A DNA stretch of 64,000 nt. Source: Pseudomonas sp. GM78 (lineage in GTDB: Bacteria > Pseudomonadota > Gammaproteobacteria > Pseudomonadales > Pseudomonadaceae). Both the position numbers and the translations under genes were made by a program. The stretch lies in the NCBI RefSeq assembly GCF_000282475.1, contig NZ_AKJF01000109.1, forward strand, positions 1 to 64,000, written 5' to 3'. Below, one piece after another: positions 1 to 64,000 of this stretch. Under the pieces are notes generated by a model. It saw nothing but the letters and a program-made list of their open reading frames with translations. It was not told the origin of the DNA and did not search any database. Within the stretch, counting starts at the first letter, position 1. Every line of letters starts with the position of its first letter.

Positions 1-2410
1 AGACGTTCGCGCCGTCACCCAGGCGGTTCGGGAAATTACGGGTCGACGTCGACACCACGGTCGAGTTTGGCGCAACACGGGCCTGGTTGCCCATGCACAG
101 CGAACACCCCGGCATTTCCAGGCGCGCACCGGCTCTGCCGTAAATGCCGTAGTAACCTTCTTCGGTCAGCTGGTGAGCGTCCATCTTGGTCGGCGGCGAC
201 AGCCACAGACGGGTTGGCAGCTGACCCTTGACCTGCTCCAGCAACTTGCCGGCAGCGCGGAAGTGACCGATGTTGGTCATGCACGAACCGATGAACACTT
301 CGTCGATCTGCTGGCCTTGAACGGACGAAAGCAGACAGGCATCGTCCGGGTCGTTTGGCGCACACAAGACCGGTTGCGTGATTTCGTCGAGGTTGATTTC
401 AAGGACTTCGGCGTATTCGGCATCCTTGTCCGCTTCCAGCAGCTCGGGGTTGGTCAGCCAGGCTTCCATTGCTTGAGCACGACGCTCCAGCGCACGCGCG
501 TCGCCGTAGCCTTCACCGATCATCCAGCGCAGCAAGGTGATGTTCGACTTCAAGTAATCAGCGATCGACTCTTTGGAGAGCTTGATGGTGCAACCGGCAG
601 CTGAACGCTCGGCCGAGGCGTCGGACAGTTCGAACGCCTGCTCGACAGTCAGGGTTTCCAGACCTTCGATTTCCAGGATTCGGCCGGAGAAGGCGTTTTT
701 CTTGCCTTTCTTCTCGACAGTCAGCAGACCTTTCTGGATGGCGTAGTAAGGGATGGCGTGAACCAGGTCGCGCAGGGTGACGCCCGGTTGCAGCTTGCCC
801 TTGAATCGCACAAGAATCGATTCGGGCATGTCCAGCGGCATGACACCGGTGGCAGCGGCGAACGCAACCAGACCGGAGCCGGCCGGGAACGAGATGCCGA
901 TCGGAAAACGGGTGTGCGAGTCACCACCGGTGCCGACGGTATCCGGCAAAACCATGCGATTGATCCAGCTGTGGATGATGCCGTCGCCAGCCTTGAGCGA
1001 CACGCCGCCGCGATTGCGCATGAAGTCCGGCAGGGTGTGATGGGTCTTGACGTCCACGGGTTTTGGATAGGCCGCGGTGTGGCAGAACGACTGCATCACC
1101 AGGTCAGCAGAGAAACCCAGGCACGCCAGGTCTTTCAGTTCGTCACGGGTCATCGGACCGGTGGTGTCCTGGGAACCCACGGTGGTCATCTTCGGTTCGC
1201 AGTAGGTGCCCGGACGGATGCCGGTCACGCCGCAAGCCTTGCCGACCATTTTCTGCGCCAGGGTGTAGCCCTTGGTGCTTTCAGCCGGTGCTTCAGGCTT
1301 CTTGAACAGGTCCGCAGGTGGCAGACCCAGCTCGGCGCGCGCCTTCTCGGTCAGGCCACGGCCGATGATCAGCGGAATACGGCCGCCAGCGCGAACTTCG
1401 TCCAGCAGGACCGGCGTCTTCATTTCGAAGGTGGTCAGGACTTCGTCGGTGCCGTGCTTGCAGACTTTGCCGGCATGCGGGTACAGGTCGATCACGTCGC
1501 CCATGTGCATGTTGGATACGTCGAATTCGATTGGCAGTGCGCCGGCATCTTCCATGGTGTTGTAGAAGATCGGAGCGATCTTGCTGCCGAAGCAGAAACC
1601 GCCGGCACGCTTGTTCGGCACGTAAGGAACGTCGTCGCCGAAGAACCACAGGACCGAATTGGTCGCCGATTTACGCGAAGAACCGGTACCGACCACGTCA
1701 CCGACGTAGGCGATCGGGAAGCCGGAATTGCGCATTTCTTCGATCTGCTTCATCGGGCCGGTGACGCCTTGTGCGTCAGGCACGATGCCGTCGCGCGCCA
1801 TTTTCAGCATGGCCAGGGCGTGCAGCGGGATGTCCGGGCGGGACCAGGCGTCCGGAGCAGGGGACAGGTCGTCGGTGTTGGTTTCGCCAGTCACCTTGAA
1901 CACGCGCAGGCTGATCTTGTCGGCCAGGGTCGGGCGCTTGACGAACCACTCGCCGTCAGCCCAGGACTGCAGCACGCCTTTGGCGTGAACATTGCCGTTC
2001 TTGGCTTTTTCAGCCACGTCGTGGAAGGCGTCGAACATCAGCAGGGTGTGCTTGAGTTCTTCGGCCGCTACTGGTGCCAGTTCGGCATCGTCCAGCAGGT
2101 TGACCAGGGTCACAATGTTGTAGCCGCCCTGCATGGTGCCGAGCAATTCAACAGCGCGCTTCTTGTCGATCAGGGGGGATTTGGCTTCGCCCTTGGCGAT
2201 GGCAGACAGGAAACCGGCCTTTACATAGGCTGCTTCGTCCACTCCTGGCGGAACGCGATGGGTGATCAGGTCAACGAGGAAAGCTTCTTCTCCAGCCGGG
2301 GGATTTTTCAGCAGCTCGACCAGGTCGACGGTTTGATCAGTATTCAGCGCCAGCGGTGGAAGGCCTTCCTCGGCGCGTGCGTTTACGTGTCGAACATAGG
2401 TTTCGAGCAT
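1..2410 (-). CDS. acnB: Aconitate hydratase B (C-terminus cut by window edge)
   Basis: This is the TCA-cycle enzyme that isomerises citrate and isocitrate, and it also handles 2-methylaconitate in the methylcitrate cycle. Reading the minus strand from the ATG at 2410 gives [19 protein letters not shown], a typical AcnB N-terminus, and the frame stays open to base 1. About 803 codons are visible of roughly 865 expected, so about 60 C-terminal residues lie outside. The N-terminal helical HEAT-like domain and swivel domain come first. The [4Fe-4S] cysteines are visible as GSCMTNIGH near 265-290 and PGCSLCMGN near 95-125. An AGGAGAA Shine-Dalgarno sits just upstream of the start. It is a housekeeping gene, apparently monocistronic, and sets the chromosomal context. 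The long plus-strand frame across it is only its antisense shadow. Confidence 0.97.
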
Positions 2411-2462
2411 AGGGGTTCTCCTGTTGAGATGGAGGGCGCAAAGTCCGCTCTGGAATAAAAAA

Positions 2463-2530
2463 GTAGGAGCAGTATTTTCAGCCGAGGAGGGTGACCGCCC
2501 ACACCGCTAGAAAATCCGACCTGCTCCTAC
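2463..2530. repeat. Inverted repeat upstream of acnB (REP-like)
   Basis: GTAGGAGCAG (2463-2472) and CTGCTCCTAC (2521-2530) are exact inverse complements, and inside them TATTTTC and GAAAATC also pair. The structure occupies the short gap between acnB and the DUF2889 gene. It resembles Pseudomonas intergenic REP-type repeats and could also end transcription of the upstream gene. The acnB promoter must lie in or beside it. Confidence 0.5.
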
Positions 2531-2552
2531 GAAAACTGTAAATCACCGAGAA

Positions 2553-3170
2553 TCAGCCAACCGGTGAAGAAAGTGTCTGCGGCCAGATCAGACGCACGGC
2601 CTCTCCCTCTGCGCGATAGGCATGGCAGGTACCAATGACCCAAGGCCTGGGCATCTGATATGCAGGGTCATCGTTGCACTTTTTCTTCTGGGCGTCCCGC
2701 TGCAGGAAAAAAGTGGTCTGGAAGGCCGTGGTCGCCATCGGACCCAAAAGTTCGGTCAGATGCGTGCAGCCCAGGCTGCCGCCCACCCGCTCCAACACAC
2801 GTTTTTTGAAACCCGAGCCAATCTTCATGCCCACCAACTTGGCGTACACCGGGTTGATTTCGGCACAGTAGGGCGTAGGGCCAACGTCGGTATGGGCGGT
2901 GAGCGCGTGAATCACCAGGTCCAGGTCGATCGTCATGGTCAGACGCATCTGGTGGAAAGGCTCACCAGCCTGGACATATTTGAAAAACATGTCGGAGTCA
3001 TCGACCTTGGTGTCCACTAACGTTCCCACGATGTCATACAGGCCATCACTGCGCTCATAACCGCTGCATACCACGTTGCGGGTATGCAGGAGCCTGCGTG
3101 TCGCGCGTTCGTTTATCTGCACTGTCATTACCGAAACCTTGTCATCGTTGTGAAAGCGCCAAACCGGCAT
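2553..3170 (-). CDS. DUF2889 family protein
   Basis: This encodes a protein of about 205 residues. The core RRLLHTRNVVCSGYERSDG, followed by a LYDIVGTLVDTK strand and a DxVI(H)ALTAHTD segment, is the pattern I associate with DUF2889. Family function is unknown; members occur in proteobacteria next to lipid and aromatic catabolism genes. No signal peptide or membrane segment is visible. Cysteines occur in CSGY, YCAE, GCTH and CNDD contexts, but I cannot assign them a role. Two starts are possible: ATG 3170, or ATG 3128 (MTVQINERATRR), which has an AAGG element upstream and begins closer to the conserved core. The gene reads toward acnB and diverges from the CoA-transferase gene, so the 3171-3300 gap probably holds both promoters. 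Confidence 0.7.
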   Translation of the reverse strand: MPVWRFHNDDKVSVMTVQINERATRRLLHTRNVVCSGYERSDGLYDIVGTLVDTKVDDSDMFFKYVQAGEPFHQMRLTMTIDLDLVIHALTAHTDVGPTPYCAEINPVYAKLVGMKIGSGFKKRVLERVGGSLGCTHLTELLGPMATTAFQTTFFLQRDAQKKKCNDDPAYQMPRPWVIGTCHAYRAEGEAVRLIWPQTLSSPVG

Positions 3171-3215
3171 TCGCGTTCAATTATTGGCTGTCGTCAGGAT
3201 GAAAAAAACCACCTC

Positions 3216-3226
3216 TAGTGGGTTGG
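3216..3226 (+). promoter_or_regulatory. Candidate MalT-like regulator box upstream of CoA-transferase
   Basis: TAGTGGGTTGG lies 85 bp upstream of the CoA-transferase start. It matches the first eight bases of the TAGTGGGTGGTT element found at 15013 and 21926 at similar distances from other start codons in this cluster. An operator role is inference from position and recurrence. Confidence 0.4.
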
Positions 3227-3279
3227 GGTCAGGATGCTCCATATCACTTAACCTGCGTTCCCAATGCCTGAATCACGCC

Positions 3280-3287
3280 AAAAACAA
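3280..3287 (+). promoter_or_regulatory. Hfq/Crc CA motif at CoA-transferase start
   Basis: AAAAACAA fits AAnAAnAA, the Pseudomonas catabolite-activity motif bound by Hfq with Crc. It directly precedes the AGAGGAGAG Shine-Dalgarno of the gene starting at 3301. Confidence 0.5.
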
Positions 3288-3300
3288 GAGGAGAGTTCTC

Positions 3301-4398
3301 ATGCTGTCGGGTATCAAGGTGGTTGAAATCTGTGGGATCGGTCCCGGTCCTTTTTGTGCGATGCACCTGGCCGATCTCGGTGCGGACGTCATTGCGGTTG
3401 AGCGCGTCGATCAGGGTGGCGGTCGGACGAACCTCGTCAACCGCGGCAAGCGATCCGTTGCCGCCGACCTGAAGACGGTCGAAGGTCGAGAACTGGTGTT
3501 GAAGCTGATCGAAGACGCGGACGTATTGATTGAGGGCATGCGCCCGGGAGTTATGGAGCGTCTGGGCCTTGGACCTGACGTGTGCCGCGCGCGTAATCCG
3601 CGCCTGGTATTTGGCCGCATGACCGGCTGGGGTCAAGGTGGCCCGATGGCGCAGGCCGCGGGGCACGACAACAATTACATCTCGTTATCCGGCGCGCTGT
3701 ACCACAACGGCACCGCTGCTGAGCCACCGAGTACGGCAATCACCCTGCTCGGCGACATCGGCGGTGGCGCGCTTTATCTGGCTGTCGGTCTGTTGGCCGG
3801 TGTGCTCAATGCACGGCAGACTGGACAGGGGACGGTCGTCGACGCGGCGATCCTCGATGGTTCCGCGCACATGATGCAGTTGATGCTGTCGACCCGTAAT
3901 GCCGGCTTCTTCGGCGAAGGTTTCAATCGCGGCAACAACCTGCATGACAGCTCGCATTTCTACTCGACCTATCGCTGCGCTGATGATGAATTCATCACCC
4001 TGGGTTCGATTGAGCCGCAGTTCTATGCGTTGTTGCTGCAGAAACTGGGTTTGCAAGACGACCCGCGTTTCGCTCGCCAATGGGACGGCAAGCGCTGGGG
4101 CGAAATGCATCAACATTTCACCGAACTGTTTCAGACCCGCACCCGCGACCAATGGTGTGAATTACTGGAATACACCGACGTTTGCTTCTCGCCGGTATTG
4201 AGTCCGGATGAAGCTGCAAAACACCCCCATAACGTGGCCCGTCAAGTGTATTTCGTGCGGGACAATATGCTACAAACAGTGGCCGCGCCGCGCTTTGATG
4301 ACCAGGTTGTAGTACCTGGTCCGATTCCGCGATTTGGTGAGCACACCGATCAGGTAGTGGCCGCGCTCGACGACGCTGCTACATCGGTATGGCGTTGA
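3301..4398 (+). CDS. Family III CoA-transferase (CaiB/BaiF type; AMACR-like)
   Basis: This protein either moves coenzyme A between acyl-CoA and free acid or racemises 2-methylacyl-CoA. The start MLSGIKVVEICGIGPGPFCAMHLADLGADVIAVE is the classic N-terminal nucleotide-fold motif of the CaiB/AMACR family. It is followed by NRGKRSVAADLK and later GRMTGWGQGGP and AGHDNNYI, the racemase-branch version of the GHDINY motif. The length of 365 residues is normal. I chose ATG 3301 over the longer frame from 3184 because an AGAGGAGAG leader precedes it and the family begins here. The next gene overlaps its stop by 10 bp, so the two are translationally linked. It probably activates or epimerises an acid for the nearby beta-oxidation enzymes. 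The GHDNNY form favours a racemase over a transferase, but this is not decisive. Confidence 0.88.
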   Translation: MLSGIKVVEICGIGPGPFCAMHLADLGADVIAVERVDQGGGRTNLVNRGKRSVAADLKTVEGRELVLKLIEDADVLIEGMRPGVMERLGLGPDVCRARNPRLVFGRMTGWGQGGPMAQAAGHDNNYISLSGALYHNGTAAEPPSTAITLLGDIGGGALYLAVGLLAGVLNARQTGQGTVVDAAILDGSAHMMQLMLSTRNAGFFGEGFNRGNNLHDSSHFYSTYRCADDEFITLGSIEPQFYALLLQKLGLQDDPRFARQWDGKRWGEMHQHFTELFQTRTRDQWCELLEYTDVCFSPVLSPDEAAKHPHNVARQVYFVRDNMLQTVAAPRFDDQVVVPGPIPRFGEHTDQVVAALDDAATSVWR

Positions 4399-5288
4399 AT
4401 CTTGCACAGAAGGGGAGTGTCGCTTTGCAGCGACAACTCTCCAGTATCAACGGCGCGCCGCGCACAATTGATGGTGGCGTATTGTTTGGCAATACGCCTC
4501 GTCGTTTGTGGTCTCAGTGGATGCAACCCGATCAGGACAACCTGGTCAAGTTGGCTTCGCGCGTCCTGCTGGTTCAAGAGCAAAAGCGAAATATCCTGGT
4601 CATGGCGGGTAGCGAATCTCTGCTGGCGCCACTGCCACGCACCTGCAACTGCCAGCCTAATGCTCCCAGCCTTTTGCATAATCTGGCCCGTCTGGGCTTG
4701 GGCGAAAACGATATCGATGTCGTGTTTTTGACCCATCTGCACACATGGCCTTCCCAGGACCTGTTGCGGGTTATCGAAGATGGTTTGGTGCAGCGCGTGC
4801 TGTTTCCTCGTGCCCATTACTTGACGGGCAAGAATCATTGGCGTCGGGCGCAACATCCTCACCCACATGACCGCAACCTATTCGTTCGCTGGATTGTGCG
4901 CCAACTGGAGCACAGCGGGCGCTTGAAGCTGCTTCAAGCAGGGACGAATGCGGAGCTCGGCGCTGGGTGGCACTTGCATGCGAGTGACGGATACACCCTC
5001 GGCCAATTACTGCCGGAGATCAGCATGCCGGGTGGGCCGGTGTTGTTCGCTGGCGACCTGATCCCCGCGATCCGCTGGCTGGATCTATCCCTCACCGGTG
5101 GTTACGACCGTAATCCGGAATGCCTGATCGGCGAGAAAGAGCGCTTGCTTGATCATGTGATCGACCGTGGCGGTCGCTTGTTTCTGGCTCGCGACCAACA
5201 GGCTGCAGCGGTCAGGATTTTTCGTGATCGCCAATCGCGCTATTCCCCGTATGACCAACAATCTGCGTTGAGCCGCGAAGAGGTTTGA
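4389..5288 (+). CDS. Metallo-beta-lactamase-fold protein with lost metal site
   Basis: This 299-residue protein has the outline of an AHL-lactonase/MBL-fold hydrolase. A GGVLFGNTPRRLW opening is followed by a DIDVVFLTHLH strand, a FPRAHYL block, and PVLFAGDLIP with a distal YDRNPE. The metal-binding HxHxDH motif reads HLHTWP at about residues 116-121, so the Asp and third His are replaced by Trp and Pro. The usual VDTG strand is VMAG. The final His of the xxEHD motif reads LARD. It should therefore not bind two metals as the active family does. It starts at ATG 4389, inside the end of the CoA-transferase, implying coupled translation. It could be an inactive partner, a scaffold, or a decaying gene. 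The frame is intact over its full length, which argues against recent decay. Confidence 0.72.
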   Translation: MALNLAQKGSVALQRQLSSINGAPRTIDGGVLFGNTPRRLWSQWMQPDQDNLVKLASRVLLVQEQKRNILVMAGSESLLAPLPRTCNCQPNAPSLLHNLARLGLGENDIDVVFLTHLHTWPSQDLLRVIEDGLVQRVLFPRAHYLTGKNHWRRAQHPHPHDRNLFVRWIVRQLEHSGRLKLLQAGTNAELGAGWHLHASDGYTLGQLLPEISMPGGPVLFAGDLIPAIRWLDLSLTGGYDRNPECLIGEKERLLDHVIDRGGRLFLARDQQAAAVRIFRDRQSRYSPYDQQSALSREEV

Positions 5289-5293
5289 CCGTC

Positions 5294-5331
5294 GAGGCCA
5301 TCGGGTCGAAATCGTTCGACCCGATGGCCTC
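5294..5331. terminator. Bidirectional hairpin between convergent genes
   Basis: A perfect 17-bp stem (5294-5310 with 5315-5331) and ATCG loop lies between the convergent stops at 5288 and 5350. There is no strong T-run, but position and symmetry fit a shared terminator. Confidence 0.7.
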
Positions 5332-5349
5332 TCTGGACCGGCGCATCGC

Positions 5350-6498
5350 TTACAGCGCGCGCGCAATAATCTCTTTCATGATTTCACTGGTGCCGGCATA
5401 GATCCGCTGGACGCGGGCGTCGGCATACATGCGGGCGATCGGGTACTCCATCATGTAGCCGTAACCGCCGAACAGTTGCAGGCACTCGTCGATGACCTTG
5501 CCTTGGGTTTCGGTCGTCCACAACTTGGCCTTCGAGGCGGCGACCGTGTCCATGGTGCCGTCGAGCATGCGCTGGATGCAGTTGTCGGTGAAAACCCGGG
5601 CGAGGGTGGCCTGGGTATCGGCTTCGGCCAGTTTGAAGCGGGTGTTCTGCAGGTCCAGCAAGGGTTTGCCAAACGCTTTGCGTTCACGCACGTATTCCAC
5701 GGTCAGGCGCACCGCTCGCTCAATGGCCGCCGTGGAGCCAACTGCGCAACCGACGCGCTCATAGGCCAGGTCGGACATCAACTGGCGCATGCCCAAACCT
5801 TCTTCACCGCCGAGCAGGTTGGTCACGGGCACCCGTACACCGGCGAACGACAATTCGGCGGTATCGGCGTTGTGCTGGCCGAGTTTCTCCAGGCGTCGAC
5901 CGACACTGAAGCCTGCCTTATCCCGGGTCTCGACAATGATCAGCGACATGCCTTTGCTACCTGCATTCGGATCGGTCTTGGTCACGACCACCACCAGGTC
6001 TGCCATCGAGCCATTGGAGATAAACGTTTTGGCACCGTCAATCACGTACTCGTTGCCTTCGCGTATGGCACGGGTGCGGATGCCCTGTAAGTCGGAACCG
6101 GCACCCGGTTCGGTCATGGCGATGGCACCGATCATCTCGCCCGAGGCCATTTTGGGCAGGTACAGGCGTTTCTGGTCTTCGGTGCCGTGATTGAGAATGT
6201 AGTGAGAGACGATGTGGTGCACCTGCACGCCAAAACCCCAGTCACCGACCGCTGCCTGCTCTTCGAAAAACACCGCCAGGTGTGCAAAGGTGCCGCCGCT
6301 GCCGCCGTATTCCTCAGGCATGTCCAGAGCCAGCAAGCCCAGTTCACCGGCCTTGTACCAGAGCTCGCGGTCGACGTGATGTTGCTTGTACCAGAGCTCT
6401 TGATGGGGCACCACTTCTTCGGCGAAGAAGCGCCGCACGTTGTCGCGGAACAATTGCAGTTCAGGGTTCATCCAGGGAGAGGTATAGGTATGGCTCAT
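5350..6498 (-). CDS. Acyl-CoA dehydrogenase (LCAD/IVD-like)
   Basis: This 382-residue flavoenzyme oxidises an acyl-CoA to the 2-enoyl-CoA. The FAD/substrate motif MTEPGAGSDLQGIRTRA and the FISNG strand are intact, as is the C-terminal CLQLFGGYGYMMEYPIARMY segment followed by IYAGTSEIMKEII. The candidate catalytic base is the Glu in LAYERVG, the position used by isovaleryl- and long-chain enzymes, rather than the Glu of medium-chain enzymes. It starts at ATG 6498. It is the last gene of the minus-strand series that begins with the thiolase at 14848, and it sits 33 bp after the crotonase. It is a paralogue of the dehydrogenase at 10637-11782, so two chain lengths or two rounds of oxidation are likely. 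The exact substrate cannot be read from the sequence. Confidence 0.92.
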   Translation of the reverse strand: MSHTYTSPWMNPELQLFRDNVRRFFAEEVVPHQELWYKQHHVDRELWYKAGELGLLALDMPEEYGGSGGTFAHLAVFFEEQAAVGDWGFGVQVHHIVSHYILNHGTEDQKRLYLPKMASGEMIGAIAMTEPGAGSDLQGIRTRAIREGNEYVIDGAKTFISNGSMADLVVVVTKTDPNAGSKGMSLIIVETRDKAGFSVGRRLEKLGQHNADTAELSFAGVRVPVTNLLGGEEGLGMRQLMSDLAYERVGCAVGSTAAIERAVRLTVEYVRERKAFGKPLLDLQNTRFKLAEADTQATLARVFTDNCIQRMLDGTMDTVAASKAKLWTTETQGKVIDECLQLFGGYGYMMEYPIARMYADARVQRIYAGTSEIMKEIIARAL

Positions 6499-6531
6499 TT
6501 AAAGGTCACCTGAGTGTGTTGTGGGGAGGAG

Positions 6532-7347
6532 TTACCGGCGCTTGCTGGCCTGTTCTTCGCTGAATCTGGCGAAAACCGTCTGCATCTCTTCCGAGCGCGC
6601 CGCCAGCGCCTGGGTCCGGTTTTCAAGTTCGATGGCGGCGTGCAGGGAGGTTGCGTCGACGTTCGTCTGCAATCCCTGTTTGGTCAGGCGCATGGCAAAC
6701 GCCGAGTTGCGGGCAATTTCCCGAGCCAGCTGATAAGCGCTGTCGATCAGTTCATCGGCCGTCATTACGTGGTTGACCAGGCCGATGCGCGCGGCCGCCT
6801 GCGCGTCGATGATGCGTCCGGTGAGCATGAGTTCACTGGCGGCCCCCAGGCCAACGATACGAGGCAGCAGCCACGACATGCCGACATCGCACGAAGACAG
6901 CCCGAGACGAGTGAATGCCACGCCCATACGTGCCTGCTCGTTGGCCAGGCGGATATCGGCCACCAGTGCCAGGGCGAGTCCGCCGCCGGTTGCCGCGCCA
7001 TTCACCGCCGCAATCAGCGGCTTGGGCATCAAGCGCAAGGCAGCGATCGTGCTGCCGGCCAACTCCTGGATATGCATGTACTGCTCAATGCTCAAGCCCG
7101 AGAGTTGTCCGGCTACCTCCAGGTCCAGACCCGCGCAGAATCCGCGGCCTGCTCCGGTCAGAATCATTACGCGGACCTGTGGATCCGCCTCGGCAACCAC
7201 AGCCAGGCGCTTGAGTTCGGTGAACATTTCCAGGTCGATGCTGTTCAGGCTATCCGGGCGGGCCAGGGTGACGAGGGCAACGCCATCCACGTCCGGGCCG
7301 GTTATCTGCAGGCGTGTGAATAGCGTCCGGGCGAGTGATTCGCTCAT
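6532..7347 (-). CDS. Enoyl-CoA hydratase/isomerase family protein (atypical active site)
   Basis: This is a crotonase-fold protein of 271 residues. It has an oxyanion-hole motif, AGRGFCAGLDL, and the second block NGAATGGGLALALVADIRLA. Both glutamates that activate water in classical hydratases are missing: the GGGCE position reads GGGLA and the QPE position falls in GVAFTRLG. A CDVGMSWLLPR motif with an acidic residue follows, as in many uncharacterised EchA-type proteins. It may therefore be an isomerase, a thioesterase or a C-C bond enzyme rather than a hydratase. The start is ATG 7347 (MSESLARTL), preceded by GGAGA; the longer frame to 7407 lacks a ribosome site. It lies between the DUF1254 gene and the terminal acyl-CoA dehydrogenase. 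Confidence 0.85.
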   Translation of the reverse strand: MSESLARTLFTRLQITGPDVDGVALVTLARPDSLNSIDLEMFTELKRLAVVAEADPQVRVMILTGAGRGFCAGLDLEVAGQLSGLSIEQYMHIQELAGSTIAALRLMPKPLIAAVNGAATGGGLALALVADIRLANEQARMGVAFTRLGLSSCDVGMSWLLPRIVGLGAASELMLTGRIIDAQAAARIGLVNHVMTADELIDSAYQLAREIARNSAFAMRLTKQGLQTNVDATSLHAAIELENRTQALAARSEEMQTVFARFSEEQASKRR

Positions 7348-7455
7348 GGCAGGTGTCTCCAATGGGATGATCGGCAGCGCAAAAAAAAGCATCGGCGGCG
7401 ATCGCACACCGATGCAAAAGGGAACTCAGTGGGTTGTCAGCCCTTTGCCCGAGGT

Positions 7456-8895
7456 TTAGTCAATTTTGTCCACATCATTGAGCACCCAGCTGCGGTCAAT
7501 CATTGCCTGCTGGGGACCGTAGATGCGGAAGAGGGTGAAGAAACGCTGACCCGTCTGGGTGCTGATCCAGTTGTTCTCATGGCCGGGCGGGGCTTCAGGC
7601 GCGAAGTACAGGTCCACCGAGCCATCGACGTTGCGCTTGAGTTGCTGGTCGTAGGAGTCGAGACCGACCACTCGGGCCTGGCGGATGAACCCACCGGTGC
7701 TGACGTCATAGGCATCCACCGACCAGAAATCATTCGCGGGTACATCGGCCGGCACCCGCAGGCGGTAGCTGTGATTGCCGTCCAGTGGTTGCCCGGTCGA
7801 TGTCGCGTAGGACTTCATATAGACCTGGACACCCGGTGGCACGATGGGCCCGAACATCGCGAACCAGGCGTAGGCACGCTCATCGAGCAGGACGCTCTGC
7901 CCGGGCTGGACGAAACTCAGCCTGGTACCCAGCGTGGTTTTCGGATCGGCCAATGACCGCCATTTACGTTGCTCCCCCCAGATCGGCACCCCCGACTGCT
8001 CGTAACCGCTCATGAGGTAAAACTGCGCCTGTTTTGCTTGCTGACTGAGCAGTTGGCGCCGTTGGCTATCGGGGTTGTAAGACAGCCCTTTGCCAATGTC
8101 CAGGGAACGCAACTGCCCCATGATCGCCAGGTCTCGCTCCTGAACTGGCTCTTCGGCGACCATTCTGGCAATGGCGTCATAGAAGCTGTCGTCAAATTTG
8201 GCGATGCCTTCATAAACCTTGTCCGCCATGTCGATGTAGCGATTCGCCGGTTCATTCCCGGCGCTCGCCAATGGGTAGACTTTCAAGTTCTTGAGGTAGT
8301 CCACACCTTCAGCCAGGTCCTGTTTATCGGTGGTTTTGGTGATCACCCGAAGCAGGCTGTAGTTGTTGAAGGTATTGCTTTGCACAGGGATGTAGCCTGC
8401 GGGGACTTGCCCCTGGTAGCCCGGTGGCAGCATCAGGTATTTGCCGCCTTTTCCCTGGTCCTGGCCCTTGTTGCCAACATTCAGCAGGGGCGTCGTCCAG
8501 GCGTCGATTAATGTCCCGTACAGCCCCGCCTGACGGGTGGCCGGGATGTCTACGACCACCGGCCCGTCCTTGAGGTTGACAAAGAACATCACGTACAGCG
8601 TGGAATGGTTGGGCGTGGTGGTCTGGTTGCGCCAATCCGAAGGACGGGACCAGAACATGATGTCGTTGTACTGTGCACCGGCATCGCGGAAATAGGCCTG
8701 GCGCATGGCATCGAAATTCACCAGTGGCATGCCCCAGACCGCTGCTTCAAAGGCCCGCCCTGCAACGAACTGTGCCTCCAGTTGCTGCTTGTCGGAGGCT
8801 GGTGCCGTCTGCAATACGGCGATCAACAAGGCGCTCAACAACACCGCGGCACACAGCTTCACTTTGTTTGTTTCAGGCGTGTTTATTCTTGTCAT
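7456..8895 (-). CDS. Exported DUF1254/DUF1214 protein
   Basis: This is a secreted or periplasmic protein of about 480 residues. The N-terminus has a basic start, a hydrophobic run LCAAVLLSALLIAVLQ and a cleavage region near TAPAS, so it looks like a Sec signal peptide. The DUF1254 part (GMPLVNFDAMRQAYF, then TTTPNHSTLYVMFFVNLKDGPVVVDIP) precedes the DUF1214 part (DFWSVDAYDVSTGGFI, then ENNWISTQTGQRFFTLFRIYGP). No catalytic function is established for the family, which often sits beside catabolic genes. Start choice is uncertain: ATG 8895 (MTRINTPE) or ATG 8904 (MPIMTRIN), neither with a strong Shine-Dalgarno. Codons 3-5 from 8895 contain AAGAATAA, a match to the Hfq/Crc motif. A hairpin separates it from the upstream acyl-CoA synthetase. 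Confidence 0.87.
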   Translation of the reverse strand: MTRINTPETNKVKLCAAVLLSALLIAVLQTAPASDKQQLEAQFVAGRAFEAAVWGMPLVNFDAMRQAYFRDAGAQYNDIMFWSRPSDWRNQTTTPNHSTLYVMFFVNLKDGPVVVDIPATRQAGLYGTLIDAWTTPLLNVGNKGQDQGKGGKYLMLPPGYQGQVPAGYIPVQSNTFNNYSLLRVITKTTDKQDLAEGVDYLKNLKVYPLASAGNEPANRYIDMADKVYEGIAKFDDSFYDAIARMVAEEPVQERDLAIMGQLRSLDIGKGLSYNPDSQRRQLLSQQAKQAQFYLMSGYEQSGVPIWGEQRKWRSLADPKTTLGTRLSFVQPGQSVLLDERAYAWFAMFGPIVPPGVQVYMKSYATSTGQPLDGNHSYRLRVPADVPANDFWSVDAYDVSTGGFIRQARVVGLDSYDQQLKRNVDGSVDLYFAPEAPPGHENNWISTQTGQRFFTLFRIYGPQQAMIDRSWVLNDVDKID

Positions 8896-8934
8896 GATTG
8901 GCATCGACCCAAAGATGATTGCATCTGCGATGAG

Positions 8935-8959
8935 CTGCCCCTTGGCGCGCCAGGGGCAG
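8935..8959. terminator. Intercistronic hairpin before the DUF1254 gene
   Basis: CTGCCCCTTGGC pairs with GCCAGGGGCAG with one bulged T. It sits between the acyl-CoA synthetase stop (8964) and the DUF1254 start. There is no T-run, so a processing or attenuation site is as likely as full termination. Confidence 0.4.
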
Positions 8960-8963
8960 GGGA

Positions 8964-10532
8964 TCAGGCGATGTTGCGCTTGCGGTCGCCCCAGAAAGGT
9001 TTGCGCAATTCGGTCTTGAGCACTTTGCCCACGCTGGACAGCGGCAGGGCATCACGGAACTCGACGCTGCGCGGGCATTTGTAGCCGGCGATGCGTTCGC
9101 GACAGTGGGCGATGATGTCTTCGCCGGTGGCAGCTTCACCTGGTTTGAGCACGATCACTGCATGCACCGTTTCGCCCCATTTGGAGCAGGGGATACCGAT
9201 GGCGGCGATCTGCGCGACAGCGGGATGGCTGGCGATGGCGGTTTCGACTTCGGCCGAATAGATGTTTTCACCGCCGCTGACAATCATGTCCTTCAGGCGA
9301 TCGCACACGTAGATGAAGCCGTCTTCGTCCATGTAGCCACCGTCGCCGGTGTGCATCCAGCCGTTGCGCAGCGCTTCAGCGGTCTCTTGCGGCTTGTTCA
9401 GGTAGCCGAGCATGACGTTCGGACCGCGCACGATGATTTCCCCCACGGTGCCGCGTGGAACCTCGTTGTCATGGACATCGACAATACGCACTTCGACGCA
9501 AATGGCAGGGCGACCTGCGGAGTACATCTTGCCGCTGTCGTGATGCGCTTGGCAGTGATACTCGGCCGAAAGGGAAGTGGCCATGGGCGCCAGTTCGGTC
9601 ATGCCGTAACCCTGGAAGAAGCCGGCGGCGGGGAATGCCTCCCGGGCTCGATCAAGCAGGACAGGGGTAATGGGCGATGCGCCATAACCGATGGCCGTCA
9701 GCGAGCCGAGCTCAAGGCTCGCCAACTGCGGATGTTTGTCCCGGCAATCCAGAAGCATCTGGATCATGGTCGGGGCCAACAGGATTTCGCTGATGCGCTC
9801 CTGTTCGATGGTTTCCAGCACCGTTTGCGGAATGAAGGAGGGCAGGACGACGTGAGTGCCACCGCTGAAGAACAACGCCGTCATCGCGGCGAAGTCCGCA
9901 AGGTGAAACATGGGCATGACATGCAGGAACACCGCATCGGCGCCATAGGTCCCCATGTTCAAGGTGGCCATTGCGGAAAATGCAACGTTGCTGTGGCTAA
10001 GCATCACGCCCTTGGGAAATCCTGTCGTGCCGCCGGTATAGAAAATACCCAGCAGTTCATCACCGCAGCGCCGCGCATCTTCGATCGGATGGGCGGCTTC
10101 CAGCAGCGCCTCGTAGTTGAGCATCCCGCTCGGTGTCTCGCCCTCTCCAGCGTAAATCACCGTGCGGATGGTTTTGGCCTCGGCTGCGATTCTGCTGCCC
10201 AACGCCTTGAACGTATCGTCGACGATCAGCACCGTGGTCTCGGAATCGTCCAGCGAATAGATGATTTCTGCCGCGCTCCAGCGAATGTTCACCGGGTTGA
10301 GTACGGCATCGGCCCATGGCACACCCAGGTAGTACTCGATGTAGCGCTGTGAATTGAGCGATAGCATGGCAACGCGATCGCCGAGGTTCACACCCAGTCC
10401 TTGGAGGACGCACGCCAGGCGCGCAACGCGGTCGCCCAGTTGGGCGTAAGTGATGCTGCGACCCTCAAACCGTACGGCGGTCGCGTCCGGCCTGGCTTGC
10501 AGATGCCGATGCAATCCTTGAGTGATGTACAT
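8964..10532 (-). CDS. Acyl-CoA synthetase (AMP-forming, FadD/FadK-like)
   Basis: This 522-residue ligase joins an acid to CoA through an acyl-adenylate. The AMP-binding loop YTGGTTGFPKG, the YGMTELAP adenylate motif, the TGDGGYMDEDGF hinge region and the DRLKDMIVSGGENIYSAEVE block are all intact. The catalytic lysine context near the end is PLSSVGKVLKTELR. The start is ATG 10532 (MYITQGLHRHLQ), with GGAG eight bases upstream; the longer frame to 10577 has no such site. It is probably the activating step of the pathway encoded around it, making the CoA ester that the two acyl-CoA dehydrogenases oxidise. An Hfq/Crc motif lies upstream of the Shine-Dalgarno at 10550-10557. The substrate (fatty, aryl-alkanoic or terpenoid acid) cannot be fixed from sequence alone. 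Confidence 0.92.
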   Translation of the reverse strand: MYITQGLHRHLQARPDATAVRFEGRSITYAQLGDRVARLACVLQGLGVNLGDRVAMLSLNSQRYIEYYLGVPWADAVLNPVNIRWSAAEIIYSLDDSETTVLIVDDTFKALGSRIAAEAKTIRTVIYAGEGETPSGMLNYEALLEAAHPIEDARRCGDELLGIFYTGGTTGFPKGVMLSHSNVAFSAMATLNMGTYGADAVFLHVMPMFHLADFAAMTALFFSGGTHVVLPSFIPQTVLETIEQERISEILLAPTMIQMLLDCRDKHPQLASLELGSLTAIGYGASPITPVLLDRAREAFPAAGFFQGYGMTELAPMATSLSAEYHCQAHHDSGKMYSAGRPAICVEVRIVDVHDNEVPRGTVGEIIVRGPNVMLGYLNKPQETAEALRNGWMHTGDGGYMDEDGFIYVCDRLKDMIVSGGENIYSAEVETAIASHPAVAQIAAIGIPCSKWGETVHAVIVLKPGEAATGEDIIAHCRERIAGYKCPRSVEFRDALPLSSVGKVLKTELRKPFWGDRKRNIA

Positions 10533-10549
10533 GGGGAGACTCCAGAATT

Positions 10550-10557
10550 TTGTTTTT
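10550..10557 (-). promoter_or_regulatory. Hfq/Crc CA motif before acyl-CoA synthetase
   Basis: The minus strand reads AAAAACAA 18 nt upstream of the ATG at 10532, just before the CTGGAG Shine-Dalgarno. It is an exact AAnAAnAA match. Confidence 0.45.
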
Positions 10558-10587
10558 ATCGTTGGTCGTGTAGCCATGTCCGGTTCG

Positions 10588-10609
10588 GCGCGGCTACAGG
10601 CAGCCGCGC
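10588..10609. terminator. Intercistronic hairpin
   Basis: GCGCGGCT (10588-10595) pairs exactly with AGCCGCGC (10602-10609) around a 6-nt loop, between two minus-strand operon genes. No T-run follows. Confidence 0.35.
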
Positions 10610-10636
10610 ACGTACCGGCAAAAAATCTTCAGTGCT

Positions 10637-11782
10637 TCAGAGCGAACGCCCTACCAGCTCCCGCTGGATTTCGTTGGCGCCACCGTAGATACGCGCTACC
10701 CGGGCATCGGCCCACATGCGGGCAATCGGGTATTCGTTCATGTAGCCATAGCCGCCGAAGAACTGCAGGCAACGGTCCAGGACCTCACTGTTACGCTCGG
10801 TCAACCAGAATTTGCCCATGGACGCGGTGGCGGAATCGAGCTTGCCGTCGACCCATTGCTGGATCAGATAGTCGCAGAAGGTCCGCGAGGCCAGTACCGT
10901 GGCTTTGACGTCCGCGAGCGTGAAGCGGGTATTCTGGTAGTCCAGAACGGTCTTGCCGAACACGGTACGTTCCTTGGTGTATTCCAGGGTCAGCGCTAGG
11001 GCCCGTTCCATCTGTGCCGCCGCACAAATCGCGATTTGCGCGCGTTCGTAAGGCAGTTGCTTCATCAGTGTATAGAAACCCTTGCCTTCGACGCCGCCAA
11101 GTAGACATTCGGCTGATACCTCGACATCGTCGAAGAACATTTCCGAGGTGTCGGAGGACTGCAGGCCGACCTTGTCCAGGCACTTGCCGCGACGAAAACC
11201 CGGCAGTCTGGTATCGACCAGAAAGATCGAGATGCCCTTGGAACCGGCACTCAGGTCGGTTTTCGCCACCACGGCGACCATGTCGCTGAGCTGGCCGTTG
11301 GTGATGAAGGTCTTGACGCCGTTGATGATGTACTTGTCGCCTTGTTTGACCGCGCGCGTGCGAACCGCCTGCAAGTCGGAACCGGTGCCGGGTTCAGTCA
11401 TGGCAACGGAGCAGATCACTTCACCCGAGGCGATTTTCGGCAACCAGTGCAGCTTCTGCTCTTCGGTGCCGTCATCGAGGATGTAGTGACCGACGATATG
11501 GTTGATGCCCAGGGAAATCCCGCTGACACCGGCGTAATTCAGCTCGTTGACCACGGCCGCGACGTGGGCGGCCGTGCCACCGGCACCACCGTATTCAACG
11601 GGCACGTCCGGCAGGATCATGCCCATTTCACCGCAGGCCAGCCATGACTCGCGGTCTGACTGATGCTGCTCGCGCCACTTTTCTTCGCGCGGGGCCAGGC
11701 TCTGGGTTACAAAGCGACGAATGCTGTCGGCGAAGGGTTGTACGTCTTCGTCCATCCACGGCGAACGATAATTTTCCAGCAT
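10637..11782 (-). CDS. Acyl-CoA dehydrogenase (second paralogue)
   Basis: This is a 381-residue acyl-CoA dehydrogenase with full-length domain structure: a helical N-terminus (SPWMDEDVQPFADSIRRFV), the MTEPGTGSDLQAVRTRA flavin motif, FITNG, and the C-terminal CLQFFGGYGYMNEYPIARMWADARVARIYGGANEI block. The likely catalytic Glu is in LPYERAQIA, as in isovaleryl/long-chain type enzymes. It begins at ATG 11782 behind GAGGTACACGCC. It shares the same overall pattern and C-terminal motif with the gene at 5350-6498, so the two are paralogues in one cluster. It sits between the acyl-CoA synthetase and the SDR, consistent with the first oxidation after CoA activation. Confidence 0.92.
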   Translation of the reverse strand: MLENYRSPWMDEDVQPFADSIRRFVTQSLAPREEKWREQHQSDRESWLACGEMGMILPDVPVEYGGAGGTAAHVAAVVNELNYAGVSGISLGINHIVGHYILDDGTEEQKLHWLPKIASGEVICSVAMTEPGTGSDLQAVRTRAVKQGDKYIINGVKTFITNGQLSDMVAVVAKTDLSAGSKGISIFLVDTRLPGFRRGKCLDKVGLQSSDTSEMFFDDVEVSAECLLGGVEGKGFYTLMKQLPYERAQIAICAAAQMERALALTLEYTKERTVFGKTVLDYQNTRFTLADVKATVLASRTFCDYLIQQWVDGKLDSATASMGKFWLTERNSEVLDRCLQFFGGYGYMNEYPIARMWADARVARIYGGANEIQRELVGRSL

Positions 11783-11816
11783 GGCGTGTACCTCGGGTTC
11801 ATCGAATGTTCAGGGT

Positions 11817-11850
11817 CCGTTCGCCCCCGCACCGGAGCAGGGGCGAACGG
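11817..11850. terminator. Strong intercistronic hairpin
   Basis: A perfect 11-bp stem, CCGTTCGCCCC with GGGGCGAACGG, lies between the SDR stop (11863) and the acyl-CoA dehydrogenase start (11782) on the minus strand. It lacks a clear T-run and may modulate rather than end transcription. Confidence 0.5.
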
Positions 11851-11862
11851 GAAACGGTGAGC

Positions 11863-12693
11863 TTAGAGGCTGCCCATGCCGCCGCCGCAGACCAGGGTCT
11901 GGCCGGAGACGTAGTTGGCTTCCGGCAGGCACAGCATCACTACCGAACCTGCGGCTTCGTCCGCGGTACCCGGTCGGCCCAGCGGGATGTTCTGGCTGGC
12001 GCCATCAATCATCGCCTGTTGCACGCCGACCTTGATTTCGCGCCCTTCGATGTTCACGGTCTTGCTCTCGGTACCGGCCAGCGCCTGGGTCAGGCGGGTA
12101 TCGATAAAACCGAACGCCACGGAGTTGACGCAAACCTTCATACGACCCCACTCGCGGGCCAGGGTCTTGGTCATGCCGAGGATGCCGGCCTTGGCCGAGG
12201 AGTAGTTGGTCTGACCGGCGTTACCACCTGCGGCCACCGAGGAAATGTTGATAACCTTGCGGAACACTTCCTTGCCTTCGGCGGCTTCTTTCTTGGCCTG
12301 GGCACTGATGACTGGCTGGGCGGCACGCAGGATGCGGAAAGGTGCGGTCAAGTGGCAATCGAGGATGGCGTACCACTGCTCGTCGGTCATCTTCTGGATC
12401 ACGTTGTCCCAGGTGTAACCGGCGTTGTTGATGATGATGTCGATGGCACCGTAGTTCTGAACGGCGGTTTGTACAAAACGATCGGCAAAATCGGCTGCGG
12501 TCACGCTCCCCACACACGCCACAGCTTCACCGCCGGCGTTGCGGATTTCTGCAACCACTTCCTCGGCTGGAGCGGCGTCGAGGTCATTGACCACCACGCG
12601 AGCGCCGTAGGCGGCCAGTTGCAGGGCGACGCTACGACCGATACCACGACCGGAACCGGTGACCAGGGCGACTTTACCTTCGAGCTTTTTCAT
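11863..12693 (-). CDS. Short-chain dehydrogenase/reductase (FabG/HSD-like)
   Basis: This 276-residue Rossmann enzyme has the cofactor motif TGSGRGIG, the NNAG motif, the catalytic Ser in NISSVAAGG, and YSSAK as the YxxxK pair. An Asp follows the second strand (VVVNDLDA), which favours NAD(H) over NADP(H). It is slightly long for the family because of an insert (SAQAKKEAAEGKEVF) before the catalytic Ser, a feature I associate with 3-hydroxyacyl-CoA dehydrogenases paired with MaoC hydratases. It directly follows the HadB-like gene, so it probably oxidises the (3R)-hydroxyacyl-CoA that the hydratase makes. The start is ATG 12693, with AGAAGG upstream and an Hfq/Crc motif further upstream. Confidence 0.9.
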   Translation of the reverse strand: MKKLEGKVALVTGSGRGIGRSVALQLAAYGARVVVNDLDAAPAEEVVAEIRNAGGEAVACVGSVTAADFADRFVQTAVQNYGAIDIIINNAGYTWDNVIQKMTDEQWYAILDCHLTAPFRILRAAQPVISAQAKKEAAEGKEVFRKVINISSVAAGGNAGQTNYSSAKAGILGMTKTLAREWGRMKVCVNSVAFGFIDTRLTQALAGTESKTVNIEGREIKVGVQQAMIDGASQNIPLGRPGTADEAAGSVVMLCLPEANYVSGQTLVCGGGMGSL

Positions 12694-12709
12694 TGTGCTT
12701 GACCTTCTA

Positions 12710-12717
12710 TTGTTGTT
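12710..12717 (-). promoter_or_regulatory. Hfq/Crc CA motif before SDR
   Basis: The minus strand reads AACAACAA 17 nt upstream of the ATG at 12693, next to the AGAAGG Shine-Dalgarno. It is an exact AAnAAnAA match. Confidence 0.5.
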
Positions 12718-12732
12718 GGTTGGAGGAGGGGA

Positions 12733-13152
12733 TCAGTTCAGCGCGACGATGGCTTCGCCGACGAGTTTGTCTTCGCCGTATTGGTTGGCGCAGCGGATCG
12801 ACAGGCGAACGCGTTTCTCGCCATCAGCTTCGAATTTCTCGACCACCTGGCCGGTGCAGGCCGGCACGTGGCCCAACTGAGTAATGCCGGTGAAACGGAT
12901 CGACAGCTTGCGCACCTGCTGCTGCGGCACCCATTGGGTCAGGAGCCGGCCCAGGTAGGCGGCGGACAACATGCCGTGGGCGAACACATCGGGCATGCGC
13001 GCCTTGCGGGCGAAGTCGAGGTCGATGTGGATCGGGTTATGGTCGCCGGAAGCGCCGCAGTACAGCGCCAGCGTGGTGCGGTTGACCGGCTGCAGCTTGA
13101 GCAGCGGGATTTCATCGCCAACCTGAATATCGGAGTATTGAACGGTAGTCAT
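12733..13152 (-). CDS. MaoC-family dehydratase, HadB-like catalytic subunit
   Basis: This is a single hot-dog domain of 139 residues. The hydratase-2 motif is complete: YCGASGDHNPIHIDLDFAR, with Asp37 and His42 at the catalytic positions, followed by FAHGML. The length and motif match the catalytic half of a split (3R)-hydroxyacyl dehydratase such as mycobacterial HadB. The start is ATG 13152 (MTTVQYSD), since the motif sits at the expected distance; the extra 43 codons of the longer frame overlap the upstream gene. It lies 10 bp after the HadA-like gene, and the two probably form a heterodimer that hydrates the enoyl-CoA made by the acyl-CoA dehydrogenases. Confidence 0.88.
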   Translation of the reverse strand: MTTVQYSDIQVGDEIPLLKLQPVNRTTLALYCGASGDHNPIHIDLDFARKARMPDVFAHGMLSAAYLGRLLTQWVPQQQVRKLSIRFTGITQLGHVPACTGQVVEKFEADGEKRVRLSIRCANQYGEDKLVGEAIVALN

Positions 13153-13162
13153 CGACGGTTCC

Positions 13163-13600
13163 TTAACGCTGTACCAGAGAGCAACGGAGATCGGCGATGT
13201 GCTCGCCATCCTGGTTGGTGACGCGGACTTCGTTGACCACGAATTGCAGACGGCCGCCCGCTTTTTCGTAGACATCGACAATCTTGCTGTCGAAGGTCAA
13301 CACGTCGCCTGCAACCGCTGGCTTGTGGTATTCGAACGACTGCTCGGCGTGGAGGATGCGGCCCAGGTCGAATTCATAGATCCGCAGTTGCGCTTCGATA
13401 TCGCGGCCTTCGCCACTGAGGCACACCAGGAAGGTCGGCGGTACCGGCAGCGATTTGTAGCCGGCTGCCTTGGCGGCGGCTTCATCGGTGTACACCGGGT
13501 CGGTTTCGCCAATGGCCTTGGCGAAGAAACGCAGGCGGCCTTTTTCGACTTCGGCGGTGGTTACGCCGAGCGAACGACCGATCAGACTCTTGTCTGCCAT
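13163..13600 (-). CDS. FAS1-like/MaoC N-terminal dehydratase, HadA-like structural subunit
   Basis: This 145-residue hot-dog protein starts MADKSLIGRSLGVTTAEVEKGRLRFFAKAIGETDPVYTDEAAAKAAGY. The region equivalent to the hydratase motif, GETDPVYTDE, lacks the His, so it should not be catalytic by itself. PVPPTFLVCL follows, as in the mycobacterial HadA/HadC family (FAS1-like dehydratase domain). Its position immediately before the catalytic HadB-like gene supports a HadAB-type heterodimer in which this subunit shapes the acyl-binding tunnel. It begins at ATG 13600. Such partners usually serve long or bulky acyl chains (family knowledge), consistent with a hydrophobic substrate for this cluster. 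Confidence 0.85.
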   Translation of the reverse strand: MADKSLIGRSLGVTTAEVEKGRLRFFAKAIGETDPVYTDEAAAKAAGYKSLPVPPTFLVCLSGEGRDIEAQLRIYEFDLGRILHAEQSFEYHKPAVAGDVLTFDSKIVDVYEKAGGRLQFVVNEVRVTNQDGEHIADLRCSLVQR

Positions 13601-13660
13601 CTCAGTTGATTCCTATCAGTAGTCGGGAAAACGCGCCGGAAACCCGACGCGCTTCATTTA

Positions 13661-14848
13661 TCAGCCGCGGCCGAACAGGGTGACGATGCAGGCGCCGCCC
13701 AGGCCGAGGTTGTGTTGCAGGGCGAGGTTCACGCCCTCGACCTGGCGCGCTTCGGCGGTGCCGCGCAGCTGATGAGTCAGCTCGTAGCACTGCGCCAGGC
13801 CGGTTGCGCCCAGTGGGTGGCCCTTGGAAAGCAGACCGCCGGACGGGTTGGTGACGACCTGTCCGCCGTAGGTGTTGTTGCCATCGAGGATGAATTGCTC
13901 GGCTTCGCCGACCGGGCACAGGCCCAGGGATTCGTAGGTGAGCAATTCGTTGTGGGCAAAGCAGTCGTGCATTTCCGCCACACGGATGTCCCGTGGATCG
14001 ACGCCGGCCTTTTCATAGACTTCTTTGGCCGCGCGCTGGGCCATGTCGAAACCGACCATCTGGATCATCGACGGCGGATCGAAAGCGACCGGCTTATCGG
14101 TGGTCAGCGATTGGGCCAGGATGACCACGTCAGTGCGCAGGCCATGTTTTTTCGCAAAGGCTTCGGTGCAGACGATTGCGGCAGCGGCGCCGCAAGTAGG
14201 TGGGCATGCCATGAGGCGAGTCATCACCCCTGGCCAGATCACCTGATCGTTCATCACGTCTTCGGTGGTTACGACCTTGCGGAACATCGCCAACGGGTTG
14301 TTCGCGGCGTGACGGCTGGCCTTGGCGCGAATGGCGGCGAAGGTGCTCATCTGCGTGCCGTACTTTTCCATGTGCTCGCGGCCCGCGCCGCCGAACATTT
14401 TCAAGGCCATCGGCAGTTCCGCCGCATCGGAGGCCAACTGGTCGACGATGGCGATGCTCTTGCCCATCGGGCCGGGGCGATCGTCCCAATGGCTCTTGAG
14501 CGCACCGGCCTGCATCTGTTCGAAGCCCATGGCCAATGCGCATTCCACCGCACCGCTTTCCACCGCCTGGCGTGCCAGGAACAACGCGCTGGAGCCAGTC
14601 GAACAGTTGTTGTTGACGTTGATCACCGGGATGCCGCTCATGCCGACGTCATACAACGCCGCCTGGCCACAGGTGGAATCGCCGTACACATAGCCCACGT
14701 AAGCCTGCTGGATCAGCCCGTAGTCCAGGCCGGCATCCTTGAGCGCCAGGCGCACCGCTTGCGAGCCCATTTCAATATAAGTCCCGCTGGTGCCCGGCTT
14801 GACGAAGGGAATCATGCCGACGCCGGCCACGTAGATTTTCTGCGACAT
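13661..14848 (-). CDS. SCP-x/lipid-transfer-type thiolase
   Basis: This 395-residue thiolase-fold enzyme cleaves or forms a C-C bond at a 3-ketoacyl- or beta-hydroxyacyl-CoA. Cys82 in NNNCSTGSSALF is the acyl acceptor. HDCFAHNEL and SKGHPLGATGLAQ supply the expected His residues, and GLGGACIVTLFG closes the protein. This arrangement is the SCP-x/nonspecific lipid-transfer branch, not FadA. I chose ATG 14848 (MSQKIYVAGVGM), with GGAG upstream, rather than the frame opening at 14926. It is the first gene of the minus-strand operon. In steroid side-chain degradation, related proteins (Ltp2) act as aldolases with a DUF35 partner. I see no DUF35 gene here, so a plain thiolase is more likely. Confidence 0.9.
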   Translation of the reverse strand: MSQKIYVAGVGMIPFVKPGTSGTYIEMGSQAVRLALKDAGLDYGLIQQAYVGYVYGDSTCGQAALYDVGMSGIPVINVNNNCSTGSSALFLARQAVESGAVECALAMGFEQMQAGALKSHWDDRPGPMGKSIAIVDQLASDAAELPMALKMFGGAGREHMEKYGTQMSTFAAIRAKASRHAANNPLAMFRKVVTTEDVMNDQVIWPGVMTRLMACPPTCGAAAAIVCTEAFAKKHGLRTDVVILAQSLTTDKPVAFDPPSMIQMVGFDMAQRAAKEVYEKAGVDPRDIRVAEMHDCFAHNELLTYESLGLCPVGEAEQFILDGNNTYGGQVVTNPSGGLLSKGHPLGATGLAQCYELTHQLRGTAEARQVEGVNLALQHNLGLGGACIVTLFGRG

Positions 14849-15102
14849 CTCAAACTCCATGCTCAATTGATGATGCTTCGCCACGAACACTTGGCGAGGC
14901 GTCAGCGGCAGTGGATGCCGCCACACTTCAAATGTGACTGAACACGTCAGGGGCGTAACCCGGTCAGGATGGGTGGGGCGAGAGGGCGGGGAGCGCAGGT
15001 GGTGCCAATACGTAGTGGGTGGTTAGGTGGGCGAACGCCTTGTAATAACCTTTTTGCCGAGTGTCTGCGTGTACGGCGGGCGCATTCTTTATCGGAGCAT
15101 CC
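14849..15102. promoter_or_regulatory. Divergent promoter region with TGGGTGG boxes
   Basis: This 254-bp gap separates the thiolase operon (minus) from the tandem SDR operon (plus). It holds ATGGGTGGGG at 14969-14978 and the 12-mer TAGTGGGTGGTT at 15013-15024, which recurs exactly upstream of the DUF1302 gene. A TAATAA element at about 15043 could serve as a -10. Control by the MalT-like regulator at 17753-20455 is inference. Confidence 0.45.
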
Positions 15103-15873
15103 ATGACTCTTCTTCAAAGCACGCTTCTTCAAGACAAGGTCGCGATCATCACCGGCGGCGCCTCCGGCATCGGTCGCGTCACAGCTGAGCTGTTTGTGAA
15201 AGAGGGCGCCCGCGTGGTGATCGCCGACATGGCCAGGAAGGAAGGCAATGAACTGGTCGAACAGATCAAGGGGCAAGGTGGCGAGGCATTCTTTCAATAC
15301 CTCGACGTGTGCAACGAACGCGATTGTGCGGCCTTGATCGACACCACGCTGCAGCGCTATGGGCAACTGGACATTGCCTTCAACAACGCCGGCATCTTTG
15401 CCACGCCGGCACTCACAGAGGATCAGGGACTGGGTCTCTGGCGGCGCGTCCTCGACGTCAACCTCACCGGGGTCTTCAACTGCATGGTCCATGAGCTACG
15501 CGCCATGAAGGGCCGTGGCGGCTCGATCATCAACACCGCGTCGATCGCCGGCCTCTCCGGCACACCGGGCAGTTCGGCTTATTGCGCCTCTAAGCATGGC
15601 GTGATCGGTCTGACCAAAAGTGCTGCGCTCGAATACGGCAAACAAGGGATCCGCATCAACGCCCTTTGCCCGGGCCTGGTGGTGACGCCCATGACCCAGG
15701 GCCCGGAAAGCAGCTTCAGCAACAGGATGATCGACATGGCCGTCAACAATGCCGCACTGCGTCGACAGGCCGAGCCTGAAGAACTGGCGCAGATGGCGCT
15801 GTGGCTCGCGTCGGACAAATCCTCCTACGTCACCGGTGCGCAGTTCGTCGTCGATGGCGGCGCCACCGCGTAA
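15103..15873 (+). CDS. Short-chain dehydrogenase (tandem copy 1)
   Basis: This is an NAD(P)-dependent oxidoreductase of 256 residues with TGGASGIG cofactor motif, Asp after strand 2 (VVIADMAR, favouring NAD), NNAG, Ser in NTASIAG and YCASK as the catalytic YxxxK. It begins at ATG 15103 (MTLLQSTLLQDK), with GGAG upstream; the longer frame from 15061 would run through the leader. The next gene encodes a closely similar SDR with the same segments in the same order (LTGVFNCMVH, SKHGVIGLT, YGKxGIRINALCPG, VVDGGATA), so a tandem duplication is clear. It probably oxidises a hydroxyl on the ring or side chain of the substrate. Confidence 0.9.
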   Translation: MTLLQSTLLQDKVAIITGGASGIGRVTAELFVKEGARVVIADMARKEGNELVEQIKGQGGEAFFQYLDVCNERDCAALIDTTLQRYGQLDIAFNNAGIFATPALTEDQGLGLWRRVLDVNLTGVFNCMVHELRAMKGRGGSIINTASIAGLSGTPGSSAYCASKHGVIGLTKSAALEYGKQGIRINALCPGLVVTPMTQGPESSFSNRMIDMAVNNAALRRQAEPEELAQMALWLASDKSSYVTGAQFVVDGGATA

Positions 15874-15888
15874 AGCAAATGGTTTCCC

Positions 15889-15899
15889 AACAAAAACAA
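15889..15899 (+). promoter_or_regulatory. Overlapping Hfq/Crc CA motifs before second SDR
   Basis: AACAAAAACAA contains two overlapping exact AAnAAnAA matches, 18 nt before the ATG at 15917 and directly upstream of GGAAGGAG. Confidence 0.5.
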
Positions 15900-15916
15900 T
15901 TCGGAAGGAGCTTTAG

Positions 15917-16672
15917 ATGAGCCTTTTGCAAGGCAAGGTCGCCATTGTCACCGGTGGTGCATCGGGTATCGGCAAAGCCACGGCGTTGAGGTTTGCCGAT
16001 GAGGGTGCCCAGGTCATGGTCGCCGACACTAATGAGGCCTCGGGCCAGGCGGTGGTCAAGCTGATCACCCAGACGGGCGGACAGGCGTACTTCCAGCAGG
16101 TCGATGTACGCAGCGATGCGCAGTGCGCGCTTCTGGTCACTGCAACCCTGGCCCGTTTCGGCCAGCTCGATATCGCCTTCAACAACGCCGGCATCAGCGG
16201 CACCCCTGCATTGACGGAAGAGCAGGGCCTGGAGCAATGGCGGCTGGTGCTGGACGTGAATCTGACCGGGGTCTTCAACTGCATGGTGCATCAGTTGCGT
16301 GCGATGAAGGCCAAGGGTGGATCGATCATCAATACCGCCTCGATCATGGGCCTGCAGGGGACGCCGGGGGCTGCCGCCTACAGCGCTTCCAAGCACGGCG
16401 TGATCGGCCTGACCCGCAGTGCTGCGATGGAATATGGCAAGTACGGCATCCGCATCAACGCGCTATGCCCAGGCTATGTCACGACGCCAATGACCGTCGG
16501 CCCTGAAAGCGAATTCAACGGCAAAGTGCTCGAGCACGCCGTTAAGACCACGGCCTTGCGCCGTCTTGGCGAGCCACAGGAACAGGCCGAAATGGTGTTG
16601 TGGCTGGCTTCGGACGAGGCCTCCTATGTCACCGGTGCGCATTTTGTCGTCGATGGCGGCGCCACTGCTTAA
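15917..16672 (+). CDS. Short-chain dehydrogenase (tandem copy 2)
   Basis: This is a 251-residue SDR with TGGASGIG, an acidic residue after strand 2 (VMVADTNE), NNAG, Ser in NTASIMG and YSASK. It is a clear tandem paralogue of the gene just upstream: both share FNNAGI, the LDVNLTGVFNCMVH helix and the C-terminal SYVTGA-FVVDGGATA block. The ATG at 15917 follows a strong GGAAGGAG. The separation of 43 bp and the shared direction suggest one transcript, while the additional Hfq/Crc motif suggests independent translational control of this copy. The two may act on different stereoisomers or positions of one substrate, which is a guess. Confidence 0.9.
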   Translation: MSLLQGKVAIVTGGASGIGKATALRFADEGAQVMVADTNEASGQAVVKLITQTGGQAYFQQVDVRSDAQCALLVTATLARFGQLDIAFNNAGISGTPALTEEQGLEQWRLVLDVNLTGVFNCMVHQLRAMKAKGGSIINTASIMGLQGTPGAAAYSASKHGVIGLTRSAAMEYGKYGIRINALCPGYVTTPMTVGPESEFNGKVLEHAVKTTALRRLGEPQEQAEMVLWLASDEASYVTGAHFVVDGGATA

Positions 16673-16695
16673 TTCCCATGCCTGACGGAGGTTTC

Positions 16696-17484
16696 ATGCA
16701 CTACGCACATTACAAATTCATCGCATTTGAACTGGACACTGGCGTGTTGACCATGCGTCTGAACCGGCCCGAGGCGATGAACGCCATCAACGCCGGCCTG
16801 CACGAAGAGTTGTCCCGGGTGTTTGCCGAGATCGCCAGCGACCGCGAGGTGCATGCCGTGGTCCTGACCGGCGAAGGACGCGGTTTCTGTGGCGGCGGCG
16901 ACCTGAGCTGGTTCCGCGACATCACCCCCGAAGGGGTCGACAAGTTGTTCCGTGAAGCACGCAAGCTGATCATCGACCTGCTGGAACTGCCGCAGCCGAT
17001 CATTGCCGCCATCAACGGTCCTGCGGCCGGGCTGGGTGCGACCCTTGCGTTGTTTTGCGACATCATCTATGCCGCCGAGTCAGCCAAAATCGCCGATCCG
17101 CATGTACGTATCGGTGTGGCCGCGGGGGATGGCGGTGCTGCGATCTGGCCGTGGCTGGTTGGTCCGGCACGGGCCAAGCAGTACCTGTTCACCGGTGACA
17201 GCCTGACGGCCACCGAAGCCGAGCGCATTGGTCTGATCAACGAGGTAGTGCCTGGCGATGCTATGCTGGAACGCGCCACGGCCATGGCCCGTCGCATGGC
17301 CGACGGTCCGCGCCTGGCCATCGCTGCCAGCAAGGCGTCGGTCAACAAGATCCTGCGCGATACGGTGAACCTGGTGCTGGACACCTCGCTGGCGCTGGAG
17401 AAGGAAAACTTCTACAGCGTCGATCACAAGGAAGCGATCAAGGCCTTCCTGGATAAACGTCCGCCGGTTTACCAGGGGCGCTGA
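16696..17484 (+). CDS. Enoyl-CoA hydratase/isomerase family protein (Glu-less active site)
   Basis: This 262-residue crotonase has GEGRGFCGGGDLSW as the oxyanion-hole motif and NGPAAGLGATLALFCDI as the second. The two water-activating glutamates are absent: the CE position reads AT and the QPE position reads DPH. GVAAGDGGAAIWP supplies an Asp that may act instead, as in many EchA-like proteins of unknown reaction. I start it at ATG 16696 (MHYAHYKFIAFEL), with ACGGAGG upstream; the longer frame would overlap the SDR. It is the third gene of the plus-strand operon after the two SDRs, 23 bp downstream of the second. It is likely to act on a CoA ester in the same pathway but may not be a hydratase. 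Confidence 0.87.
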   Translation: MHYAHYKFIAFELDTGVLTMRLNRPEAMNAINAGLHEELSRVFAEIASDREVHAVVLTGEGRGFCGGGDLSWFRDITPEGVDKLFREARKLIIDLLELPQPIIAAINGPAAGLGATLALFCDIIYAAESAKIADPHVRIGVAAGDGGAAIWPWLVGPARAKQYLFTGDSLTATEAERIGLINEVVPGDAMLERATAMARRMADGPRLAIAASKASVNKILRDTVNLVLDTSLALEKENFYSVDHKEAIKAFLDKRPPVYQGR

Positions 17485-17515
17485 GGTCATGCCCCGGTGG
17501 GGCTTGCCTTTCCAC

Positions 17516-17605
17516 TGTGGGAGCGGGCTTGCCCGCGAAAGCAATGTGTCAGTCACCGATGATGCTGAATCTGCCGACGCCATCGCGGGCAAGCTCGCTC
17601 CCACA
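17516..17605. repeat. REPIN copy 1
   Basis: TGTGGGAGCGGGCTTGCCCG opens and an inverted CGGGCAAGCTCGCTCCCACA closes this 90-bp element, around a spacer containing GTGTCAGTCACCGATGATG. This is the two-REP hairpin layout of Pseudomonas REPINs. Confidence 0.9.
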
Positions 17606-17648
17606 GGTTTGGGTTTGGCCGCGATTTTTGTGTTTGGCACAAATTCAC

Positions 17649-17738
17649 TGTGGGAGCCAGCCTGCTGGCGAAAGCGGTGTGTCAGTCACCGATGATGTTG
17701 AATGTGCTGACGCCATCGCTGGCAGGCCAGCTCCCACA
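17649..17738. repeat. REPIN copy 2
   Basis: This is a second 90-bp inverted REP pair (TGTGGGAGCCAGCCTGCTGG and its inverse). It shares the central GTGTCAGTCACCGATGATG with copy 1 but has a different head sequence. The two lie 43 bp apart in the gap between the crotonase and the regulator. Confidence 0.9.
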
Positions 17739-17752
17739 AGGTATTTCCTGCG

Positions 17753-20455
17753 TTATGAGGTTTCGGGTTTGTTAGAGCGCTTGCGGGCGATGATGATCGC
17801 TTCGTACCGGCTGGATACGCCGAACTTCATGAAGATATTGCGCAGGTTCCACTTGACCGTCTGATCGCTGATATTGAGCGTTCGGGCGATGCGTTTGTTG
17901 GGCATCGATTGCTCAAGCAAGGCGAGGATGTCTTCTTCTCGTTTGGTCAACGCGACCCCATCGGCGACAATGGTACCTGGCGCACCCGGACCCTCACAAT
18001 CCGCAGATGTAAACTCCGTTTCCTGCACCTGAGCACAAAGCTGCTTCTGATAGGCTTCGATGGCTTTGCTTTCGAATGTTTCGAGCTTCGCCAGCGCCAG
18101 GCACAGCACCTCACCTTCGTCCAGGAACGTGCGCACCAGACCGAGACGGTAGCCCAGCGTCAGTGCTTCCTTAAGGCAGGACTGCGCTTGCGCTTCATCG
18201 TCAAGATCAATCAGCACCAATGCCTTGAGCAGGTGGGCCTTGACCAGCAGTTGACCGCGTCCCAGCAATTGCCCAACGCTGAATACCTCATCGAGCGCCT
18301 CAAGCGCCTGCTCGGGCAGGTGGCTGGCGCGTGTCATCCTTGCACGAGACATTGCCGCGATGGCACATATCTCTCGATCGCGAGCCTTTTCTCCCGAGTG
18401 CTGATCAGCGAGCTCATCGAGCTCCGCTTGCAGCATTTGCCCATGGCGCCAGTCACCCCGTTGCCAATCGTCGTTCATCAGTTCGATGCGAATCTGCTCC
18501 GCCAACATCAAGGCAATGCCACGATCGAGTTTGCGTGTGCGGAAGTGTTCGGCGCGCTTGCCCAGATAGTCCATGGCGGCGCGGGGTGTTTCCTGCAGCA
18601 ACTGCAAGCGGGCGTAGATCACGGCGGCGCTGTAAGTGCATGCCGGTACGGAAAAGCTCAGGACGTCCAGTCGGTTGGCCAATGTTTCACGGGCATCATC
18701 AATGCGATCTTGCTCATATCGAACTTCTGCCATGAGCGCGGCACAGGTGCAGGCACTGATCGAGCGTCGGCCATAGGCGACTTCAGCTTGGGCGAGGAGG
18801 GGCGCCGCGTAGCGCTCGGTTTCCAGCACATTGCCTTCGAGCAACGTGGCGACGGCCATGGAACTGCGGGCGATCCACAGCGGTTCTTCAGTGCCGGTGA
18901 AATTGATCGACCTGTAGGTGGCGCGGGCCAGGGCATAGTTGCCGACCATGGCCTGGTTACCGATGATTAGGCCCAGGCGAAAGTGTTCCAGCAGCGGATT
19001 GCGCAAGGGCGAATCCATGATGGGCGCAATAGCTTGCAGGCTGCGCTCGGAATCGTCCTGCTGACCGGCGATCATGCCCTTCACCAGACAAATCTGCGCG
19101 GCGTACCGTTCCCCGCACGATGCTTCGAGCAGTTCGAGCCAGCGCACACTTTGATCGATACGAGCGGTCAATGCATAACCCCAGACACCGAACATCACCA
19201 GGCGCGGGTGGCGCATGAGCAAATCCTGCGGAACCTTTTCGATCCAGCGCAGGAATGTGCCGAGGTGGCTGATATTGCTCAACGGATGCAGAGAATGCTC
19301 CAACAACTGCACGACGGCGTCGAAATCCTCGCTGAGCAGGGCATGGCGCAGAGCCTCCATGACCAGCTCCTGATCACCGAACCACTGCGCCGCACGATGA
19401 TGAAGCTTGCGCACATCGGTGCCACTTTGCAGGAGTTGCTGGTTGAGGAACTCTGCGAACATGGGGTGCAGGCGGTACCACTGGTATCGATCCTCCATGT
19501 CTACGGGGAGCAAGAACAGGTTCAGCGACTCAATCGTTGAAATCAGCTGCGCCGCGTCAGGGCACTCGGTCAGATGGGCGGCCAACTCGGCATTAAAGCG
19601 CCGCAGGATGGAGACCTTTTGCAGGAAGTCGATCAGGCCTTCGGGCAAGTTGGCGATGACGTCCTCTGACAGATAGGCGCTCAGGTCGGCGCTGTTGGGT
19701 GCCAGTGCACTCAATCCCGTGCGTTTGCGCGGTGCGGACTTGAGCGAGATCGATACCAGCTGCAAGCCGATCGGCCAGCCATCGGTCTGGGCATGGATGG
19801 CATGGGCGGCGTCGAGGTCGATTTCTGCATCGAGGTGTGTCTTGAGAAAGGCCAAGGACTCCCTGAAGTTGAATGACAGTTCGTTGCCGCCGATTTCACA
19901 CAATTGCCCCATGGCCCTCAGCCGGCCGAGCAGCAGGGCAGGAGCAACCCGCGAAGCAATGATGAAATGCAGGTGGGTCGGCGCACTGTCGATCAGTGTT
20001 TGCATGAGCTGGTTGATACGCGGATCAGCGACATGATGAAAGTCGTCGATGATCAGGTACAGCTCGGTGTTTAACCTGGCCAGGGAGTTTATCAGTGCCG
20101 AGCCGATGGCCAGCAGGCCCTCGCTGCCACCGCTGTCGCCCAACAGCAACAGATCGTCCTCGAGCGGCAGCCCTACCTGCTGGAGGGCGCCGACCAGGCT
20201 GGCGGAAAACAGCGTGAAGGCACCGTCGTCGGGCGTCAGAGACAACCAGCAGACAATCGCGCCTTTCTTGATCAAATCCAGGCGCCACTGCGCCAGCAAG
20301 GTGGTTTTGCCGAATCCGGCACTGCCGCAAATGATCGAAACCTTGCTGTTAAGGCTCTGGTGACGATGTGTGCCAAGGTCTTCGCGCACCACGTTTTGGG
20401 CGGAGAGCCGCGGCGGGGCGAACTTTGTAGTAACCAGCAGAGAAGTCGACTTCAT
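17753..20455 (-). CDS. MalT/AlkS-type LuxR-family ATP-dependent regulator
   Basis: This 900-residue transcription activator is of the LAL/STAND class. Near the N-terminus, GSAGFGKTT (residues 44-52) is the Walker A loop and LYLIIDDFHHV the Walker B. A winged-helix and long TPR-like helical middle follow, and a LuxR helix-turn-helix ends the protein (LTKREEDILALLEQ, NKRIARTLNISDQTVKWNLRNIF). Relatives such as MalT bind an inducer through the helical repeats, oligomerise with ATP and activate promoters. It sits in the centre of the catabolic cluster, divergent from the acyl-CoA dehydrogenase-like gene, so it is the best candidate regulator for it. A recurrent TAGTGGGT element upstream of neighbouring operons may be its site. 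The inducer is unknown. Confidence 0.9.
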   Translation of the reverse strand: MKSTSLLVTTKFAPPRLSAQNVVREDLGTHRHQSLNSKVSIICGSAGFGKTTLLAQWRLDLIKKGAIVCWLSLTPDDGAFTLFSASLVGALQQVGLPLEDDLLLLGDSGGSEGLLAIGSALINSLARLNTELYLIIDDFHHVADPRINQLMQTLIDSAPTHLHFIIASRVAPALLLGRLRAMGQLCEIGGNELSFNFRESLAFLKTHLDAEIDLDAAHAIHAQTDGWPIGLQLVSISLKSAPRKRTGLSALAPNSADLSAYLSEDVIANLPEGLIDFLQKVSILRRFNAELAAHLTECPDAAQLISTIESLNLFLLPVDMEDRYQWYRLHPMFAEFLNQQLLQSGTDVRKLHHRAAQWFGDQELVMEALRHALLSEDFDAVVQLLEHSLHPLSNISHLGTFLRWIEKVPQDLLMRHPRLVMFGVWGYALTARIDQSVRWLELLEASCGERYAAQICLVKGMIAGQQDDSERSLQAIAPIMDSPLRNPLLEHFRLGLIIGNQAMVGNYALARATYRSINFTGTEEPLWIARSSMAVATLLEGNVLETERYAAPLLAQAEVAYGRRSISACTCAALMAEVRYEQDRIDDARETLANRLDVLSFSVPACTYSAAVIYARLQLLQETPRAAMDYLGKRAEHFRTRKLDRGIALMLAEQIRIELMNDDWQRGDWRHGQMLQAELDELADQHSGEKARDREICAIAAMSRARMTRASHLPEQALEALDEVFSVGQLLGRGQLLVKAHLLKALVLIDLDDEAQAQSCLKEALTLGYRLGLVRTFLDEGEVLCLALAKLETFESKAIEAYQKQLCAQVQETEFTSADCEGPGAPGTIVADGVALTKREEDILALLEQSMPNKRIARTLNISDQTVKWNLRNIFMKFGVSSRYEAIIIARKRSNKPETS

Positions 20456-20593
20456 CTATTCAAGTATTCATTTGTTCTTGTTATCGGCAAGTATGGGGCA
20501 CTGCCCCCCACCTTTCCCACCCCATTACGGGCGGGTTTTTTTAGCTGTTATATCGGTTACTTTTGAGCTTTCATCGATGCTCAAGAGCCCAAG

Positions 20594-21688
20594 TTGAAGA
20601 TCCCACAACTCACCGACATTCAGCGACTGTCAATCGACAGCATGCGCACTTTTGTTCAGCAGGACGTCAAGCCGAACGAATCACTGCTTCGTTTTGGCAC
20701 GCCTTCGCGCGAGCAGGTTCTGGAGCTGACCCAGGCGGTCGCCGAATTCGGACTGCCGGGGCTGGCCGTGCCCAAGGCGCTCGGCGGCTCGGGAATGGAC
20801 TGGGTGATTCAGGCCAGGTTGTTCGAGGAACTGGTCAAAGGTAGTGTCGAACTGGCTACCGTGGTCCTGGTGAACATGGTTGCGGTGGAGCTGTTGCTGA
20901 GTCAGCCGGCGCTGTGCGGTCAGTATTTGCCAGATCTGCTTGCAGGTCGCAGCATCGCCGGCCTCGGCTCTATCCTGTCCGACAGCGGGCATGGCAAGAC
21001 TCTGCAAGCACAACGCAAGGGCGGGCATCTGCTGCTCAACGGCAATATCGAAGCAGTGACCAATGGCCAATGGGCTGACTTCCTGTTCAGCGCCGTCGCG
21101 CTGGACAAGCACGAATCCTGCTTTGTCTTGCTGGACAGGCGCCGTGATCGTTATGAAACCCGCCATGTTTCCCGGGATAACGATGTGGTCAACGCGCGGG
21201 TTCAGGTGACCGGTACCCATCTGTCCGAGGATTTCCGTCTCGGGGAGGCCGGGGCCGGTTCGCAGTTGTCCCGCAGGTTGCTCGACTTTCTCAGGCTCCA
21301 CGAGGGCATTGCCCGGGTCGCCCAAGGGCAGGCCATTCTGGACGCCGCACTGGCTGGACAGGCAAACCCGGTAACGGCGGCCAAACCCACCGCCGGTGAA
21401 CAATTGATCAGCCTGCATCTGGCTGAAATGATCACCCAGTTGGAGTCAGCCCGTTTGATGTGTCATCACGGACTGGTCCTGGCCCAGGAGGGGCAAGACT
21501 GCGAAATGGAATCGAGCATGGCCAGGTTTCTGGCCCAGGGTGCGGTGGAGCGGGTCGAACGGCATGCCGCGTGGGTGCATGGCGGTGAAGGCGAGCGACG
21601 CCAAACGAGCCCCTTGCAGTTGCGTCCGCTGGCGTCCGACAGAGCCAGCGTGGATGTTCGCTCGATCGTAAGTCATTGGGTCCATTGA
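20594..21688 (+). CDS. Degenerate acyl-CoA dehydrogenase-like protein
   Basis: This 364-residue protein follows the acyl-CoA dehydrogenase layout: an N-terminal helical part (LTDIQRLSIDSMRTFVQQDV), a central barrel with NGNIEAVTNGQWADFLF, and a C-terminal helical part. Key motifs are lost. The usual TEPGAGSD reads LSDSGHGKT. The Glu-bearing LDLERL position reads LDFLRL. The C-terminal GGYGYxxEYP...IYGGTNEI block is replaced by HGGEGERRQTS and ends early. Catalysis by the family mechanism looks unlikely. The start is a TTG at 20594, chosen because the family N-terminus begins there; ATG 20642 is the alternative. It diverges from the MalT-like regulator. It could be a subunit of a heteromeric dehydrogenase, as in some steroid-degrading systems, but here that is inference. 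Confidence 0.72.
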   Translation: MKIPQLTDIQRLSIDSMRTFVQQDVKPNESLLRFGTPSREQVLELTQAVAEFGLPGLAVPKALGGSGMDWVIQARLFEELVKGSVELATVVLVNMVAVELLLSQPALCGQYLPDLLAGRSIAGLGSILSDSGHGKTLQAQRKGGHLLLNGNIEAVTNGQWADFLFSAVALDKHESCFVLLDRRRDRYETRHVSRDNDVVNARVQVTGTHLSEDFRLGEAGAGSQLSRRLLDFLRLHEGIARVAQGQAILDAALAGQANPVTAAKPTAGEQLISLHLAEMITQLESARLMCHHGLVLAQEGQDCEMESSMARFLAQGAVERVERHAAWVHGGEGERRQTSPLQLRPLASDRASVDVRSIVSHWVH

Positions 21689-22042
21689 AACCTGCCTCGT
21701 AATACCGGTTTCTGATCTGTAGGAGCCGGCTTGCTGGAGATTTGGACGATGGTGTGCCAGACATGCGGCCATCCTTGCCAGCCAGCTTCCATCATCATTG
21801 CGCTCAATTCAAAAACTCGTGTCGTTCAGCCGGCTCCCGTAGCGGCAGGACGCTTTGTGCTGCCTGCCGGTTTTGCATGGGTTGGGTGTCACACCACCCA
21901 TTTCTGGCTGGGCCCCACCTGCCGCTAGTGGGTGGTTTCAGCGCTGCCCCAAGCCCTTAGGCTGGGTTCAAGGGGATTGTCCCCTTGGCAAGGCCATTCC
22001 ACACAACGAATAAGAAAGTGCACTGCACAACATGGAGGGGTA
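21689..22042. other. Gap with decayed REP pair and DUF1302 promoter
   Basis: No gene is visible. TGTAGGAGCCGGCTTGCTGG (21718-21737) and the inverse AGCCGGCTCCC (21828-21838) look like a worn REPIN. Downstream are TGGGTG (21883), CACCCA (21895) and TAGTGGGTGGTT (21926-21937), then AATAAGAA (22009-22016), an Hfq/Crc-type motif, and a GGAGGGG Shine-Dalgarno for the gene at 22043. Confidence 0.55.
21926..21937 (+). promoter_or_regulatory. Candidate operator TAGTGGGTGGTT
   Basis: This 12-mer is identical to the one at 15013-15024 and lies 117 bp upstream of the DUF1302 start. Its TGGGTGGT core forms an inverted repeat with ACCACCCA at 21893-21900. Confidence 0.45.
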
Positions 22043-23710
22043 ATGAAGTCTGCTCACCTTTGGGTACGAGAAGGCCAATTCCAGAAGGCTGTCCTCGGTA
22101 TCGCTGTCACCGCCATTTCCTCGGGCATGCTGCAGAACGCCAGTGCGATTTCCATCGATACCGGCAACCCGGATATACAAGTGCGTTGGGATAACACCAT
22201 CCGCTACAACCTCGGTTATCGGGTGGAATCCCAGGACGACACCATCATTGGCAACCCGAATTTCGATGACGGTGATCGCAATTTTGACAAAGGTCTGGTC
22301 AGCAATCGCCTGGACCTGTTGAGCGAAGCGGATATCGTCTTCAATCAGCGCTACGGTGCGCGCGTCAGCGCTGCAGCATGGTATGACCAAGCCTACGAGA
22401 ACCTGGACAACGATAGCCTGGCGACCTCCAACCACATGACGTCCAACGGCCAGCCGGCGCTGGGCCTGAGTCGCTACGCAGATCGTTACTACCACGGTCC
22501 GTCGGGAGAAATCCTCGACGCCTTCGTGTTCGGCCAGTTCGATGTCAGCGACGTGCAGCTCAACGGCAAGCTGGGTCAACATTCCCTGGCCTGGGGTGAA
22601 GCACTGCTGACAGGCGGGGCGATCCATGGCGTGTCCTATAGCCAGAACTCGCTGGACCTGGGCAAGGCGCAAGCATCACCGGGTATCGAGGCCAAGGAGT
22701 TGTATCGCCCGCAACCGCAGATTTCGATGCAGGCGCAGTTGACTCCGGAATTCTCGCTGGCCGCACAGTACTTTTTTGACTGGGAACGCATGCAAATCCC
22801 GGAGGCCGGTACTTATTTCGGTGGTCAGGACATCGTCAACGAAGGCGCCGAAAGCCTGGTCGCCCGGACAGGTGTGCCGGGTGTGCGGCTGCTTCGTGGA
22901 CCGGACATCATCAAGGAAGAGCATGGCGACTACGGCCTGGCCGCACGCTGGCGCCCCACGTGGCTGGACGGCACCCTGGGTTTCTACTACCGAAGTTTCA
23001 CCGACAAATTGCCCCAGGTTTATCAGCAGGCCTCCACCCGCCGGTTCGGCCTGGCGTATGGCGACGATATCGATATGTATGGCCTGAGCCTGTCCACCGT
23101 GGTGGGTGGCCTGAGCATCGGTGCCGATCTCAACTATCGCAAGAACATGCCGTTGGTCAGCGGCGTAGCGGCACTGCCGGGCGGGGCCTTGCCTGACGAT
23201 ACGCCAGGTGCGCGGGGCAATACCGTGCACGGCCTGGTCAACGCCGTCGGCACCTTGTCGAACACGCCGTTGTTCGACTCCGCTTCCTACGCCGGCGAAC
23301 TGACCTGGAACACCTGGACGTCGGTCACCGAGCACAAGGACCTGTTCAAAGGCAACGACGCCTACCACGCCGTCGACAAGCCAGACAAAAACGCCATCGC
23401 CATGGGACTGAACTTCACGCCGACCTGGTACCAGGTGTTCCCCGGCGGCGACCTTTCGCTGCCACTGAGCTATTCCCAGGGACTGCGTGGCAACTCGGTG
23501 GTGACTTTGGGCGGCAACGAAGGCACCGGCAGCTATTCGGTGGGCCTGGGCCTGGACTACCTCTCACAGTACCGGTTCGATCTGAAATACGTCGACTTCT
23601 TCGGCGACGTCGACAAGGACGCCAACAACGTGGTGTCCGTGGCCAATGGCACTTCGGCGATCCTCAAGGACCGCGGGCTCATCACTTTCACCTTCAAGAC
23701 CACCATTTGA
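22043..23710 (+). CDS. DUF1302 outer-membrane-type protein
   Basis: This 555-residue exported protein probably forms an outer-membrane barrel. An N-terminal hydrophobic stretch (AVLGIAVTAISSGMLQNASA) acts as signal peptide. DNTIRYNLGYRVESQD and FDDGDRNFDKGLVSNRLDLLSEADI follow, the hallmark opening of DUF1302. WGEALLTGG, AKELYRPQPQISMQAQL and alternating aromatic strands continue to a terminal LITFTFKTTI with a C-terminal hydrophobic end. I chose ATG 22043 behind GGAGGGG; the upstream extension from 21932 has no such site. DUF1302 genes typically sit with DUF1329, YCF48-like and MMPL genes, exactly as here. The set is thought to move hydrophobic compounds across the envelope (family association, unproven). 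Confidence 0.9.
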   Translation: MKSAHLWVREGQFQKAVLGIAVTAISSGMLQNASAISIDTGNPDIQVRWDNTIRYNLGYRVESQDDTIIGNPNFDDGDRNFDKGLVSNRLDLLSEADIVFNQRYGARVSAAAWYDQAYENLDNDSLATSNHMTSNGQPALGLSRYADRYYHGPSGEILDAFVFGQFDVSDVQLNGKLGQHSLAWGEALLTGGAIHGVSYSQNSLDLGKAQASPGIEAKELYRPQPQISMQAQLTPEFSLAAQYFFDWERMQIPEAGTYFGGQDIVNEGAESLVARTGVPGVRLLRGPDIIKEEHGDYGLAARWRPTWLDGTLGFYYRSFTDKLPQVYQQASTRRFGLAYGDDIDMYGLSLSTVVGGLSIGADLNYRKNMPLVSGVAALPGGALPDDTPGARGNTVHGLVNAVGTLSNTPLFDSASYAGELTWNTWTSVTEHKDLFKGNDAYHAVDKPDKNAIAMGLNFTPTWYQVFPGGDLSLPLSYSQGLRGNSVVTLGGNEGTGSYSVGLGLDYLSQYRFDLKYVDFFGDVDKDANNVVSVANGTSAILKDRGLITFTFKTTI

Positions 23711-23725
23711 AGCGAGATCAATGAC

Positions 23726-25069
23726 ATGAACACATCACATAAAGTGCTCGTTGCCAGCCTGCTGTCGCTGGTCGGTAGTGTCGCCCTGGCGGCGCCCGAC
23801 TACAGCCAGCTGGGCAAGAGCCTGACCGCCGTGGGCGCGCAACAAAGTGGAAATGCGGATGGCAGCATCCCGGCATACACCGGCGGCCTGACCAGCGCGC
23901 CTGCGGGCTTCGACAAAAACAGCTTCGTTCGCCCGGACCCCTTCGCCAACGAAAAGCCGCTGTTTTCGATCGATCAGAAGAACGTCAGCCAGTACGCCGA
24001 CAAGCTCACGGCAGGCACGGTGGCCCTGATCAAGCGCTACCCGAGCTTCAGAATCGATATCTACCCGACTCACCGCACCGCAACGTCACCTCAGTGGGTG
24101 CTGGACAACACGATCAAGAACGCGGGGAAGGCGACGCTGGAGGCTGACGGAACGTCGGTGGCCGGAGTCCACGCGAGTATCCCGTTCCCGATTCCACAAA
24201 ACGGCAACGAAGCCATGTGGAACCTGTTGATGCGATACAACGGCGACACGATGGACTTCCGCAATTTCAAGGCCTTCAACGTCAATTCCTCAGGCCAGAT
24301 GAGCATGTCCACCCAAGGGCGGTTCCTGGTCGAGTCGGAGTATTACAACCCGGCCAAGGTTGACAGCAGTTTCCTGCAGCGTACCCGGCTGGATTACACC
24401 GGGCCGGCTCGCCGTGCAGGGGAGGTCGCCATGGTGCTCGAACCGGCCATGTACACCAAAACCGACCGCCGCGCCTTTCAGTACCTGCCCGGGCAGCGCA
24501 GAGTGAAGCTGGCTCCGGACCTTGCCTACGACACACCCAACACCTCCACGTCGGGCATGTCGACCATGGACGATGTCGGCCTGTTCAACGGCAAGCAGGA
24601 TCGCTTCGACTTCAAGCTGGTGGGCAAGAAGGAAGTGTACGTGCCTTATAACGATTACCGCCTGGTGTATGCCGACAACCCGCAGGCGATATTCACGCCC
24701 AACCATATCAATCCTGACTATGTGCGCTGGGAGTTGCACCGGGTCTGGGTGGTCGAGGCGACACTCAAGCCGGGTGCACGACACATCTATAAAAAGCGTG
24801 AGTTCTATCTCGACGAAGACAGTTGGGCACCGTTGGCAGTGGACCAATACGATGCCCGCGACAGCCTGTGGCGTGTGGGTTTCAACTATCCGACCCAGAG
24901 CTACGATGCCTCGACGTTTTCCAGTTTCACCGTCGGGCACTATGACTTGATCGGCGGCAACTACTACATCCACCTCTGGCCGGGCACGCCTGGTTTGCGT
25001 ATCGCTTCCGAACACCAGCCTGACAACTACTGGTCGCCTGACTCCATGGCCGGCAGCGGCATTCGCTAA
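23726..25069 (+). CDS. DUF1329 exported protein
   Basis: This 447-residue protein has a clear signal peptide (MNTSHKVLVASLLSLVGSVALA, cleaved before APDYS). The DUF1329 body includes NADGSIPAYTGG near the mature start, a central KLAPDLAYDTPNTSTSGM stretch, and a DDVGLFNGKQDRFDFKLVGKKEVYVPYNDYRL block. A C-terminal KPGARHIYKKREFYLDEDSW follows. Members are distant relatives of outer-membrane lipoprotein sorting factors (LolB/LppX-like fold), so a periplasmic carrier of lipid-like ligands is plausible. It starts 16 bp after DUF1302 and is probably cotranscribed with it. A strong terminator-like hairpin follows at 25085-25116. Confidence 0.9.
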   Translation: MNTSHKVLVASLLSLVGSVALAAPDYSQLGKSLTAVGAQQSGNADGSIPAYTGGLTSAPAGFDKNSFVRPDPFANEKPLFSIDQKNVSQYADKLTAGTVALIKRYPSFRIDIYPTHRTATSPQWVLDNTIKNAGKATLEADGTSVAGVHASIPFPIPQNGNEAMWNLLMRYNGDTMDFRNFKAFNVNSSGQMSMSTQGRFLVESEYYNPAKVDSSFLQRTRLDYTGPARRAGEVAMVLEPAMYTKTDRRAFQYLPGQRRVKLAPDLAYDTPNTSTSGMSTMDDVGLFNGKQDRFDFKLVGKKEVYVPYNDYRLVYADNPQAIFTPNHINPDYVRWELHRVWVVEATLKPGARHIYKKREFYLDEDSWAPLAVDQYDARDSLWRVGFNYPTQSYDASTFSSFTVGHYDLIGGNYYIHLWPGTPGLRIASEHQPDNYWSPDSMAGSGIR

Positions 25070-25084
25070 GTCAACTGACTGCTG

Positions 25085-25116
25085 GACCGCGCGCAACCCC
25101 CAGGTGGCGCGCGGTC
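25085..25116 (+). terminator. Intrinsic terminator after DUF1329 gene
   Basis: GACCGCGCGC (25085-25094) pairs perfectly with GCGCGCGGTC (25107-25116), followed by TGCCGATTTTT. It may attenuate transcription into the downstream YCF48/MMPL genes rather than separate them fully. Confidence 0.75.
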
Positions 25117-25146
25117 TGCCGATTTTTCCGAACGAGGATTTTCGCC

Positions 25147-26163
25147 ATGTTCCAACAATGGCTTCGGCCTGTGATGGCTCTGGCTGCACTCAGTTGTTTG
25201 CCTGCGCTTGCCGAACCGGTATTCCAGGACCCGTTGGATACGCCCGCGATGCATAGCGTTCTGGCCACGTCGGCGCCACTCAATGCGGTGGCCAGGGCCG
25301 GTGATCGACTGGTGGCGGTCGGGTTGCGCGGGGTGATTCTGTACAGCGACGATCAAGGTACGTCCTGGGCGCAAGCCGAATCTCCCAGCAGTGTGGACCT
25401 GACTTCTGTTTATTTCGTGAACGCCCTGCAAGGCTGGGCGGTGGGGCATCAGGGTTTAGTGCTGCACAGCACGGACGGTGGCCGTACCTGGCTACGTCAG
25501 CTCGACAGCCTGCGCATTGGCGCACTGTTGAACCAACACTCAAACCGTGAAGCAGGTCAGGTGCCAACCGAGGGCAGTACGGATTTCCCTCTGCTGGACG
25601 TCTGGTTTGAAGATGCACTGCATGGTTTCGTCATTGGTGCGTTCAACCTTGTTTTCTACACCGAGGACGGCGGGCAAAACTGGAGCCCGTGGTCGGCGCA
25701 CATGGACAACCCGCAGGGGTTGCATCTGTACGCCATTCGCCCAGCGGGCGACACGTTGTTCGTGGCGGGTGAGCAAGGGTTGCTGCTGCGATTGAATCGT
25801 AAAAAACAACGCTTTGAAGCGCTACCCACGCCTTACAACGGCAGTTACTTCAACCTGATTGGTACTCCGCAACTGATCCTGGCGATCGGCCTGCGCGGCA
25901 ACGCCTACCGCAGCACCGACAAGGGGCAGACCTGGCAAAAGGTTAATACCGGCCTGGCGGCGAGCCTGGCCAGCGGCACAGTCCGCGCCGACGGTTCGAT
26001 TGCCTTGGTCAGCCTGGCAGGGGATGTGCTGGTCAGTGATGACCAGGCGCAGTCCTTCAAACGCCTGAAAGTCGAGCGGTCCGCGCCCTTTTTTGGCGTG
26101 GCCGATATGGGCTCGGCCGGGCTTAGCCTGGTCGGCATGCGTGGCGTACGCGTAGCCCGATAA
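25147..26163 (+). CDS. YCF48-like beta-propeller exported protein
   Basis: This 338-residue periplasmic protein has a signal peptide (LRPVMALAALSCLPALA) and repeated propeller blades of the BNR/YCF48 type: GVILYSDDQGTSWAQ, GLVLHSTDGGRTWLRQ, NLVFYTEDGGQNWSPW and GNAYRSTDKGQTWQKV. The Ser/Asp-x-Asp-x-Gly-x-Thr-Trp box in each blade is the defining motif. YCF48 itself helps photosystem II assembly in cyanobacteria. In proteobacteria the homologues sit beside MMPL transporters and have no proven role, and an assembly or ligand-presenting role is a guess. The MMPL gene follows after 20 bp. ATG 25147 has CGAGGA upstream. Confidence 0.88.
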   Translation: MFQQWLRPVMALAALSCLPALAEPVFQDPLDTPAMHSVLATSAPLNAVARAGDRLVAVGLRGVILYSDDQGTSWAQAESPSSVDLTSVYFVNALQGWAVGHQGLVLHSTDGGRTWLRQLDSLRIGALLNQHSNREAGQVPTEGSTDFPLLDVWFEDALHGFVIGAFNLVFYTEDGGQNWSPWSAHMDNPQGLHLYAIRPAGDTLFVAGEQGLLLRLNRKKQRFEALPTPYNGSYFNLIGTPQLILAIGLRGNAYRSTDKGQTWQKVNTGLAASLASGTVRADGSIALVSLAGDVLVSDDQAQSFKRLKVERSAPFFGVADMGSAGLSLVGMRGVRVAR

Positions 26164-26183
26164 CAAGAAAAACGGAGACTGCT

Positions 26184-28640
26184 GTGGTTACTGGCAAGAA
26201 CACCCTTGATGACATGCCTGTCGTGCAACGCCTCGACGATTTCAACACCCATTCCGGTAACCGGCTCGAACGGTTGATCTTCAACTACCGTTGGGCAGTG
26301 ATTGTATTTTGCGCCGTGATCAGCCTTGTGCTGGCGTATTCGGCAACGCGGCTGGTGCTCAATGCCAGCTTCGAAAAAACCATCCCGCAAAGTCATTCCT
26401 ACGTTCAAAACTATCTGGAGCACCGCAGCGAGCTGCGGGGCCTGGGCAACGCCATCCGCATCGTGGTCGAAAATCCACAGGGCGATATTTTCGATCCGCA
26501 TTATCTGGCGACCCTGCGCAAAATCAATGACGATCTGTTCCTGACCCCAGGCGTCGACCGCGCCTGGGTCAAGTCGTTGTGGATGCCGGCGGTGCGGTGG
26601 AACGAAGTCACTGAGGAAGGCTATTCGGGTGGTCCGGTGATGCCGGACTACTACGATGGCTCGGCCGCCAGCATCGACAGCCTGCGACAGAACATCGCCC
26701 GCGCGCAGCTGCAGGGCAACCTGGTGGCGGGCGATTTCAAGTCGAGCATGATTTTCCTGCCATTATTAGATAGGGATCCGGGCACTGGCCAGTCGCTGGA
26801 TTACCGGCAGTTCTCCCGCGACCTGGAAAACCTGCGGGCCAAATACGAGCAGGGCGCGGAGACCGGCACGGTGCCGGTGCGCCTGCACATTGTCGGCTTC
26901 GCCAAAGTCATGGGCGAGCTGCTCGATGGCGTGCTCAAGGTCATGAGTTATTTTGCCGCTGCGGCGCTGATTGCTGCCCTGATCATCTACGGCTATACGC
27001 GTTGCGTGCGCAGCACCGTGCTGGTGCTGAGCTGTTCGTTGATCGCCGTGCTCTGGCAATTGGGCCTGGTGCAGGCCCTGGGTTACGAACTCGATCCCTA
27101 CTCGATTCTGGTGCCGTTTCTGATCTTTGCCATCGGCGTATCCCACGGTGCACAAAAGATGAACGGCATCATGCAGGACATAGGCCGTGGCACCCATAAA
27201 CTGGTCGCCGCGCGCTATACCTTCCGCCGACTCTTTCTCGCCGGCTTGACCGCGCTGCTCGCGGATGCCGTGGGTTTCGCCGTTCTGATCTTCGTTGACA
27301 TCCCGGTGATCAAGGACCTGGCGATCACCGCCAGTATCGGTGTCGCGGTGTTGGTGTTCACCAACCTGATCCTGTTGCCGGTCATGCTGTCCTACTTCGG
27401 CGTGCGGTCTGCTGCGGCGCGGCGCGTATTGCGGCGCGAGGGTCGCGAATCGACGGTCTGGGCGCTGTTGGAGCGTTTTACCACCCGCCGCTGGGCCATC
27501 GTGACCATCGTGCTGTGGTTCGGCGTGGCCACGGTCGGCTTCGTCATCAGCCATCATTTGAAGATCGGCGACCTCGACCCCGGCGCACCCGAGCTGCGCC
27601 GGGATTCGCGCTACAACCTCGATAACGGCTACATCACCGATCACTACACGCTGTCCAGCGATCAGTTCGCGATCATCGTCAAGGCAGGCCCGGATGGTTG
27701 CCTCAAATACCCGACCATGATCGATATCGACCGACTCAGCTGGATGTTACAGAACACCCCTGGCGTTCAAACCACCAGTTCCTTCGCCGATGCCGCCCGG
27801 CGCATCACGGCGGGTTCTTTTGAGGGCAACAACAAGTGGCTGACTATTTCGCCGGTTCAGAACCTGCTCAACTACGCCGCGCGCTCCGCAGCGGCGAACA
27901 ATCCTGATTTGTTCAACGAGGACTGCTCGGTGATCCCGGTGGTGGCTTATCTGACCGACCACAAGGCGGTGACCCTGGATGGCGTGGTCAAGGCCAGCGA
28001 GGAATTTGCCGCGGCACACAACAGCAACGACCGTCAGTTCCTGTTGGCCGCCGGGAGCGCCGGCATTGAAGCGGCCACCAACATCGTGGTCCGGGAGGCC
28101 AACCGCAGCATGCTGTTTTTCGTCTATGGCGCAGTCATCGTGCTTTGCTATGTGGCCTTTCGCAGCTGGCGAGCGGTGATCGTGGCGGTGGTGCCGCTGG
28201 TGATTACCTCGATCCTGTGCGAGGCGCTGATGGTGATTCTCGGCATGGGCGTGAAGGTGGCCACGCTTCCGGTCATCGCATTGGGCGTGGGCATTGGCGT
28301 CGACTACGCGCTGTATCTGCTCAGCGTGCAGCTGGGGCAACAACGGGCGGGTGCGACCTTGCGCGAAGCCTATCGGCATTCGGTGGATTTCACCGGCAGG
28401 GTGGTGGCATTGGTGGGCCTTACCCTGGCTGCGGGGGTTGTGACCTGGGCCTGGTCGCCGATCAAGTTCCAGGCTGACATGGGCATTCTGCTGACCTTCA
28501 TGTTCGTGCTGAACATGGTGGGGGCCTTGGTGTTGATTCCGGCGATGTCGTATTTCCTGTTGCCGGATACCCGGTTTCATAAGGTTAGTCCGGTAAAGAA
28601 CACGACTGGCTCGAAGGTTGAACAGAGCGCGTTGGTCTGA
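26184..28640 (+). CDS. MMPL/RND-family transporter
   Basis: This is an 818-residue inner-membrane transporter. One membrane helix (WAVIVFCAVISLVLAYSATRLVL) precedes a large periplasmic loop. A five-to-six helix bundle with a sterol-sensing-like pattern follows (YFAAAALIAALIIYG through LPVMLSYFG), and the pattern repeats after a second loop (MLFFVYGAVIVLCYVAF to NMVGALVLIPAMSYF). This duplicated topology is the RND/MMPL plan. The gene starts at GTG 26184 behind CGGAGA; AACAAGAA at 26162-26169 matches the Hfq/Crc motif. With DUF1302, DUF1329 and YCF48 it forms a four-gene envelope module that likely moves a hydrophobic substrate, but direction of transport cannot be inferred. Confidence 0.92.
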   Translation: MVTGKNTLDDMPVVQRLDDFNTHSGNRLERLIFNYRWAVIVFCAVISLVLAYSATRLVLNASFEKTIPQSHSYVQNYLEHRSELRGLGNAIRIVVENPQGDIFDPHYLATLRKINDDLFLTPGVDRAWVKSLWMPAVRWNEVTEEGYSGGPVMPDYYDGSAASIDSLRQNIARAQLQGNLVAGDFKSSMIFLPLLDRDPGTGQSLDYRQFSRDLENLRAKYEQGAETGTVPVRLHIVGFAKVMGELLDGVLKVMSYFAAAALIAALIIYGYTRCVRSTVLVLSCSLIAVLWQLGLVQALGYELDPYSILVPFLIFAIGVSHGAQKMNGIMQDIGRGTHKLVAARYTFRRLFLAGLTALLADAVGFAVLIFVDIPVIKDLAITASIGVAVLVFTNLILLPVMLSYFGVRSAAARRVLRREGRESTVWALLERFTTRRWAIVTIVLWFGVATVGFVISHHLKIGDLDPGAPELRRDSRYNLDNGYITDHYTLSSDQFAIIVKAGPDGCLKYPTMIDIDRLSWMLQNTPGVQTTSSFADAARRITAGSFEGNNKWLTISPVQNLLNYAARSAAANNPDLFNEDCSVIPVVAYLTDHKAVTLDGVVKASEEFAAAHNSNDRQFLLAAGSAGIEAATNIVVREANRSMLFFVYGAVIVLCYVAFRSWRAVIVAVVPLVITSILCEALMVILGMGVKVATLPVIALGVGIGVDYALYLLSVQLGQQRAGATLREAYRHSVDFTGRVVALVGLTLAAGVVTWAWSPIKFQADMGILLTFMFVLNMVGALVLIPAMSYFLLPDTRFHKVSPVKNTTGSKVEQSALV

Positions 28641-28676
28641 ACTTCTGGAAAACAATGAAAACAAGAGGAGAGTTCG

Positions 28677-30341
28677 ATGAATACACGGCGTGAATTTTTG
28701 CTGGGCAGCTTTACCGTTCTAGCGGCCGCGGTCGCGCTACCGTTGCTCCCCGGTGCAAGGGTGTTCGCGCAGTCCGCGATCCCACACATGCCTGGGCTCA
28801 ACCCGTTCCTGGCAAAAGGCGCGTTTCCCATTTCACACAGCAACCCTGGGGCAACCGAGGCAGTGCCGCACGCTGGGCCGACCAAGGGGCGGCAGCTAAC
28901 CGCGGCTGACGTGAAGACAATTCCCAATGTCTTCACCTCCCATCCGACTGTCAAGAACGTCGGTGGCCAGCGGATCATCATCGCATCGGGCGTCGACGGT
29001 ATTCGCAAGATCCTGGCGACCGGCGACGCCTTTGAACTGATCGATTTCATTGCTTATCCGGGGCATGAGGACTATGTGGCGAAAGCCACGCCCGCCGCCA
29101 TCGAAGCCGCCCTTGAGAAAGCCGATGCGGCCTACCGGGAGAAGGACGATACCGCCATCATGGCCCTGTCCGGACCGATGTCGGACATTGGCTTCAACCG
29201 GCGGCAAATAGCCGGGGGCGCTTACAACATGATCGACAAGGATGGTTTCCACTACGCGCCGTCCGGCGGGTTGACGATCGTCAAATCCACTGACGACAAC
29301 CAGCCACGGGGCAAGCTGCGAATAGTGAAATCCAAGGATCTGGCTGCAGACGTACCTGCTGAGCTGAAAGCCAGCGTGACCTACATCGTCGGCATCACCA
29401 TGAGCTATGCGGGGGATGTGATAGTGGCCGCCCACGGTGCAGTGTTCCTGCTTGACCGCGAGCTGGAGTTCAAAGCCCTGCTGCCGATTCCCGGCGAGGC
29501 TATTGAGAACAGTATTTGCGCGGATGAAAAGGGCATCTATGTCGTCACATCCAGGCGAATGCTCAAGGTTGTATGGACCGGTACCAAGCTTTCGTTCGAC
29601 GAAACGGACGGCGGCTGGCAGTCGCCCTACAACACCATGAGCCCGGAAAAGGCGAAAGCCGCGGGCGCCCTGACGGTATCCGGTGGTTCGGGCACTACGC
29701 CTTCGCTGATGGGGTTTGGTGACGATCCGGACAAGCTCGTGGTTATTTCTGATGCCGATCCCGAGGGCGCACAGGTCGTAGCCTTCTGGCGCGATGAGAT
29801 ACCGGCCGATTTCAAGCAGCAACCCGGCACCCAATCGCGCCGTATCGCGGGCCAGATCAGGACCGATATTTCCAAGGTCACGATTGAACCCTCGTTCTCG
29901 GTACTTGGTTATGGGGTCGTGGTGCAGAACGGCGCCTATCCGCAACCCGTCCCCGACATCTGGAGCAACGCCTTCACTGCCGGTGTCACCCGGCCTGCGC
30001 CACAGGGCATACAAAAATTCACCTGGAACACTCAGACGCGAGCATTCGAGAAAAACTGGATCAATCAGGAAGTCGATAACACGGACGTGATGGTGCCCGT
30101 CATTGCCGCCGCCAATCGCATGATTTATCTGGCAAGCAAAAAGGATGGTATCTACGAATACCTCGGCGTCGATTGGGACACTGGCGAGACCAAAGCGCGC
30201 TGGCCGTTCCCCGACGACAGCCGCAAGTGGAACGCCTGGGGCGGCATCACAGCGCTGCTGGAAGACGGCGATCTGTTGATAGCCGGTGTATTCGCTATCA
30301 AGCGAGTCAACATCGGCGGTAATGGGCAATCGATCGCATAA
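28677..30341 (+). CDS. Tat-exported protein of unknown function (beta-propeller-like)
   Basis: This 554-residue protein begins MNTRREFLLGSFTVLAAAVALPLLPGARVFAQ, a textbook twin-arginine signal (T-R-R-x-F-L) with a hydrophobic core, so it should be exported folded. The mature part alternates beta-strand segments such as GDVIVAAHGAVFLLDRE, GIYVVTSRRMLKVVW and LLIAGVFAIKRVNIGG, reminiscent of PQQ/quinoprotein-type propellers. I do not see a definite cofactor motif. It starts at ATG 28677 behind AGAGGAGAG and lies 36 bp after the MMPL gene, so it is likely the last gene of the envelope operon. Tat export suggests a bound cofactor or complex folding, but I cannot name an enzyme activity. Confidence 0.75.
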   Translation: MNTRREFLLGSFTVLAAAVALPLLPGARVFAQSAIPHMPGLNPFLAKGAFPISHSNPGATEAVPHAGPTKGRQLTAADVKTIPNVFTSHPTVKNVGGQRIIIASGVDGIRKILATGDAFELIDFIAYPGHEDYVAKATPAAIEAALEKADAAYREKDDTAIMALSGPMSDIGFNRRQIAGGAYNMIDKDGFHYAPSGGLTIVKSTDDNQPRGKLRIVKSKDLAADVPAELKASVTYIVGITMSYAGDVIVAAHGAVFLLDRELEFKALLPIPGEAIENSICADEKGIYVVTSRRMLKVVWTGTKLSFDETDGGWQSPYNTMSPEKAKAAGALTVSGGSGTTPSLMGFGDDPDKLVVISDADPEGAQVVAFWRDEIPADFKQQPGTQSRRIAGQIRTDISKVTIEPSFSVLGYGVVVQNGAYPQPVPDIWSNAFTAGVTRPAPQGIQKFTWNTQTRAFEKNWINQEVDNTDVMVPVIAAANRMIYLASKKDGIYEYLGVDWDTGETKARWPFPDDSRKWNAWGGITALLEDGDLLIAGVFAIKRVNIGGNGQSIA

Positions 30342-30355
30342 GGAAGGAAATCAAT

Positions 30356-30385
30356 GTACCGGGCAACTGAAGCATCGCCCGGTAC
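30356..30385 (+). terminator. Hairpin after Tat-exported protein
   Basis: GTACCGGGC (30356-30364) pairs exactly with GCCCGGTAC (30377-30385), 15 bp after the stop at 30341. There is no clean T-run. Confidence 0.5.
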
Positions 30386-30404
30386 ATGATGTTCACCGTG
30401 ACAC

Positions 30405-30629
30405 TCAACACGACATCGCGTAGACAGGACGCGCAGCGACGTCCTTTGAAATCCTCCTCAACGATTCGGCCTCGTTCAACAACACCTCAATGATCCCGAG
30501 CACATTTTTACCCTCCGCAAGCGTCAGTTGATGAACGATACCCATCAAATCGAATGCGCAGTTTTTGTTGAGTGAAGCCGATCTGATGAGCTTCAGTTGC
30601 AGTTGTTGACTTTGAAGCAAGGCGTCCAT
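30405..30629 (-). CDS. Small hypothetical protein (second of pair)
   Basis: This 74-residue protein (MDALLQSQQLQLKLIRSASL...) is mostly helical, with no signal peptide or membrane segment. It is preceded by GAGGAAA, which overlaps the end of the upstream small gene; only 3 bp separate that stop from this ATG. The tight pairing, the ribosome site and the upstream dyad at 30955 shared with the autotransporter promoter support a real gene. I do not recognise a family. Partners of some surface-adhesin or toxin-antitoxin modules have this size, but nothing specific is visible. Confidence 0.5.
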   Translation of the reverse strand: MDALLQSQQLQLKLIRSASLNKNCAFDLMGIVHQLTLAEGKNVLGIIEVLLNEAESLRRISKDVAARPVYAMSC

Positions 30630-30632
30630 CGA

Positions 30633-30830
30633 TCATTTCCTCGTTAACGCGCCATAGGTTGTAGCCGTCTGGTTGTGCATCTGCACCACCCAGGCGAGGT
30701 TCTTTTCCTCTTCCTCTTCCACAGCTCGGGCAAGCGCCTCGCTGGCGCTACGCCGGCTCGCTCTCGTCGAGCTTGCTGCGCAGAAACTGCGACGGCGGTT
30801 GTGCCGGATCACTCGAACAAAAGGGTTCAT
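30633..30830 (-). CDS. Small basic hypothetical protein (first of pair)
   Basis: This 65-residue protein has a strongly basic N-terminal half (VRVIRHNRRRSF...STRASRRSASEA) followed by an acidic EEEEEK run and a short helical tail. There are no known motifs. ATG 30830 has AGAGAT upstream, like the autotransporter start. It is followed within 3 bp by the 74-residue gene. The long gap to 30955 contains the CTGTAG...CTACA dyad also present before the autotransporter, which suggests common control. It could still be a chance frame; codon usage has not been tested. Confidence 0.42.
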   Translation of the reverse strand: MNPFVRVIRHNRRRSFCAASSTRASRRSASEALARAVEEEEEKNLAWVVQMHNQTATTYGALTRK

Positions 30831-30954
30831 GGTTTATCTCTGCGAAGGGGGCGGTGACGGCCTGAGAATTCAGGAAGATGCGCCCCTTTACCTGATGTTT
30901 GAACCATGTTCTCACTCAGCGGTGGCAGCGAGGTATCGGGGAATCACGAAAGTG

Positions 30955-30973
30955 CTGTAGTGCAATAACTACA
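30955..30973 (-). promoter_or_regulatory. Dyad box upstream of small-protein operon
   Basis: CTGTAGTGCAATAACTACA matches the box at 35042-35060 in 17 of 19 positions and in the same orientation relative to the downstream minus-strand gene. It lies 125 bp before the ATG at 30830. It is a candidate binding site for the response regulator encoded at 35076-36779. Confidence 0.5.
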
Positions 30974-30978
30974 AAAAC

Positions 30979-31003
30979 GAGCCCCGATACTGGATCGGGG
31001 CTC
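30979..31003 (-). terminator. Autotransporter gene terminator
   Basis: GAGCCCCGAT (30979-30988) and ATCGGGGCTC (30994-31003) form a perfect 10-bp stem. Read on the minus strand, it is followed by GTTTTTG, as expected of an intrinsic terminator just past the stop at 31012. Confidence 0.88.
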
Positions 31004-31011
31004 GCGTCAGT

Positions 31012-34000
31012 TCAGAACTTGACCTTGATGCCAAGGATGCCTTCGTAGCTTCGGCTATCGCCTTCGAAAGCCTTCTGGTACCCCACCGACCCGGTCACGG
31101 AAGTGCGGTCGTTGATCTGGTAGTCGACACCGAGGTTGAGTTCACCCCAGGTACCGCGCATGTCATTGGTGAAGGGTACGTATCCGGCGGCCGAGGAGAA
31201 TTCGGTTTTCGGCTGGCCCTTGAACTCATGCCAGACGCTTGGGCGCACCCAGGCGTTGATGCGTTGCAGCTCGCCTTTGTCGTCTTCACGGAACCAGTCC
31301 TTGTCGACCCGCACGCCCAGGCGGCCAGTCAGCGAGTCGACATCGTTGAAACGGACCTCGGCAGCACCGTCTTGGGCATTCTTGATGTTGGACTTCGAGT
31401 AGACCACTTGCGCCTGGGGTTCGATGTACATCTCCTTGTCGGCGTCGAGGATGAACGGCCGGCCGACTTCCACCGAAGCGGTCACGCCATGGCCACGGGT
31501 TTTCAGCTTGTCCGCGTCGCCGGGTTTGGCCTCGGCTTTGAACCGGTGCAACTGCAATACGCTGTCGACGTAGCTGCCCGTCGGGGTGTAGTGGGTCCAG
31601 TAGCCACCCAGACTGATGGCGCGCAGGCCATCAGAGCCGGCGAACTTGCCATCCGTACGATCGACGCTGCCGTCGATGCTGCCGATGCCAAGGGACAGGC
31701 CAGCCTGATTGGTGCGACCAAAGGCGTCCTCGCTGTGATAGAGGTCGATACCGACCTGGAAGGCGCGCACCGAGTAGTCGTGGTTGAAGCTGGCAGAGGA
31801 ATCCTTGCCGTTGCTGTAGATCACTCGACCCCAACCCAGCGATGGGCCGGCAGTGCGTTCGTCTTCGTAGAGCAACGGGTCGACGGTGGCCCGGCGGCGT
31901 TCTTCGCCAACCCGTTCGTGCAGCGTGTCGACCATGGCCCGGCTGTAGTGCAGCGCCATGGCCGGGATGCCTTGGTACAGCGATGTTTCGGCGCGGTAGT
32001 TGGGCGCCTGTGGAAATACCGGCGCAGGGGAGACCGGCACCTCAGGATCAGTGGGTGTAATCGGATTTACAGGATCGGTCGGTATGATCGGATTTACCGG
32101 GTCAGTCGGTACGTCCCTGGTCGAGCGCAGATACCAGGCCTGTTCGTTGCTGTCGTCCTGGCTGGCGCGGTGCAGGGTGTACTCGTATGGGCCGGCCTTG
32201 ACCTGGCTGAGCAGACGAAATGCTTCAGGTTGGGTGGTACCGCCGTTGACCGCATCGACCACCATGATGCCGTTGCCTGTGGTCAATGCACCGGCGCCGC
32301 CGGCGTTCTTGATCTGCAGGTTGGTGCTGCCGCTGGCCTGGCCACCGTCCACCACCAGCCGATCCGAGGGCGAGCCGTCATCGAACAGATAAGTGTTCAG
32401 AGCAATGGTGCCATTTTCGCCGTGATAGTTGTTCACGGTCAGTTGTTTGAAGGTGTTGCCCACGGGTGCACTGAAGTCGATCAGGCTGGCGTTGTTGCGC
32501 AGGTGGCTCAGGTTCGAAGGCCCTGTGAGTTGCCATATGCTGATATCACGCAGGGTCACATCGGACTGACTGCCCGCGGCCGTGGTGGCCGCGCCACTCA
32601 CGACCGAGCCGGAGAGGTCGATGTGCGCGTTGCCGGCGGCGGTCGGCGAGGCCGCCGTGTCGAGCCACAGGCGGCTGCCGCCAACGCTTGAGTCAGTCAA
32701 TTGCAGGGAGGCGGGTCCACGAGTGCTGATGGTGCCGCCATCGATGTTGCGCAGAATGCCGTTGTTGACGCTGGCTTGCGGCGTATAAAAATCGCTGCCG
32801 CTTAGCGCCAGGGCTGCCGAGCCTGCACCCGAGGCGCTCAGGGTGACGCGGTCGGCATCGATGCGTGCATCGTTTTCCGCCATTGCCGCGTGTGCTTTTG
32901 CGCCGGAGGTGGTCGTGCTGACATTTTCAAGGGCAATGACACTGGGAACGCCTGCGGTAAATTCACCGTTGCTCAGGCTGTACGCACCATGAGCGCTGGC
33001 GCCGGTGGTGTTGATCACGCTGTTGGTAGCGGCCAGCACACCACCGTTGACGGCATTCAGGCCTGGGGCATTGCTGCCGCTTGTGGAAACTGAAGCGTTG
33101 TTGAGTGTCAGGGTCGCCTTGCGTTCGCCGTGCGCCACGCTGTCTTGCTTGACCATGGCACCGGCCGCGCTGGCGCCGAAGGTGCGGACATTGACATTGT
33201 CGGCAAACAGACCCGCGACAATATGGTCCCCTGGCCATTCGACCAGCGAATACAAACCGTGGGCCGATTGGCCTTCAGTCGTGACCGACAGATTGTTCAG
33301 ATAGGCCATACTGCCGTCATCCACGCCGACACCATGGGCCATGCGACCAAAGGTGTGGACGGCGGTACCGTCGGCCCACAACGTAGTGGGTTTGCTGGCG
33401 TCCCCGCTGGGTTTCAAGGCGATCCCGATGGCGCGGGTACCCGCGAGCAGATCCGCGTCGCCATGGGTGGTCACCGAGCCGCCTTCCAGCCGAGCATGCG
33501 CGCCGGTACTGAGCACCAGGCCTTCCGACTCACCTTTACCGAACGTCTCGATTTGCATATTGCGGGCGTTCAATGTGCTTGGCGGCAGGCCAGCATCCTG
33601 AACGACGCCATTGATGCGCACGCCTTGGGTGTTGTCCTTGAGTGCGGTGATCGAGCTATTGGTGACGTTCACTTCAGCCTGGGATTGAGCCAGGATGCCG
33701 TGCGCGCCGGCTTTCTCGGAAACAATTTCCGACTGGTCCAGGGTGAATCTGGCCCCGGCATCGTTAACGTTCACGCCCTTGCTGCCATTCCAGACATCTT
33801 CCTTGATGGTCAAACGGCTGTCGGACAGGCTGGCTGCAGCACCGCCACTGACCACCACACCGTGGGAGAGCCCGTTGACCGTACCGCCGGCCAGTCCGTG
33901 CATGACGATATCGGTGTTTTCCACGTCGATGTTCGAACCGGCGCCTTTGGCGAACAGGCCGTACATGCCGGCACCGGTGACATCCAGCGTGCTGTGTGCA

Positions 34001-34962
34001 CCGCCTACTGACACGGAACCGCCGGACTCGGCATGCACGACACCCATGCCGAGGCTCTTCACGTTGTTTGGATTGCTATAGGTCAGCTCGCTGTTTTTCA
34101 GGGCGACGGCCGCACCGGACTCGACACGTACCGCGCTGGTGTTGGTTGCGGTCATATCCACTTTGACGCCGTTGCCATCGATGCGGCTGCCGTCATCCAA
34201 TGCCAGCAGCCCGTGGCTGCCTGACCCGGTAGTAGCGACTTGAACATTGTTCAGTTGCACCTGGCCGCCGTCCAGGGCCACCGCGCCACGGGAGCCCTTG
34301 GCAACCGTGCTGACGTCGCCGCCCTTGAAGTCGATCCGACTACCGGCGCCGCGGGCGATCAGGCCGGTGTTGTTGCTGCCTGAGGCGCCACCCATGCTGA
34401 TGGAAGCGTTGGTCAAGTCGATTTGGCCGCCATTCTCGGCAATGACGCCGGTCATGTTGCTGACATTGAGCGGTACGTTCGCCGTGTTCTTCGGAATCAG
34501 AATCACGTTGGCATTCCGCGCTTCGATACGGCCACCGTCGGCGGCGTGCAAACCACGCTGACCGTTGGCCGAGACCGTGCTGGTGGAGCCACTGTCCACC
34601 TTGCCGCGATCGAAGTTGATTGCGATGCCTGACAGCGCTTGCACGCCGGTGGCGTTCGCGGCACGTAGCGTGACCGATTCGTCGCTGTGGTCACCGTCAG
34701 TGGCGATGCCAACACCGCCGGCCGTGGTCACGGTGGCACCGAGCAGGAAAACCTGAGGCGCGTTGCGCAGCGCCTCCATGGCGATTGCAAGGTAGAAGGG
34801 TGGAGTGTCAGGGGTGCCGGGGATCGTCGCCCAATCTGCGGTTTGCGCCTCGGTGATATTGATGTTGAAAAGGCCGGCCAGGATCAGGCTCAGTGCAGTA
34901 GCCAGCTTGTTGCGACGCAGGTGGGTAAGGGCACCATGCGTGGTATTTGTGTAAGTAGTCAT
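31012..34962 (-). CDS. Pertactin-like autotransporter (type Va)
   Basis: This is a 1316-residue surface protein. A long signal region (HLRRNKLATALSLILAGLFNINITEAQ) precedes a passenger of about 900 residues made of imperfect beta-helix rungs (runs such as GLIARGAGSRIDFKGGDVST and GSHGLLALDDGSRIDG). A DFSAPVGNTFKQLTVNNYHGENGTIALNTYL pertactin-type junction follows, then a proline-rich linker of nine-residue repeats and a C-terminal 12-strand barrel domain ending GILGIKVKF with the terminal Phe needed for BAM insertion. An SLGWGRVIY segment opens the barrel. No protease or lipase catalytic motif is visible, so adhesion or aggregation is likely. The gene is 113 bp downstream of the response regulator and has its own dyad-bearing upstream region and terminator. 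Confidence 0.92.
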   Translation of the reverse strand: MTTYTNTTHGALTHLRRNKLATALSLILAGLFNINITEAQTADWATIPGTPDTPPFYLAIAMEALRNAPQVFLLGATVTTAGGVGIATDGDHSDESVTLRAANATGVQALSGIAINFDRGKVDSGSTSTVSANGQRGLHAADGGRIEARNANVILIPKNTANVPLNVSNMTGVIAENGGQIDLTNASISMGGASGSNNTGLIARGAGSRIDFKGGDVSTVAKGSRGAVALDGGQVQLNNVQVATTGSGSHGLLALDDGSRIDGNGVKVDMTATNTSAVRVESGAAVALKNSELTYSNPNNVKSLGMGVVHAESGGSVSVGGAHSTLDVTGAGMYGLFAKGAGSNIDVENTDIVMHGLAGGTVNGLSHGVVVSGGAAASLSDSRLTIKEDVWNGSKGVNVNDAGARFTLDQSEIVSEKAGAHGILAQSQAEVNVTNSSITALKDNTQGVRINGVVQDAGLPPSTLNARNMQIETFGKGESEGLVLSTGAHARLEGGSVTTHGDADLLAGTRAIGIALKPSGDASKPTTLWADGTAVHTFGRMAHGVGVDDGSMAYLNNLSVTTEGQSAHGLYSLVEWPGDHIVAGLFADNVNVRTFGASAAGAMVKQDSVAHGERKATLTLNNASVSTSGSNAPGLNAVNGGVLAATNSVINTTGASAHGAYSLSNGEFTAGVPSVIALENVSTTTSGAKAHAAMAENDARIDADRVTLSASGAGSAALALSGSDFYTPQASVNNGILRNIDGGTISTRGPASLQLTDSSVGGSRLWLDTAASPTAAGNAHIDLSGSVVSGAATTAAGSQSDVTLRDISIWQLTGPSNLSHLRNNASLIDFSAPVGNTFKQLTVNNYHGENGTIALNTYLFDDGSPSDRLVVDGGQASGSTNLQIKNAGGAGALTTGNGIMVVDAVNGGTTQPEAFRLLSQVKAGPYEYTLHRASQDDSNEQAWYLRSTRDVPTDPVNPIIPTDPVNPITPTDPEVPVSPAPVFPQAPNYRAETSLYQGIPAMALHYSRAMVDTLHERVGEERRRATVDPLLYEDERTAGPSLGWGRVIYSNGKDSSASFNHDYSVRAFQVGIDLYHSEDAFGRTNQAGLSLGIGSIDGSVDRTDGKFAGSDGLRAISLGGYWTHYTPTGSYVDSVLQLHRFKAEAKPGDADKLKTRGHGVTASVEVGRPFILDADKEMYIEPQAQVVYSKSNIKNAQDGAAEVRFNDVDSLTGRLGVRVDKDWFREDDKGELQRINAWVRPSVWHEFKGQPKTEFSSAAGYVPFTNDMRGTWGELNLGVDYQINDRTSVTGSVGYQKAFEGDSRSYEGILGIKVKF
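32045..32113. repeat. 27-bp tandem repeat in autotransporter linker
   Basis: Two and a half in-frame 27-bp units (32045-32071, 32072-32098, partial to 32113) encode the TDPVNPI.P linker repeats. Unit loss or gain would alter linker length without a frameshift. Confidence 0.7.
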
Positions 34963-35041
34963 GGCGAAATCTCTGATGAATGGTGTTGCTCAGAGTTTTC
35001 GCCTCAGGGGTATTAGGGTCTGTCGTAGCTTCCTGTGTCTT

Positions 35042-35061
35042 CTGTAGTGCAATCCCTACAG
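35042..35061 (-). promoter_or_regulatory. Dyad box upstream of autotransporter
   Basis: CTGTAG-N8-CTACAG (35042-35047 and 35056-35061) lies 80 bp upstream of the autotransporter ATG at 34962. It is nearly identical to the box at 30955. A LuxR-type response regulator would bind such a dyad; its gene ends 15 bp away. Confidence 0.55.
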
Positions 35062-35075
35062 GAATATCTTGCGCG

Positions 35076-36779
35076 TCAACCCGACTGGGTGAACCGCAGG
35101 GAGAGGAGGGCGAGCGGGAGCTCAGTCGCTGGCTGTTCGAGTTCCAGAGAACCGCCCATGAGTGCCGCAAGGTGGGAGCACAGCGCGCGTCGCGGGTTGA
35201 TCGCATCCAGGTCCAGACCGTCGGCGAGTCCCTCGGCTCGCGACGTTGGGCCTGGTTCCACGCTCAACTCCCAGAGTAATTCGGCCTGGGTGGATGCAGT
35301 CATCCGACACACTACCGTGAGTTCCGGTAGTCCCAGGTCAATGCAATATTCCAGCAGCGCCCGCAGTAATTGCCGGTAACGGGACGCGTCAACCCAACAC
35401 CTGGCGGGCGATGGAGCCAGGGTCAAAAGAACTGACCCCGGATACCGGCTGTTGAAGTCGGCGATTTCGAGATCGGTCTGTCGACCCAGCTCAGCGGCGC
35501 GGGGCATCAGCACGAGGGTTCCCCGTTCGATGCGCACCAGATCCAGCAACACCTCAAATTGTTCGTGCAGTGTCTGCAGTTGGGCCTGAGCCTTGATCAC
35601 ATTTTCGTTATCAGGCCATTGAACGGCCAGCGGGCGTACGGACTTCTGAATCGATCGGATCATGGTCAGCAGGTGCTCACCGGTATCGTGTAGGAACTGA
35701 GTGCGGGTGCGGCTGATTGCCTTGCCTGACTCGCGGGCCTGGGTCAGGGCGGTGATTTGCTGGTCCTGCTCGGAGAGATCTACCGTCGAGCAGAGCATGC
35801 CGATCAGGGTTCCCTGGTCGTCACGAAAAGGTACCTGCCAAGTTCGAATGGCAATACGTCGGCCTTGGTAGTCCAGGATTTCATCAGAACAGTAAGGTTG
35901 CTCCAGCGCTATGTTCTGCAAGTAACGGGTGTGGAGTTTGAGTGCTTGTTCCGGCGGCAGCATATCGCTGTCGATAATGCGCATACCCGTGGCCTGTTCC
36001 GGGCTGATGTCATGGAACTCCAGGAACCGGCCATTGCAGGCCAGCAAGTAGCCTTCGGTATCGCGTAGGGCAACAGGGAAGGGCATGGCATCAAACATGT
36101 GATGAAATTGCGCGTTATCCAGCCCGCCGGTTTCTGACTGCGTTGCAATACCCCCCAACAGGCCTTGTCGCCACGCGATCTCCAACAGTTGGGCCAGGGA
36201 GTCGACATTCAGCTTTTGCTGAAGGCGTGTCTTATAGGTACTGACCGTGCGATCACTGAGGGCCAGCTCATCGGCGATTTCCTTATTGCTACGGCCATTG
36301 GCCAGGTAGCGCAGCACAGTCAACTCGCGGGCGGACAGGCTGCGCAATTGCTCTGCTTCGGCCTTGAGACCAATCTGCGGCGCGACGCTGCCCACCCAGT
36401 GACTGGGGAAATAACTGTGACCGCGCAGCAGCGTGCGTACCGCTTCGCCCAGCTCATCGAAGTCATCCTGTTTGCTGATGAACCCGGTGCCGCCGGCCTG
36501 CAAGGTCAGCCCGGCGAAGTGTTCGCTGCTTTGCGCCGTCAGCACCAGGACGGGCACTTTGCTACCTTGCTGGCGCAAGCGCTGAATCACTTCCAGCCCG
36601 CCGAGGCGTGGCAGCACCAGGTCGAGGATCAGCAAGGACGGCTCAAGCCGCAATGTTTGTCGTAAGGCATCCGCGCCGTCATCCAGCTCGGCAACAATCG
36701 AATGCCCTTGTGCCTCCAGTACCTGGCGTATGGCGTGACGAATCAGCGGCTGTTCGTCGGCGATCACAATGTTGCTCAT
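35076..36779 (-). CDS. Response regulator fused to PAS and kinase-like domains (REC-HTH-PAS-HK')
   Basis: This 567-residue protein opens with an intact receiver domain (phosphoacceptor Asp53 in LLILDLVLP, conserved Lys in FISKQDD) and a LuxR helix-turn-helix (LSARELTVLRYLANGRSNKEIADELALSDRTVSTYKTR), the usual NarL/EvgA layout. It then continues unusually: a PAS domain (MFDAMPFPVALRDTEGYLLACNGRF) and a segment resembling a histidine kinase core. In that segment the H-box is degraded (FLHDTGEHLLTM instead of SHELRTP), and the ATPase part (LRALLEYCIDLGLPELTV) lacks obvious N and G boxes. It should therefore not autophosphorylate. ATG 36779 follows AGGAGG. Lying directly upstream of the autotransporter on the same strand, it is its likely regulator. 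Confidence 0.87.
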   Translation of the reverse strand: MSNIVIADEQPLIRHAIRQVLEAQGHSIVAELDDGADALRQTLRLEPSLLILDLVLPRLGGLEVIQRLRQQGSKVPVLVLTAQSSEHFAGLTLQAGGTGFISKQDDFDELGEAVRTLLRGHSYFPSHWVGSVAPQIGLKAEAEQLRSLSARELTVLRYLANGRSNKEIADELALSDRTVSTYKTRLQQKLNVDSLAQLLEIAWRQGLLGGIATQSETGGLDNAQFHHMFDAMPFPVALRDTEGYLLACNGRFLEFHDISPEQATGMRIIDSDMLPPEQALKLHTRYLQNIALEQPYCSDEILDYQGRRIAIRTWQVPFRDDQGTLIGMLCSTVDLSEQDQQITALTQARESGKAISRTRTQFLHDTGEHLLTMIRSIQKSVRPLAVQWPDNENVIKAQAQLQTLHEQFEVLLDLVRIERGTLVLMPRAAELGRQTDLEIADFNSRYPGSVLLTLAPSPARCWVDASRYRQLLRALLEYCIDLGLPELTVVCRMTASTQAELLWELSVEPGPTSRAEGLADGLDLDAINPRRALCSHLAALMGGSLELEQPATELPLALLSLRFTQSG

Positions 36780-36895
36780 TCCGGGCCCTCCTGGCTGGAG
36801 TCTGGTCAGTTTAGTCGCAACCTTTGATCCGGCAATCGGGCAAACCCCGGATTTGGTGCTGAACTCAATCGCAGCACTGATCAGGAGGGATCACC

Positions 36896-37969
36896 ATGGC
36901 GACCATGAAAGCTGCAATATTCGTCGAGAAAAACCGGATTGTTCTCGACGACAAACCCATTCCCGAAGTCGGGCCCCTGGATGCACTGGTGCGCATTACC
37001 ACCACCACGATCTGTGGCACCGACGTGCACATCCTGCGCGGCGAATACACAGTGGCCAAGGGCCTAACTGTGGGCCACGAACCGGTGGGCGTGATCGAAC
37101 GCTTGGGCTCGCAGGTACGCGGCTTTGTCGAAGGCCAGCGCGTGATTGCGGGTGCGATCACCCCCAGCGGCCAGAGTTACGCCTGCCTGTGCGGTTGTGG
37201 TTCGCAGGATGGCCCAGACACCCGCCATGGCTTCCGGGCCACCGGCGGCTGGAAGTTCGGCAACATCATCGATGGTTGCCAGGCTGAATACGTGTTGGTG
37301 CCGGATGCGCTGGCCAATCTGTGTCCGATTCCGGATGGTCTGAGCGACGAACAGGTGCTGATGTGCCCGGACATCATGTCCACCGGATTCTCCGGGGCCG
37401 AGCGAGGCGGGGTGGAGATCGGCGATACCGTCGCGGTGTTTGCCCTGGGGCCGATCGGGCTCTGTGCGGTGGCCGGTGCACGGCTTAAAGGCGCGACTAC
37501 GATCATTGGCGTTGATGCTGTGGGTGAACGCATGAGCGTCGCCAAACAACTGGGAGCCACCCATGTCGTCAATTTCAAGGACGGCGACGTGGTTGAACAA
37601 ATCATGGCCCTGACGGATGGGCGCGGCGTGGATGTGTCCATCGAGGCGCTGGGCACTCAGGGGACTTTCGAGTCGGCGCTGCGGATTCTGCGCCCCGGTG
37701 GCCGGCTCTCCAGCCTCGGCGTGTACTCTAGCGACCTGCGCATTCCTCTGGACGCATTTGCTGCCGGGTTGGGAGATTACAGCATCATCACGACGTTGTG
37801 CCCGGGTGGGAAAGAACGCATGCGAAGGTTGATGGCGGTGGTGGAGAGTGGCGGGGTGGATTTGTCGCCGTTGGTGACTCATCGGTACAAGCTGGATGAC
37901 ATAGAAGCGGCGTATGAGCTGTTTGCTCACCAAAGGGATGGCGTCATGAAGGTTGCAATTGCCCCATGA
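36896..37969 (+). CDS. Zinc-dependent alcohol dehydrogenase (MDR family)
   Basis: This 357-residue medium-chain dehydrogenase reduces or oxidises an alcohol/aldehyde with NAD(P). The catalytic zinc ligands appear in CGTDVHILRGEY and GHEPVGVI, the substrate-zinc region is DIMSTGFSGAE, and the Rossmann stretch is VAVFALGPIGLCAVAGARLKG with an Asp after strand 2 (IIGVDAVGER), favouring NAD. The structural-zinc loop is replaced by ACLCGCGSQDGP with three cysteines in a different spacing. The pattern resembles secondary-alcohol (isopropanol-type) dehydrogenases. ATG 36896 has AGGAGG at a good distance; ATG 36905 is possible. It stands alone, divergent from the response regulator, so its pathway is not shown by neighbours. 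Confidence 0.9.
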   Translation: MATMKAAIFVEKNRIVLDDKPIPEVGPLDALVRITTTTICGTDVHILRGEYTVAKGLTVGHEPVGVIERLGSQVRGFVEGQRVIAGAITPSGQSYACLCGCGSQDGPDTRHGFRATGGWKFGNIIDGCQAEYVLVPDALANLCPIPDGLSDEQVLMCPDIMSTGFSGAERGGVEIGDTVAVFALGPIGLCAVAGARLKGATTIIGVDAVGERMSVAKQLGATHVVNFKDGDVVEQIMALTDGRGVDVSIEALGTQGTFESALRILRPGGRLSSLGVYSSDLRIPLDAFAAGLGDYSIITTLCPGGKERMRRLMAVVESGGVDLSPLVTHRYKLDDIEAAYELFAHQRDGVMKVAIAP

Positions 37970-38389
37970 GGTTTTATGAAAAAATGAGACTCCATGTGGT
38001 TGGCTCTACTGGTCTTATATTCACCGGCTTGCAGTTGGGCTACTTACCGGTTTTGACCGATAGTTATCCTTCATGAAGGGTTTCTATTCCATGACTTGTC
38101 GACCGCCAGTCTGGATTCACTACGTACTCATCAAATTCAAGCCGCTTGCGCCCACCGATGCGTTTGAACCGTTGCCGGCATACGACTTATGGACACTCCG
38201 CACAACCAAGTATCTTTCAACTGCGCGGCAGCTGTCCTCAAAACTCTAAAACCGAAGTTTGCAGGGGCAAAACTGAATCTGTAATGCACCTGTGCCGTAC
38301 CCAAGTCGCTTGCACAAGCCTGGGATAGGTACATTGCGGGACCGGCAAGCACAAATTGAACCGTTAGCTGGGGGCCGTCGACTGCAAGA
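37970..38389. other. Gap without recognisable gene
   Basis: I find no supported gene, RNA or repeat here. The short frames on both strands lack ribosome sites and family resemblance. It marks the left edge of the accessory region. Confidence 0.5.
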
Positions 38390-38483
38390 GTTTCAGATTT
38401 GCAGATCTCTTTGCACGACAGTTTCAAATTTATCTTTCATTTGGGGGGCGTTACCGGCATTTCTGATGGAAAAGTTTCAAATT
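38390..38483 (+). repeat. Three GTTTCARATT direct repeats before kfrA-like gene
   Basis: GTTTCAGATT (38390-38399), GTTTCAAATT (38421-38430) and GTTTCAAATT (38474-38483) lie in the 120 bp before the KfrA-like start. KfrA proteins bind their own promoters, so these may be operator half-sites. Confidence 0.4.
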
Positions 38484-38506
38484 CATGAAGTCGCAAGGCA
38501 GTAGGG

Positions 38507-39361
38507 GTGCCGGAAAACGACGTGTTTGCCGCCGCGGATGCGGTGTTGGCCCGTGGGGAACGGCCAACGGTGGAACGTGTCCGCCTGGAACTGGGGCGCG
38601 GCAGTCCGGCGCGGGTCGGTGGCCTGCTCGATCAGTGGTGGGCACGCTTGGCCGAACGCCTGAGTGGCGAGATCCGCTTGCCGGCATTACCGAACGAGGT
38701 GTCACAAGCTTTTGTTGCGGTGTGGCAACAGGCAATCCTTCTCGCGCAAGGTGTCGCCGAACAGGCATTGGACAAACAACGACAGGTAGTCGCCGCAGAG
38801 CGTGAGCGGGTCGCTGCCGTCGAGGAGCAGGCGCGTCAGGATGCGGCGCAGTTTCGGCAGCAAACGGTGGAGGCAGTGGCGGGACGCCTAACCGTCGAGA
38901 CGCGACTGGCTGACCTCGAGTTGTTGCTGGCGCAGCGTCAGACTCAGATCGAGGACCTGCAGCAACAGCGTGAAGACCTGTTGCGCGAGCGCGGCGAGGC
39001 TCAGCAACAAAGTCAGACACTCCAGCAGGAAATGCAGGCGCTGCGGCTAAAGATGGAGCAGGAGCGCATCGCCCAGGAAAGCTACGTCCGTGGCGTCGAA
39101 AATCGCGCTTACCGCGAGGTCGATCACGCTAGGGAGGAGGGCAAAGCGATGATGATCCAACTCAAAGCCACCGGGCGGCAGGTCGAGCAGTTACAACGGC
39201 GGCTGGAGTCGACTCAAAACGAGCTCAGTCAATCTAGGCAATTGACTGCGGCACAGCAGGCCCGCGCCGAAGCCCTAGAACAACAATTGACGAAGGTGCG
39301 TCAGGTTCCCGCCGTCAAGCGTAAGCCCAAATCCCGAAAATCCGTAGTATCGACCGATTGA
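38507..39361 (+). CDS. KfrA-like DNA-binding coiled-coil protein
   Basis: This 284-residue protein has the KfrA N-terminal DNA-binding domain (DVFAAADAVLARGERPTVERVRLELGRGSPARVGGLLDQWW), which is a helix-turn-helix. A very long coiled coil of Gln, Glu, Arg and Ala heptads (roughly residues 85-270) follows, then a basic Lys-rich tail (KRKPKSRKS). Plasmid KfrA proteins bind DNA, self-associate through the coil and help partition, and chromosomal copies occur in integrated elements. The start is GTG 38507, because an in-frame TGA stands just upstream. No integrase or replication gene is adjacent. It is the first gene of the accessory region, upstream of the inverted-repeat cluster, and could organise or silence the island. 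Confidence 0.82.
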   Translation: MPENDVFAAADAVLARGERPTVERVRLELGRGSPARVGGLLDQWWARLAERLSGEIRLPALPNEVSQAFVAVWQQAILLAQGVAEQALDKQRQVVAAERERVAAVEEQARQDAAQFRQQTVEAVAGRLTVETRLADLELLLAQRQTQIEDLQQQREDLLRERGEAQQQSQTLQQEMQALRLKMEQERIAQESYVRGVENRAYREVDHAREEGKAMMIQLKATGRQVEQLQRRLESTQNELSQSRQLTAAQQARAEALEQQLTKVRQVPAVKRKPKSRKSVVSTD

Positions 39362-40199
39362 ATCCACAGCCATCAGCGGCCATTCCACACTCCGGCTTGC
39401 AGCCTGCGATCCCGATGCAGCAATCAGCTGAACTGAACCTGAGGTTCAGCTTCAGTCCATGAGCGACTGAATTGCCTTAACGGCCTCATTCCTTATTGGA
39501 TAGGCATACGGATTATGCCAGTTGAGCCGCACCGACTGGATCAAGCCATGATCGCCGCAGCCCGTTTTCCGCTTCGTAGCGATCCGGCGAAGAGCCAGTT
39601 CTGCGGCTAAGAGCCCTCGGAACCGGGGGCTGAGGGATGATCGGGGGTGAATCTAGGTGGTGACAGCAGGATTGACACAGCGATTATGGATTGACTATTG
39701 TTCATCTGCGCCTAGGCGTGAACCACAGGGTGGTTACAGGGATCTTCGGATCGCACCCCTCTTCTGATGAAAGTCAGATGGCCCAGTGCCAGGTAACAGC
39801 GTCCTGCCCCGTCGAACGCATGCAATCGACGGCTGAGAATCCCGCCTAAAGCGGGATTCGTCGTTTCTGGCCTTTCAACTACCCGGAAGTAAATATCGAA
39901 ATTTCTGGCATGTAAATATCCAAAACCGTGTAGCTCCTTCCGGTTTTGGATATTTACTTCCAACACGTCGCTGTGTGAAAACTGCATAAGCGTCCGGTAG
40001 CCGGACGCTTACGATCTTTCCAGTAATCCACGACCTTGAGGGCCATGCCAATTCTCCGGGGTGAGCTGCCGCTCGCTGGCGAAATCATCGAAGGATGGCG
40101 TGTCGATGAACCCTTCATGGGCGAAGGAAGACTGCACGCATAGGAGATCGGCCGACCATTTGAGTGGCGGCCACGATACCGGGCCGGCCCTCTGGATCC
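39362..40199. other. 838-bp gene-free stretch rich in palindromes
   Basis: I see no convincing gene between the KfrA-like protein and the nuclease half-gene. Its only notable content is the inverted-repeat cluster. A minus-strand 91-codon frame at 39712-39987 overlaps the longest palindrome and is probably chance. Confidence 0.5.
39433..40011. repeat. Cluster of five inverted repeats
   Basis: Five palindromic structures lie in under 600 bp without a gene: CTGAACCT-G-AGGTTCAG (39433-39449); a 9-bp near-perfect arm pair at 39612-39631; GAATCCCGC/GCGGGATTC (39837-39859); a perfect 17-bp pair, GTAAATATCCAAAACCG and inverse (39912-39928, 39941-39957), wrapped by the outer pair GGAAGTAAATATC/GATATTTACTTCC (39885-39897, 39949-39961); and an 11-bp stem, TAAGCGTCCGG/CCGGACGCTTA (39987-40011). 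Terminators, a structured RNA, or protein-binding sites are all possible. Confidence 0.65.
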
Positions 40200-42509
40200 T
40201 CAGGCGTCCCGAAAGCTTCTCGGCGGTGTCGCGTCGATCCCGATCACTCGAATAAATCGCCTGCGATCCTGCCCTTCTAATTCAAGAGCCCGGGTCTGAA
40301 GCAATTTAATGAGCTCACTGAATGTCATTCGATCGGAACCTGTAGGGTAATGCCATTTTCGATCTTTCTCCTGCAGCACAATGACTAGGAAGCCTGTCGT
40401 TGCATTGCGGTTGCGCATGTACTGCCCCACCAACTGGTGCTCGAGTGCTTCCAAATACTGGGGCACGGTCCAGCGCATGGACATCTTGAGTTCGATGGAG
40501 GCGTAGTCTGAACCTTTCCGACAAAGCACATCCCGTCGCGTGGCCTCTGCTGTCTCGGACTCCCGAGTGACGGTATAACGAGCCCCCGCGAGGTGATTCA
40601 TTTCACTCCCAAGCAAGGCCTGAAAATCGGCTTCCAACGCGAGGCCTTCCTTGTCGGTACTGATGCGAGAAAAGTTCACGGCGCTGAAGAACCGACGAAG
40701 ACTGAACTCACCTTTTTCAATGCTGTACTTCACGGCCAGAAGGTCTTCCTGGACCGCCAGCGCCAGCGAAAGTGTGCCGGCGACTGGCTGCCTGAAGTCG
40801 TCATCGAACTTGTCAAAATCCCGTTGCAATACTGGCGAACGACTGAAGCGTGCTTCCTGCATGTCGAATAAAACACTGCTCAGGTACTGTACTTGCTCGT
40901 CGCCCGCAACCTTGCGAATTGCCTCAAGGGCTTCATAGGCTCTTGTCGACCCTGCTGCAGCAATGGCGGGTATGAGCGCATCACGCAGTTGCTCGGCAGC
41001 ATCCCGATTACCTGGCGTATACACACTTCCTTCAGGATGCTCGATGTCGTTCTCAGGTCGGACGATACCGAAGGTCCATCTATAAAGGGCGGCCAGTGTG
41101 TCAACCCCGTCGTCACTCTGTTTGGCGAGCCCGATCACTTTCGACCCATAGTCCTTTCCGAGGTAGGCCGCCAGTTCGAAAACAAAACTCTGTGCTTGGG
41201 GACGGGCGTCAACCAGCCACCGCTCAAGATGGGATTTGAAGGAATCTGGATGGGTAGTAAGCCAGAAAGCCCCCCACATGACACTTTGTGCCACTGTTTC
41301 CAGTAGAGCGGGCTGAATGACGCTCTCGCCTGATTCAGTAAGCATGGCCGTGCTGAATGTCGCCTGAAGTCGGCTCGACGCCTGCGCCTCAATCACGTCT
41401 TGAGTTGTTGTGCCAGGAACATTGCTTACCAGATTGAGGAGCGACTCGGTCGTGTGATTTCTGCACCGTGGCTGTTTAAGAAGAAAGGACCAGGCCGCCG
41501 GCGCCAACGCTGTCTGAATGCTCTCCGGTGCGTTTTTTAATTCAACAAGCAACTCTTCTGCGTGTTCGAAGGAGGTTGGCCCCCGATCCGCGCGCGCGAT
41601 CAGCTGCTGTAACTCGACAATCGCCACAGCCTGGTGTGCGTCGACCAATGGCCAGAACCATTTAGGAAATCCGTTGATTTCAAAGCAAGCGTATTGAATG
41701 GCCTGTCCTACCTGGCTCCCCGACAAGGTCGGCAAATCGGTGCCGTCGCGAAGCTCTTGGCATAGGCCCAGCAAGCCAGCCACGGTGATGTGGTACGTAG
41801 ACCTTGGTTCATCCTCCTTAAACATTGGCAGTTGATCGCGCCAAAGCGTGGACAGCCCGGCCTTGAATGCGGTTGCCAGGTCAGCGCCAGCGACCGCCGC
41901 CACGGGCTCGATGCTAACGTCGCTGTAGCGGGACGACGTGTTTGCCTGCAAAAGCCAGCTAACCAACCAGGCAATTGTCTGACGTCCAGAGCCGTCACGG
42001 ATCAGCTCAATCTCTTTGTGCAGGGTTGCCAGTGATGTGGCGTCCATGGTCAAGCGACTCTGTCGAATTTCCTTGGCCGTCGGCCGGGGCTTTTTGCCAG
42101 CCGTGGTGTTAGCTTGAGATTTCAGAATCGCGGACCGCAGCGGGTCTGACATGAGCGTCGTGGCGTCCTCCAAGGTGGGTTCACAGATAAAGCCAAAGCC
42201 AAAAATTGCTTGCATGAGCAATTCAGCATTTGGGACTGTTAGCTGTAGGATTTTCCGAAGGAGTTCCAAGCGTACCGCCGGGTTCTGGCCAAGCGCTGTG
42301 CGCAGAGCTGAAAAATCACTCGAACCATAAAAGCATTCGCGGAAAAACCGACGGATGATGAGGCAAAGGAGAACTACGCGGGCTTCATAGCGGATCCCTA
42401 AACGAGTGATAAGCGAGGCCAGTACATCGATCACAAAACTGATCCTACGATCGGAGAAGTCCGAATAGACTTTCTTTCGGGCGTCGGGCAGATGACGGTC
42501 CCGGACCAA
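40200..42509 (-). CDS. C-terminal part of split STAND-nuclease gene: PD-(D/E)XK nuclease half
   Basis: This 769-residue frame continues in phase from the NTPase frame just upstream, from which it is separated only by a TAG and eight sense codons. The body is helical and unfamiliar. The last 150 residues look like a PD-(D/E)XK nuclease: Glu in LALEADFQALLG, Asp660 in TRRDVLC, and Glu673-x-Lys675 in ASIELKM, then QLVGQYMR and TGFLVIVLQ in the helix-strand order of this fold. All the presumed catalytic residues are present. If translated on its own it would begin at the TTG at 42509 (VRDRHLP), which has no clear ribosome site. It is more likely the continuation of one roughly 1,407-codon protein interrupted by a nonsense codon or read through. 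An anti-phage role is inference from architecture and island context. Confidence 0.68.
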   Translation of the reverse strand: MVRDRHLPDARKKVYSDFSDRRISFVIDVLASLITRLGIRYEARVVLLCLIIRRFFRECFYGSSDFSALRTALGQNPAVRLELLRKILQLTVPNAELLMQAIFGFGFICEPTLEDATTLMSDPLRSAILKSQANTTAGKKPRPTAKEIRQSRLTMDATSLATLHKEIELIRDGSGRQTIAWLVSWLLQANTSSRYSDVSIEPVAAVAGADLATAFKAGLSTLWRDQLPMFKEDEPRSTYHITVAGLLGLCQELRDGTDLPTLSGSQVGQAIQYACFEINGFPKWFWPLVDAHQAVAIVELQQLIARADRGPTSFEHAEELLVELKNAPESIQTALAPAAWSFLLKQPRCRNHTTESLLNLVSNVPGTTTQDVIEAQASSRLQATFSTAMLTESGESVIQPALLETVAQSVMWGAFWLTTHPDSFKSHLERWLVDARPQAQSFVFELAAYLGKDYGSKVIGLAKQSDDGVDTLAALYRWTFGIVRPENDIEHPEGSVYTPGNRDAAEQLRDALIPAIAAAGSTRAYEALEAIRKVAGDEQVQYLSSVLFDMQEARFSRSPVLQRDFDKFDDDFRQPVAGTLSLALAVQEDLLAVKYSIEKGEFSLRRFFSAVNFSRISTDKEGLALEADFQALLGSEMNHLAGARYTVTRESETAEATRRDVLCRKGSDYASIELKMSMRWTVPQYLEALEHQLVGQYMRNRNATTGFLVIVLQEKDRKWHYPTGSDRMTFSELIKLLQTRALELEGQDRRRFIRVIGIDATPPRSFRDA

Positions 42510-42533
42510 GCGAATTACCAGCGAACGCGCCAG

Positions 42534-44423
42534 CTAATAGGCCTGCTGATCATCCGCAGCGTCGAGAACCGGACCAGTGATAGTGGAGGTCAGGCGGTAA
42601 GCTCCTTGACCCCGGTCAAACTGTCGTTCGACCAAGGTAACGATCTGGGCCACCGTCAGGTGCGACCAGGCCAGGCGGATAATCGAGGCGGAGATCAGGC
42701 TTTCATGTAGATCAGTTTCCTCCATCAGCGCGGTTGCGATGCCTTGAAGGTCCTCGTTGACGCCAAGGTCCAGCAGGTAATACAGGTCGAGGCCCTGTCG
42801 TTGTTTCATGAGCAGGGCGAGGTCACACTGACACGCCTTCAGCACCTGCTGGCGCAGAATGTCTGATTGGCTGTAGGTCGCAATATTGATCAGCGCACTT
42901 CGGGCGCGATGATTTGAACCATATTGCTCGAACAGCTCGCTGATCAATGGCAGGTTGCAGTCTGCGCCAACCTGCCAGTAGTTTTCGGGTGTGAGATCGT
43001 AATGTTTGCGCCCAAGGCGATCCCCTTGTGTGGCCACGAGTTGAATACTTCGCCTGATCGCCTCGTGGGCATCAGCCATAGGGATGTCCCGGTTACGTAA
43101 GTCACCAAAAAAGGCGACCACTTGCGGGTCGCGCGGCAAAAGTTCTGCCCGGCAGTAGGCGCTCAACGTCGCCAGCCAACCCAAAATCGGCAGCAGCCGA
43201 CGCTGTACGCCACGCTCACCAGTAGGGGCGTCCCAGGAAAACGCATCGACCAGGCGTTTGGCATCTTCGGGTGATTGAACCCGCGAGGCGAAATGTTGCG
43301 CGGCAAGAAATGGAACAAGTTCCTCAGGGTAGAGCTTGACCTGGTGGTGGCCAGCATCAATGAATAGTTGCGATGTCAGCAATTGCTGCAAGCCCGACTC
43401 GGAGAGTTGGGTACCCGCAATCAGTCGCGCGGAAAGCACAGCGTCATCCACGCCGAACTGTTCCGAGGGCATCTCGATGTTTATCCGCTGACAAACCATT
43501 GAGGCTGCCGCAATTCTGCTTACAACCGCCACCTGTGCAGAGGGAGTGCCAGCAGTTGAAAGGCGATCGTCGCGTCCTTGTTGGAGTTCGACAGCCTGGA
43601 CCACCCCCTTGTAGACGTCCGTTAGACACTCTGGTTGGCGGTTTGCCAGATCGAGGTGGGCAAGGATCGCAAGTCCGCCAGGGCTCTTCGTGAACCCAGG
43701 CAGGCCCTTGTTGTGGGCTACCTCGAGGAGTGTGGCTGCATCATCAACCCCTTGTACACGCTGTAGGTAGGTTTTGGCTTGGGTTGAGGTTAGCGAAGCA
43801 AGGGAGAAAATGGACAAGGCGGCCTGGCTGCTGCTTAGACGGGTGGTTATGGCCTTGTTCGCTTCATCATCAAACAGCCCTCCCAAGTCGGCCTCCTCCT
43901 TGGAGGTGACCTCAAGGGGAACATCCAGAATCTCTGAGAGCTGGCTCAAAACATCCTGAGAGAGTACGGCCGGGCGTGTAGAGATGATCCACTGGGTGTT
44001 ACTGTTTGGCCATTGAACCGCCTTGAGGACCTTCTTCAGGGCATGATGCAGGTCGGCCCGCTGCTTGGGCGAAGCCTCATCCAAGGAATCGATGAACAGG
44101 GTGACTGGCGCATCAGGAACCTGCTGCCAGGCCTCGAAGGCATCGACCTCAGACGGGATCAGTGAGTCCTCAAAGGCACCCCGGTCAAGCACTTTGCGCA
44201 GTTCGATAAACACCGCGTATTTCCCCGCCGCGCGTTCACTCTTTGCCTGCTCTTTGAGTTCAGTGGTTTTCCCGAAGTTAGCCGGCGCGACGATAATCGC
44301 ATAACGGCTTGCCAGAACCTCACCCCATGACAATTTACGACCGTTGAGGTCTGACCGCAGTAACTCCTCCTGGTCGTATTTCCTCCGTTGGACGAAGCGT
44401 CGGTCTAGATTGAGGTACGGCAT
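42534..44423 (-). CDS. N-terminal part of split STAND-nuclease gene: NACHT-like NTPase half
   Basis: This 629-residue frame encodes a P-loop NTPase. Walker A is APANFGKTT (residues 46-54), Walker B with the NACHT-style tail is VTLFIDSLDEAS (about 107-118), and the sensor-like strand is WIISTRP near 150. A helical region follows, with no signal peptide or membrane segment. ATG 44423 has GGAG ten bases upstream; GTG 44438 also lies in frame. It ends at TAG 42536-42534 in the context GCCTATTAGCTG. The next codons stay open for 2.3 kb into the nuclease frame, so the stop looks like a lesion or a control point in one gene. STAND NTPases with nuclease domains are typical sensors and effectors of phage defence. 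Here the nuclease is C-terminal. Confidence 0.72.
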   Translation of the reverse strand: MPYLNLDRRFVQRRKYDQEELLRSDLNGRKLSWGEVLASRYAIIVAPANFGKTTELKEQAKSERAAGKYAVFIELRKVLDRGAFEDSLIPSEVDAFEAWQQVPDAPVTLFIDSLDEASPKQRADLHHALKKVLKAVQWPNSNTQWIISTRPAVLSQDVLSQLSEILDVPLEVTSKEEADLGGLFDDEANKAITTRLSSSQAALSIFSLASLTSTQAKTYLQRVQGVDDAATLLEVAHNKGLPGFTKSPGGLAILAHLDLANRQPECLTDVYKGVVQAVELQQGRDDRLSTAGTPSAQVAVVSRIAAASMVCQRINIEMPSEQFGVDDAVLSARLIAGTQLSESGLQQLLTSQLFIDAGHHQVKLYPEELVPFLAAQHFASRVQSPEDAKRLVDAFSWDAPTGERGVQRRLLPILGWLATLSAYCRAELLPRDPQVVAFFGDLRNRDIPMADAHEAIRRSIQLVATQGDRLGRKHYDLTPENYWQVGADCNLPLISELFEQYGSNHRARSALINIATYSQSDILRQQVLKACQCDLALLMKQRQGLDLYYLLDLGVNEDLQGIATALMEETDLHESLISASIIRLAWSHLTVAQIVTLVERQFDRGQGAYRLTSTITGPVLDAADDQQAY

Positions 44424-44792
44424 AGGCAGGCGCTCCACGAAAACGGTGCGATACGTTAACCTCCAGGGCCCGGAGTTGAAAGCTCGCGATCAGAGGCTTG
44501 CTTGATATGAAACTACACTTGCAAGCCTGCGGGGGCACTCCATGATATGCGTGTGATGCTCAGGTTTGCGCCGAAACGGGCCGGCACGGTGATGTAAAGC
44601 GGCATGGGGTCCGATGTTCGGGCTCGGCAAGAAAGGTTGATTAGCCGTGGATGACGCCGGCCCCTCATCCACGGCCGCTTCCACAACGCATATTGGCGCA
44701 TCGATAAGTAGGTCTTGCGGTCGCTTGCCACCAAGGTGGCTGTTCACTGATTGCAGCAATCCGCCAGAAGTGTGGGTTGGGGGAGAGGTGCA
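44424..44792. other. Gap without recognisable gene
   Basis: This stretch lies between the NTPase start and the end of the MFS fragment. I see no gene. It should hold the promoter of the NTPase-nuclease gene. Confidence 0.45.
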
Positions 44793-45702
44793 TCAGTCAA
44801 TCCGGCGTTGCCACAGTGCAAATATCGCGGCCCCTGTCGACAGGATCGCTATGAACTGAAACCCATCGAGATAACTCATGAAGATAGATTGGTCGGCAAC
44901 CAGCTTCAAGATCTGCGAAAGCGCCAAATCATGGGCAGCCGATAGACTTTGGCCCGCCTGCTCGAAGTGATGGGTCAACTTCTCCATCGCGTGACCAAAT
45001 ACTGGATTGTTGGCGCTGACATTTGTCGACAGGTTGGTCTGATGAATAGCCACGCGATGTTGTTCGAAGACGATGATCGTGGCTGTCGAAAACGAGTAGG
45101 CCATTTGCTTGACGATATTTTTGATGCGATAGCTGTGGGGGTACAGCTCCATTGCGAAGCTCTGAAAGGCGATATTGGCCACCGGCAAGGCAACAAACAT
45201 CAGCAGCAGACCGCGCAGGGTCAGAGGCAGCAATAGCCAGGAAGTACTGGCATACGGCGGCATGCTTGCCATCCATCCGCCGATAAAAGCGGTAAGCAGA
45301 AAACCTGGGACGAAGATCCATTTCTTGTGGCTGACAAGACCGGCGTAACGGAAATAGATCAGGGCTCCGCCGAGAGATGCGAGGGACGTCATACCCACCA
45401 GGTGTCCCGCATTTTCCACGGGATATCCAAGCCCTCCTTGCAGGAATCGGGAGATCAGGTACCCGAGGGCGTTGTTGATAAAATAATAAAGTGCATACAG
45501 CATCAAGCCGGTGCGAAAGGTCGCCTCTTTCAATCCGTGAAAACGCAACAACGGTCGCGGATGATTCCACTGCTGCCATACGAATACGCCGAGCAACAAT
45601 AGGCCGCATGCGGTAAGCCCCTCCAGCAGGGGGGAATCGCTGAATTGGGCAAAGTTCAGTTGCTGCACCACGACTTGCAAGGCCCCGAGTGCCAATGCCG
45701 CT
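44793..45702 (-). pseudogene. C-terminal remnant of DHA2-type MFS drug transporter
   Basis: About 300 residues of a 14-helix EmrB-like transporter remain, beginning around ALALGALQVVV (helix 7 region) and ending SYLDGFQFIAILSTGAAIFALWQRRID. Membrane helices such as GLTACGLLLLGVFVW and TLRGLLLMFVALPVANIAF are intact. The N-terminal half and promoter are missing. At 45702 the sequence switches abruptly into a copy of the nearby GGDEF gene, so the gene was cut by recombination rather than by point mutation. It is unlikely to be functional. Confidence 0.75.
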
Positions 45703-45781
45703 ACGATTCGACCGGGCACTACTTCGGCGATCAGGTGCTGATCGAGGTGGCGCAGCGTATGACCCAGCAGGTTCGTCCCGG
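45703..45781 (+). repeat. 79-bp direct copy of GGDEF gene segment (copy A)
   Basis: Bases 45703-45781 are identical to 48795-48873 inside the GGDEF-EAL gene, in the same orientation. They encode STGHYFGDQVLIEVAQ... up to RPG of the c-di-GMP I-site. It is fused on the left to the MFS remnant and on the right to a 42-bp repeat. Confidence 0.9.
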
Positions 45782-45822
45782 CGCTGTCTTGCTGGCGAAT
45801 GATGGGGATCTAATCGCGAGCC
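45781..45822 (+). repeat. 42-bp repeat (copy 1)
   Basis: Bases 45781-45822 are identical to 47082-47123 and contain CTTGCTGGCGAATGAT, similar to a REP core. Copy 1 lies exactly at the seam between the GGDEF fragment and the tail fragment that follows. Confidence 0.88.
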
Positions 45823-46230
45823 TCGCCAGAACCGCACACCCTGCGACTTCTACAGGCGATCAGTGACAACATAGAGCATGCACCTCCGCCCAGTGAACCG
45901 TACGTTGTTGAGCGTTTGGGAGACCTACTTCCTCGCCATGCGGTTCTTGTGGCTCGAATTGCTACTCAACTTATTCAGCTGTGGCGAGACCGTCTTACAA
46001 ATGTGGGATCTGCGCTCGTCTTTGCAGGAAGAGAAATCATGGACCTTGCAATCACGCTCCACCGAACGGAAGGAACAAAGCTTGAAGGTTTGCAGATGTT
46101 CGAGCAGCTTATCGAGATGGATGCCTATCAGGCTCGCGAAGTTCTGAACGAACTTGATCATCGTGTCAAATTGGGTGCCAATCCGCTGCGTCCTCGCTTG
46201 CCACGTAGAGTACGTCGAGGCGCTGCTTGA
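45823..46230 (+). pseudogene. C-terminal fragment of a large unknown (possibly defence ATPase) protein
   Basis: The plus-strand frame from the 42-bp repeat reads SPEPHTLRLLQAISDNIEHA, then PSEPYVVERLGDLLPRHAVLVARIA, IMDLAITLHRTEGTKLEGLQMFEQLIEMDAYQAREVLNELDHR and a basic tail, ending with TGA at 46228. A helical tail of this kind resembles the ends of large ATP-binding proteins in bacterial defence islands, but I recognise it only by pattern and cannot confirm it. There is no start codon or upstream part, so it is a 3' remnant joined at the repeat. Confidence 0.45.
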
Positions 46231-46540
46231 ATGATCTGACTATCGAACTGCCAATCACCTGGTACGAAGCCGATTTCGCCCGGTGTCTCAATAGATCGCC
46301 CCCACGTTGTGGCAGTCATTCTTGAACGTGATGTCCAGTATCGCCGTGAGCAGGGGCGGGATGCCGTTTTGCTTTCGGGTGTCGGGATCCAGAAGGGGTG
46401 GATTCGACAAAGCAGCCACTTCACTTATAGGATCTTCTGCCGCCCCGCCCGTGATCCGCACCCGCTTCCCACAACTGCCTCTCGCCAAAGGACTGTCGAC
46501 TTCGTTCCCATTCGTGGTTACCGCATCTATAAAGATTTCA

Positions 46541-46883
46541 CCCAGGGCCGTTGAGCAGATAATCACTGGCTGCCAGGTAGGTGCCACCCTCCGCGTAGCG
46601 GGACGCTTCCCAATCCAGATAATACTGAGCCTGCAATGCAAGGTTGCTGTTGAGGTCTATCTGGGTCGAGATTTGTGACAGCGGCAGATAGAGCTCCTTG
46701 GCCTCAGTACCAGGGTTGGCCTGCGCTTTTGCCAGGTCCATGGGGCCCTGGGAGTAGGCAATGCCGTTGGTAGCATTAAAAAGCGACTCACCCCAATAGA
46801 CGTTATGGCGGCCCGCTTTAACGCTCACAGTGATCTCGCCGGCATTGAATTGGTAAAACGCGAAAGCGTCGAGCAGTTCTCCG
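46541..46883 (-). pseudogene. Internal fragment of a DUF1302 gene
   Basis: The minus strand reads ELLDAFAFYQFNAGEITVSVKAGRHNVYWGESLFNATNG, then AKAQANPGTEAKELYLPLSQ and YYLDWEASRYAEGGTYLAASD. This matches the middle of the DUF1302 protein encoded at 22043-23710 (LDAFVFGQFDVSD, WGEALLTGG, AKELYRPQPQIS, YFFDWER). Both ends are missing, and the right edge abuts a ThiF-like fragment. It is not identical to the intact gene, so it came from another paralogue. Confidence 0.72.
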
Positions 46884-47081
46884 CGACTGAGCTTCCGAGG
46901 GAGCCTGCACCTATCAATAGATCTCTACGCCCGCACATCTCGTTCTCGGCAGCCCCCCTCGTTCGTAGTTGGTCGGAGGCCCAGTTGGCTGTTCGCTGCC
47001 ACTTCAAGGGTTCCTTGGACGTAGCAATCTCAGCATCCCAGTAGCGATGGTTGCGCTCGCAGGACCTGAAACCCTTTCGCC
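46884..47081 (-). pseudogene. Fragment of a ThiF/E1-like enzyme
   Basis: A minus-strand frame reads RNHRYWDAEIATSKEPLKWQ, ANWASDQLRTRGAAENEM, then RRDLLIGAGSLGSSVAE. A GxGxxG loop after a strand in this context is the start of an E1/ThiF adenylation domain, as found in ubiquitin-like conjugation modules of some bacterial defence operons. It stops at the seam with the DUF1302 fragment near 46883 and starts at the 42-bp repeat near 47082. Only about 65 residues remain. Assignment rests on a short motif. Confidence 0.42.
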
Positions 47082-47123
47082 GCGCTGTCTTGCTGGCGAA
47101 TGATGGGGATCTAATCGCGAGCC
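47082..47123 (+). repeat. 42-bp repeat (copy 2)
   Basis: This is identical to 45781-45822 and in the same orientation. It borders the ThiF-like fragment, so each copy marks a gene-fragment seam. Confidence 0.88.
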
Positions 47124-47440
47124 AATGCCCCCGGGATGGTGCTAACCCGACCATTCCGCGATCGGGAACCCGAGAAGTAATACCCAGGGAGGGGCTCACC
47201 GAAGACTTCGCCTATACAAGTGGGCCATGTCATATGTTCATAGGCAGGCCGTTACTATGTTCTGCGGCACGTCCGAAGGCTATTGGCATGGAAATGTTCA
47301 TCGGTCCAAGTTCATGGAAACCGGGCAGCAGCCTGCGAACTGTGCGGCTCAGCAGAACATCGAAACGGCCGTACACCCCAACCATTCACCCGTGCCCGAG
47401 TCACTTGGATTTGTGCGTCGGGCACAACGTGATCCTGTAG
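47124..47440. other. Debris without recognisable gene
   Basis: I see no assignable gene between the second 42-bp repeat and the luciferase-like tail; short frames on both strands match nothing I recognise. Confidence 0.45.
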
Positions 47441-47530
47441 TTTCTCGAAAGCCTGCGGGCGGTCGGTGTCAACCATGTGGGTTTGAATTTCCAGTACAGC
47501 GAACGCGATGCTGTACAGGAGGTGGAGAAT
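47441..47530 (+). pseudogene. C-terminal remnant of luciferase-like monooxygenase
   Basis: The frame FLESLRAVGVNHVGLNFQ followed by YSERDAVQEVEN resembles the end of an LLM-class flavin oxidoreductase, in which LREAGVNHVALN precedes the last helix. A TAG stands immediately before it and the upstream part is absent. It runs in frame into the long frame of the GGDEF gene, which makes that gene look artificially longer. Confidence 0.4.
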
Positions 47531-47737
47531 TGGTCGAGAAATTGCCGCGAGTCGAGAAAGCGAAGTCAGGCAAACGGCGGCCATCTGATACTGTTTTTTA
47601 TGTTGGATCTGAGCCTTTTTTTGGTTAGTCAGTGCTCTATAGAGTGCGCGTCCGACGCACTAGCGGACAGTGATCGGCCGCCCACTTTTTCAGGCTCTCT
47701 GAAGACCGGACGACCTCGAGAGTCTTCAGGAATCACC

Positions 47738-49978
47738 GTGAATACTCGTCCCAGCTTTCACAGCAAGGCACTCCCCGAGTCTCAACGTGACATTCTCGGC
47801 ATGATCGCGACCGACCATCATCTGAGCGAAATACTCAGCGCCATCTGCCAGATGCTTGACGATCAGGCCCCCGAAACCTTCTGCTCTATCCTGCTCACAG
47901 ATGCCGAGGGCAAACGCTTGCTGAGCGGCGCGGCGCCCAGCCTGCCGGTGGAATACAGCGAGGCGATTCATGGCATGGCCATTGGTCCACACGAAGGAAC
48001 CTGCGGCACCGCAGCGTTCCGGCGCGAACTGGTGGTCACCGAAGACATCGCCCGGGATCCGAACTGGGAGCGTTTCCGCAGCCTGGCGCTGGGGCATAAC
48101 CTGCGTTCCTGCTGGTCGGTGCCGTTGCTCTCCCATCAAGGAAACGTGTTGGGCACATTTGCCCTGTACCAGAACCGCGCCCATGCGCCGGACGAGGCGC
48201 AGATTCAACGGCTGGCCTGCGCAGCACAACTGGCAGTCATCGCGATCCGCCATGAGCGTGACGGCCAACGTCTGGAGGAAAGCGAGCAACGTTTTCGTTC
48301 GTTGTTCACCTACAACCCCCACCCTGTGTTCGCTCTCGATCTAGGCGGCAACATCCAGAGTGTGAATCCAGCAGGCCTGAAGCTGAAACCGCACACCGCA
48401 ACCGATTTCATTGGTCATCACTTTTCCCATCTGGTGCTTGAAGAAGACCTGCAACGGGTCAGTCAGCATTTTTCCGCAGCCCGCGCCGGAGAGCCTCAGC
48501 GCTTCGAGGCGCGGGTTCGCGACGAGAGTGAAAAGCTGTTGACCATGGACATCTCTAACCTGCCGATCATGGTCAACGGAGAGATCGTCGGGGTATTTGG
48601 CATTGCCCGGGACATCAGCGAGCAAAAGCATTTCGAGCGCCAATTGAGCTTCAACGCCAGCCATGACCGTCTGACCGGTTTGCTCAACCGTGTCTCGCTT
48701 GAAGACCGGCTTGTTCTGGATTGTCACATCAGTCGTCGGCGTAAGCGTCGTCTGGCGGTGATGTGCATAGATCTGGATGGATTCAAATCCATCAACGATT
48801 CGACCGGGCACTACTTCGGCGATCAGGTGCTGATCGAGGTGGCGCAGCGTATGACCCAGCAGGTTCGTCCCGGGGATACCATCGTGCGCATGGGCGGTGA
48901 CGAATTTATCGTGCTATTGCCGGACCTGCTTCGTGATGAGGACGTTGTACCGGTGGCCGAGCGCTTGATGGCCAGCATTGCCAGACCCTACTGTGTCCAG
49001 GGCATTGACTTGCACGTGAGTGCCAGTATCGGCATCACCCTGAGCGATGGTCACATCGAGCAGCCGATGCAGCTGATCCAGCAGGCTGACATGGCCATGT
49101 ACAAAGCCAAGCAGCAAGGGCGCAACAACTTTCAGTGGTACACCAGCGATCTTAATCAGCGCGTTTGTGAGCACGCGAGCCTGCGCAATGACCTGCAAAA
49201 GGCTATCGAAACTCAATCGTTACAGCTGCATTATCAACCGCAGATAGACGCGCGCACGGGGCGGGTGGTCGGGATCGAAGCGTTGCTGCGCTGGGAGCAT
49301 CCGGAAAAAGGATTCATCTCTCCGGCGGTGTTTGTGCCAGTGGCAGAGGACAGTGGTCAGATCATCCCGCTAAGCCTTTGGGTTCTTGATACGGCTTGCG
49401 CGCAGTTGCGCCAGCTAGGCGAGCAGGGCATCACCGGCATCTCAATGGCCGTGAATATTTCGCCGATGCATTTTCAGCGTGGCCATTTCGTCCAGTGTAT
49501 CCAGGCTACCCTGGACAAACATGGTCTGCTGGGTGAGCAGTTGGAGCTGGAGATCACCGAGTCGCTTCTGCTGCATAACGCTGAACAGGCGATCGACACG
49601 TTGCACCGGCTCAAGGCGTTGGGGGTGCGCATTGCTCTCGATGATTTCGGCACCGGTTTTTCCAGCCTCAGCTATCTCAAGCGTTTGCCCATCGACAAGA
49701 TCAAGATTGACCGCTCGTTCATCCAGGAAATCGCCACCGACCATCACGATGCAGCGATCACCCAAGGCATCATTTCCATGGCCCATCACCTCAGCCTGAC
49801 GGTGGTCGCCGAAGGCGTGGAAACGGCTGCCCAGGTGGATTTTCTGGAGGTCAGTCGCTGCGATATTTTTCAGGGGTATTACTTTGCCAAACCGATGCCC
49901 TTTGCAGAAATCGAAGCGTTCCTGAGCCATCCTGTTTCCCTCTCCCTGACCGGCAATTGTGTCGGGTCCCAGACCTGA
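47738..49978 (+). CDS. GAF-PAS-GGDEF-EAL cyclic-di-GMP protein
   Basis: This 746-residue dual-domain protein may both make and break c-di-GMP. A GAF domain (about 25-165; IHGMAIGPHEGTCGTAAFRRE) and a PAS domain (FRSLFTYNPHPVFALDLGGNIQSV) precede the catalytic part. The GGDEF motif (residues 386-390) is intact, with an RPGD inhibitory I-site five residues earlier. EALLRW (514-519) and DDFGTGFSSLSYL with KIKIDRSF show a complete EAL domain. I place the start at GTG 47738 (VNTRPSFHSK), preceded by CAGGAAT; the longer frame from 47477 would include a luciferase-like remnant. Bases 48795-48873 are duplicated at 45703. It borders the debris region and is monocistronic. Confidence 0.9.
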   Translation: MNTRPSFHSKALPESQRDILGMIATDHHLSEILSAICQMLDDQAPETFCSILLTDAEGKRLLSGAAPSLPVEYSEAIHGMAIGPHEGTCGTAAFRRELVVTEDIARDPNWERFRSLALGHNLRSCWSVPLLSHQGNVLGTFALYQNRAHAPDEAQIQRLACAAQLAVIAIRHERDGQRLEESEQRFRSLFTYNPHPVFALDLGGNIQSVNPAGLKLKPHTATDFIGHHFSHLVLEEDLQRVSQHFSAARAGEPQRFEARVRDESEKLLTMDISNLPIMVNGEIVGVFGIARDISEQKHFERQLSFNASHDRLTGLLNRVSLEDRLVLDCHISRRRKRRLAVMCIDLDGFKSINDSTGHYFGDQVLIEVAQRMTQQVRPGDTIVRMGGDEFIVLLPDLLRDEDVVPVAERLMASIARPYCVQGIDLHVSASIGITLSDGHIEQPMQLIQQADMAMYKAKQQGRNNFQWYTSDLNQRVCEHASLRNDLQKAIETQSLQLHYQPQIDARTGRVVGIEALLRWEHPEKGFISPAVFVPVAEDSGQIIPLSLWVLDTACAQLRQLGEQGITGISMAVNISPMHFQRGHFVQCIQATLDKHGLLGEQLELEITESLLLHNAEQAIDTLHRLKALGVRIALDDFGTGFSSLSYLKRLPIDKIKIDRSFIQEIATDHHDAAITQGIISMAHHLSLTVVAEGVETAAQVDFLEVSRCDIFQGYYFAKPMPFAEIEAFLSHPVSLSLTGNCVGSQT
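48795..48873 (+). repeat. 79-bp direct copy of GGDEF gene segment (copy B, in gene)
   Basis: This is the in-gene copy of the repeat also at 45703-45781, ending within the RPGD I-site codons just before GGDEF. The two copies are 3,092 bp apart. Confidence 0.9.
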
Positions 49979-50090
49979 AAATCAGACGCTAAGGCAAATT
50001 TTCAGACCCCAGCGCAGAACTCCCTCTCCCCAGGCAAGGCGCTCCATGCGCCTTTCTCACACACTCGGCTCTAACGCTATCGCGCTGCAA

Positions 50091-50098
50091 AACAACAA
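50091..50098 (+). promoter_or_regulatory. Hfq/Crc CA motif before coxL-like gene
   Basis: AACAACAA, an exact AAnAAnAA match, lies 13 nt before the ATG at 50111, in place of a strong Shine-Dalgarno. Confidence 0.55.
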
Positions 50099-50110
50099 GA
50101 GCCGCGAAAA

Positions 50111-53110
50111 ATGACTAGTTTCCAACCTGCTACCGAAAGCCAGACCGGCCACATCGGCGCCCGTCAGACCCGTGTCGAGGACGCCGCATTGTTGCGCGGC
50201 CTTGGCTGCTATGCCGATGACGCTGCGATCCCGCCGGGTACGCTACACGCGGCGATCATCCGTTCACCCCACGCTCATGCGCGGATCACCTCGGTGGACT
50301 TTTCCAAAGCGCTGCTGATGAAAGGCGTGCACGGCGTACTGGTCGGCGAAGACGTCAAACGCTGGGCGCTACCGTTCCCGGTGGGGGTGCGGCAGCCCAT
50401 GGAGCACTGGTGCGTCGCCGTCGACAAGGTGCGTTACGTCGGAGAGCCTGTGGCCGTGGTGATCGCCGAGAGCCGCTATCTGGCCGAGGACGCCATCGAA
50501 GGTGTGCGCGTTGAATACGTGCCGCTGCCCCCGATCATCGACCCCGAACTGGCCACCGCCGAACAGGCGCCGATCCTGCACGAAGCCGTCGGCAGCAACG
50601 TGGTCAACGAACGGCGCTTTCGTTATGGCGAGCCGGAGCAGGCTTTCGAGCAGGCGCCGCACAAGGTCTCGCTCAAAGTGAAATTTCCGCGCAGTTCCTG
50701 CACACCCATTGAATGCTATGTGGTGCTGGCTCAGTACGAGCGCGCCACCGGCATTTATGACGTGTTGGCCAATTTCCAGGGTCCCTACGCGTTGCACACG
50801 GTCATGGCCCGTGCACTGAATGTGCCCGGCAACCGCTTGCGTTTGCGCACACCGAAAGATTCCGGCGGCAGCTTTGGCATCAAGCAAGGGGTTTTCCCTT
50901 ACGTGGTGATGATGGGCCTGGCGTCACGCAAGGTCGGCGCACCGGTAAAGTGGGTCGAGGACCGTCTGGAACATTTGCAGGGGGCTTCTTCGGCGACCAA
51001 TCGGGTGACCGAAATTGAAGCGGCGGTGGAAGCGGATGGCCGCATCACCGCTTTGCGTTATGACCAGATCGACGATTGTGGTGCCTACCTGAGAGCGCCT
51101 GAACCGGCGACGTTCTACCGCATGCACGGCAACCTGACGGGCGCCTACGCGATCCGCAATTTGCAAGTGCGCAACCGAGTGGTGCTGACCAACAAAACCC
51201 CATCCGGCCTGAACCGTGGTTTCGGTGGCCCGCAGGTGTATTTCGCCCTGGAGCGGCTGCTGCAACACATTGCCGTGCAATTGAACCTTGATCCGTTGGA
51301 CGTGATCCGCCGCAACCTGGTGCCGGCCGATGCCTTCCCTTATCGCGCGGCCGCCGGTGCGTTGCTCGATTCCGGCAATTACCAGGCAGGCATTGCCTTG
51401 GCGGCGGCTGACGGTGGACTCGACGAGTTGCTCAAACGTCGTGATCAGGCCCGTGCCGAAGGCCGGATCTATGGCATTGGCTATGCCGCTGTCATCGAGC
51501 CTTCGATTTCCAACATGGGTTACATCACCACCGCGATGACGCCCGAAGAGCGGCGCAAGGCCGGTCCGAAAAACGGCGCTGTCGCAACCGCCACCATCAA
51601 CGTCGGCCCGTTGGGTGACGTCAGTGTGCACGTGTCCTCGGCGCCGCAAGGGCAGGGCCATCAAACCACCGTCGCTCAGGTCGTCGCCGAAGTGCTAGGC
51701 GTCGCGCTGGAATCCATCGTGGTCAACGTCGAGCTGGATACCCAGAAGGACGCCTGGTCGATTGCCTCTGGCAACTATTCCAGCCGCTTCGCGGGCGCTG
51801 TGGCCGGTGCCGTCTATAAGGCCGCGCTGAAGATCCGCGATCGCCTCGCCGCGATTGCCGCCGAGCAATTGCAGGCCAGTCCCGAAGATATTCGTTTCGC
51901 CGGTGGCAAGATTTTTGTGGTCAATGGCGGGGCGGTGGCGCCATTCCATCGGATTGCTGGTGCGACCCACTGGTCGCCGGGCTTGCTGCCGGAAGGTGAA
52001 AGTGGCGGACTGCGCGAAACCGCCTTCTGGAGCCCGCCGCAATTGGTGGCCCCGGACGACCAGGATCAGGTCAACAGCTCGCTGTGCTACGGCTTTGTCT
52101 TCGACATCTGTGGTCTGGAAATCGACCGCATGACCGGCGAGATCCACATTGATCGCTACGTCACCTGCCATGACGCCGGCCGCCTGCTCAACCCGGCGCT
52201 GGTCGATGGCCAGATTCGTGGTGGCTTCACCCAAGGCCTCGGCGCGGCGCTGATGGAAGAGTTCGCCTATGGCGAGGACGGCAGTTTCCTCTCCGGGACC
52301 TTCGCCGATTATCTGGTGCCGACCGCACCGGAAGTGATCGAACCGGTGATCCTGCACATGGAAACGCCATCGCCATTCACCCCACTGGGCGCCAAGGGTG
52401 TGGGCGAGGGCAACAATATGAGCACGCCGGTGTGCATCGCCAACGCGGTGGCCGACGCCCTTGGCCGCTCGGACATCCGTCTGCCACTGACGCCATCGAA
52501 AGTACGCACGCTCATCGGGATCGACGAGCCGCCACGGCCCGCCGGTATGGAGCCCGATGAAAACCTGGACGCGGCAGCTGCCGGTGGACCGGCACTGCGG
52601 GCCAACGACTCGGTGGTGATTCCTGCTGCGCCGCAACAGGTCTTCGATACCTTGCTCGACCCGCAGACGCTGGCGGCAATCATTCCCGGTTGCCACGACC
52701 TCGTGCTTGAAGGCGAAAACCGTTACCGCGCAGACGTCACCGTCGGCGTCGGCATGATCCGTGCGCGCTTCGAGGCCAAGGTTGCCCTGAGTGATCTGGA
52801 CCCGCCGCATTCATTGCGTCTGTCCGGTTCCGGCAGCAGCTCGATGGGTTCGGCCCAGGGTCAGGCCAAGGTTCGTTTCGTCCAACTGGAAAATGGCCAC
52901 ACACGTCTGGAATACCAATACCAGGTGGCGGTCAGCGGCAAAGTCGCTGCGGTCGGCGGCCGAATGTTGCAAGGGGCCTCGAAAGTGATCATCGGACAAA
53001 TCTTTACTCGCCTGTCGCAACGGGTCAGCGGCCAAGCCATCTCCACCGGCTGGTGGGCGCGACTGCGGGCCTCGCTTGGCGCGCTGTTTGGCAAGGGAGG
53101 TGCGCAATGA
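50111..53110 (+). CDS. Molybdenum hydroxylase large subunit fused to CoxG-like domain
   Basis: This 999-residue protein is the molybdopterin-cytosine-dinucleotide catalytic subunit of a xanthine-oxidase-family hydroxylase. GARQTRVEDAALLRGLGCYADD opens the family N-terminus. QGQGHQTTVAQVVAE and GAKGVGEGNNMSTP (containing the catalytic Glu) are intact. The CO-dehydrogenase signature loops (AYxCSFR or AYRGAGR) are absent and that region reads SGLNRGFGGPQ, so it is not a CO dehydrogenase. From about residue 840, a CoxG/SRPBCC domain follows (VFDTLLDPQTLAAIIPGCHDL, LSGSGSSSMGSAQGQA), normally a separate assembly protein. It overlaps the next gene (ATGA). The likely reaction is hydroxylation of an aromatic or N-heteroaromatic carbon. 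Confidence 0.9.
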   Translation: MTSFQPATESQTGHIGARQTRVEDAALLRGLGCYADDAAIPPGTLHAAIIRSPHAHARITSVDFSKALLMKGVHGVLVGEDVKRWALPFPVGVRQPMEHWCVAVDKVRYVGEPVAVVIAESRYLAEDAIEGVRVEYVPLPPIIDPELATAEQAPILHEAVGSNVVNERRFRYGEPEQAFEQAPHKVSLKVKFPRSSCTPIECYVVLAQYERATGIYDVLANFQGPYALHTVMARALNVPGNRLRLRTPKDSGGSFGIKQGVFPYVVMMGLASRKVGAPVKWVEDRLEHLQGASSATNRVTEIEAAVEADGRITALRYDQIDDCGAYLRAPEPATFYRMHGNLTGAYAIRNLQVRNRVVLTNKTPSGLNRGFGGPQVYFALERLLQHIAVQLNLDPLDVIRRNLVPADAFPYRAAAGALLDSGNYQAGIALAAADGGLDELLKRRDQARAEGRIYGIGYAAVIEPSISNMGYITTAMTPEERRKAGPKNGAVATATINVGPLGDVSVHVSSAPQGQGHQTTVAQVVAEVLGVALESIVVNVELDTQKDAWSIASGNYSSRFAGAVAGAVYKAALKIRDRLAAIAAEQLQASPEDIRFAGGKIFVVNGGAVAPFHRIAGATHWSPGLLPEGESGGLRETAFWSPPQLVAPDDQDQVNSSLCYGFVFDICGLEIDRMTGEIHIDRYVTCHDAGRLLNPALVDGQIRGGFTQGLGAALMEEFAYGEDGSFLSGTFADYLVPTAPEVIEPVILHMETPSPFTPLGAKGVGEGNNMSTPVCIANAVADALGRSDIRLPLTPSKVRTLIGIDEPPRPAGMEPDENLDAAAAGGPALRANDSVVIPAAPQQVFDTLLDPQTLAAIIPGCHDLVLEGENRYRADVTVGVGMIRARFEAKVALSDLDPPHSLRLSGSGSSSMGSAQGQAKVRFVQLENGHTRLEYQYQVAVSGKVAAVGGRMLQGASKVIIGQIFTRLSQRVSGQAISTGWWARLRASLGALFGKGGAQ

Positions 53111-53913
53111 AACCGGCTGCTTTCGATTACGTTCGGGCTGACACCCGTCGTCAGGTGGTTGAGTTGCTCGCCGAGTACGGCCAGGACGCTCGCATCATTG
53201 CCGGTGGCCAGTCGCTGATGGCGGTGCTGAACATGCGCCTGGCTCAACCCAAGTTGCTGATCGATATCAATCATGTGGCTGAGCTGACCTATATCGAACT
53301 GCGCAAGGATTGCCTGGCGGTAGGCGCTGGGGTACGCCAGGCGCAGCTGCTGGCGCGTTCGACCCTGATGGACGAGGTTCCTCTGTTGGCACTGGCGATG
53401 CCCTGGATCGGTCACTTCCAGACGCGCAATCGCGGCACCGTCTGCGGTTCGGTGGCTCACGCCGACCCCAGCGCCGAGTTGCCGCTGTGCCTGGTGACGC
53501 TGGGCGGCGAGATCGTTCTCGAGTCGAAAAAAGGCAAGCGCATCGTCAAGGCTGCCGACTTCTTCCAAGGCATTCTCACCACCGACAAGCGTGCCGATGA
53601 ACTGGTCGTCGAGGTGCGTTTTCCGCTCAAGCGCGAAGGCATCACCTATCGCTTCCGCGAAATCGCCATGCGCCACGGCGACTTTGCCATTGTCTCCCTG
53701 GCCGCGGCCATCGGCGCGGACCAGGTCGAACTCGGCATCGGCGGGGTCGCCGACCGTCCGCAACGTCGCAGCCTGCCACGTGGTGCGGCGCTGCCGGACG
53801 CGCTCAATCAAACCGCCTGGTCGCTCGACGCTCAAGACGACGTGCAGGCCAGCGCTGCCTATCGCCGCCAACTGATTCGCGAGCTGGGTCATCAGCTGAT
53901 CGAAGGAGTCTGA
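53107..53913 (+). CDS. Molybdenum hydroxylase FAD-binding medium subunit (CoxM-like)
   Basis: This 268-residue FAD subunit carries the first flavin motif IIAGGQSLMAVLNMRLAQP and the second TRNRGTVCGSVAHADPSAELPL. It receives electrons from the iron-sulfur subunit. There is no inserted [4Fe-4S] loop of the kind found in 4-hydroxybenzoyl-CoA reductase, so that enzyme is unlikely. The start ATG 53107 overlaps the stop of the large subunit, so translation is coupled. Two base pairs separate its stop from the start of the small subunit. The gene order L-M-S follows the usual Cox/Xdh operon variants. Confidence 0.92.
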   Translation: MKPAAFDYVRADTRRQVVELLAEYGQDARIIAGGQSLMAVLNMRLAQPKLLIDINHVAELTYIELRKDCLAVGAGVRQAQLLARSTLMDEVPLLALAMPWIGHFQTRNRGTVCGSVAHADPSAELPLCLVTLGGEIVLESKKGKRIVKAADFFQGILTTDKRADELVVEVRFPLKREGITYRFREIAMRHGDFAIVSLAAAIGADQVELGIGGVADRPQRRSLPRGAALPDALNQTAWSLDAQDDVQASAAYRRQLIRELGHQLIEGV

Positions 53914-53915
53914 AC

Positions 53916-54416
53916 ATGCGTGTAACTGCCGACCAAACCTTTCCGATTCGCCTGGAACTCAATGGCCGCTCCCGCGAAGCGCTAGCCGAACCGCGGACCC
54001 AACTCTGCGACTTCCTGCGCCACGACCTCGGTGCCACCGGTGTCCATGTCGGATGCGAACACGGTGTCTGCGGTGCCTGCACGGTGCTGGTGGACGGAGT
54101 CGCCATGCGTTCCTGCCTGATGCTCGCAGTACAGGGACACGAGCGGCGTATCGAGACCGTCGAGTCCCTGGCCGACGACGACACTCTGAGCGACCTGCAA
54201 CAAGCCTTTCGCCGTCATCACGCCTTGCAGTGCGGCTTTTGCACTGCGGGCATTCTCATGTCCTGCGTGGATTTCCTGGAACGGGTACCCAACCCGGACG
54301 AGACCCAGGTACGCGACATGCTTTCGGGGCATCTATGTCGCTGCACGGGCTACACCGGCATCGTCCAGGCCGTGCTCGAAGTCGCTGCCCAGCGCCAAAC
54401 GAACAAAGGGGTATAA
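53916..54416 (+). CDS. Molybdenum hydroxylase 2Fe-2S small subunit (CoxS-like)
   Basis: This 166-residue protein contains two [2Fe-2S] clusters. The plant-ferredoxin-like motif CEHGVCGACTVLVDG supplies the first and CGFCTAGILMSC with LCRCTGYTGIV the second. It links the molybdenum site to the FAD subunit. ATG 53916 follows GAAGGAG inside the coxM end. It completes an intact three-subunit enzyme, and all cluster ligands are present. The CoA ligase gene begins 5 bp after the stop. Confidence 0.94.
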   Translation: MRVTADQTFPIRLELNGRSREALAEPRTQLCDFLRHDLGATGVHVGCEHGVCGACTVLVDGVAMRSCLMLAVQGHERRIETVESLADDDTLSDLQQAFRRHHALQCGFCTAGILMSCVDFLERVPNPDETQVRDMLSGHLCRCTGYTGIVQAVLEVAAQRQTNKGV

Positions 54417-54422
54417 CAATAA
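54415..54422 (+). promoter_or_regulatory. Hfq/Crc CA motif overlapping CoA-ligase start
   Basis: AACAATAA is an exact AAnAAnAA match whose last base is the A of the ATG at 54422, so bound Hfq would cover the start codon. Confidence 0.55.
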
Positions 54423-55960
54423 TGTTCGATCTCGGACGCAGTTTCCTCGCTGCTGTTGAACGCCGGCCGCACGCCGTGGCGGTCAGTGACGGTGCGTTGA
54501 AGAAAACCTATGAAGACTGGTTCGTCGATATCCAGAGCGCCGCTTGGGGCATGCAATGCCTTGGGCTGCAACGCGGTGATCGACTGCTGGTAGCAATGCA
54601 AAACCGCTGGCAGATGGCAACCTTGCATTGGGCCTGTCAGTTTACGGGCATCGTCATGACCCCTTTGAACTGGCGTTCGACGGCCGATGAACTGGGTTAC
54701 TGCATCGAAGATGCGCAAATCCGGGCAGTGGCTTACGACGACGCTACCGTGACCGCCGTGGCCGGTTGCAGCGCCGCCACAAGGCTGCCTCGGATCGCCG
54801 CCGGACTTCGTGCCGCCAACACCGACCTGAGTTTCGAGGAACTGTGTTCGCAGACCCCCTCCGGCATCATTTTGCAGGCCGACGCCGAAGACTATTCACT
54901 GCTGCTTTACACCTCCGGAACCACCAGCAAGCCCAAGGGCGTGCCCCGTCGGCACCGTTGCGAACGCGCCGCGGCGGTTGCCCACGTGGCGCAAAACCTC
55001 TACCGCCAGAGCGAGTGCACGCTGGGTGTCATGCCGCTTTACCACACCATGGGCGTGCGTTCGTTGCTGTCCATGGCGCTGATTGACGGACATTTCGTCT
55101 GTGTGCCGAAGTTCGACGTGGAAGCCACGCTGCAGGCCATCGAGCGGGAAAAAGTCAGCAACCTTTACCTGGTGCCGACGCTCTACCACATGCTCATCGA
55201 ACACCCGGCCTTTGCTCGCGAGCGAGTTGCCAGTGTGGAGAAAATCGGCTTTGCCGGTGCGCCGATGAGCGACGGCTTGATGCGTCGTGTCGAGCAGGCG
55301 TTCCAGCCGCAATTGTTCGTCAATCATTACGGCAGCTCGGAGATCTACACCTTCACCATCGACCAGCAAGCCAACCGCAAACCCGGTTCGTCAGGGCGCA
55401 GTGCAATGAACCAGCGCGTGCGCGTGGTGCCGATCGATGCTGAAACGGCGGATGTGCAGGTCAACCCATTGGAGGAGGGCCAGATCATCGCCGACCTGGC
55501 GAGTGACGAGGCGTTCGAAGGCTACCTGAACCGCCCCGAAGCGACCGCCAAGGCATTACGTGACGGATGGTATTTCACCGGTGACATCGGCTACTTCGAT
55601 CTGGAGGGCGATCTGTTCGTCACGGGGCGTGTCGATGACTTGATCATCACCGGCGGCGAAAACGTCAGCCCGGCGGAAATCGAAAACATGCTCTCTCTGC
55701 ACCCGGCAGTGGAAGAAGTGGTGGTGGTCGGTCTGCCCGACGAGCAGTGGGGCAAGATCATTGCCGCGTTTATCAAGCCGCGCGCCGAGGTCTCGGAAGG
55801 AGACCTCGATGCCCATTGCATCGCTTCGGGCCTGGCCAAATTCAAGCGGCCACGGCGTTACCAGTTCATCGATCAGATTCCCAAGTCTCCAGTGGGCAAG
55901 GTGCTGCGGCGCGTGCTGCTCGCCCAATTCCAGGAACAGGCCTTGAAGGCCATCAGCTAA
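54422..55960 (+). CDS. AMP-forming acyl/aryl-CoA ligase
   Basis: This 512-residue adenylate-forming ligase has the P-loop LYTSGTTSKPKG, YGSSEIYTF as the adenine-binding motif, YFTGDIGYFDLEG, and RVDDLIITGGENVSPAEIE. The catalytic lysine context is KSPVGKVLRRVLL. It resembles benzoate/4-chlorobenzoate- or cyclohexenecarboxylate-type ligases more than FadD. The start is ATG 54422; the longer frame opening at 54053 is antisense-free extension through coxS. It lies 5 bp downstream of coxS and is presumably on the same transcript. It would activate the hydroxylated acid, or the acid before hydroxylation, to a CoA ester for the crotonase that follows. Confidence 0.9.
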   Translation: MFDLGRSFLAAVERRPHAVAVSDGALKKTYEDWFVDIQSAAWGMQCLGLQRGDRLLVAMQNRWQMATLHWACQFTGIVMTPLNWRSTADELGYCIEDAQIRAVAYDDATVTAVAGCSAATRLPRIAAGLRAANTDLSFEELCSQTPSGIILQADAEDYSLLLYTSGTTSKPKGVPRRHRCERAAAVAHVAQNLYRQSECTLGVMPLYHTMGVRSLLSMALIDGHFVCVPKFDVEATLQAIEREKVSNLYLVPTLYHMLIEHPAFARERVASVEKIGFAGAPMSDGLMRRVEQAFQPQLFVNHYGSSEIYTFTIDQQANRKPGSSGRSAMNQRVRVVPIDAETADVQVNPLEEGQIIADLASDEAFEGYLNRPEATAKALRDGWYFTGDIGYFDLEGDLFVTGRVDDLIITGGENVSPAEIENMLSLHPAVEEVVVVGLPDEQWGKIIAAFIKPRAEVSEGDLDAHCIASGLAKFKRPRRYQFIDQIPKSPVGKVLRRVLLAQFQEQALKAIS

Positions 55961-55979
55961 TCATCCAGAGGACACTCTC

Positions 55980-56783
55980 ATGCAACAACAAGCGATCCAG
56001 CAATTTCTCGACACTCAGTTCGATGGCTTCCAGGTTGAAGTCGATGTGTCCCGCGAGCGCGCCGACATCATCCTCAACCGGGCGCCATTGAACGTCATTT
56101 CCATGGGGCAGCGCGATCAATTGCGCCTGGTCTTCGAAGCCCTCGATGCACACAAAGACGTGCGCGTCATCGTGCTGCGCTCGGTGGGTGAACACTTCTC
56201 CAGCGGCGGCGACATCAAGGGTTTCCTCGAAGCCTCGCCCGAGCACGTTTCGAAGCTGGCCTGGAACGTCGCGGCACCGGCACGTTGCGAAAAACCGGTG
56301 ATCGTCGCCAACCGTGGTTACACCTTCGGCGTCGGTTTCGAACTGTCCCTGGCCTGCGATTTCCGTATTGCTTCGCAAACCACTCGCTACGCCTTGCCTG
56401 AGCAGAACCTGGGTCAGATCCCGGGCTCGGGTGGCTCCGCGCGCTTGCAGAAAATCATCGGCATCACCCGCACCAAGCACATGGTGATGCGCGCCAAACG
56501 CATCACCGGCGACCAGGCCTATGCCTGGGGTATCGCTACCGAGGTCGTGCCGGATGCCGAACTGGAAAGCACCGTCGATGCATTGGTCGATGAACTGCGG
56601 CGATTCTCGCCGCTGGCTCAGCGCACGGCGAAAAAACTGATCAACGACAACGAAGATGCGCCGCTGACCGTCGCGATCGAAATGGAAGGTCACTGCTATA
56701 GCCGTCTGCGCAGTTCCAAGGACTTCAAGGAAGGCGTCGAAGCGTTTCACAGCAAGCGTGAAGCCGTGTTTATCGGCGAGTAA
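55980..56783 (+). CDS. Enoyl-CoA hydratase/hydrolase (complete catalytic glutamates)
   Basis: This 267-residue crotonase, unlike the two at 6.5 and 16.7 kb, keeps both key glutamates: one in FGVGFELSLACDF and one in ALPEQNLGQIPGSGG. The oxyanion-hole motif is HFSSGGDIKGF. It can therefore hydrate an enoyl-CoA or hydrolytically open a cyclic beta-keto-CoA, as related ring-cleaving hydrolases do. It starts at ATG 55980 behind GAGGACACTCTC, 19 bp after the ligase. Codons 2-4 are CAA, creating an Hfq/Crc AACAACAA motif (55984-55991) right after the start. It is the last catabolic enzyme before the transporter. Confidence 0.9.
   Translation: MQQQAIQQFLDTQFDGFQVEVDVSRERADIILNRAPLNVISMGQRDQLRLVFEALDAHKDVRVIVLRSVGEHFSSGGDIKGFLEASPEHVSKLAWNVAAPARCEKPVIVANRGYTFGVGFELSLACDFRIASQTTRYALPEQNLGQIPGSGGSARLQKIIGITRTKHMVMRAKRITGDQAYAWGIATEVVPDAELESTVDALVDELRRFSPLAQRTAKKLINDNEDAPLTVAIEMEGHCYSRLRSSKDFKEGVEAFHSKREAVFIGE
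55984..55991 (+). promoter_or_regulatory. Hfq/Crc CA motif in first codons of crotonase
   Basis: AACAACAA, from codons 2-4 of the gene, is an exact AAnAAnAA match placed immediately after the ATG. Confidence 0.45.
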
Positions 56784-56884
56784 ATCGTACCGGCGAACAG
56801 GCCCGGGAGTATGTTGGTAACGGCGTACGCCTTACGGAGCAGGGCCTGCCGCTCCTTTTGATTCACCGCTTGTGTGAGGCAACC

Positions 56885-58237
56885 ATGACTACGACAACAA
56901 CAATAACTGCATCACCCACCAGCGCCGCTATCGATACACCGCAGATTCCACCGGGTAAGGCTTTGCTCGCGGCATTTGCCTCGACATTCGGCTGGGCGCT
57001 GGATTTGTTTGACCTGTTCATTCTGCTCTATGTGGCGCCGATCATTGGCCGCCTGTTCTTCCCCTCGGACACCCCGACACTGTCGCTGGCCGCCGTGTAC
57101 GCCTCGTTCGCCGTGGCCTTGCTGGTGCGTCCACTGGGCTCGGCGATCTTTGGCGCGTATGCCGACAAACACGGTCGCAAGCGTGCGCTGATGGTATCGA
57201 TGGTCGGCGTCGGTATTTCCACGGCACTGTTTGGCGTGTTGCCAACCATTCACCAGGTCGGGGTGTTGGCCCCGATACTGTTTTTGGTATTGCGGGTGAT
57301 TCAGGGCATTTTCGTTGGCGGCATCGTCGCTTCCACTCACACCATCGGCACCGAATCCATCTCGCCGCGCTATCGCGGCTTGATGTCCGGGTTGATCGGT
57401 GGCGCCGGTGCCGGCATGGGCGCGTTGTTGGCGTCAGCCACTTATCTGGTGTTGTCGCAGATCTTTCCCGGAGGTGAATTTGATGTCTGGGGCTGGCGCT
57501 GCATGTTCTTCTGCGGTCTGCTCAGCACCTTTTTCGGGCTGGTGATGTTCCGTTACCTGGAAGAAACCCCGGTCTGGCAGCAACTGCAACAAGCGCGTAA
57601 AAACAAGGGGCCGACGGTCGTGGTCGTGTCGCCACTCAAGCGTCTGTTCGGTCGTGAGTACCGCGCCGTGATGCTGGTCAATCTGCTCATTACCTTCGGC
57701 GGCGGTGCCACGTATTACCTGGCCTGCGGTTATCTGCCGACATTGCTCAACGTGGTCGCCAAAGTGCCTCATACCCAGACTTCGCAGCTGCTCATGTATG
57801 GGTCGGTGGCAACCATTGTCGGAGCACTGGCCTTCGGTTACCTGAGTGACCTGATCGGTCGCAAGAAGACCTTCATGCTGCTGGGTGTGATCAACCTGGT
57901 GGGCCTGCCCATGATGTTCCTTGGGGTCGCCGAACCGGGTTCGCTGACCCGCACTGCGCTGTATTGCATGGGCATAGGCTTCATGGGCGGGGCGATCATC
58001 GCGCCTATCCTGATCTTCCTCAACGAACGCTTTGCCACCGAGCTGCGAGCCAGCGGCACCGGATTGTCCTGGAACATCGGTTTCGCCCTCGGCGGAACCA
58101 TGCCGACCTTTGTGTCTCTGGTCAGCAGCAGCCCCGCGCAGATCCCCATGGTACTGGCGTTTTTTGCCGTCGGTCTGTCTGTGATCTACCTGATTGGCAG
58201 TGTGGTGATTCCAGAAACCCAAGGCAATTTCAAATAA
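56885..58237 (+). CDS. MFS carboxylate/aromatic-acid transporter
   Basis: This 450-residue, 12-helix major-facilitator transporter has the loop 2-3 motif GAYADKHGRKRAL and, in the second half, GYLSDLIGRKKTFM. GWALDLFDLFILLYVAPIIG in helix 1 carries the Asp-x-x-Asp pattern of proton symporters for organic and aromatic acids. It probably imports the substrate of the cox-ligase pathway. ATG 56885 follows GAGGCAACC; the longer frame from 56858 lacks a site. The second-to-seventh codons (Thr-rich) contain two overlapping Hfq/Crc motifs at 56895-56905. Its 3' end overlaps the convergent hydrolase gene by 8 bp. Confidence 0.9.
   Translation: MTTTTTITASPTSAAIDTPQIPPGKALLAAFASTFGWALDLFDLFILLYVAPIIGRLFFPSDTPTLSLAAVYASFAVALLVRPLGSAIFGAYADKHGRKRALMVSMVGVGISTALFGVLPTIHQVGVLAPILFLVLRVIQGIFVGGIVASTHTIGTESISPRYRGLMSGLIGGAGAGMGALLASATYLVLSQIFPGGEFDVWGWRCMFFCGLLSTFFGLVMFRYLEETPVWQQLQQARKNKGPTVVVVSPLKRLFGREYRAVMLVNLLITFGGGATYYLACGYLPTLLNVVAKVPHTQTSQLLMYGSVATIVGALAFGYLSDLIGRKKTFMLLGVINLVGLPMMFLGVAEPGSLTRTALYCMGIGFMGGAIIAPILIFLNERFATELRASGTGLSWNIGFALGGTMPTFVSLVSSSPAQIPMVLAFFAVGLSVIYLIGSVVIPETQGNFK
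56895..56905 (+). promoter_or_regulatory. Overlapping Hfq/Crc CA motifs at transporter start
   Basis: AACAACAATAA contains two overlapping exact AAnAAnAA matches within codons 4-7 of the transporter gene. Confidence 0.5.
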
Positions 58238-59015
58238 AGGCGGGGAGGTGCTCCAGGAATTCGCAGATCAGCTGCAAGGTCTGCTCGGACGCTTCGGTCT
58301 GGGGAAAGTGCCGACAGTTATCCAGTAACACACATCGGCAGGGTCCAGGCACCTGCCGCTGGATGACCACCAGTTGCTCGGGCGTCGCGTAGTGGTCTTC
58401 GCGACCCTGGATGACCAGCAGCGGTTTTTCGATATAAGCCAACTGCGTTTCGAGATCGTCCAGGGAAAAGTCCGGGTGCAACCAACTGTCGCTCCAGCCG
58501 TGAAAAGCACCGTCGACATTGCTCCCATGGTGGCGCGCCAGGCGTTCGCGCAATTCGCCCTGATGCCAAGCCTCAGTGGTATGGCGAATGCCATCGAGGC
58601 TTTCGGTCTCGACAATCACGTGAGGCGCCAATGCAATGCTGCCCAACACGCGCGGAACGTTGGCGGCGGCATAGGCCAGGACGATGGATGCGCCGTCACT
58701 GTGACCGAGCAAGACCACTTGCGGCAGTTGCAAGGCATCGAGCAGTTGCCGCAGTTCACGAGGCCCGTCGCTGCTCAGGTAGTTCAGCGGACGCGGCAGG
58801 GTTACCGGGCTCGATTGCCCATAACCCTGACGGCTGTAAGTGACTACACCGTAACCGCTGGCCTGGGCCAGGCGCTGGGGAAAGTCTTTCCATTGATCGG
58901 CGCTTCCGAGGCCTTCGTGCAGCAGCACAAGCGTCGGTCGCGATGGGTCAGCCGCAGGGATTTGGCGATATTCCAGGCGCAGCGGCCCAAGTTGCAAAAA
59001 TTGTTGTGGCGACAT
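58230..59015 (-). CDS. Alpha/beta-hydrolase
   Basis: This 261-residue hydrolase has the nucleophile elbow GHSDGAS near residue 107, an oxyanion region in LLHEGLGSADQW, an acid candidate in GREDHYATPEQ, and the catalytic His in NCRHFPQTE near the end, so the triad is complete. The fold matches lactonase/esterase and dienelactone-like MhpC-type enzymes. It runs opposite to the transporter and XdhC genes and overlaps the transporter stop by 8 bp. It may hydrolyse an ester or a ring-cleavage product of the same pathway. Neither substrate nor regulation is visible. Confidence 0.88.
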   Translation of the reverse strand: MSPQQFLQLGPLRLEYRQIPAADPSRPTLVLLHEGLGSADQWKDFPQRLAQASGYGVVTYSRQGYGQSSPVTLPRPLNYLSSDGPRELRQLLDALQLPQVVLLGHSDGASIVLAYAAANVPRVLGSIALAPHVIVETESLDGIRHTTEAWHQGELRERLARHHGSNVDGAFHGWSDSWLHPDFSLDDLETQLAYIEKPLLVIQGREDHYATPEQLVVIQRQVPGPCRCVLLDNCRHFPQTEASEQTLQLICEFLEHLPAFI

Positions 59016-59105
59016 GTTGAATCAACGATTGAACAAGGTTGCTCGCAGGTTACCGTAAACGTAACCCTGCATGCAGCACCACGCTTTGCTTGAGGTACAG
59101 AAAAC

Positions 59106-60077
59106 ATGCGTCATCTCGATGTTCAGGTGATCGACCAGGCACTGCAATGGGCTCGCGCTGGGCAGGCACAGTGGCTGTGCACGGTGCTCTCCACCTATGG
59201 CTCGGCGCCGCGTGCGCCGGGTGCGATGCTGGTGACCAACGGCTCGGGCGAACACGTCGGCTCGCTGTCGGGTGGCTGCGTCGAAGAGGAGTTTCTCGAA
59301 AGTCTGGCGCGCGGCGAATTACGCGAACCGGCACAGATCGTCAGTTATGGCGACAGCGTCGAGCAACGCCACCGCCTGAGGTTGCCCTGTGGTGGCGTGC
59401 TGATAGTGCTGGTCGAACACCGCGCTGCCAGCCTTGAATGGATCGCACACCTGGAGAGTCTGCAAGCGGCGTTACTCGGTCAGCGACGTCTGCAGCGCCA
59501 TATCGAGCTGAGCAGCGGTGCCTTGCGCCTGGATCCGGACGCGGGCCACGGCAGCGAACGGGTACAAGTCGACGACGAAAGGGTGCGCATCAGCGTTGGC
59601 CCGGCGTTACGCCTGATTCTGGCAGGGCTCTCGCCGGTCGCTGAAGTTTGCGCCAGTTTCGCCCGAGCCATCGGCTGCGAAGTTATCGCCTGCGACCCCC
59701 GGGAAGAGATGCTGCATGTACATCTTGAAGGCGTGGAGATGCAACGTGTGCTGCCCTCAATGTTCATTGCCGCCGGAGGTTGCCACGCGGCGACCGCGGT
59801 AGTGGCGCTGACTCACGATCCGCGAATCGACGATCTGGCACTGATGGAAGCGGTGCACACGCCGGCGTTTTACATCGGCGCCATGGGGTCCCTGGCAACC
59901 TCGGACAAACGCGCCGAGCGGCTCAAGCGCATCGGTGGTCTCACGGATGAACAGATTGCCCGTTTGCACATGCCCATCGGCCTCGACCTGGGCAGCAAAG
60001 CCCCGGCGGAAATCGCCCTGGCGGTGGTGGCCGATATCCTGCGCGTGTATCACGGCAAAGAGCGTCATGCCTTGTAA
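59106..60077 (+). CDS. XdhC/CoxI-family molybdenum-cofactor chaperone
   Basis: This 323-residue protein matures the molybdenum hydroxylase by sulfuration and insertion of its cofactor. The N-terminal XdhC domain has VLSTYGSAPRAPGAMLVTNGSGEHVGSLSGGCVEEE. The C-terminal Rossmann-like domain has LRLILAGLSPVAEVCASFARAIG, then PAFYIGAMGS and GLDLGSKAPAEIALAVVADIL. XdhC partners are found only with xanthine-oxidase-family enzymes, which strongly supports functional molybdenum hydroxylase expression here. ATG 59106 follows GAGGTACAGAAAAC. It is divergent from the hydrolase and may have its own promoter in 59016-59105. Confidence 0.93.
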   Translation: MRHLDVQVIDQALQWARAGQAQWLCTVLSTYGSAPRAPGAMLVTNGSGEHVGSLSGGCVEEEFLESLARGELREPAQIVSYGDSVEQRHRLRLPCGGVLIVLVEHRAASLEWIAHLESLQAALLGQRRLQRHIELSSGALRLDPDAGHGSERVQVDDERVRISVGPALRLILAGLSPVAEVCASFARAIGCEVIACDPREEMLHVHLEGVEMQRVLPSMFIAAGGCHAATAVVALTHDPRIDDLALMEAVHTPAFYIGAMGSLATSDKRAERLKRIGGLTDEQIARLHMPIGLDLGSKAPAEIALAVVADILRVYHGKERHAL

Positions 60078-60255
60078 GACGGTTTTTCCGACGAGTGTGG
60101 GGGCTGCGAAAGTCGAGGTAGACGCTCGGTCATTCGCGCGCGATAGTGGTTTGCTGAACCATAGAGCGATCGCCGGTGTTGAGAAATAGATAGACGCCCC
60201 GATGATATGCATTGAGGTCGATAACGATATCGCTTCATGCGAGCGGAGAAATCTG

Positions 60256-61110
60256 ATGTCCATTGCCCAACGGGTTTTCCACGGCAGGTTTGGACGGGTC
60301 GCCTTGTTGAATATGGATCGTTCGCTGGTCACCCACACCCATTCCGAATGCCATGTGCTGGTCAAAGTGTCTGGCGAAGACACTTACTTCAACGTTAACG
60401 GTCGGCGGGTACCGCTCAGCGATCGCACGGCGGTGCTGGTCAACGCCTGGGAGCCGCATTTCTACGATCCGCAGCCGGATGCCGGTGCCACCCTGATCCT
60501 GGCGCTCTACATCGAGCCCGCCTGGCTGGCCACTGCCCAGCAGTCGCTGGCGCTCAGCGGTCGGCCGGACTTTTTTGCCCAGTCGTGCATCGAGCTGTCG
60601 AGTCGTAATCGCACCTTGGCTGACATCCTGGTTGCCGAAGCGCATGGCTGCGGGATTGTTCCGAAAGAGCGCATGGAATTCATGCTGTTTGATTTCCTGA
60701 TCGAGCTGATCGAGGACTTTTCCAGCTGGCGGCATTTGTCGCTACTGGGTGCGCCGAACTCAGGTGAGTTCCGGGACGCACGCGTGCGCCGTGGCACCGC
60801 CTGGTTGCTTGAGCACCTCGATGATCCGAACCCGATCGACAACGCCGCACGGGCTTGTGGTCTGTCGCGGGCGCACTTTTTTGCGCTGTTCAAGAAAGAT
60901 ACCGGCATGACGCCGACCCTGCTGCTTAACGACGCGCGCATGCGCCGGGCTTTTGCCTGGCTTGAGCGTGAGCGCAGTGGAACATTGGGCCTGTTGTCGG
61001 AGAACCTCGGGTTCTCCGAGCAAGGTCATTTCACACGGTTTTTCCGTCAGCACATCGGAGCTTCACCCAGCCAGTATCGGCGAGTAGTGGATTGTTATCC
61101 GACGGTTTGA
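60256..61110 (+). CDS. AraC-family transcriptional regulator
   Basis: This 284-residue regulator has a cupin-like N-terminal sensing domain (NMDRSLVTHTHSECHVLVKVSGED, then VLVNAWEPHFYDP) and two C-terminal helix-turn-helices (NAARACGLSRAHFFALFKKDTGMTP and LLSENLGFSEQGHFTRFFRQHIGASPSQYRR). I place the start at ATG 60256 (MSIAQRVFHG), behind GGAGAA; the longer frame at 60202 has no site. It follows the molybdenum hydroxylase block and XdhC and is the natural candidate to activate them in response to the aromatic substrate. Confidence 0.92.
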   Translation: MSIAQRVFHGRFGRVALLNMDRSLVTHTHSECHVLVKVSGEDTYFNVNGRRVPLSDRTAVLVNAWEPHFYDPQPDAGATLILALYIEPAWLATAQQSLALSGRPDFFAQSCIELSSRNRTLADILVAEAHGCGIVPKERMEFMLFDFLIELIEDFSSWRHLSLLGAPNSGEFRDARVRRGTAWLLEHLDDPNPIDNAARACGLSRAHFFALFKKDTGMTPTLLLNDARMRRAFAWLERERSGTLGLLSENLGFSEQGHFTRFFRQHIGASPSQYRRVVDCYPTV

Positions 61111-61123
61111 ATCGAGAGAAGGG

Positions 61124-61146
61124 CGGGGTATTGGGCAATACTCCCG
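61124..61146 (+). terminator. Imperfect hairpin after AraC gene
   Basis: CGGGGTATTG and CAATACTCCCG pair with one bulged base, just after the stop at 61110. There is no long T-run. Confidence 0.45.
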
Positions 61147-61213
61147 TCGGTGAAGTTAGTCGTTTATCTACAGCATTGGAGGCGTGTATAGGCTACGAAA
61201 GTTATAGAGTGGA

Positions 61214-61504
61214 CTAATCGTCCAGAAACTCATAAATCTCTTTCATGCGTTCTTCACGCATCAACTCAAGCTCTTCATTAGTGTTGGCTACCCATTGGAG
61301 AGTGAAGTCCCAACAATCGCAGTCATGAGCGTCTGCTTCTGTTTCAAATGCTTCTTGCAGGAATTTCTGGCGATATTCTTGGGGCGACAGCCCGCAACTT
61401 TCAGCGAGGCTGTAGTTCAACTCGCTGAGTTCAAGCTGGAGCCATAAGTTGGCGTCCAGGAATTTCTTCAGAGCGTGTTCGGCTCTGAATTCTTTTGCGA
61501 TCAT
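61214..61504 (-). CDS. Small hypothetical acidic protein
   Basis: This 96-residue, acidic, helical protein (MIAKEFRAEHALKKFLDANLW) has a central DAHDCDCWDF cysteine pair. There is no signal peptide or membrane segment. ATG 61504 is preceded by AAGAGAATATTTC. I do not recognise the family. The gene is 71 bp downstream of the SPOR-like gene on the same strand, so both may form an accessory operon with low-GC character relative to the neighbours. Confidence 0.65.
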   Translation of the reverse strand: MIAKEFRAEHALKKFLDANLWLQLELSELNYSLAESCGLSPQEYRQKFLQEAFETEADAHDCDCWDFTLQWVANTNEELELMREERMKEIYEFLDD

Positions 61505-61575
61505 GAAATATTCTCTTGTGGCATGAAAAATGTGGCGGGTTGTACGAGGTCGGCCCAGCGCTAAATCGGACTATG

Positions 61576-62319
61576 TCAATTTCCTGCCATCATCCATCCT
61601 CGAACGCCATGACTCTCACTCAACTCTTTCACGACTCGAGCTGCGTCTTGTTTTTGTCTATACGGGCCGATGACGACAAAGTTGTTTTCTTTACGCGCTA
61701 CCGGTAATTCCAGTTGCTTAATGGCATTTGTGGCGCGATGACGGCTGGGTGTGTTCAACGCTATTTCGATCACCCACAAGCCGGATGAAGGCGTGGTTGA
61801 AGCTTCTTTTTTAGCGTGGAGAATATAGCTACCGCACGTTAAGCACGGGCTTTCCAGCGTGATTAACGACCCAGGAACGGAGCGAAAGACGTGCCATTGC
61901 GGATCAGAGGTTTTTTTGCGGGCGAAGAGCACCAGGAGCAGGCCGGTAGAAGCAATCAGGCCGCTAAGGATAATTGTCCAATTGCGTGCTTGTGTGGGCA
62001 GTGAAGGCAGCGAAAAAACTGGCGATTCGTCTGGATTTTCGATCAAAAACTGTGCGGCGTGAGCCTCCGTTGAGTCGGGTATGGGGGATTCGTTTTCCGC
62101 AAGGGGCGTGAGCCCGTCGGAATATTTCGTAGTGAGGTTTGTTACAACTTCATTAGCGGTGTCATCGATGAGCTGTTTTAGCTTTGTCACGTTTTTCTGG
62201 ATGTATGAATTGTCGACATTGTTTTCACAAAGTGGTCCTATGGCTGTGTACGTCCATAATAATGCTGATAGTTGCCCTACAACGCCCGTTACCAGGAAAC
62301 CCAAGCCAAGCTTTCGCAC
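61576..62319 (-). CDS. Membrane protein with SPOR-like C-terminal domain
   Basis: This 247-residue protein has two membrane helices: LGFLVTGVVGQLSALLWTYTAIG at the N-terminus and WTIILSGLIASTGLLLVLFA near residue 125. Between them is a polar loop with Asn- and Thr-rich helix. The C-terminal 75 residues (GLWVIEIALNTPSRHRATNAIKQLELPVARKENNFVVIGPYRQKQDAARVVKELSE) match the beta-alpha-beta order of SPOR domains, which bind denuded septal peptidoglycan. It is likely an inner-membrane protein with SPOR facing the periplasm, but the loop order would put the C-terminus there only if both helices span. ATG 62319 follows GGAGAT. Confidence 0.66.
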   Translation of the reverse strand: MRKLGLGFLVTGVVGQLSALLWTYTAIGPLCENNVDNSYIQKNVTKLKQLIDDTANEVVTNLTTKYSDGLTPLAENESPIPDSTEAHAAQFLIENPDESPVFSLPSLPTQARNWTIILSGLIASTGLLLVLFARKKTSDPQWHVFRSVPGSLITLESPCLTCGSYILHAKKEASTTPSSGLWVIEIALNTPSRHRATNAIKQLELPVARKENNFVVIGPYRQKQDAARVVKELSESHGVRGWMMAGN

Positions 62320-62764
62320 GGCACCATCTCCAAATCAAATGAATAGTTATTTGTCCCATTTCTTTCTGATAAAGCATGGTTCTATTGTTTATCCTGGGAT
62401 GGTCTGGATTCTTGAGCGCGTCAGTGTGCCCAAGCGCCAAAATAAGTTGGCTTCTTTTTTGTTGTTTTAAAGAACATCGGGCTTGCACTTTATAGAATGC
62501 TGGTTGACGAAAAAGGCTCAGGTGAGCGAAAAAAAATGGTATCAGATGGGTTGTTATGCTGGCCTATTGAAACACTTGTATTTGAGGTGAATTTTGTGGC
62601 CGAAGTAACTGGCCAAAGATTTAGGTCATACCTATGCACTTGCTATAAAGGAAAGGACTGTTAGCCGGCCCTTTACGGTACGGACAGGGAGAAGCTATTG
62701 AATTTTTTGTCACCCTTTCAAACGATGCCGGTGCCCAGCGCTACATCAATTGTCGTCATTCGGT
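62320..62764. other. AT-richer gap without recognisable gene
   Basis: I see no supported gene or RNA. The stretch is visibly richer in A and T than its surroundings and presumably holds the promoter of the SPOR-like gene. Confidence 0.45.
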
Positions 62765-63655
62765 TCAACTGCGCTTCAGCGCAGAAAACTGACCACTCAA
62801 CCACGTATAAAGCTGGGAAACCGCAGGGCTGATCTGCTTGCGATGCGGGCACACCAGACTCAACGGCGAAGCTTCGCCAGGAAAATCCGGCAGCAGCACA
62901 AGCAGGCGCCCAGTGGCGATATCGGCACTGACATCCAGCCAGGATTTGTAGGCGATACCTTCACCGTCCAACGACCAGCGTCGCACGACATCGGCGTCAT
63001 CGCTGAACAGTGGCCCTGAAACCTGCACGGTTTGCCCGCCCAGGTTCCACTTGTCGTAGACCCGGCCATTTTGCAGATAGAGCAGGCAGTGATGCTTGCT
63101 CAAGTCATCCGGCGTTTGGGGAGAACCGCAGCGTTGCACATACTCTGGCGAGGCAACAAGCACCCGCTGGTTCCACGGTGCAAGCGGCAGTGCCACGTAG
63201 TTGGCGTCTTCATTCGGGCCGTATCGAATCGCCACGTCCACCGGGTCGCGAAACAGATTGGCCATCTGGTCTGACAGGAAAAAACGCAACGTCAATTCTG
63301 GATGCTGACGGCGGAACAGCGTCAGCCACGGCAGCAGTATGTTGCGCCCCAGATCGGAGGGTGCTGTCACCTGCAGGACGCCCCGCAGCGTGGCGTTCTT
63401 ACCACGCAAATTTTCCTTGCCTTGCTGCAGGGTCTCAAGCACTGAGTGGGCGGTGGGCAGATATTGCTCGCCTTCGGCAGTCAATCGCAGGCTGCGAGTG
63501 GTGCGGGCGAACAGGCGTACGTCCAGCTCGCGCTCCAGACGTTTGATGGCGGCGGCGACCTGACCAGGCAATAGATCAGCCTCCAGCGCCGCTGCGGTGA
63601 AACTGCCCAGCGCGGCGCTGCGGATGAATAAACCGAGATCATCGATGCGGATCAT
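62765..63655 (-). CDS. LysR-family transcriptional regulator
   Basis: This 296-residue regulator has the N-terminal winged helix MIRIDDLGLFIRSAALGSFTAAALEADLLPGQVAAAIKRLERELDVRLFARTTRSLRLTAEG, slightly divergent in the recognition helix, and a co-inducer domain (SDLGRNILLPWLTLFRRQHPELTLRF). I chose ATG 63655, because the longer frame adds 105 codons that run through the divergent gene. It diverges from the oxidoreductase gene at 63765, and LysR regulators usually control such a divergent neighbour, so it is likely to regulate that gene. Confidence 0.93.
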   Translation of the reverse strand: MIRIDDLGLFIRSAALGSFTAAALEADLLPGQVAAAIKRLERELDVRLFARTTRSLRLTAEGEQYLPTAHSVLETLQQGKENLRGKNATLRGVLQVTAPSDLGRNILLPWLTLFRRQHPELTLRFFLSDQMANLFRDPVDVAIRYGPNEDANYVALPLAPWNQRVLVASPEYVQRCGSPQTPDDLSKHHCLLYLQNGRVYDKWNLGGQTVQVSGPLFSDDADVVRRWSLDGEGIAYKSWLDVSADIATGRLLVLLPDFPGEASPLSLVCPHRKQISPAVSQLYTWLSGQFSALKRS

Positions 63656-63764
63656 TTTCACTCCTGCAGTGAAAGTGTTGGCGCATTCTGCTTGTTTTTC
63701 TTTGTACTTGGGAAGTCGAAGATGGCTGCAAACGAGTGCATCACCCTTCAGACAGCGAGTGTTT

Positions 63765-64000
63765 ATGAAAGCCATCACCTTTACCGAACACGCTTTGCCC
63801 ATCGACAATCCACACGCATTGATCGACATCAGCCTCCCGGTGCCCACGCCTGGTCCACGGGATCTGCTGGTCGAAGTTCGCGCGGTGTCAGTGAATCCGG
63901 TCGATACCAAGGTGCGCGCCGGAACTTTCACAAAAGAACCGAAAATCCTCGGCTGGGATGCCACAGGCATTGTCCGCGAGATCGGCTCTGAAGTGACGTT
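63765..64000 (+). CDS. Zinc-type alcohol dehydrogenase/quinone oxidoreductase family (N-terminus only)
   Basis: The last 236 bp encode MKAITFTEHALPIDNPHALI, LPVPTPGPRDLLVEVRAVSVNPVDTKVRAGTF and PKILGWDATGIVREIGSEV. SVNPVDTKVR and GWDATGIV are the hallmark N-terminal motifs of quinone-oxidoreductase-like MDR proteins that lack the catalytic zinc. About 78 codons are visible; the gene runs off the window. It is divergent from the LysR gene. Confidence 0.92.
   Translation, partial: MKAITFTEHALPIDNPHALIDISLPVPTPGPRDLLVEVRAVSVNPVDTKVRAGTFTKEPKILGWDATGIVREIGSEVT

What the first reader, a model, noticed from the sequence alone, without database searches (positions are those of the whole stretch)
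40200..44423. Candidate defence gene: N-terminal NACHT/STAND NTPase and C-terminal PD-(D/E)XK nuclease, split by one in-frame TAG
The two long minus-strand frames are in the same phase. ORF 1 ends ...DAADDQQAY-TAG; the next eight codons (LARSLVIR) and the TTG at 42509 are open, and the frame runs on for 769 codons. The joined protein would be about 1,407 codons with Walker A/B motifs at the start and D...E-x-K nuclease residues at the end, with no other lesion in 4.2 kb. Known STAND nuclease defence proteins mostly carry the nuclease at the N-terminus and a sensor at the C-terminus (family knowledge), so this order is unusual. I do not recognise a named system. The TAG may be a recent nonsense mutation, a readthrough site or a genuine split.
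Basis: partly seen in the sequence, partly recalled or inferred. Interest (0 to 1): 0.87.

Follow-up and report, generated by a model that had tools for sequence, protein, structure and literature searches.

The report
Stop-interrupted bacterial anti-phage NACHT-nuclease gene
A Pseudomonas genome carries a large gene for an immune-receptor-like protein, probably an anti-phage defence, that is cut in two by one stop codon although close relatives have it whole; it belongs to an unnamed branch of a recently named protein family and is not a new kind of system.

Summary
Two minus-strand frames (44423-42534, 42533-40200) are one gene interrupted by a single TAG. Relatives carry it as one open frame: Pseudomonas sp. 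GM41(2012), 2 differences in 4,239 bases; GM49, 94% protein identity; G512, 39%. The other difference from GM41 is synonymous. So the stop is a recent lesion or a base error, not a genuine split.

Both halves match NCBIfam "antiphage HyoA", but the intact GM41 protein scores 484 bits against a cut-off of 1200 and sits in its own clade: a relative of HyoA, not HyoA. It has an N-terminal NACHT/STAND P-loop and a C-terminal PD-(D/E)XK-type motif, invariant in the 18 rows aligned. HyoA- and EruA-type proteins share this order, so it is not unique. Neighbours of HyoA-type relatives include Septu and Hachiman models.

The gene lies in a 39.3-kb block 99.97% identical to GM41, while two other GM41 samples match this genome at 77-92% over matches above 1 kb: recent exchange between species, or an assembly fault.

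The parts
40200..44423 (-). Interrupted HyoA-like gene (ATG 44423 to final stop; 1,407 codons counting the TAG)
   Evidence: Frames and stop. HyoA match of both halves. Intact relatives.
42534..42536 (-). In-frame TAG, codon 630 from the ATG
   Evidence: GM41, GM49 and G512 have a sense codon at the aligned place; one of the 11 block differences from GM41 falls in this codon.
44265..44288 (-). Walker A (P-loop), residues 46-53 from the ATG
   Evidence: G51 and K52 invariant in 21 of 21 rows, T/S at 53. Residue 46, a G in the classical motif (recalled), is A here.
44076..44099 (-). Walker B with D-x-x-D-E, residues 109-116
   Evidence: D112, D115, E116 invariant in 21 of 21 rows.
40203..40691 (-). 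C-terminal PD-(D/E)XK-type nuclease domain (E...E...D...E-x-K...QL...Y)
   Evidence: Eight residues invariant in 18 of 18 rows of A3, and again in the 19 rows of A5. L025 and L084, left out of these alignments, lack the domain.
38507..39361 (+). KfrA_N-type gene, convergent neighbour, whose first codons are cut by the left end of the shared block
   Evidence: Pfam KfrA_N 1.9e-20; junction; GM41 start.
38493..64000 (.). Part in the window of a 39.3-kb block (contig 38493-77818) almost identical to GM41(2012)
   Evidence: 11 differences in 39,326 bases, no gaps.

Best explanation
A probably inactivated copy of a single-gene STAND (NACHT) immune receptor related to HyoA and EruA. The intact protein would work so: the N-terminal NACHT ATPase, which starts after only about 45 residues and leaves no room for an N-terminal effector, holds the protein inactive; an infection signal read by the long middle part (roughly residues 400-1200) triggers nucleotide exchange and oligomerisation; this clusters and switches on the C-terminal PD-(D/E)XK nuclease, which cuts DNA and stops phage growth, probably at the cost of the cell. 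In the window copy one TAG at codon 630 removes much of the middle part and the whole nuclease, so it should be dead unless the stop is read through, is a base error, or the fragments work in trans. Shown by sequence: gene unity, motifs, intact relatives, kinship to HyoA/EruA, defence-type genes near relatives. Inferred: trigger, oligomerisation, nuclease activity and target, abortive outcome.
For: Single open frame in GM41, GM49 and G512, and 13 relatives in all with the whole protein in one frame. HyoA match of both halves and of intact GM41 at 8.2e-145. Invariant NTPase residues in 21 of 21 rows and nuclease residues in 18 of 18. Constraint on both halves between GM41 and GM49: dN/dS 0.032/0.163 (N) and 0.029/0.092 (C). 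PADLOC models for Septu, Hachiman, TIR and others among 76 genes beside 12 HyoA-type relatives. bNACHT25/32 need their DNase for defence (PMC12169576, passages seen).
Against: The window protein has no PADLOC match and no Pfam match above cut-off; the nuclease call rests on a motif, with no significant solved-structure match and no fold predicted. The best solved-structure matches of the N-terminal profile are general P-loop ATPases (0.00069), NACHT proteins only at 0.011 and above. The window neighbours tested are not defence genes, and one search had no random-gene control. L025 and L084 lack the nuclease, so it may be dispensable or exchangeable. HyoA/EruA are called antiphage by NCBI; I found no paper on them. 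Names and order of steps are partly recalled.
Confidence: 0.72

Rival explanations
1. The TAG is a base error or minority variant in a draft assembly of 235 contigs, and the strain has a working gene like that of GM41.
For: Only 2 differences from GM41 in the gene and 11 in 39.3 kb, so single errors weigh heavily; draft of 235 contigs.
Against: The rest of the block carries few differences and no gaps, so base quality looks good; nothing marks this base as doubtful. Reads were not available.
Confidence: 0.2
2. The stop is tolerated: readthrough, or a second start after the TAG, makes two fragments or a little full-length protein that still act.
For: Frame open for 777 codons after the TAG. An AGGA lies 8 bases before an in-frame GTG at 42434.
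Against: Relatives have no stop there, so no conserved recoding; the TTG at 42509 has no ribosome-binding-like sequence before it; a stop this recent leaves the frame open anyway. No suppressor tRNA search of the whole genome was done (the window has no tRNA).
Confidence: 0.06
3. The protein is a STAND NTPase with a nuclease that serves plasmid or mobile-element conflict or maintenance rather than phage defence.
For: It lies beside a KfrA-type gene in a block that looks exchanged; in GM41 that gene has neighbours that read like a recombinase and transposition genes (my reading). Relatives occur on 48 plasmid records.
Against: NCBI names HyoA and EruA antiphage; genes near HyoA-type relatives match phage-defence models.
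Confidence: 0.15
4. The contig is a chimera: the 39-kb block belongs to GM41 and was joined to this genome by assembly or sample mixing.
For: 99.97% identity across species; the KfrA-type gene is cut at the junction.
Against: Both block ends lie inside the contig; two other 20-kb GM41 samples have no near-identical long match in this genome. Three repeats at one end mirror those at the other. The TAG differs from GM41 in any case.
Confidence: 0.15

Closest known systems
HyoA, NACHT domain-containing antiphage protein (NCBIfam NF058534)
   Same: Length (1,407 against 1,430 positions), N-terminal NTPase, C-terminal nuclease motif, alignment over almost the whole model
   Different: 484 bits for intact GM41 against a cut-off of 1200; about 20% identity to HyoA-type rows; own clade with a long stem
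EruA, NACHT domain-containing antiphage protein (NCBIfam NF058535)
   Same: Same order of NTPase and C-terminal nuclease motif
   Different: Weak match of the N half only (51.3 bits), cut-off 1000; 22% identity between L032 and GM41; other side of the tree
bNACHT25/bNACHT32 and Avs (AVAST) STAND nucleases
   Same: STAND NTPase joined to a nuclease; same working principle proposed
   Different: bNACHT25/32 have an N-terminal PD-(D/E)XK DNase and STAND proteins are described with a C-terminal sensor (PMC12169576, passages seen); here the NTPase is first and the nuclease motif last. Avs layout is recalled.

Membership tests
HyoA (NF058534) | Score above NCBI's curated cut-off of 1200 bits | tested here: not met
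   Halves 190.9 and 296.3 bits; intact GM41 484.3 bits
HyoA (NF058534) | One protein aligned from start to end of the model | tested here: met
   Model 1-602 and 841-1429
HyoA (NF058534) | Anti-phage activity | not testable with these tools
   No experiment possible; the label is NCBI's
EruA (NF058535) | Score above the curated cut-off of 1000 bits | tested here: not met
   N half 51.3 bits, no match listed for the C half or for intact GM41 at E 0.01
STAND/NACHT NTPase | Walker A and Walker B (D-x-x-D-E) residues | tested here: met
   Invariant in 21 of 21 rows
STAND/NACHT NTPase | Pfam NACHT (PF05729) match | tested here: inconclusive
   None for the window protein; 6 of 21 rows at E 0.1 or better, best 1.3e-6
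PD-(D/E)XK nuclease | Conserved acidic residues and E-x-K | tested here: met
   Invariant in 18 of 18 rows
PD-(D/E)XK nuclease | PD-(D/E)XK fold | not testable with these tools
Avs / bNACHT25-type STAND nuclease | Nuclease N-terminal to the NTPase | tested here: not met
   P-loop at residue 46 from the ATG, nuclease motif in the last 150 residues or so

The most novel reading that the evidence does not exclude
GM41, GM49 and G512 define a third, unnamed clade of a permuted STAND-nuclease class (NTPase first, sensor in the middle, nuclease last), neither HyoA nor EruA, with its own trigger and carried in KfrA-linked mobile modules; the window copy is a natural knock-out that arose after a recent 39-kb exchange between species.
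Probability: 0.4. Interest if true: 0.52.

Novelty: new variant of a known kind. Interest (0 to 1): 0.36.

Why it matters
STAND immune receptors are usually described as effector first, sensor last. This protein and its two NCBI-named relatives carry a nuclease motif at the far end, so activation must be passed to the C-terminus; that can be tested with the intact GM41 gene. The window copy and its almost identical intact twin in another species would be a natural pair for asking when such a receptor is kept or lost.

Tried and rejected
Genuine two-gene split: rejected, because relatives are single frames. Chance alignment of two frames: rejected. Member of HyoA or EruA: rejected on curated cut-offs. 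Two-gene Eru system: considered because a gene of about 610 aa lies just upstream in L032, L033, L034, L035 and L038; only that of L032 was tested, an ILVD/EDD dehydratase. Phage-borne: 2 phage records match, at query residues 1288-1404 only; one viral-contig scan gave 149 pattern matches, none a relative. The gene itself on plasmids: no nucleotide match. Papers on HyoA/EruA as phage defence: none found in the searches. Searches returned nothing; the listings of 12, 32 and 87 looked unrelated by title and abstract start (one search showed 40 of 948); one paper, PMC13113432, was searched for 'Hyo' (none in its main text). PMC13092281 was searched for terms and its outline seen: no Hyo or Eru. 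Searches for NACHT/STAND defence with C-terminal effectors led to PMC12169576, of which I saw passages. Contig chimera: not favoured, not excluded (see rivals).

Failed or empty calls: 6 and 69 (wrong frames), 18, 29 and 35 (term format), 34 (paper not held). It showed that L038, L034 and L089, which were left out of the nuclease alignments, also match the nuclease profile, while L025 does not (and L084 gave no match).
Full report
What is there. The minus-strand frames 44438-42534 and 42533-40200 are one reading frame with a single TAG at 42536-42534. There is one stop in 1,412 codons of this frame and 34 to 68 in each of the other five. The likely start is the ATG at 44423 (GGAG 9 bases before it), giving 1,407 codons.

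One gene, not two. A scan of named genomes with the N half returned two loci, Pseudomonas sp. GM41(2012) (L010) and GM49 (L009). GM41 has the same 4,239 bases with 2 differences and an open frame of 1,412 codons; GM49 is 95.0% identical in DNA and 93.6% in protein and is also open. G512 (L031) is 39% identical over the whole length in one frame. Of the two GM41 differences one lies in the TAG codon and the other is synonymous. GM41, GM49 and G512 have a sense codon there, so the stop is derived. Between GM41 and GM49 dN and dS are 0.031 and 0.123; N half 0.032 and 0.163, C half 0.029 and 0.092, so both halves were constrained in those lineages.

Relatives. Of the loci examined, 13 carry the whole protein in one frame (L009, L010, L026-L029, L031, L078-L083). 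L025 and L084 end before the nuclease. L030, L037 and L085-L088 hold fragments or lie at contig ends; L085 is in several frames but broken at other places than the window gene. L032-L036, L038 and L039 are long single frames on the EruA side, and L089 is a more distant one.

What it is. NCBIfam gives HyoA (NF058534) for the N half (model 1-602, 2.8e-56) and the C half (841-1429, 4.4e-88). Intact GM41 scores 484.3 bits against a cut-off of 1200, while L029 scores 1534.7 and L025 1198.3. Searching 148 genomes of the family with this model gave 10 with a match at E 1e-20, own included, none over the cut-off, and 0 of 14 control genomes. A tree of 21 proteins (L034, L089 and fragments left out) puts GM41, GM49 and G512 in a clade of their own (100/100, stem 1.91 changes per column) beside a 12-row HyoA group, with six EruA-side rows opposite; the program warned of long branches, including the one to this clade, so the exact join is unsure. 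PADLOC gives no match; Pfam gives none above cut-off.

Anatomy. In A4 (21 rows) the G-K of Walker A, D..DE of Walker B and an arginine at 150 are invariant. Walker A begins at residue 46, so there is no room for an N-terminal effector. A profile of these rows finds a designed phosphate-loop protein (0.00069) and an IS ATPase (0.0025) first, and NLRP14 and NLRC4 at 0.011-0.014: a P-loop ATPase for sure, NACHT by kinship. In A3 (18 rows) E, E, D, E-x-K and QL...Y are invariant, in the order expected of a PD-(D/E)XK enzyme (recalled). A5 shows the same in 19 rows. Rows left out of A3: L025 and L084, which lack the domain; L034, L038 and L089, which have it by profile. No solved structure matches significantly (best 7esz, E 0.35, aligned over the same motif), and Pfam shows only weak hits.

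Function. I listed 136 genes beside 19 relatives and scanned the 76 beside 12 HyoA-type ones. Several match PADLOC models: PtuA/PtuB (Septu), HamA/HamB (Hachiman), TIR effectors, QatA, PifA and others (the first 25 of 123 families shown, one gene can match several, no random control). Housekeeping genes are among them too. The window neighbours tested are not defence genes; two CARF-model hits to the response regulator at 35076-36779 cover only its DNA-binding part. PMC12169576 (passages) describes bacterial NACHT proteins as N-terminal effector, central NACHT and C-terminal sensor, with DNase activity needed for defence by bNACHT25/32. Here the order is NACHT, long middle, nuclease; I propose the same logic with the output passed to the C-terminus.

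Distribution. N half: 7 of 398 genomes of the genus at E 1e-20, own included. Whole GM41 protein: 3 of 298 of the family at E 1e-30, own included. A1 profile: 13 of 369 of the class at E 1e-20, own included. Plasmids: 48 of 72,556 records, all under 60% identity and none covering 80% of the query. Phages: 2 of 50,697.

How it came here. Contig 38493-77818 is 99.972% identical to GM41 (11 differences, no gaps, 39,326 bases). Two other 20-kb samples of GM41 match this genome at 77-92% over matches longer than 1 kb, and window 8900-28700 matches GM41 at 70% in its best piece. The block therefore looks like a recent exchange between species, and the TAG arose, or was miscalled, after it; a chimeric contig is not excluded. 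GM49 shares 38494-44646 only (86% up to 40000, 95% beyond), with 437 extra bases at 40000: the KfrA-type gene plus this gene look like a unit. In GM41 the KfrA-type gene is next to a divergent frame that reads like a tyrosine recombinase, then frames that read like TniQ, TniB and TnsB (labels are my reading, PADLOC gave none). G264 keeps the KfrA-type gene (75%) but had no match to the N half.

Verdict. A real gene, a stop that is real in this assembly, a known kind of protein in an unnamed clade. Interest is moderate to low: the defence reading is plausible, but the family is named and this copy is probably dead.

Noticed in passing
window 38493-64000 (contig to 77818): 39.3-kb block 99.972% identical to Pseudomonas sp. 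GM41(2012), while two sampled GM41 stretches match this genome at 77-92% over matches above 1 kb.
   Followed up: partly
window 38389-38486 and contig 77945-78041 (L059 17946-18042): Three AGTTTCAAATT-type repeats (spacing 31, 53) at the left end of the block are mirrored at the right end (spacing 53, 31) in inverted orientation; the motif was not found within one mismatch in 80 kb around the GM41 copy. They look like transposon ends.
   Followed up: partly
L025:6303-12429: A HyoA-type protein without the C-terminal nuclease is followed by an overlapping gene with an AAA_21/AbiEii-type ATPase domain; no nuclease remnant downstream. Possibly an exchanged effector.
   Followed up: partly
L030:7488-8861: A frame in which a HyoA C-terminal piece runs on into the C-terminal part of nicotinate phosphoribosyltransferase: perhaps a remnant of an insertion into that gene.
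   Followed up: no
L032:4743-6587 and similar positions in L033, L034, L035, L038: EruA-type genes often lie directly downstream of a gene of about 610 aa; the one tested (L032) is an ILVD/EDD-type dehydratase, suggesting a shared insertion site.
   Followed up: partly
contig 73057-75819 (L059:13058-15820): The right part of the block holds a 920-aa Clp-type ATPase that reads like ClpG/ClpK (my reading, no family search).
   Followed up: no
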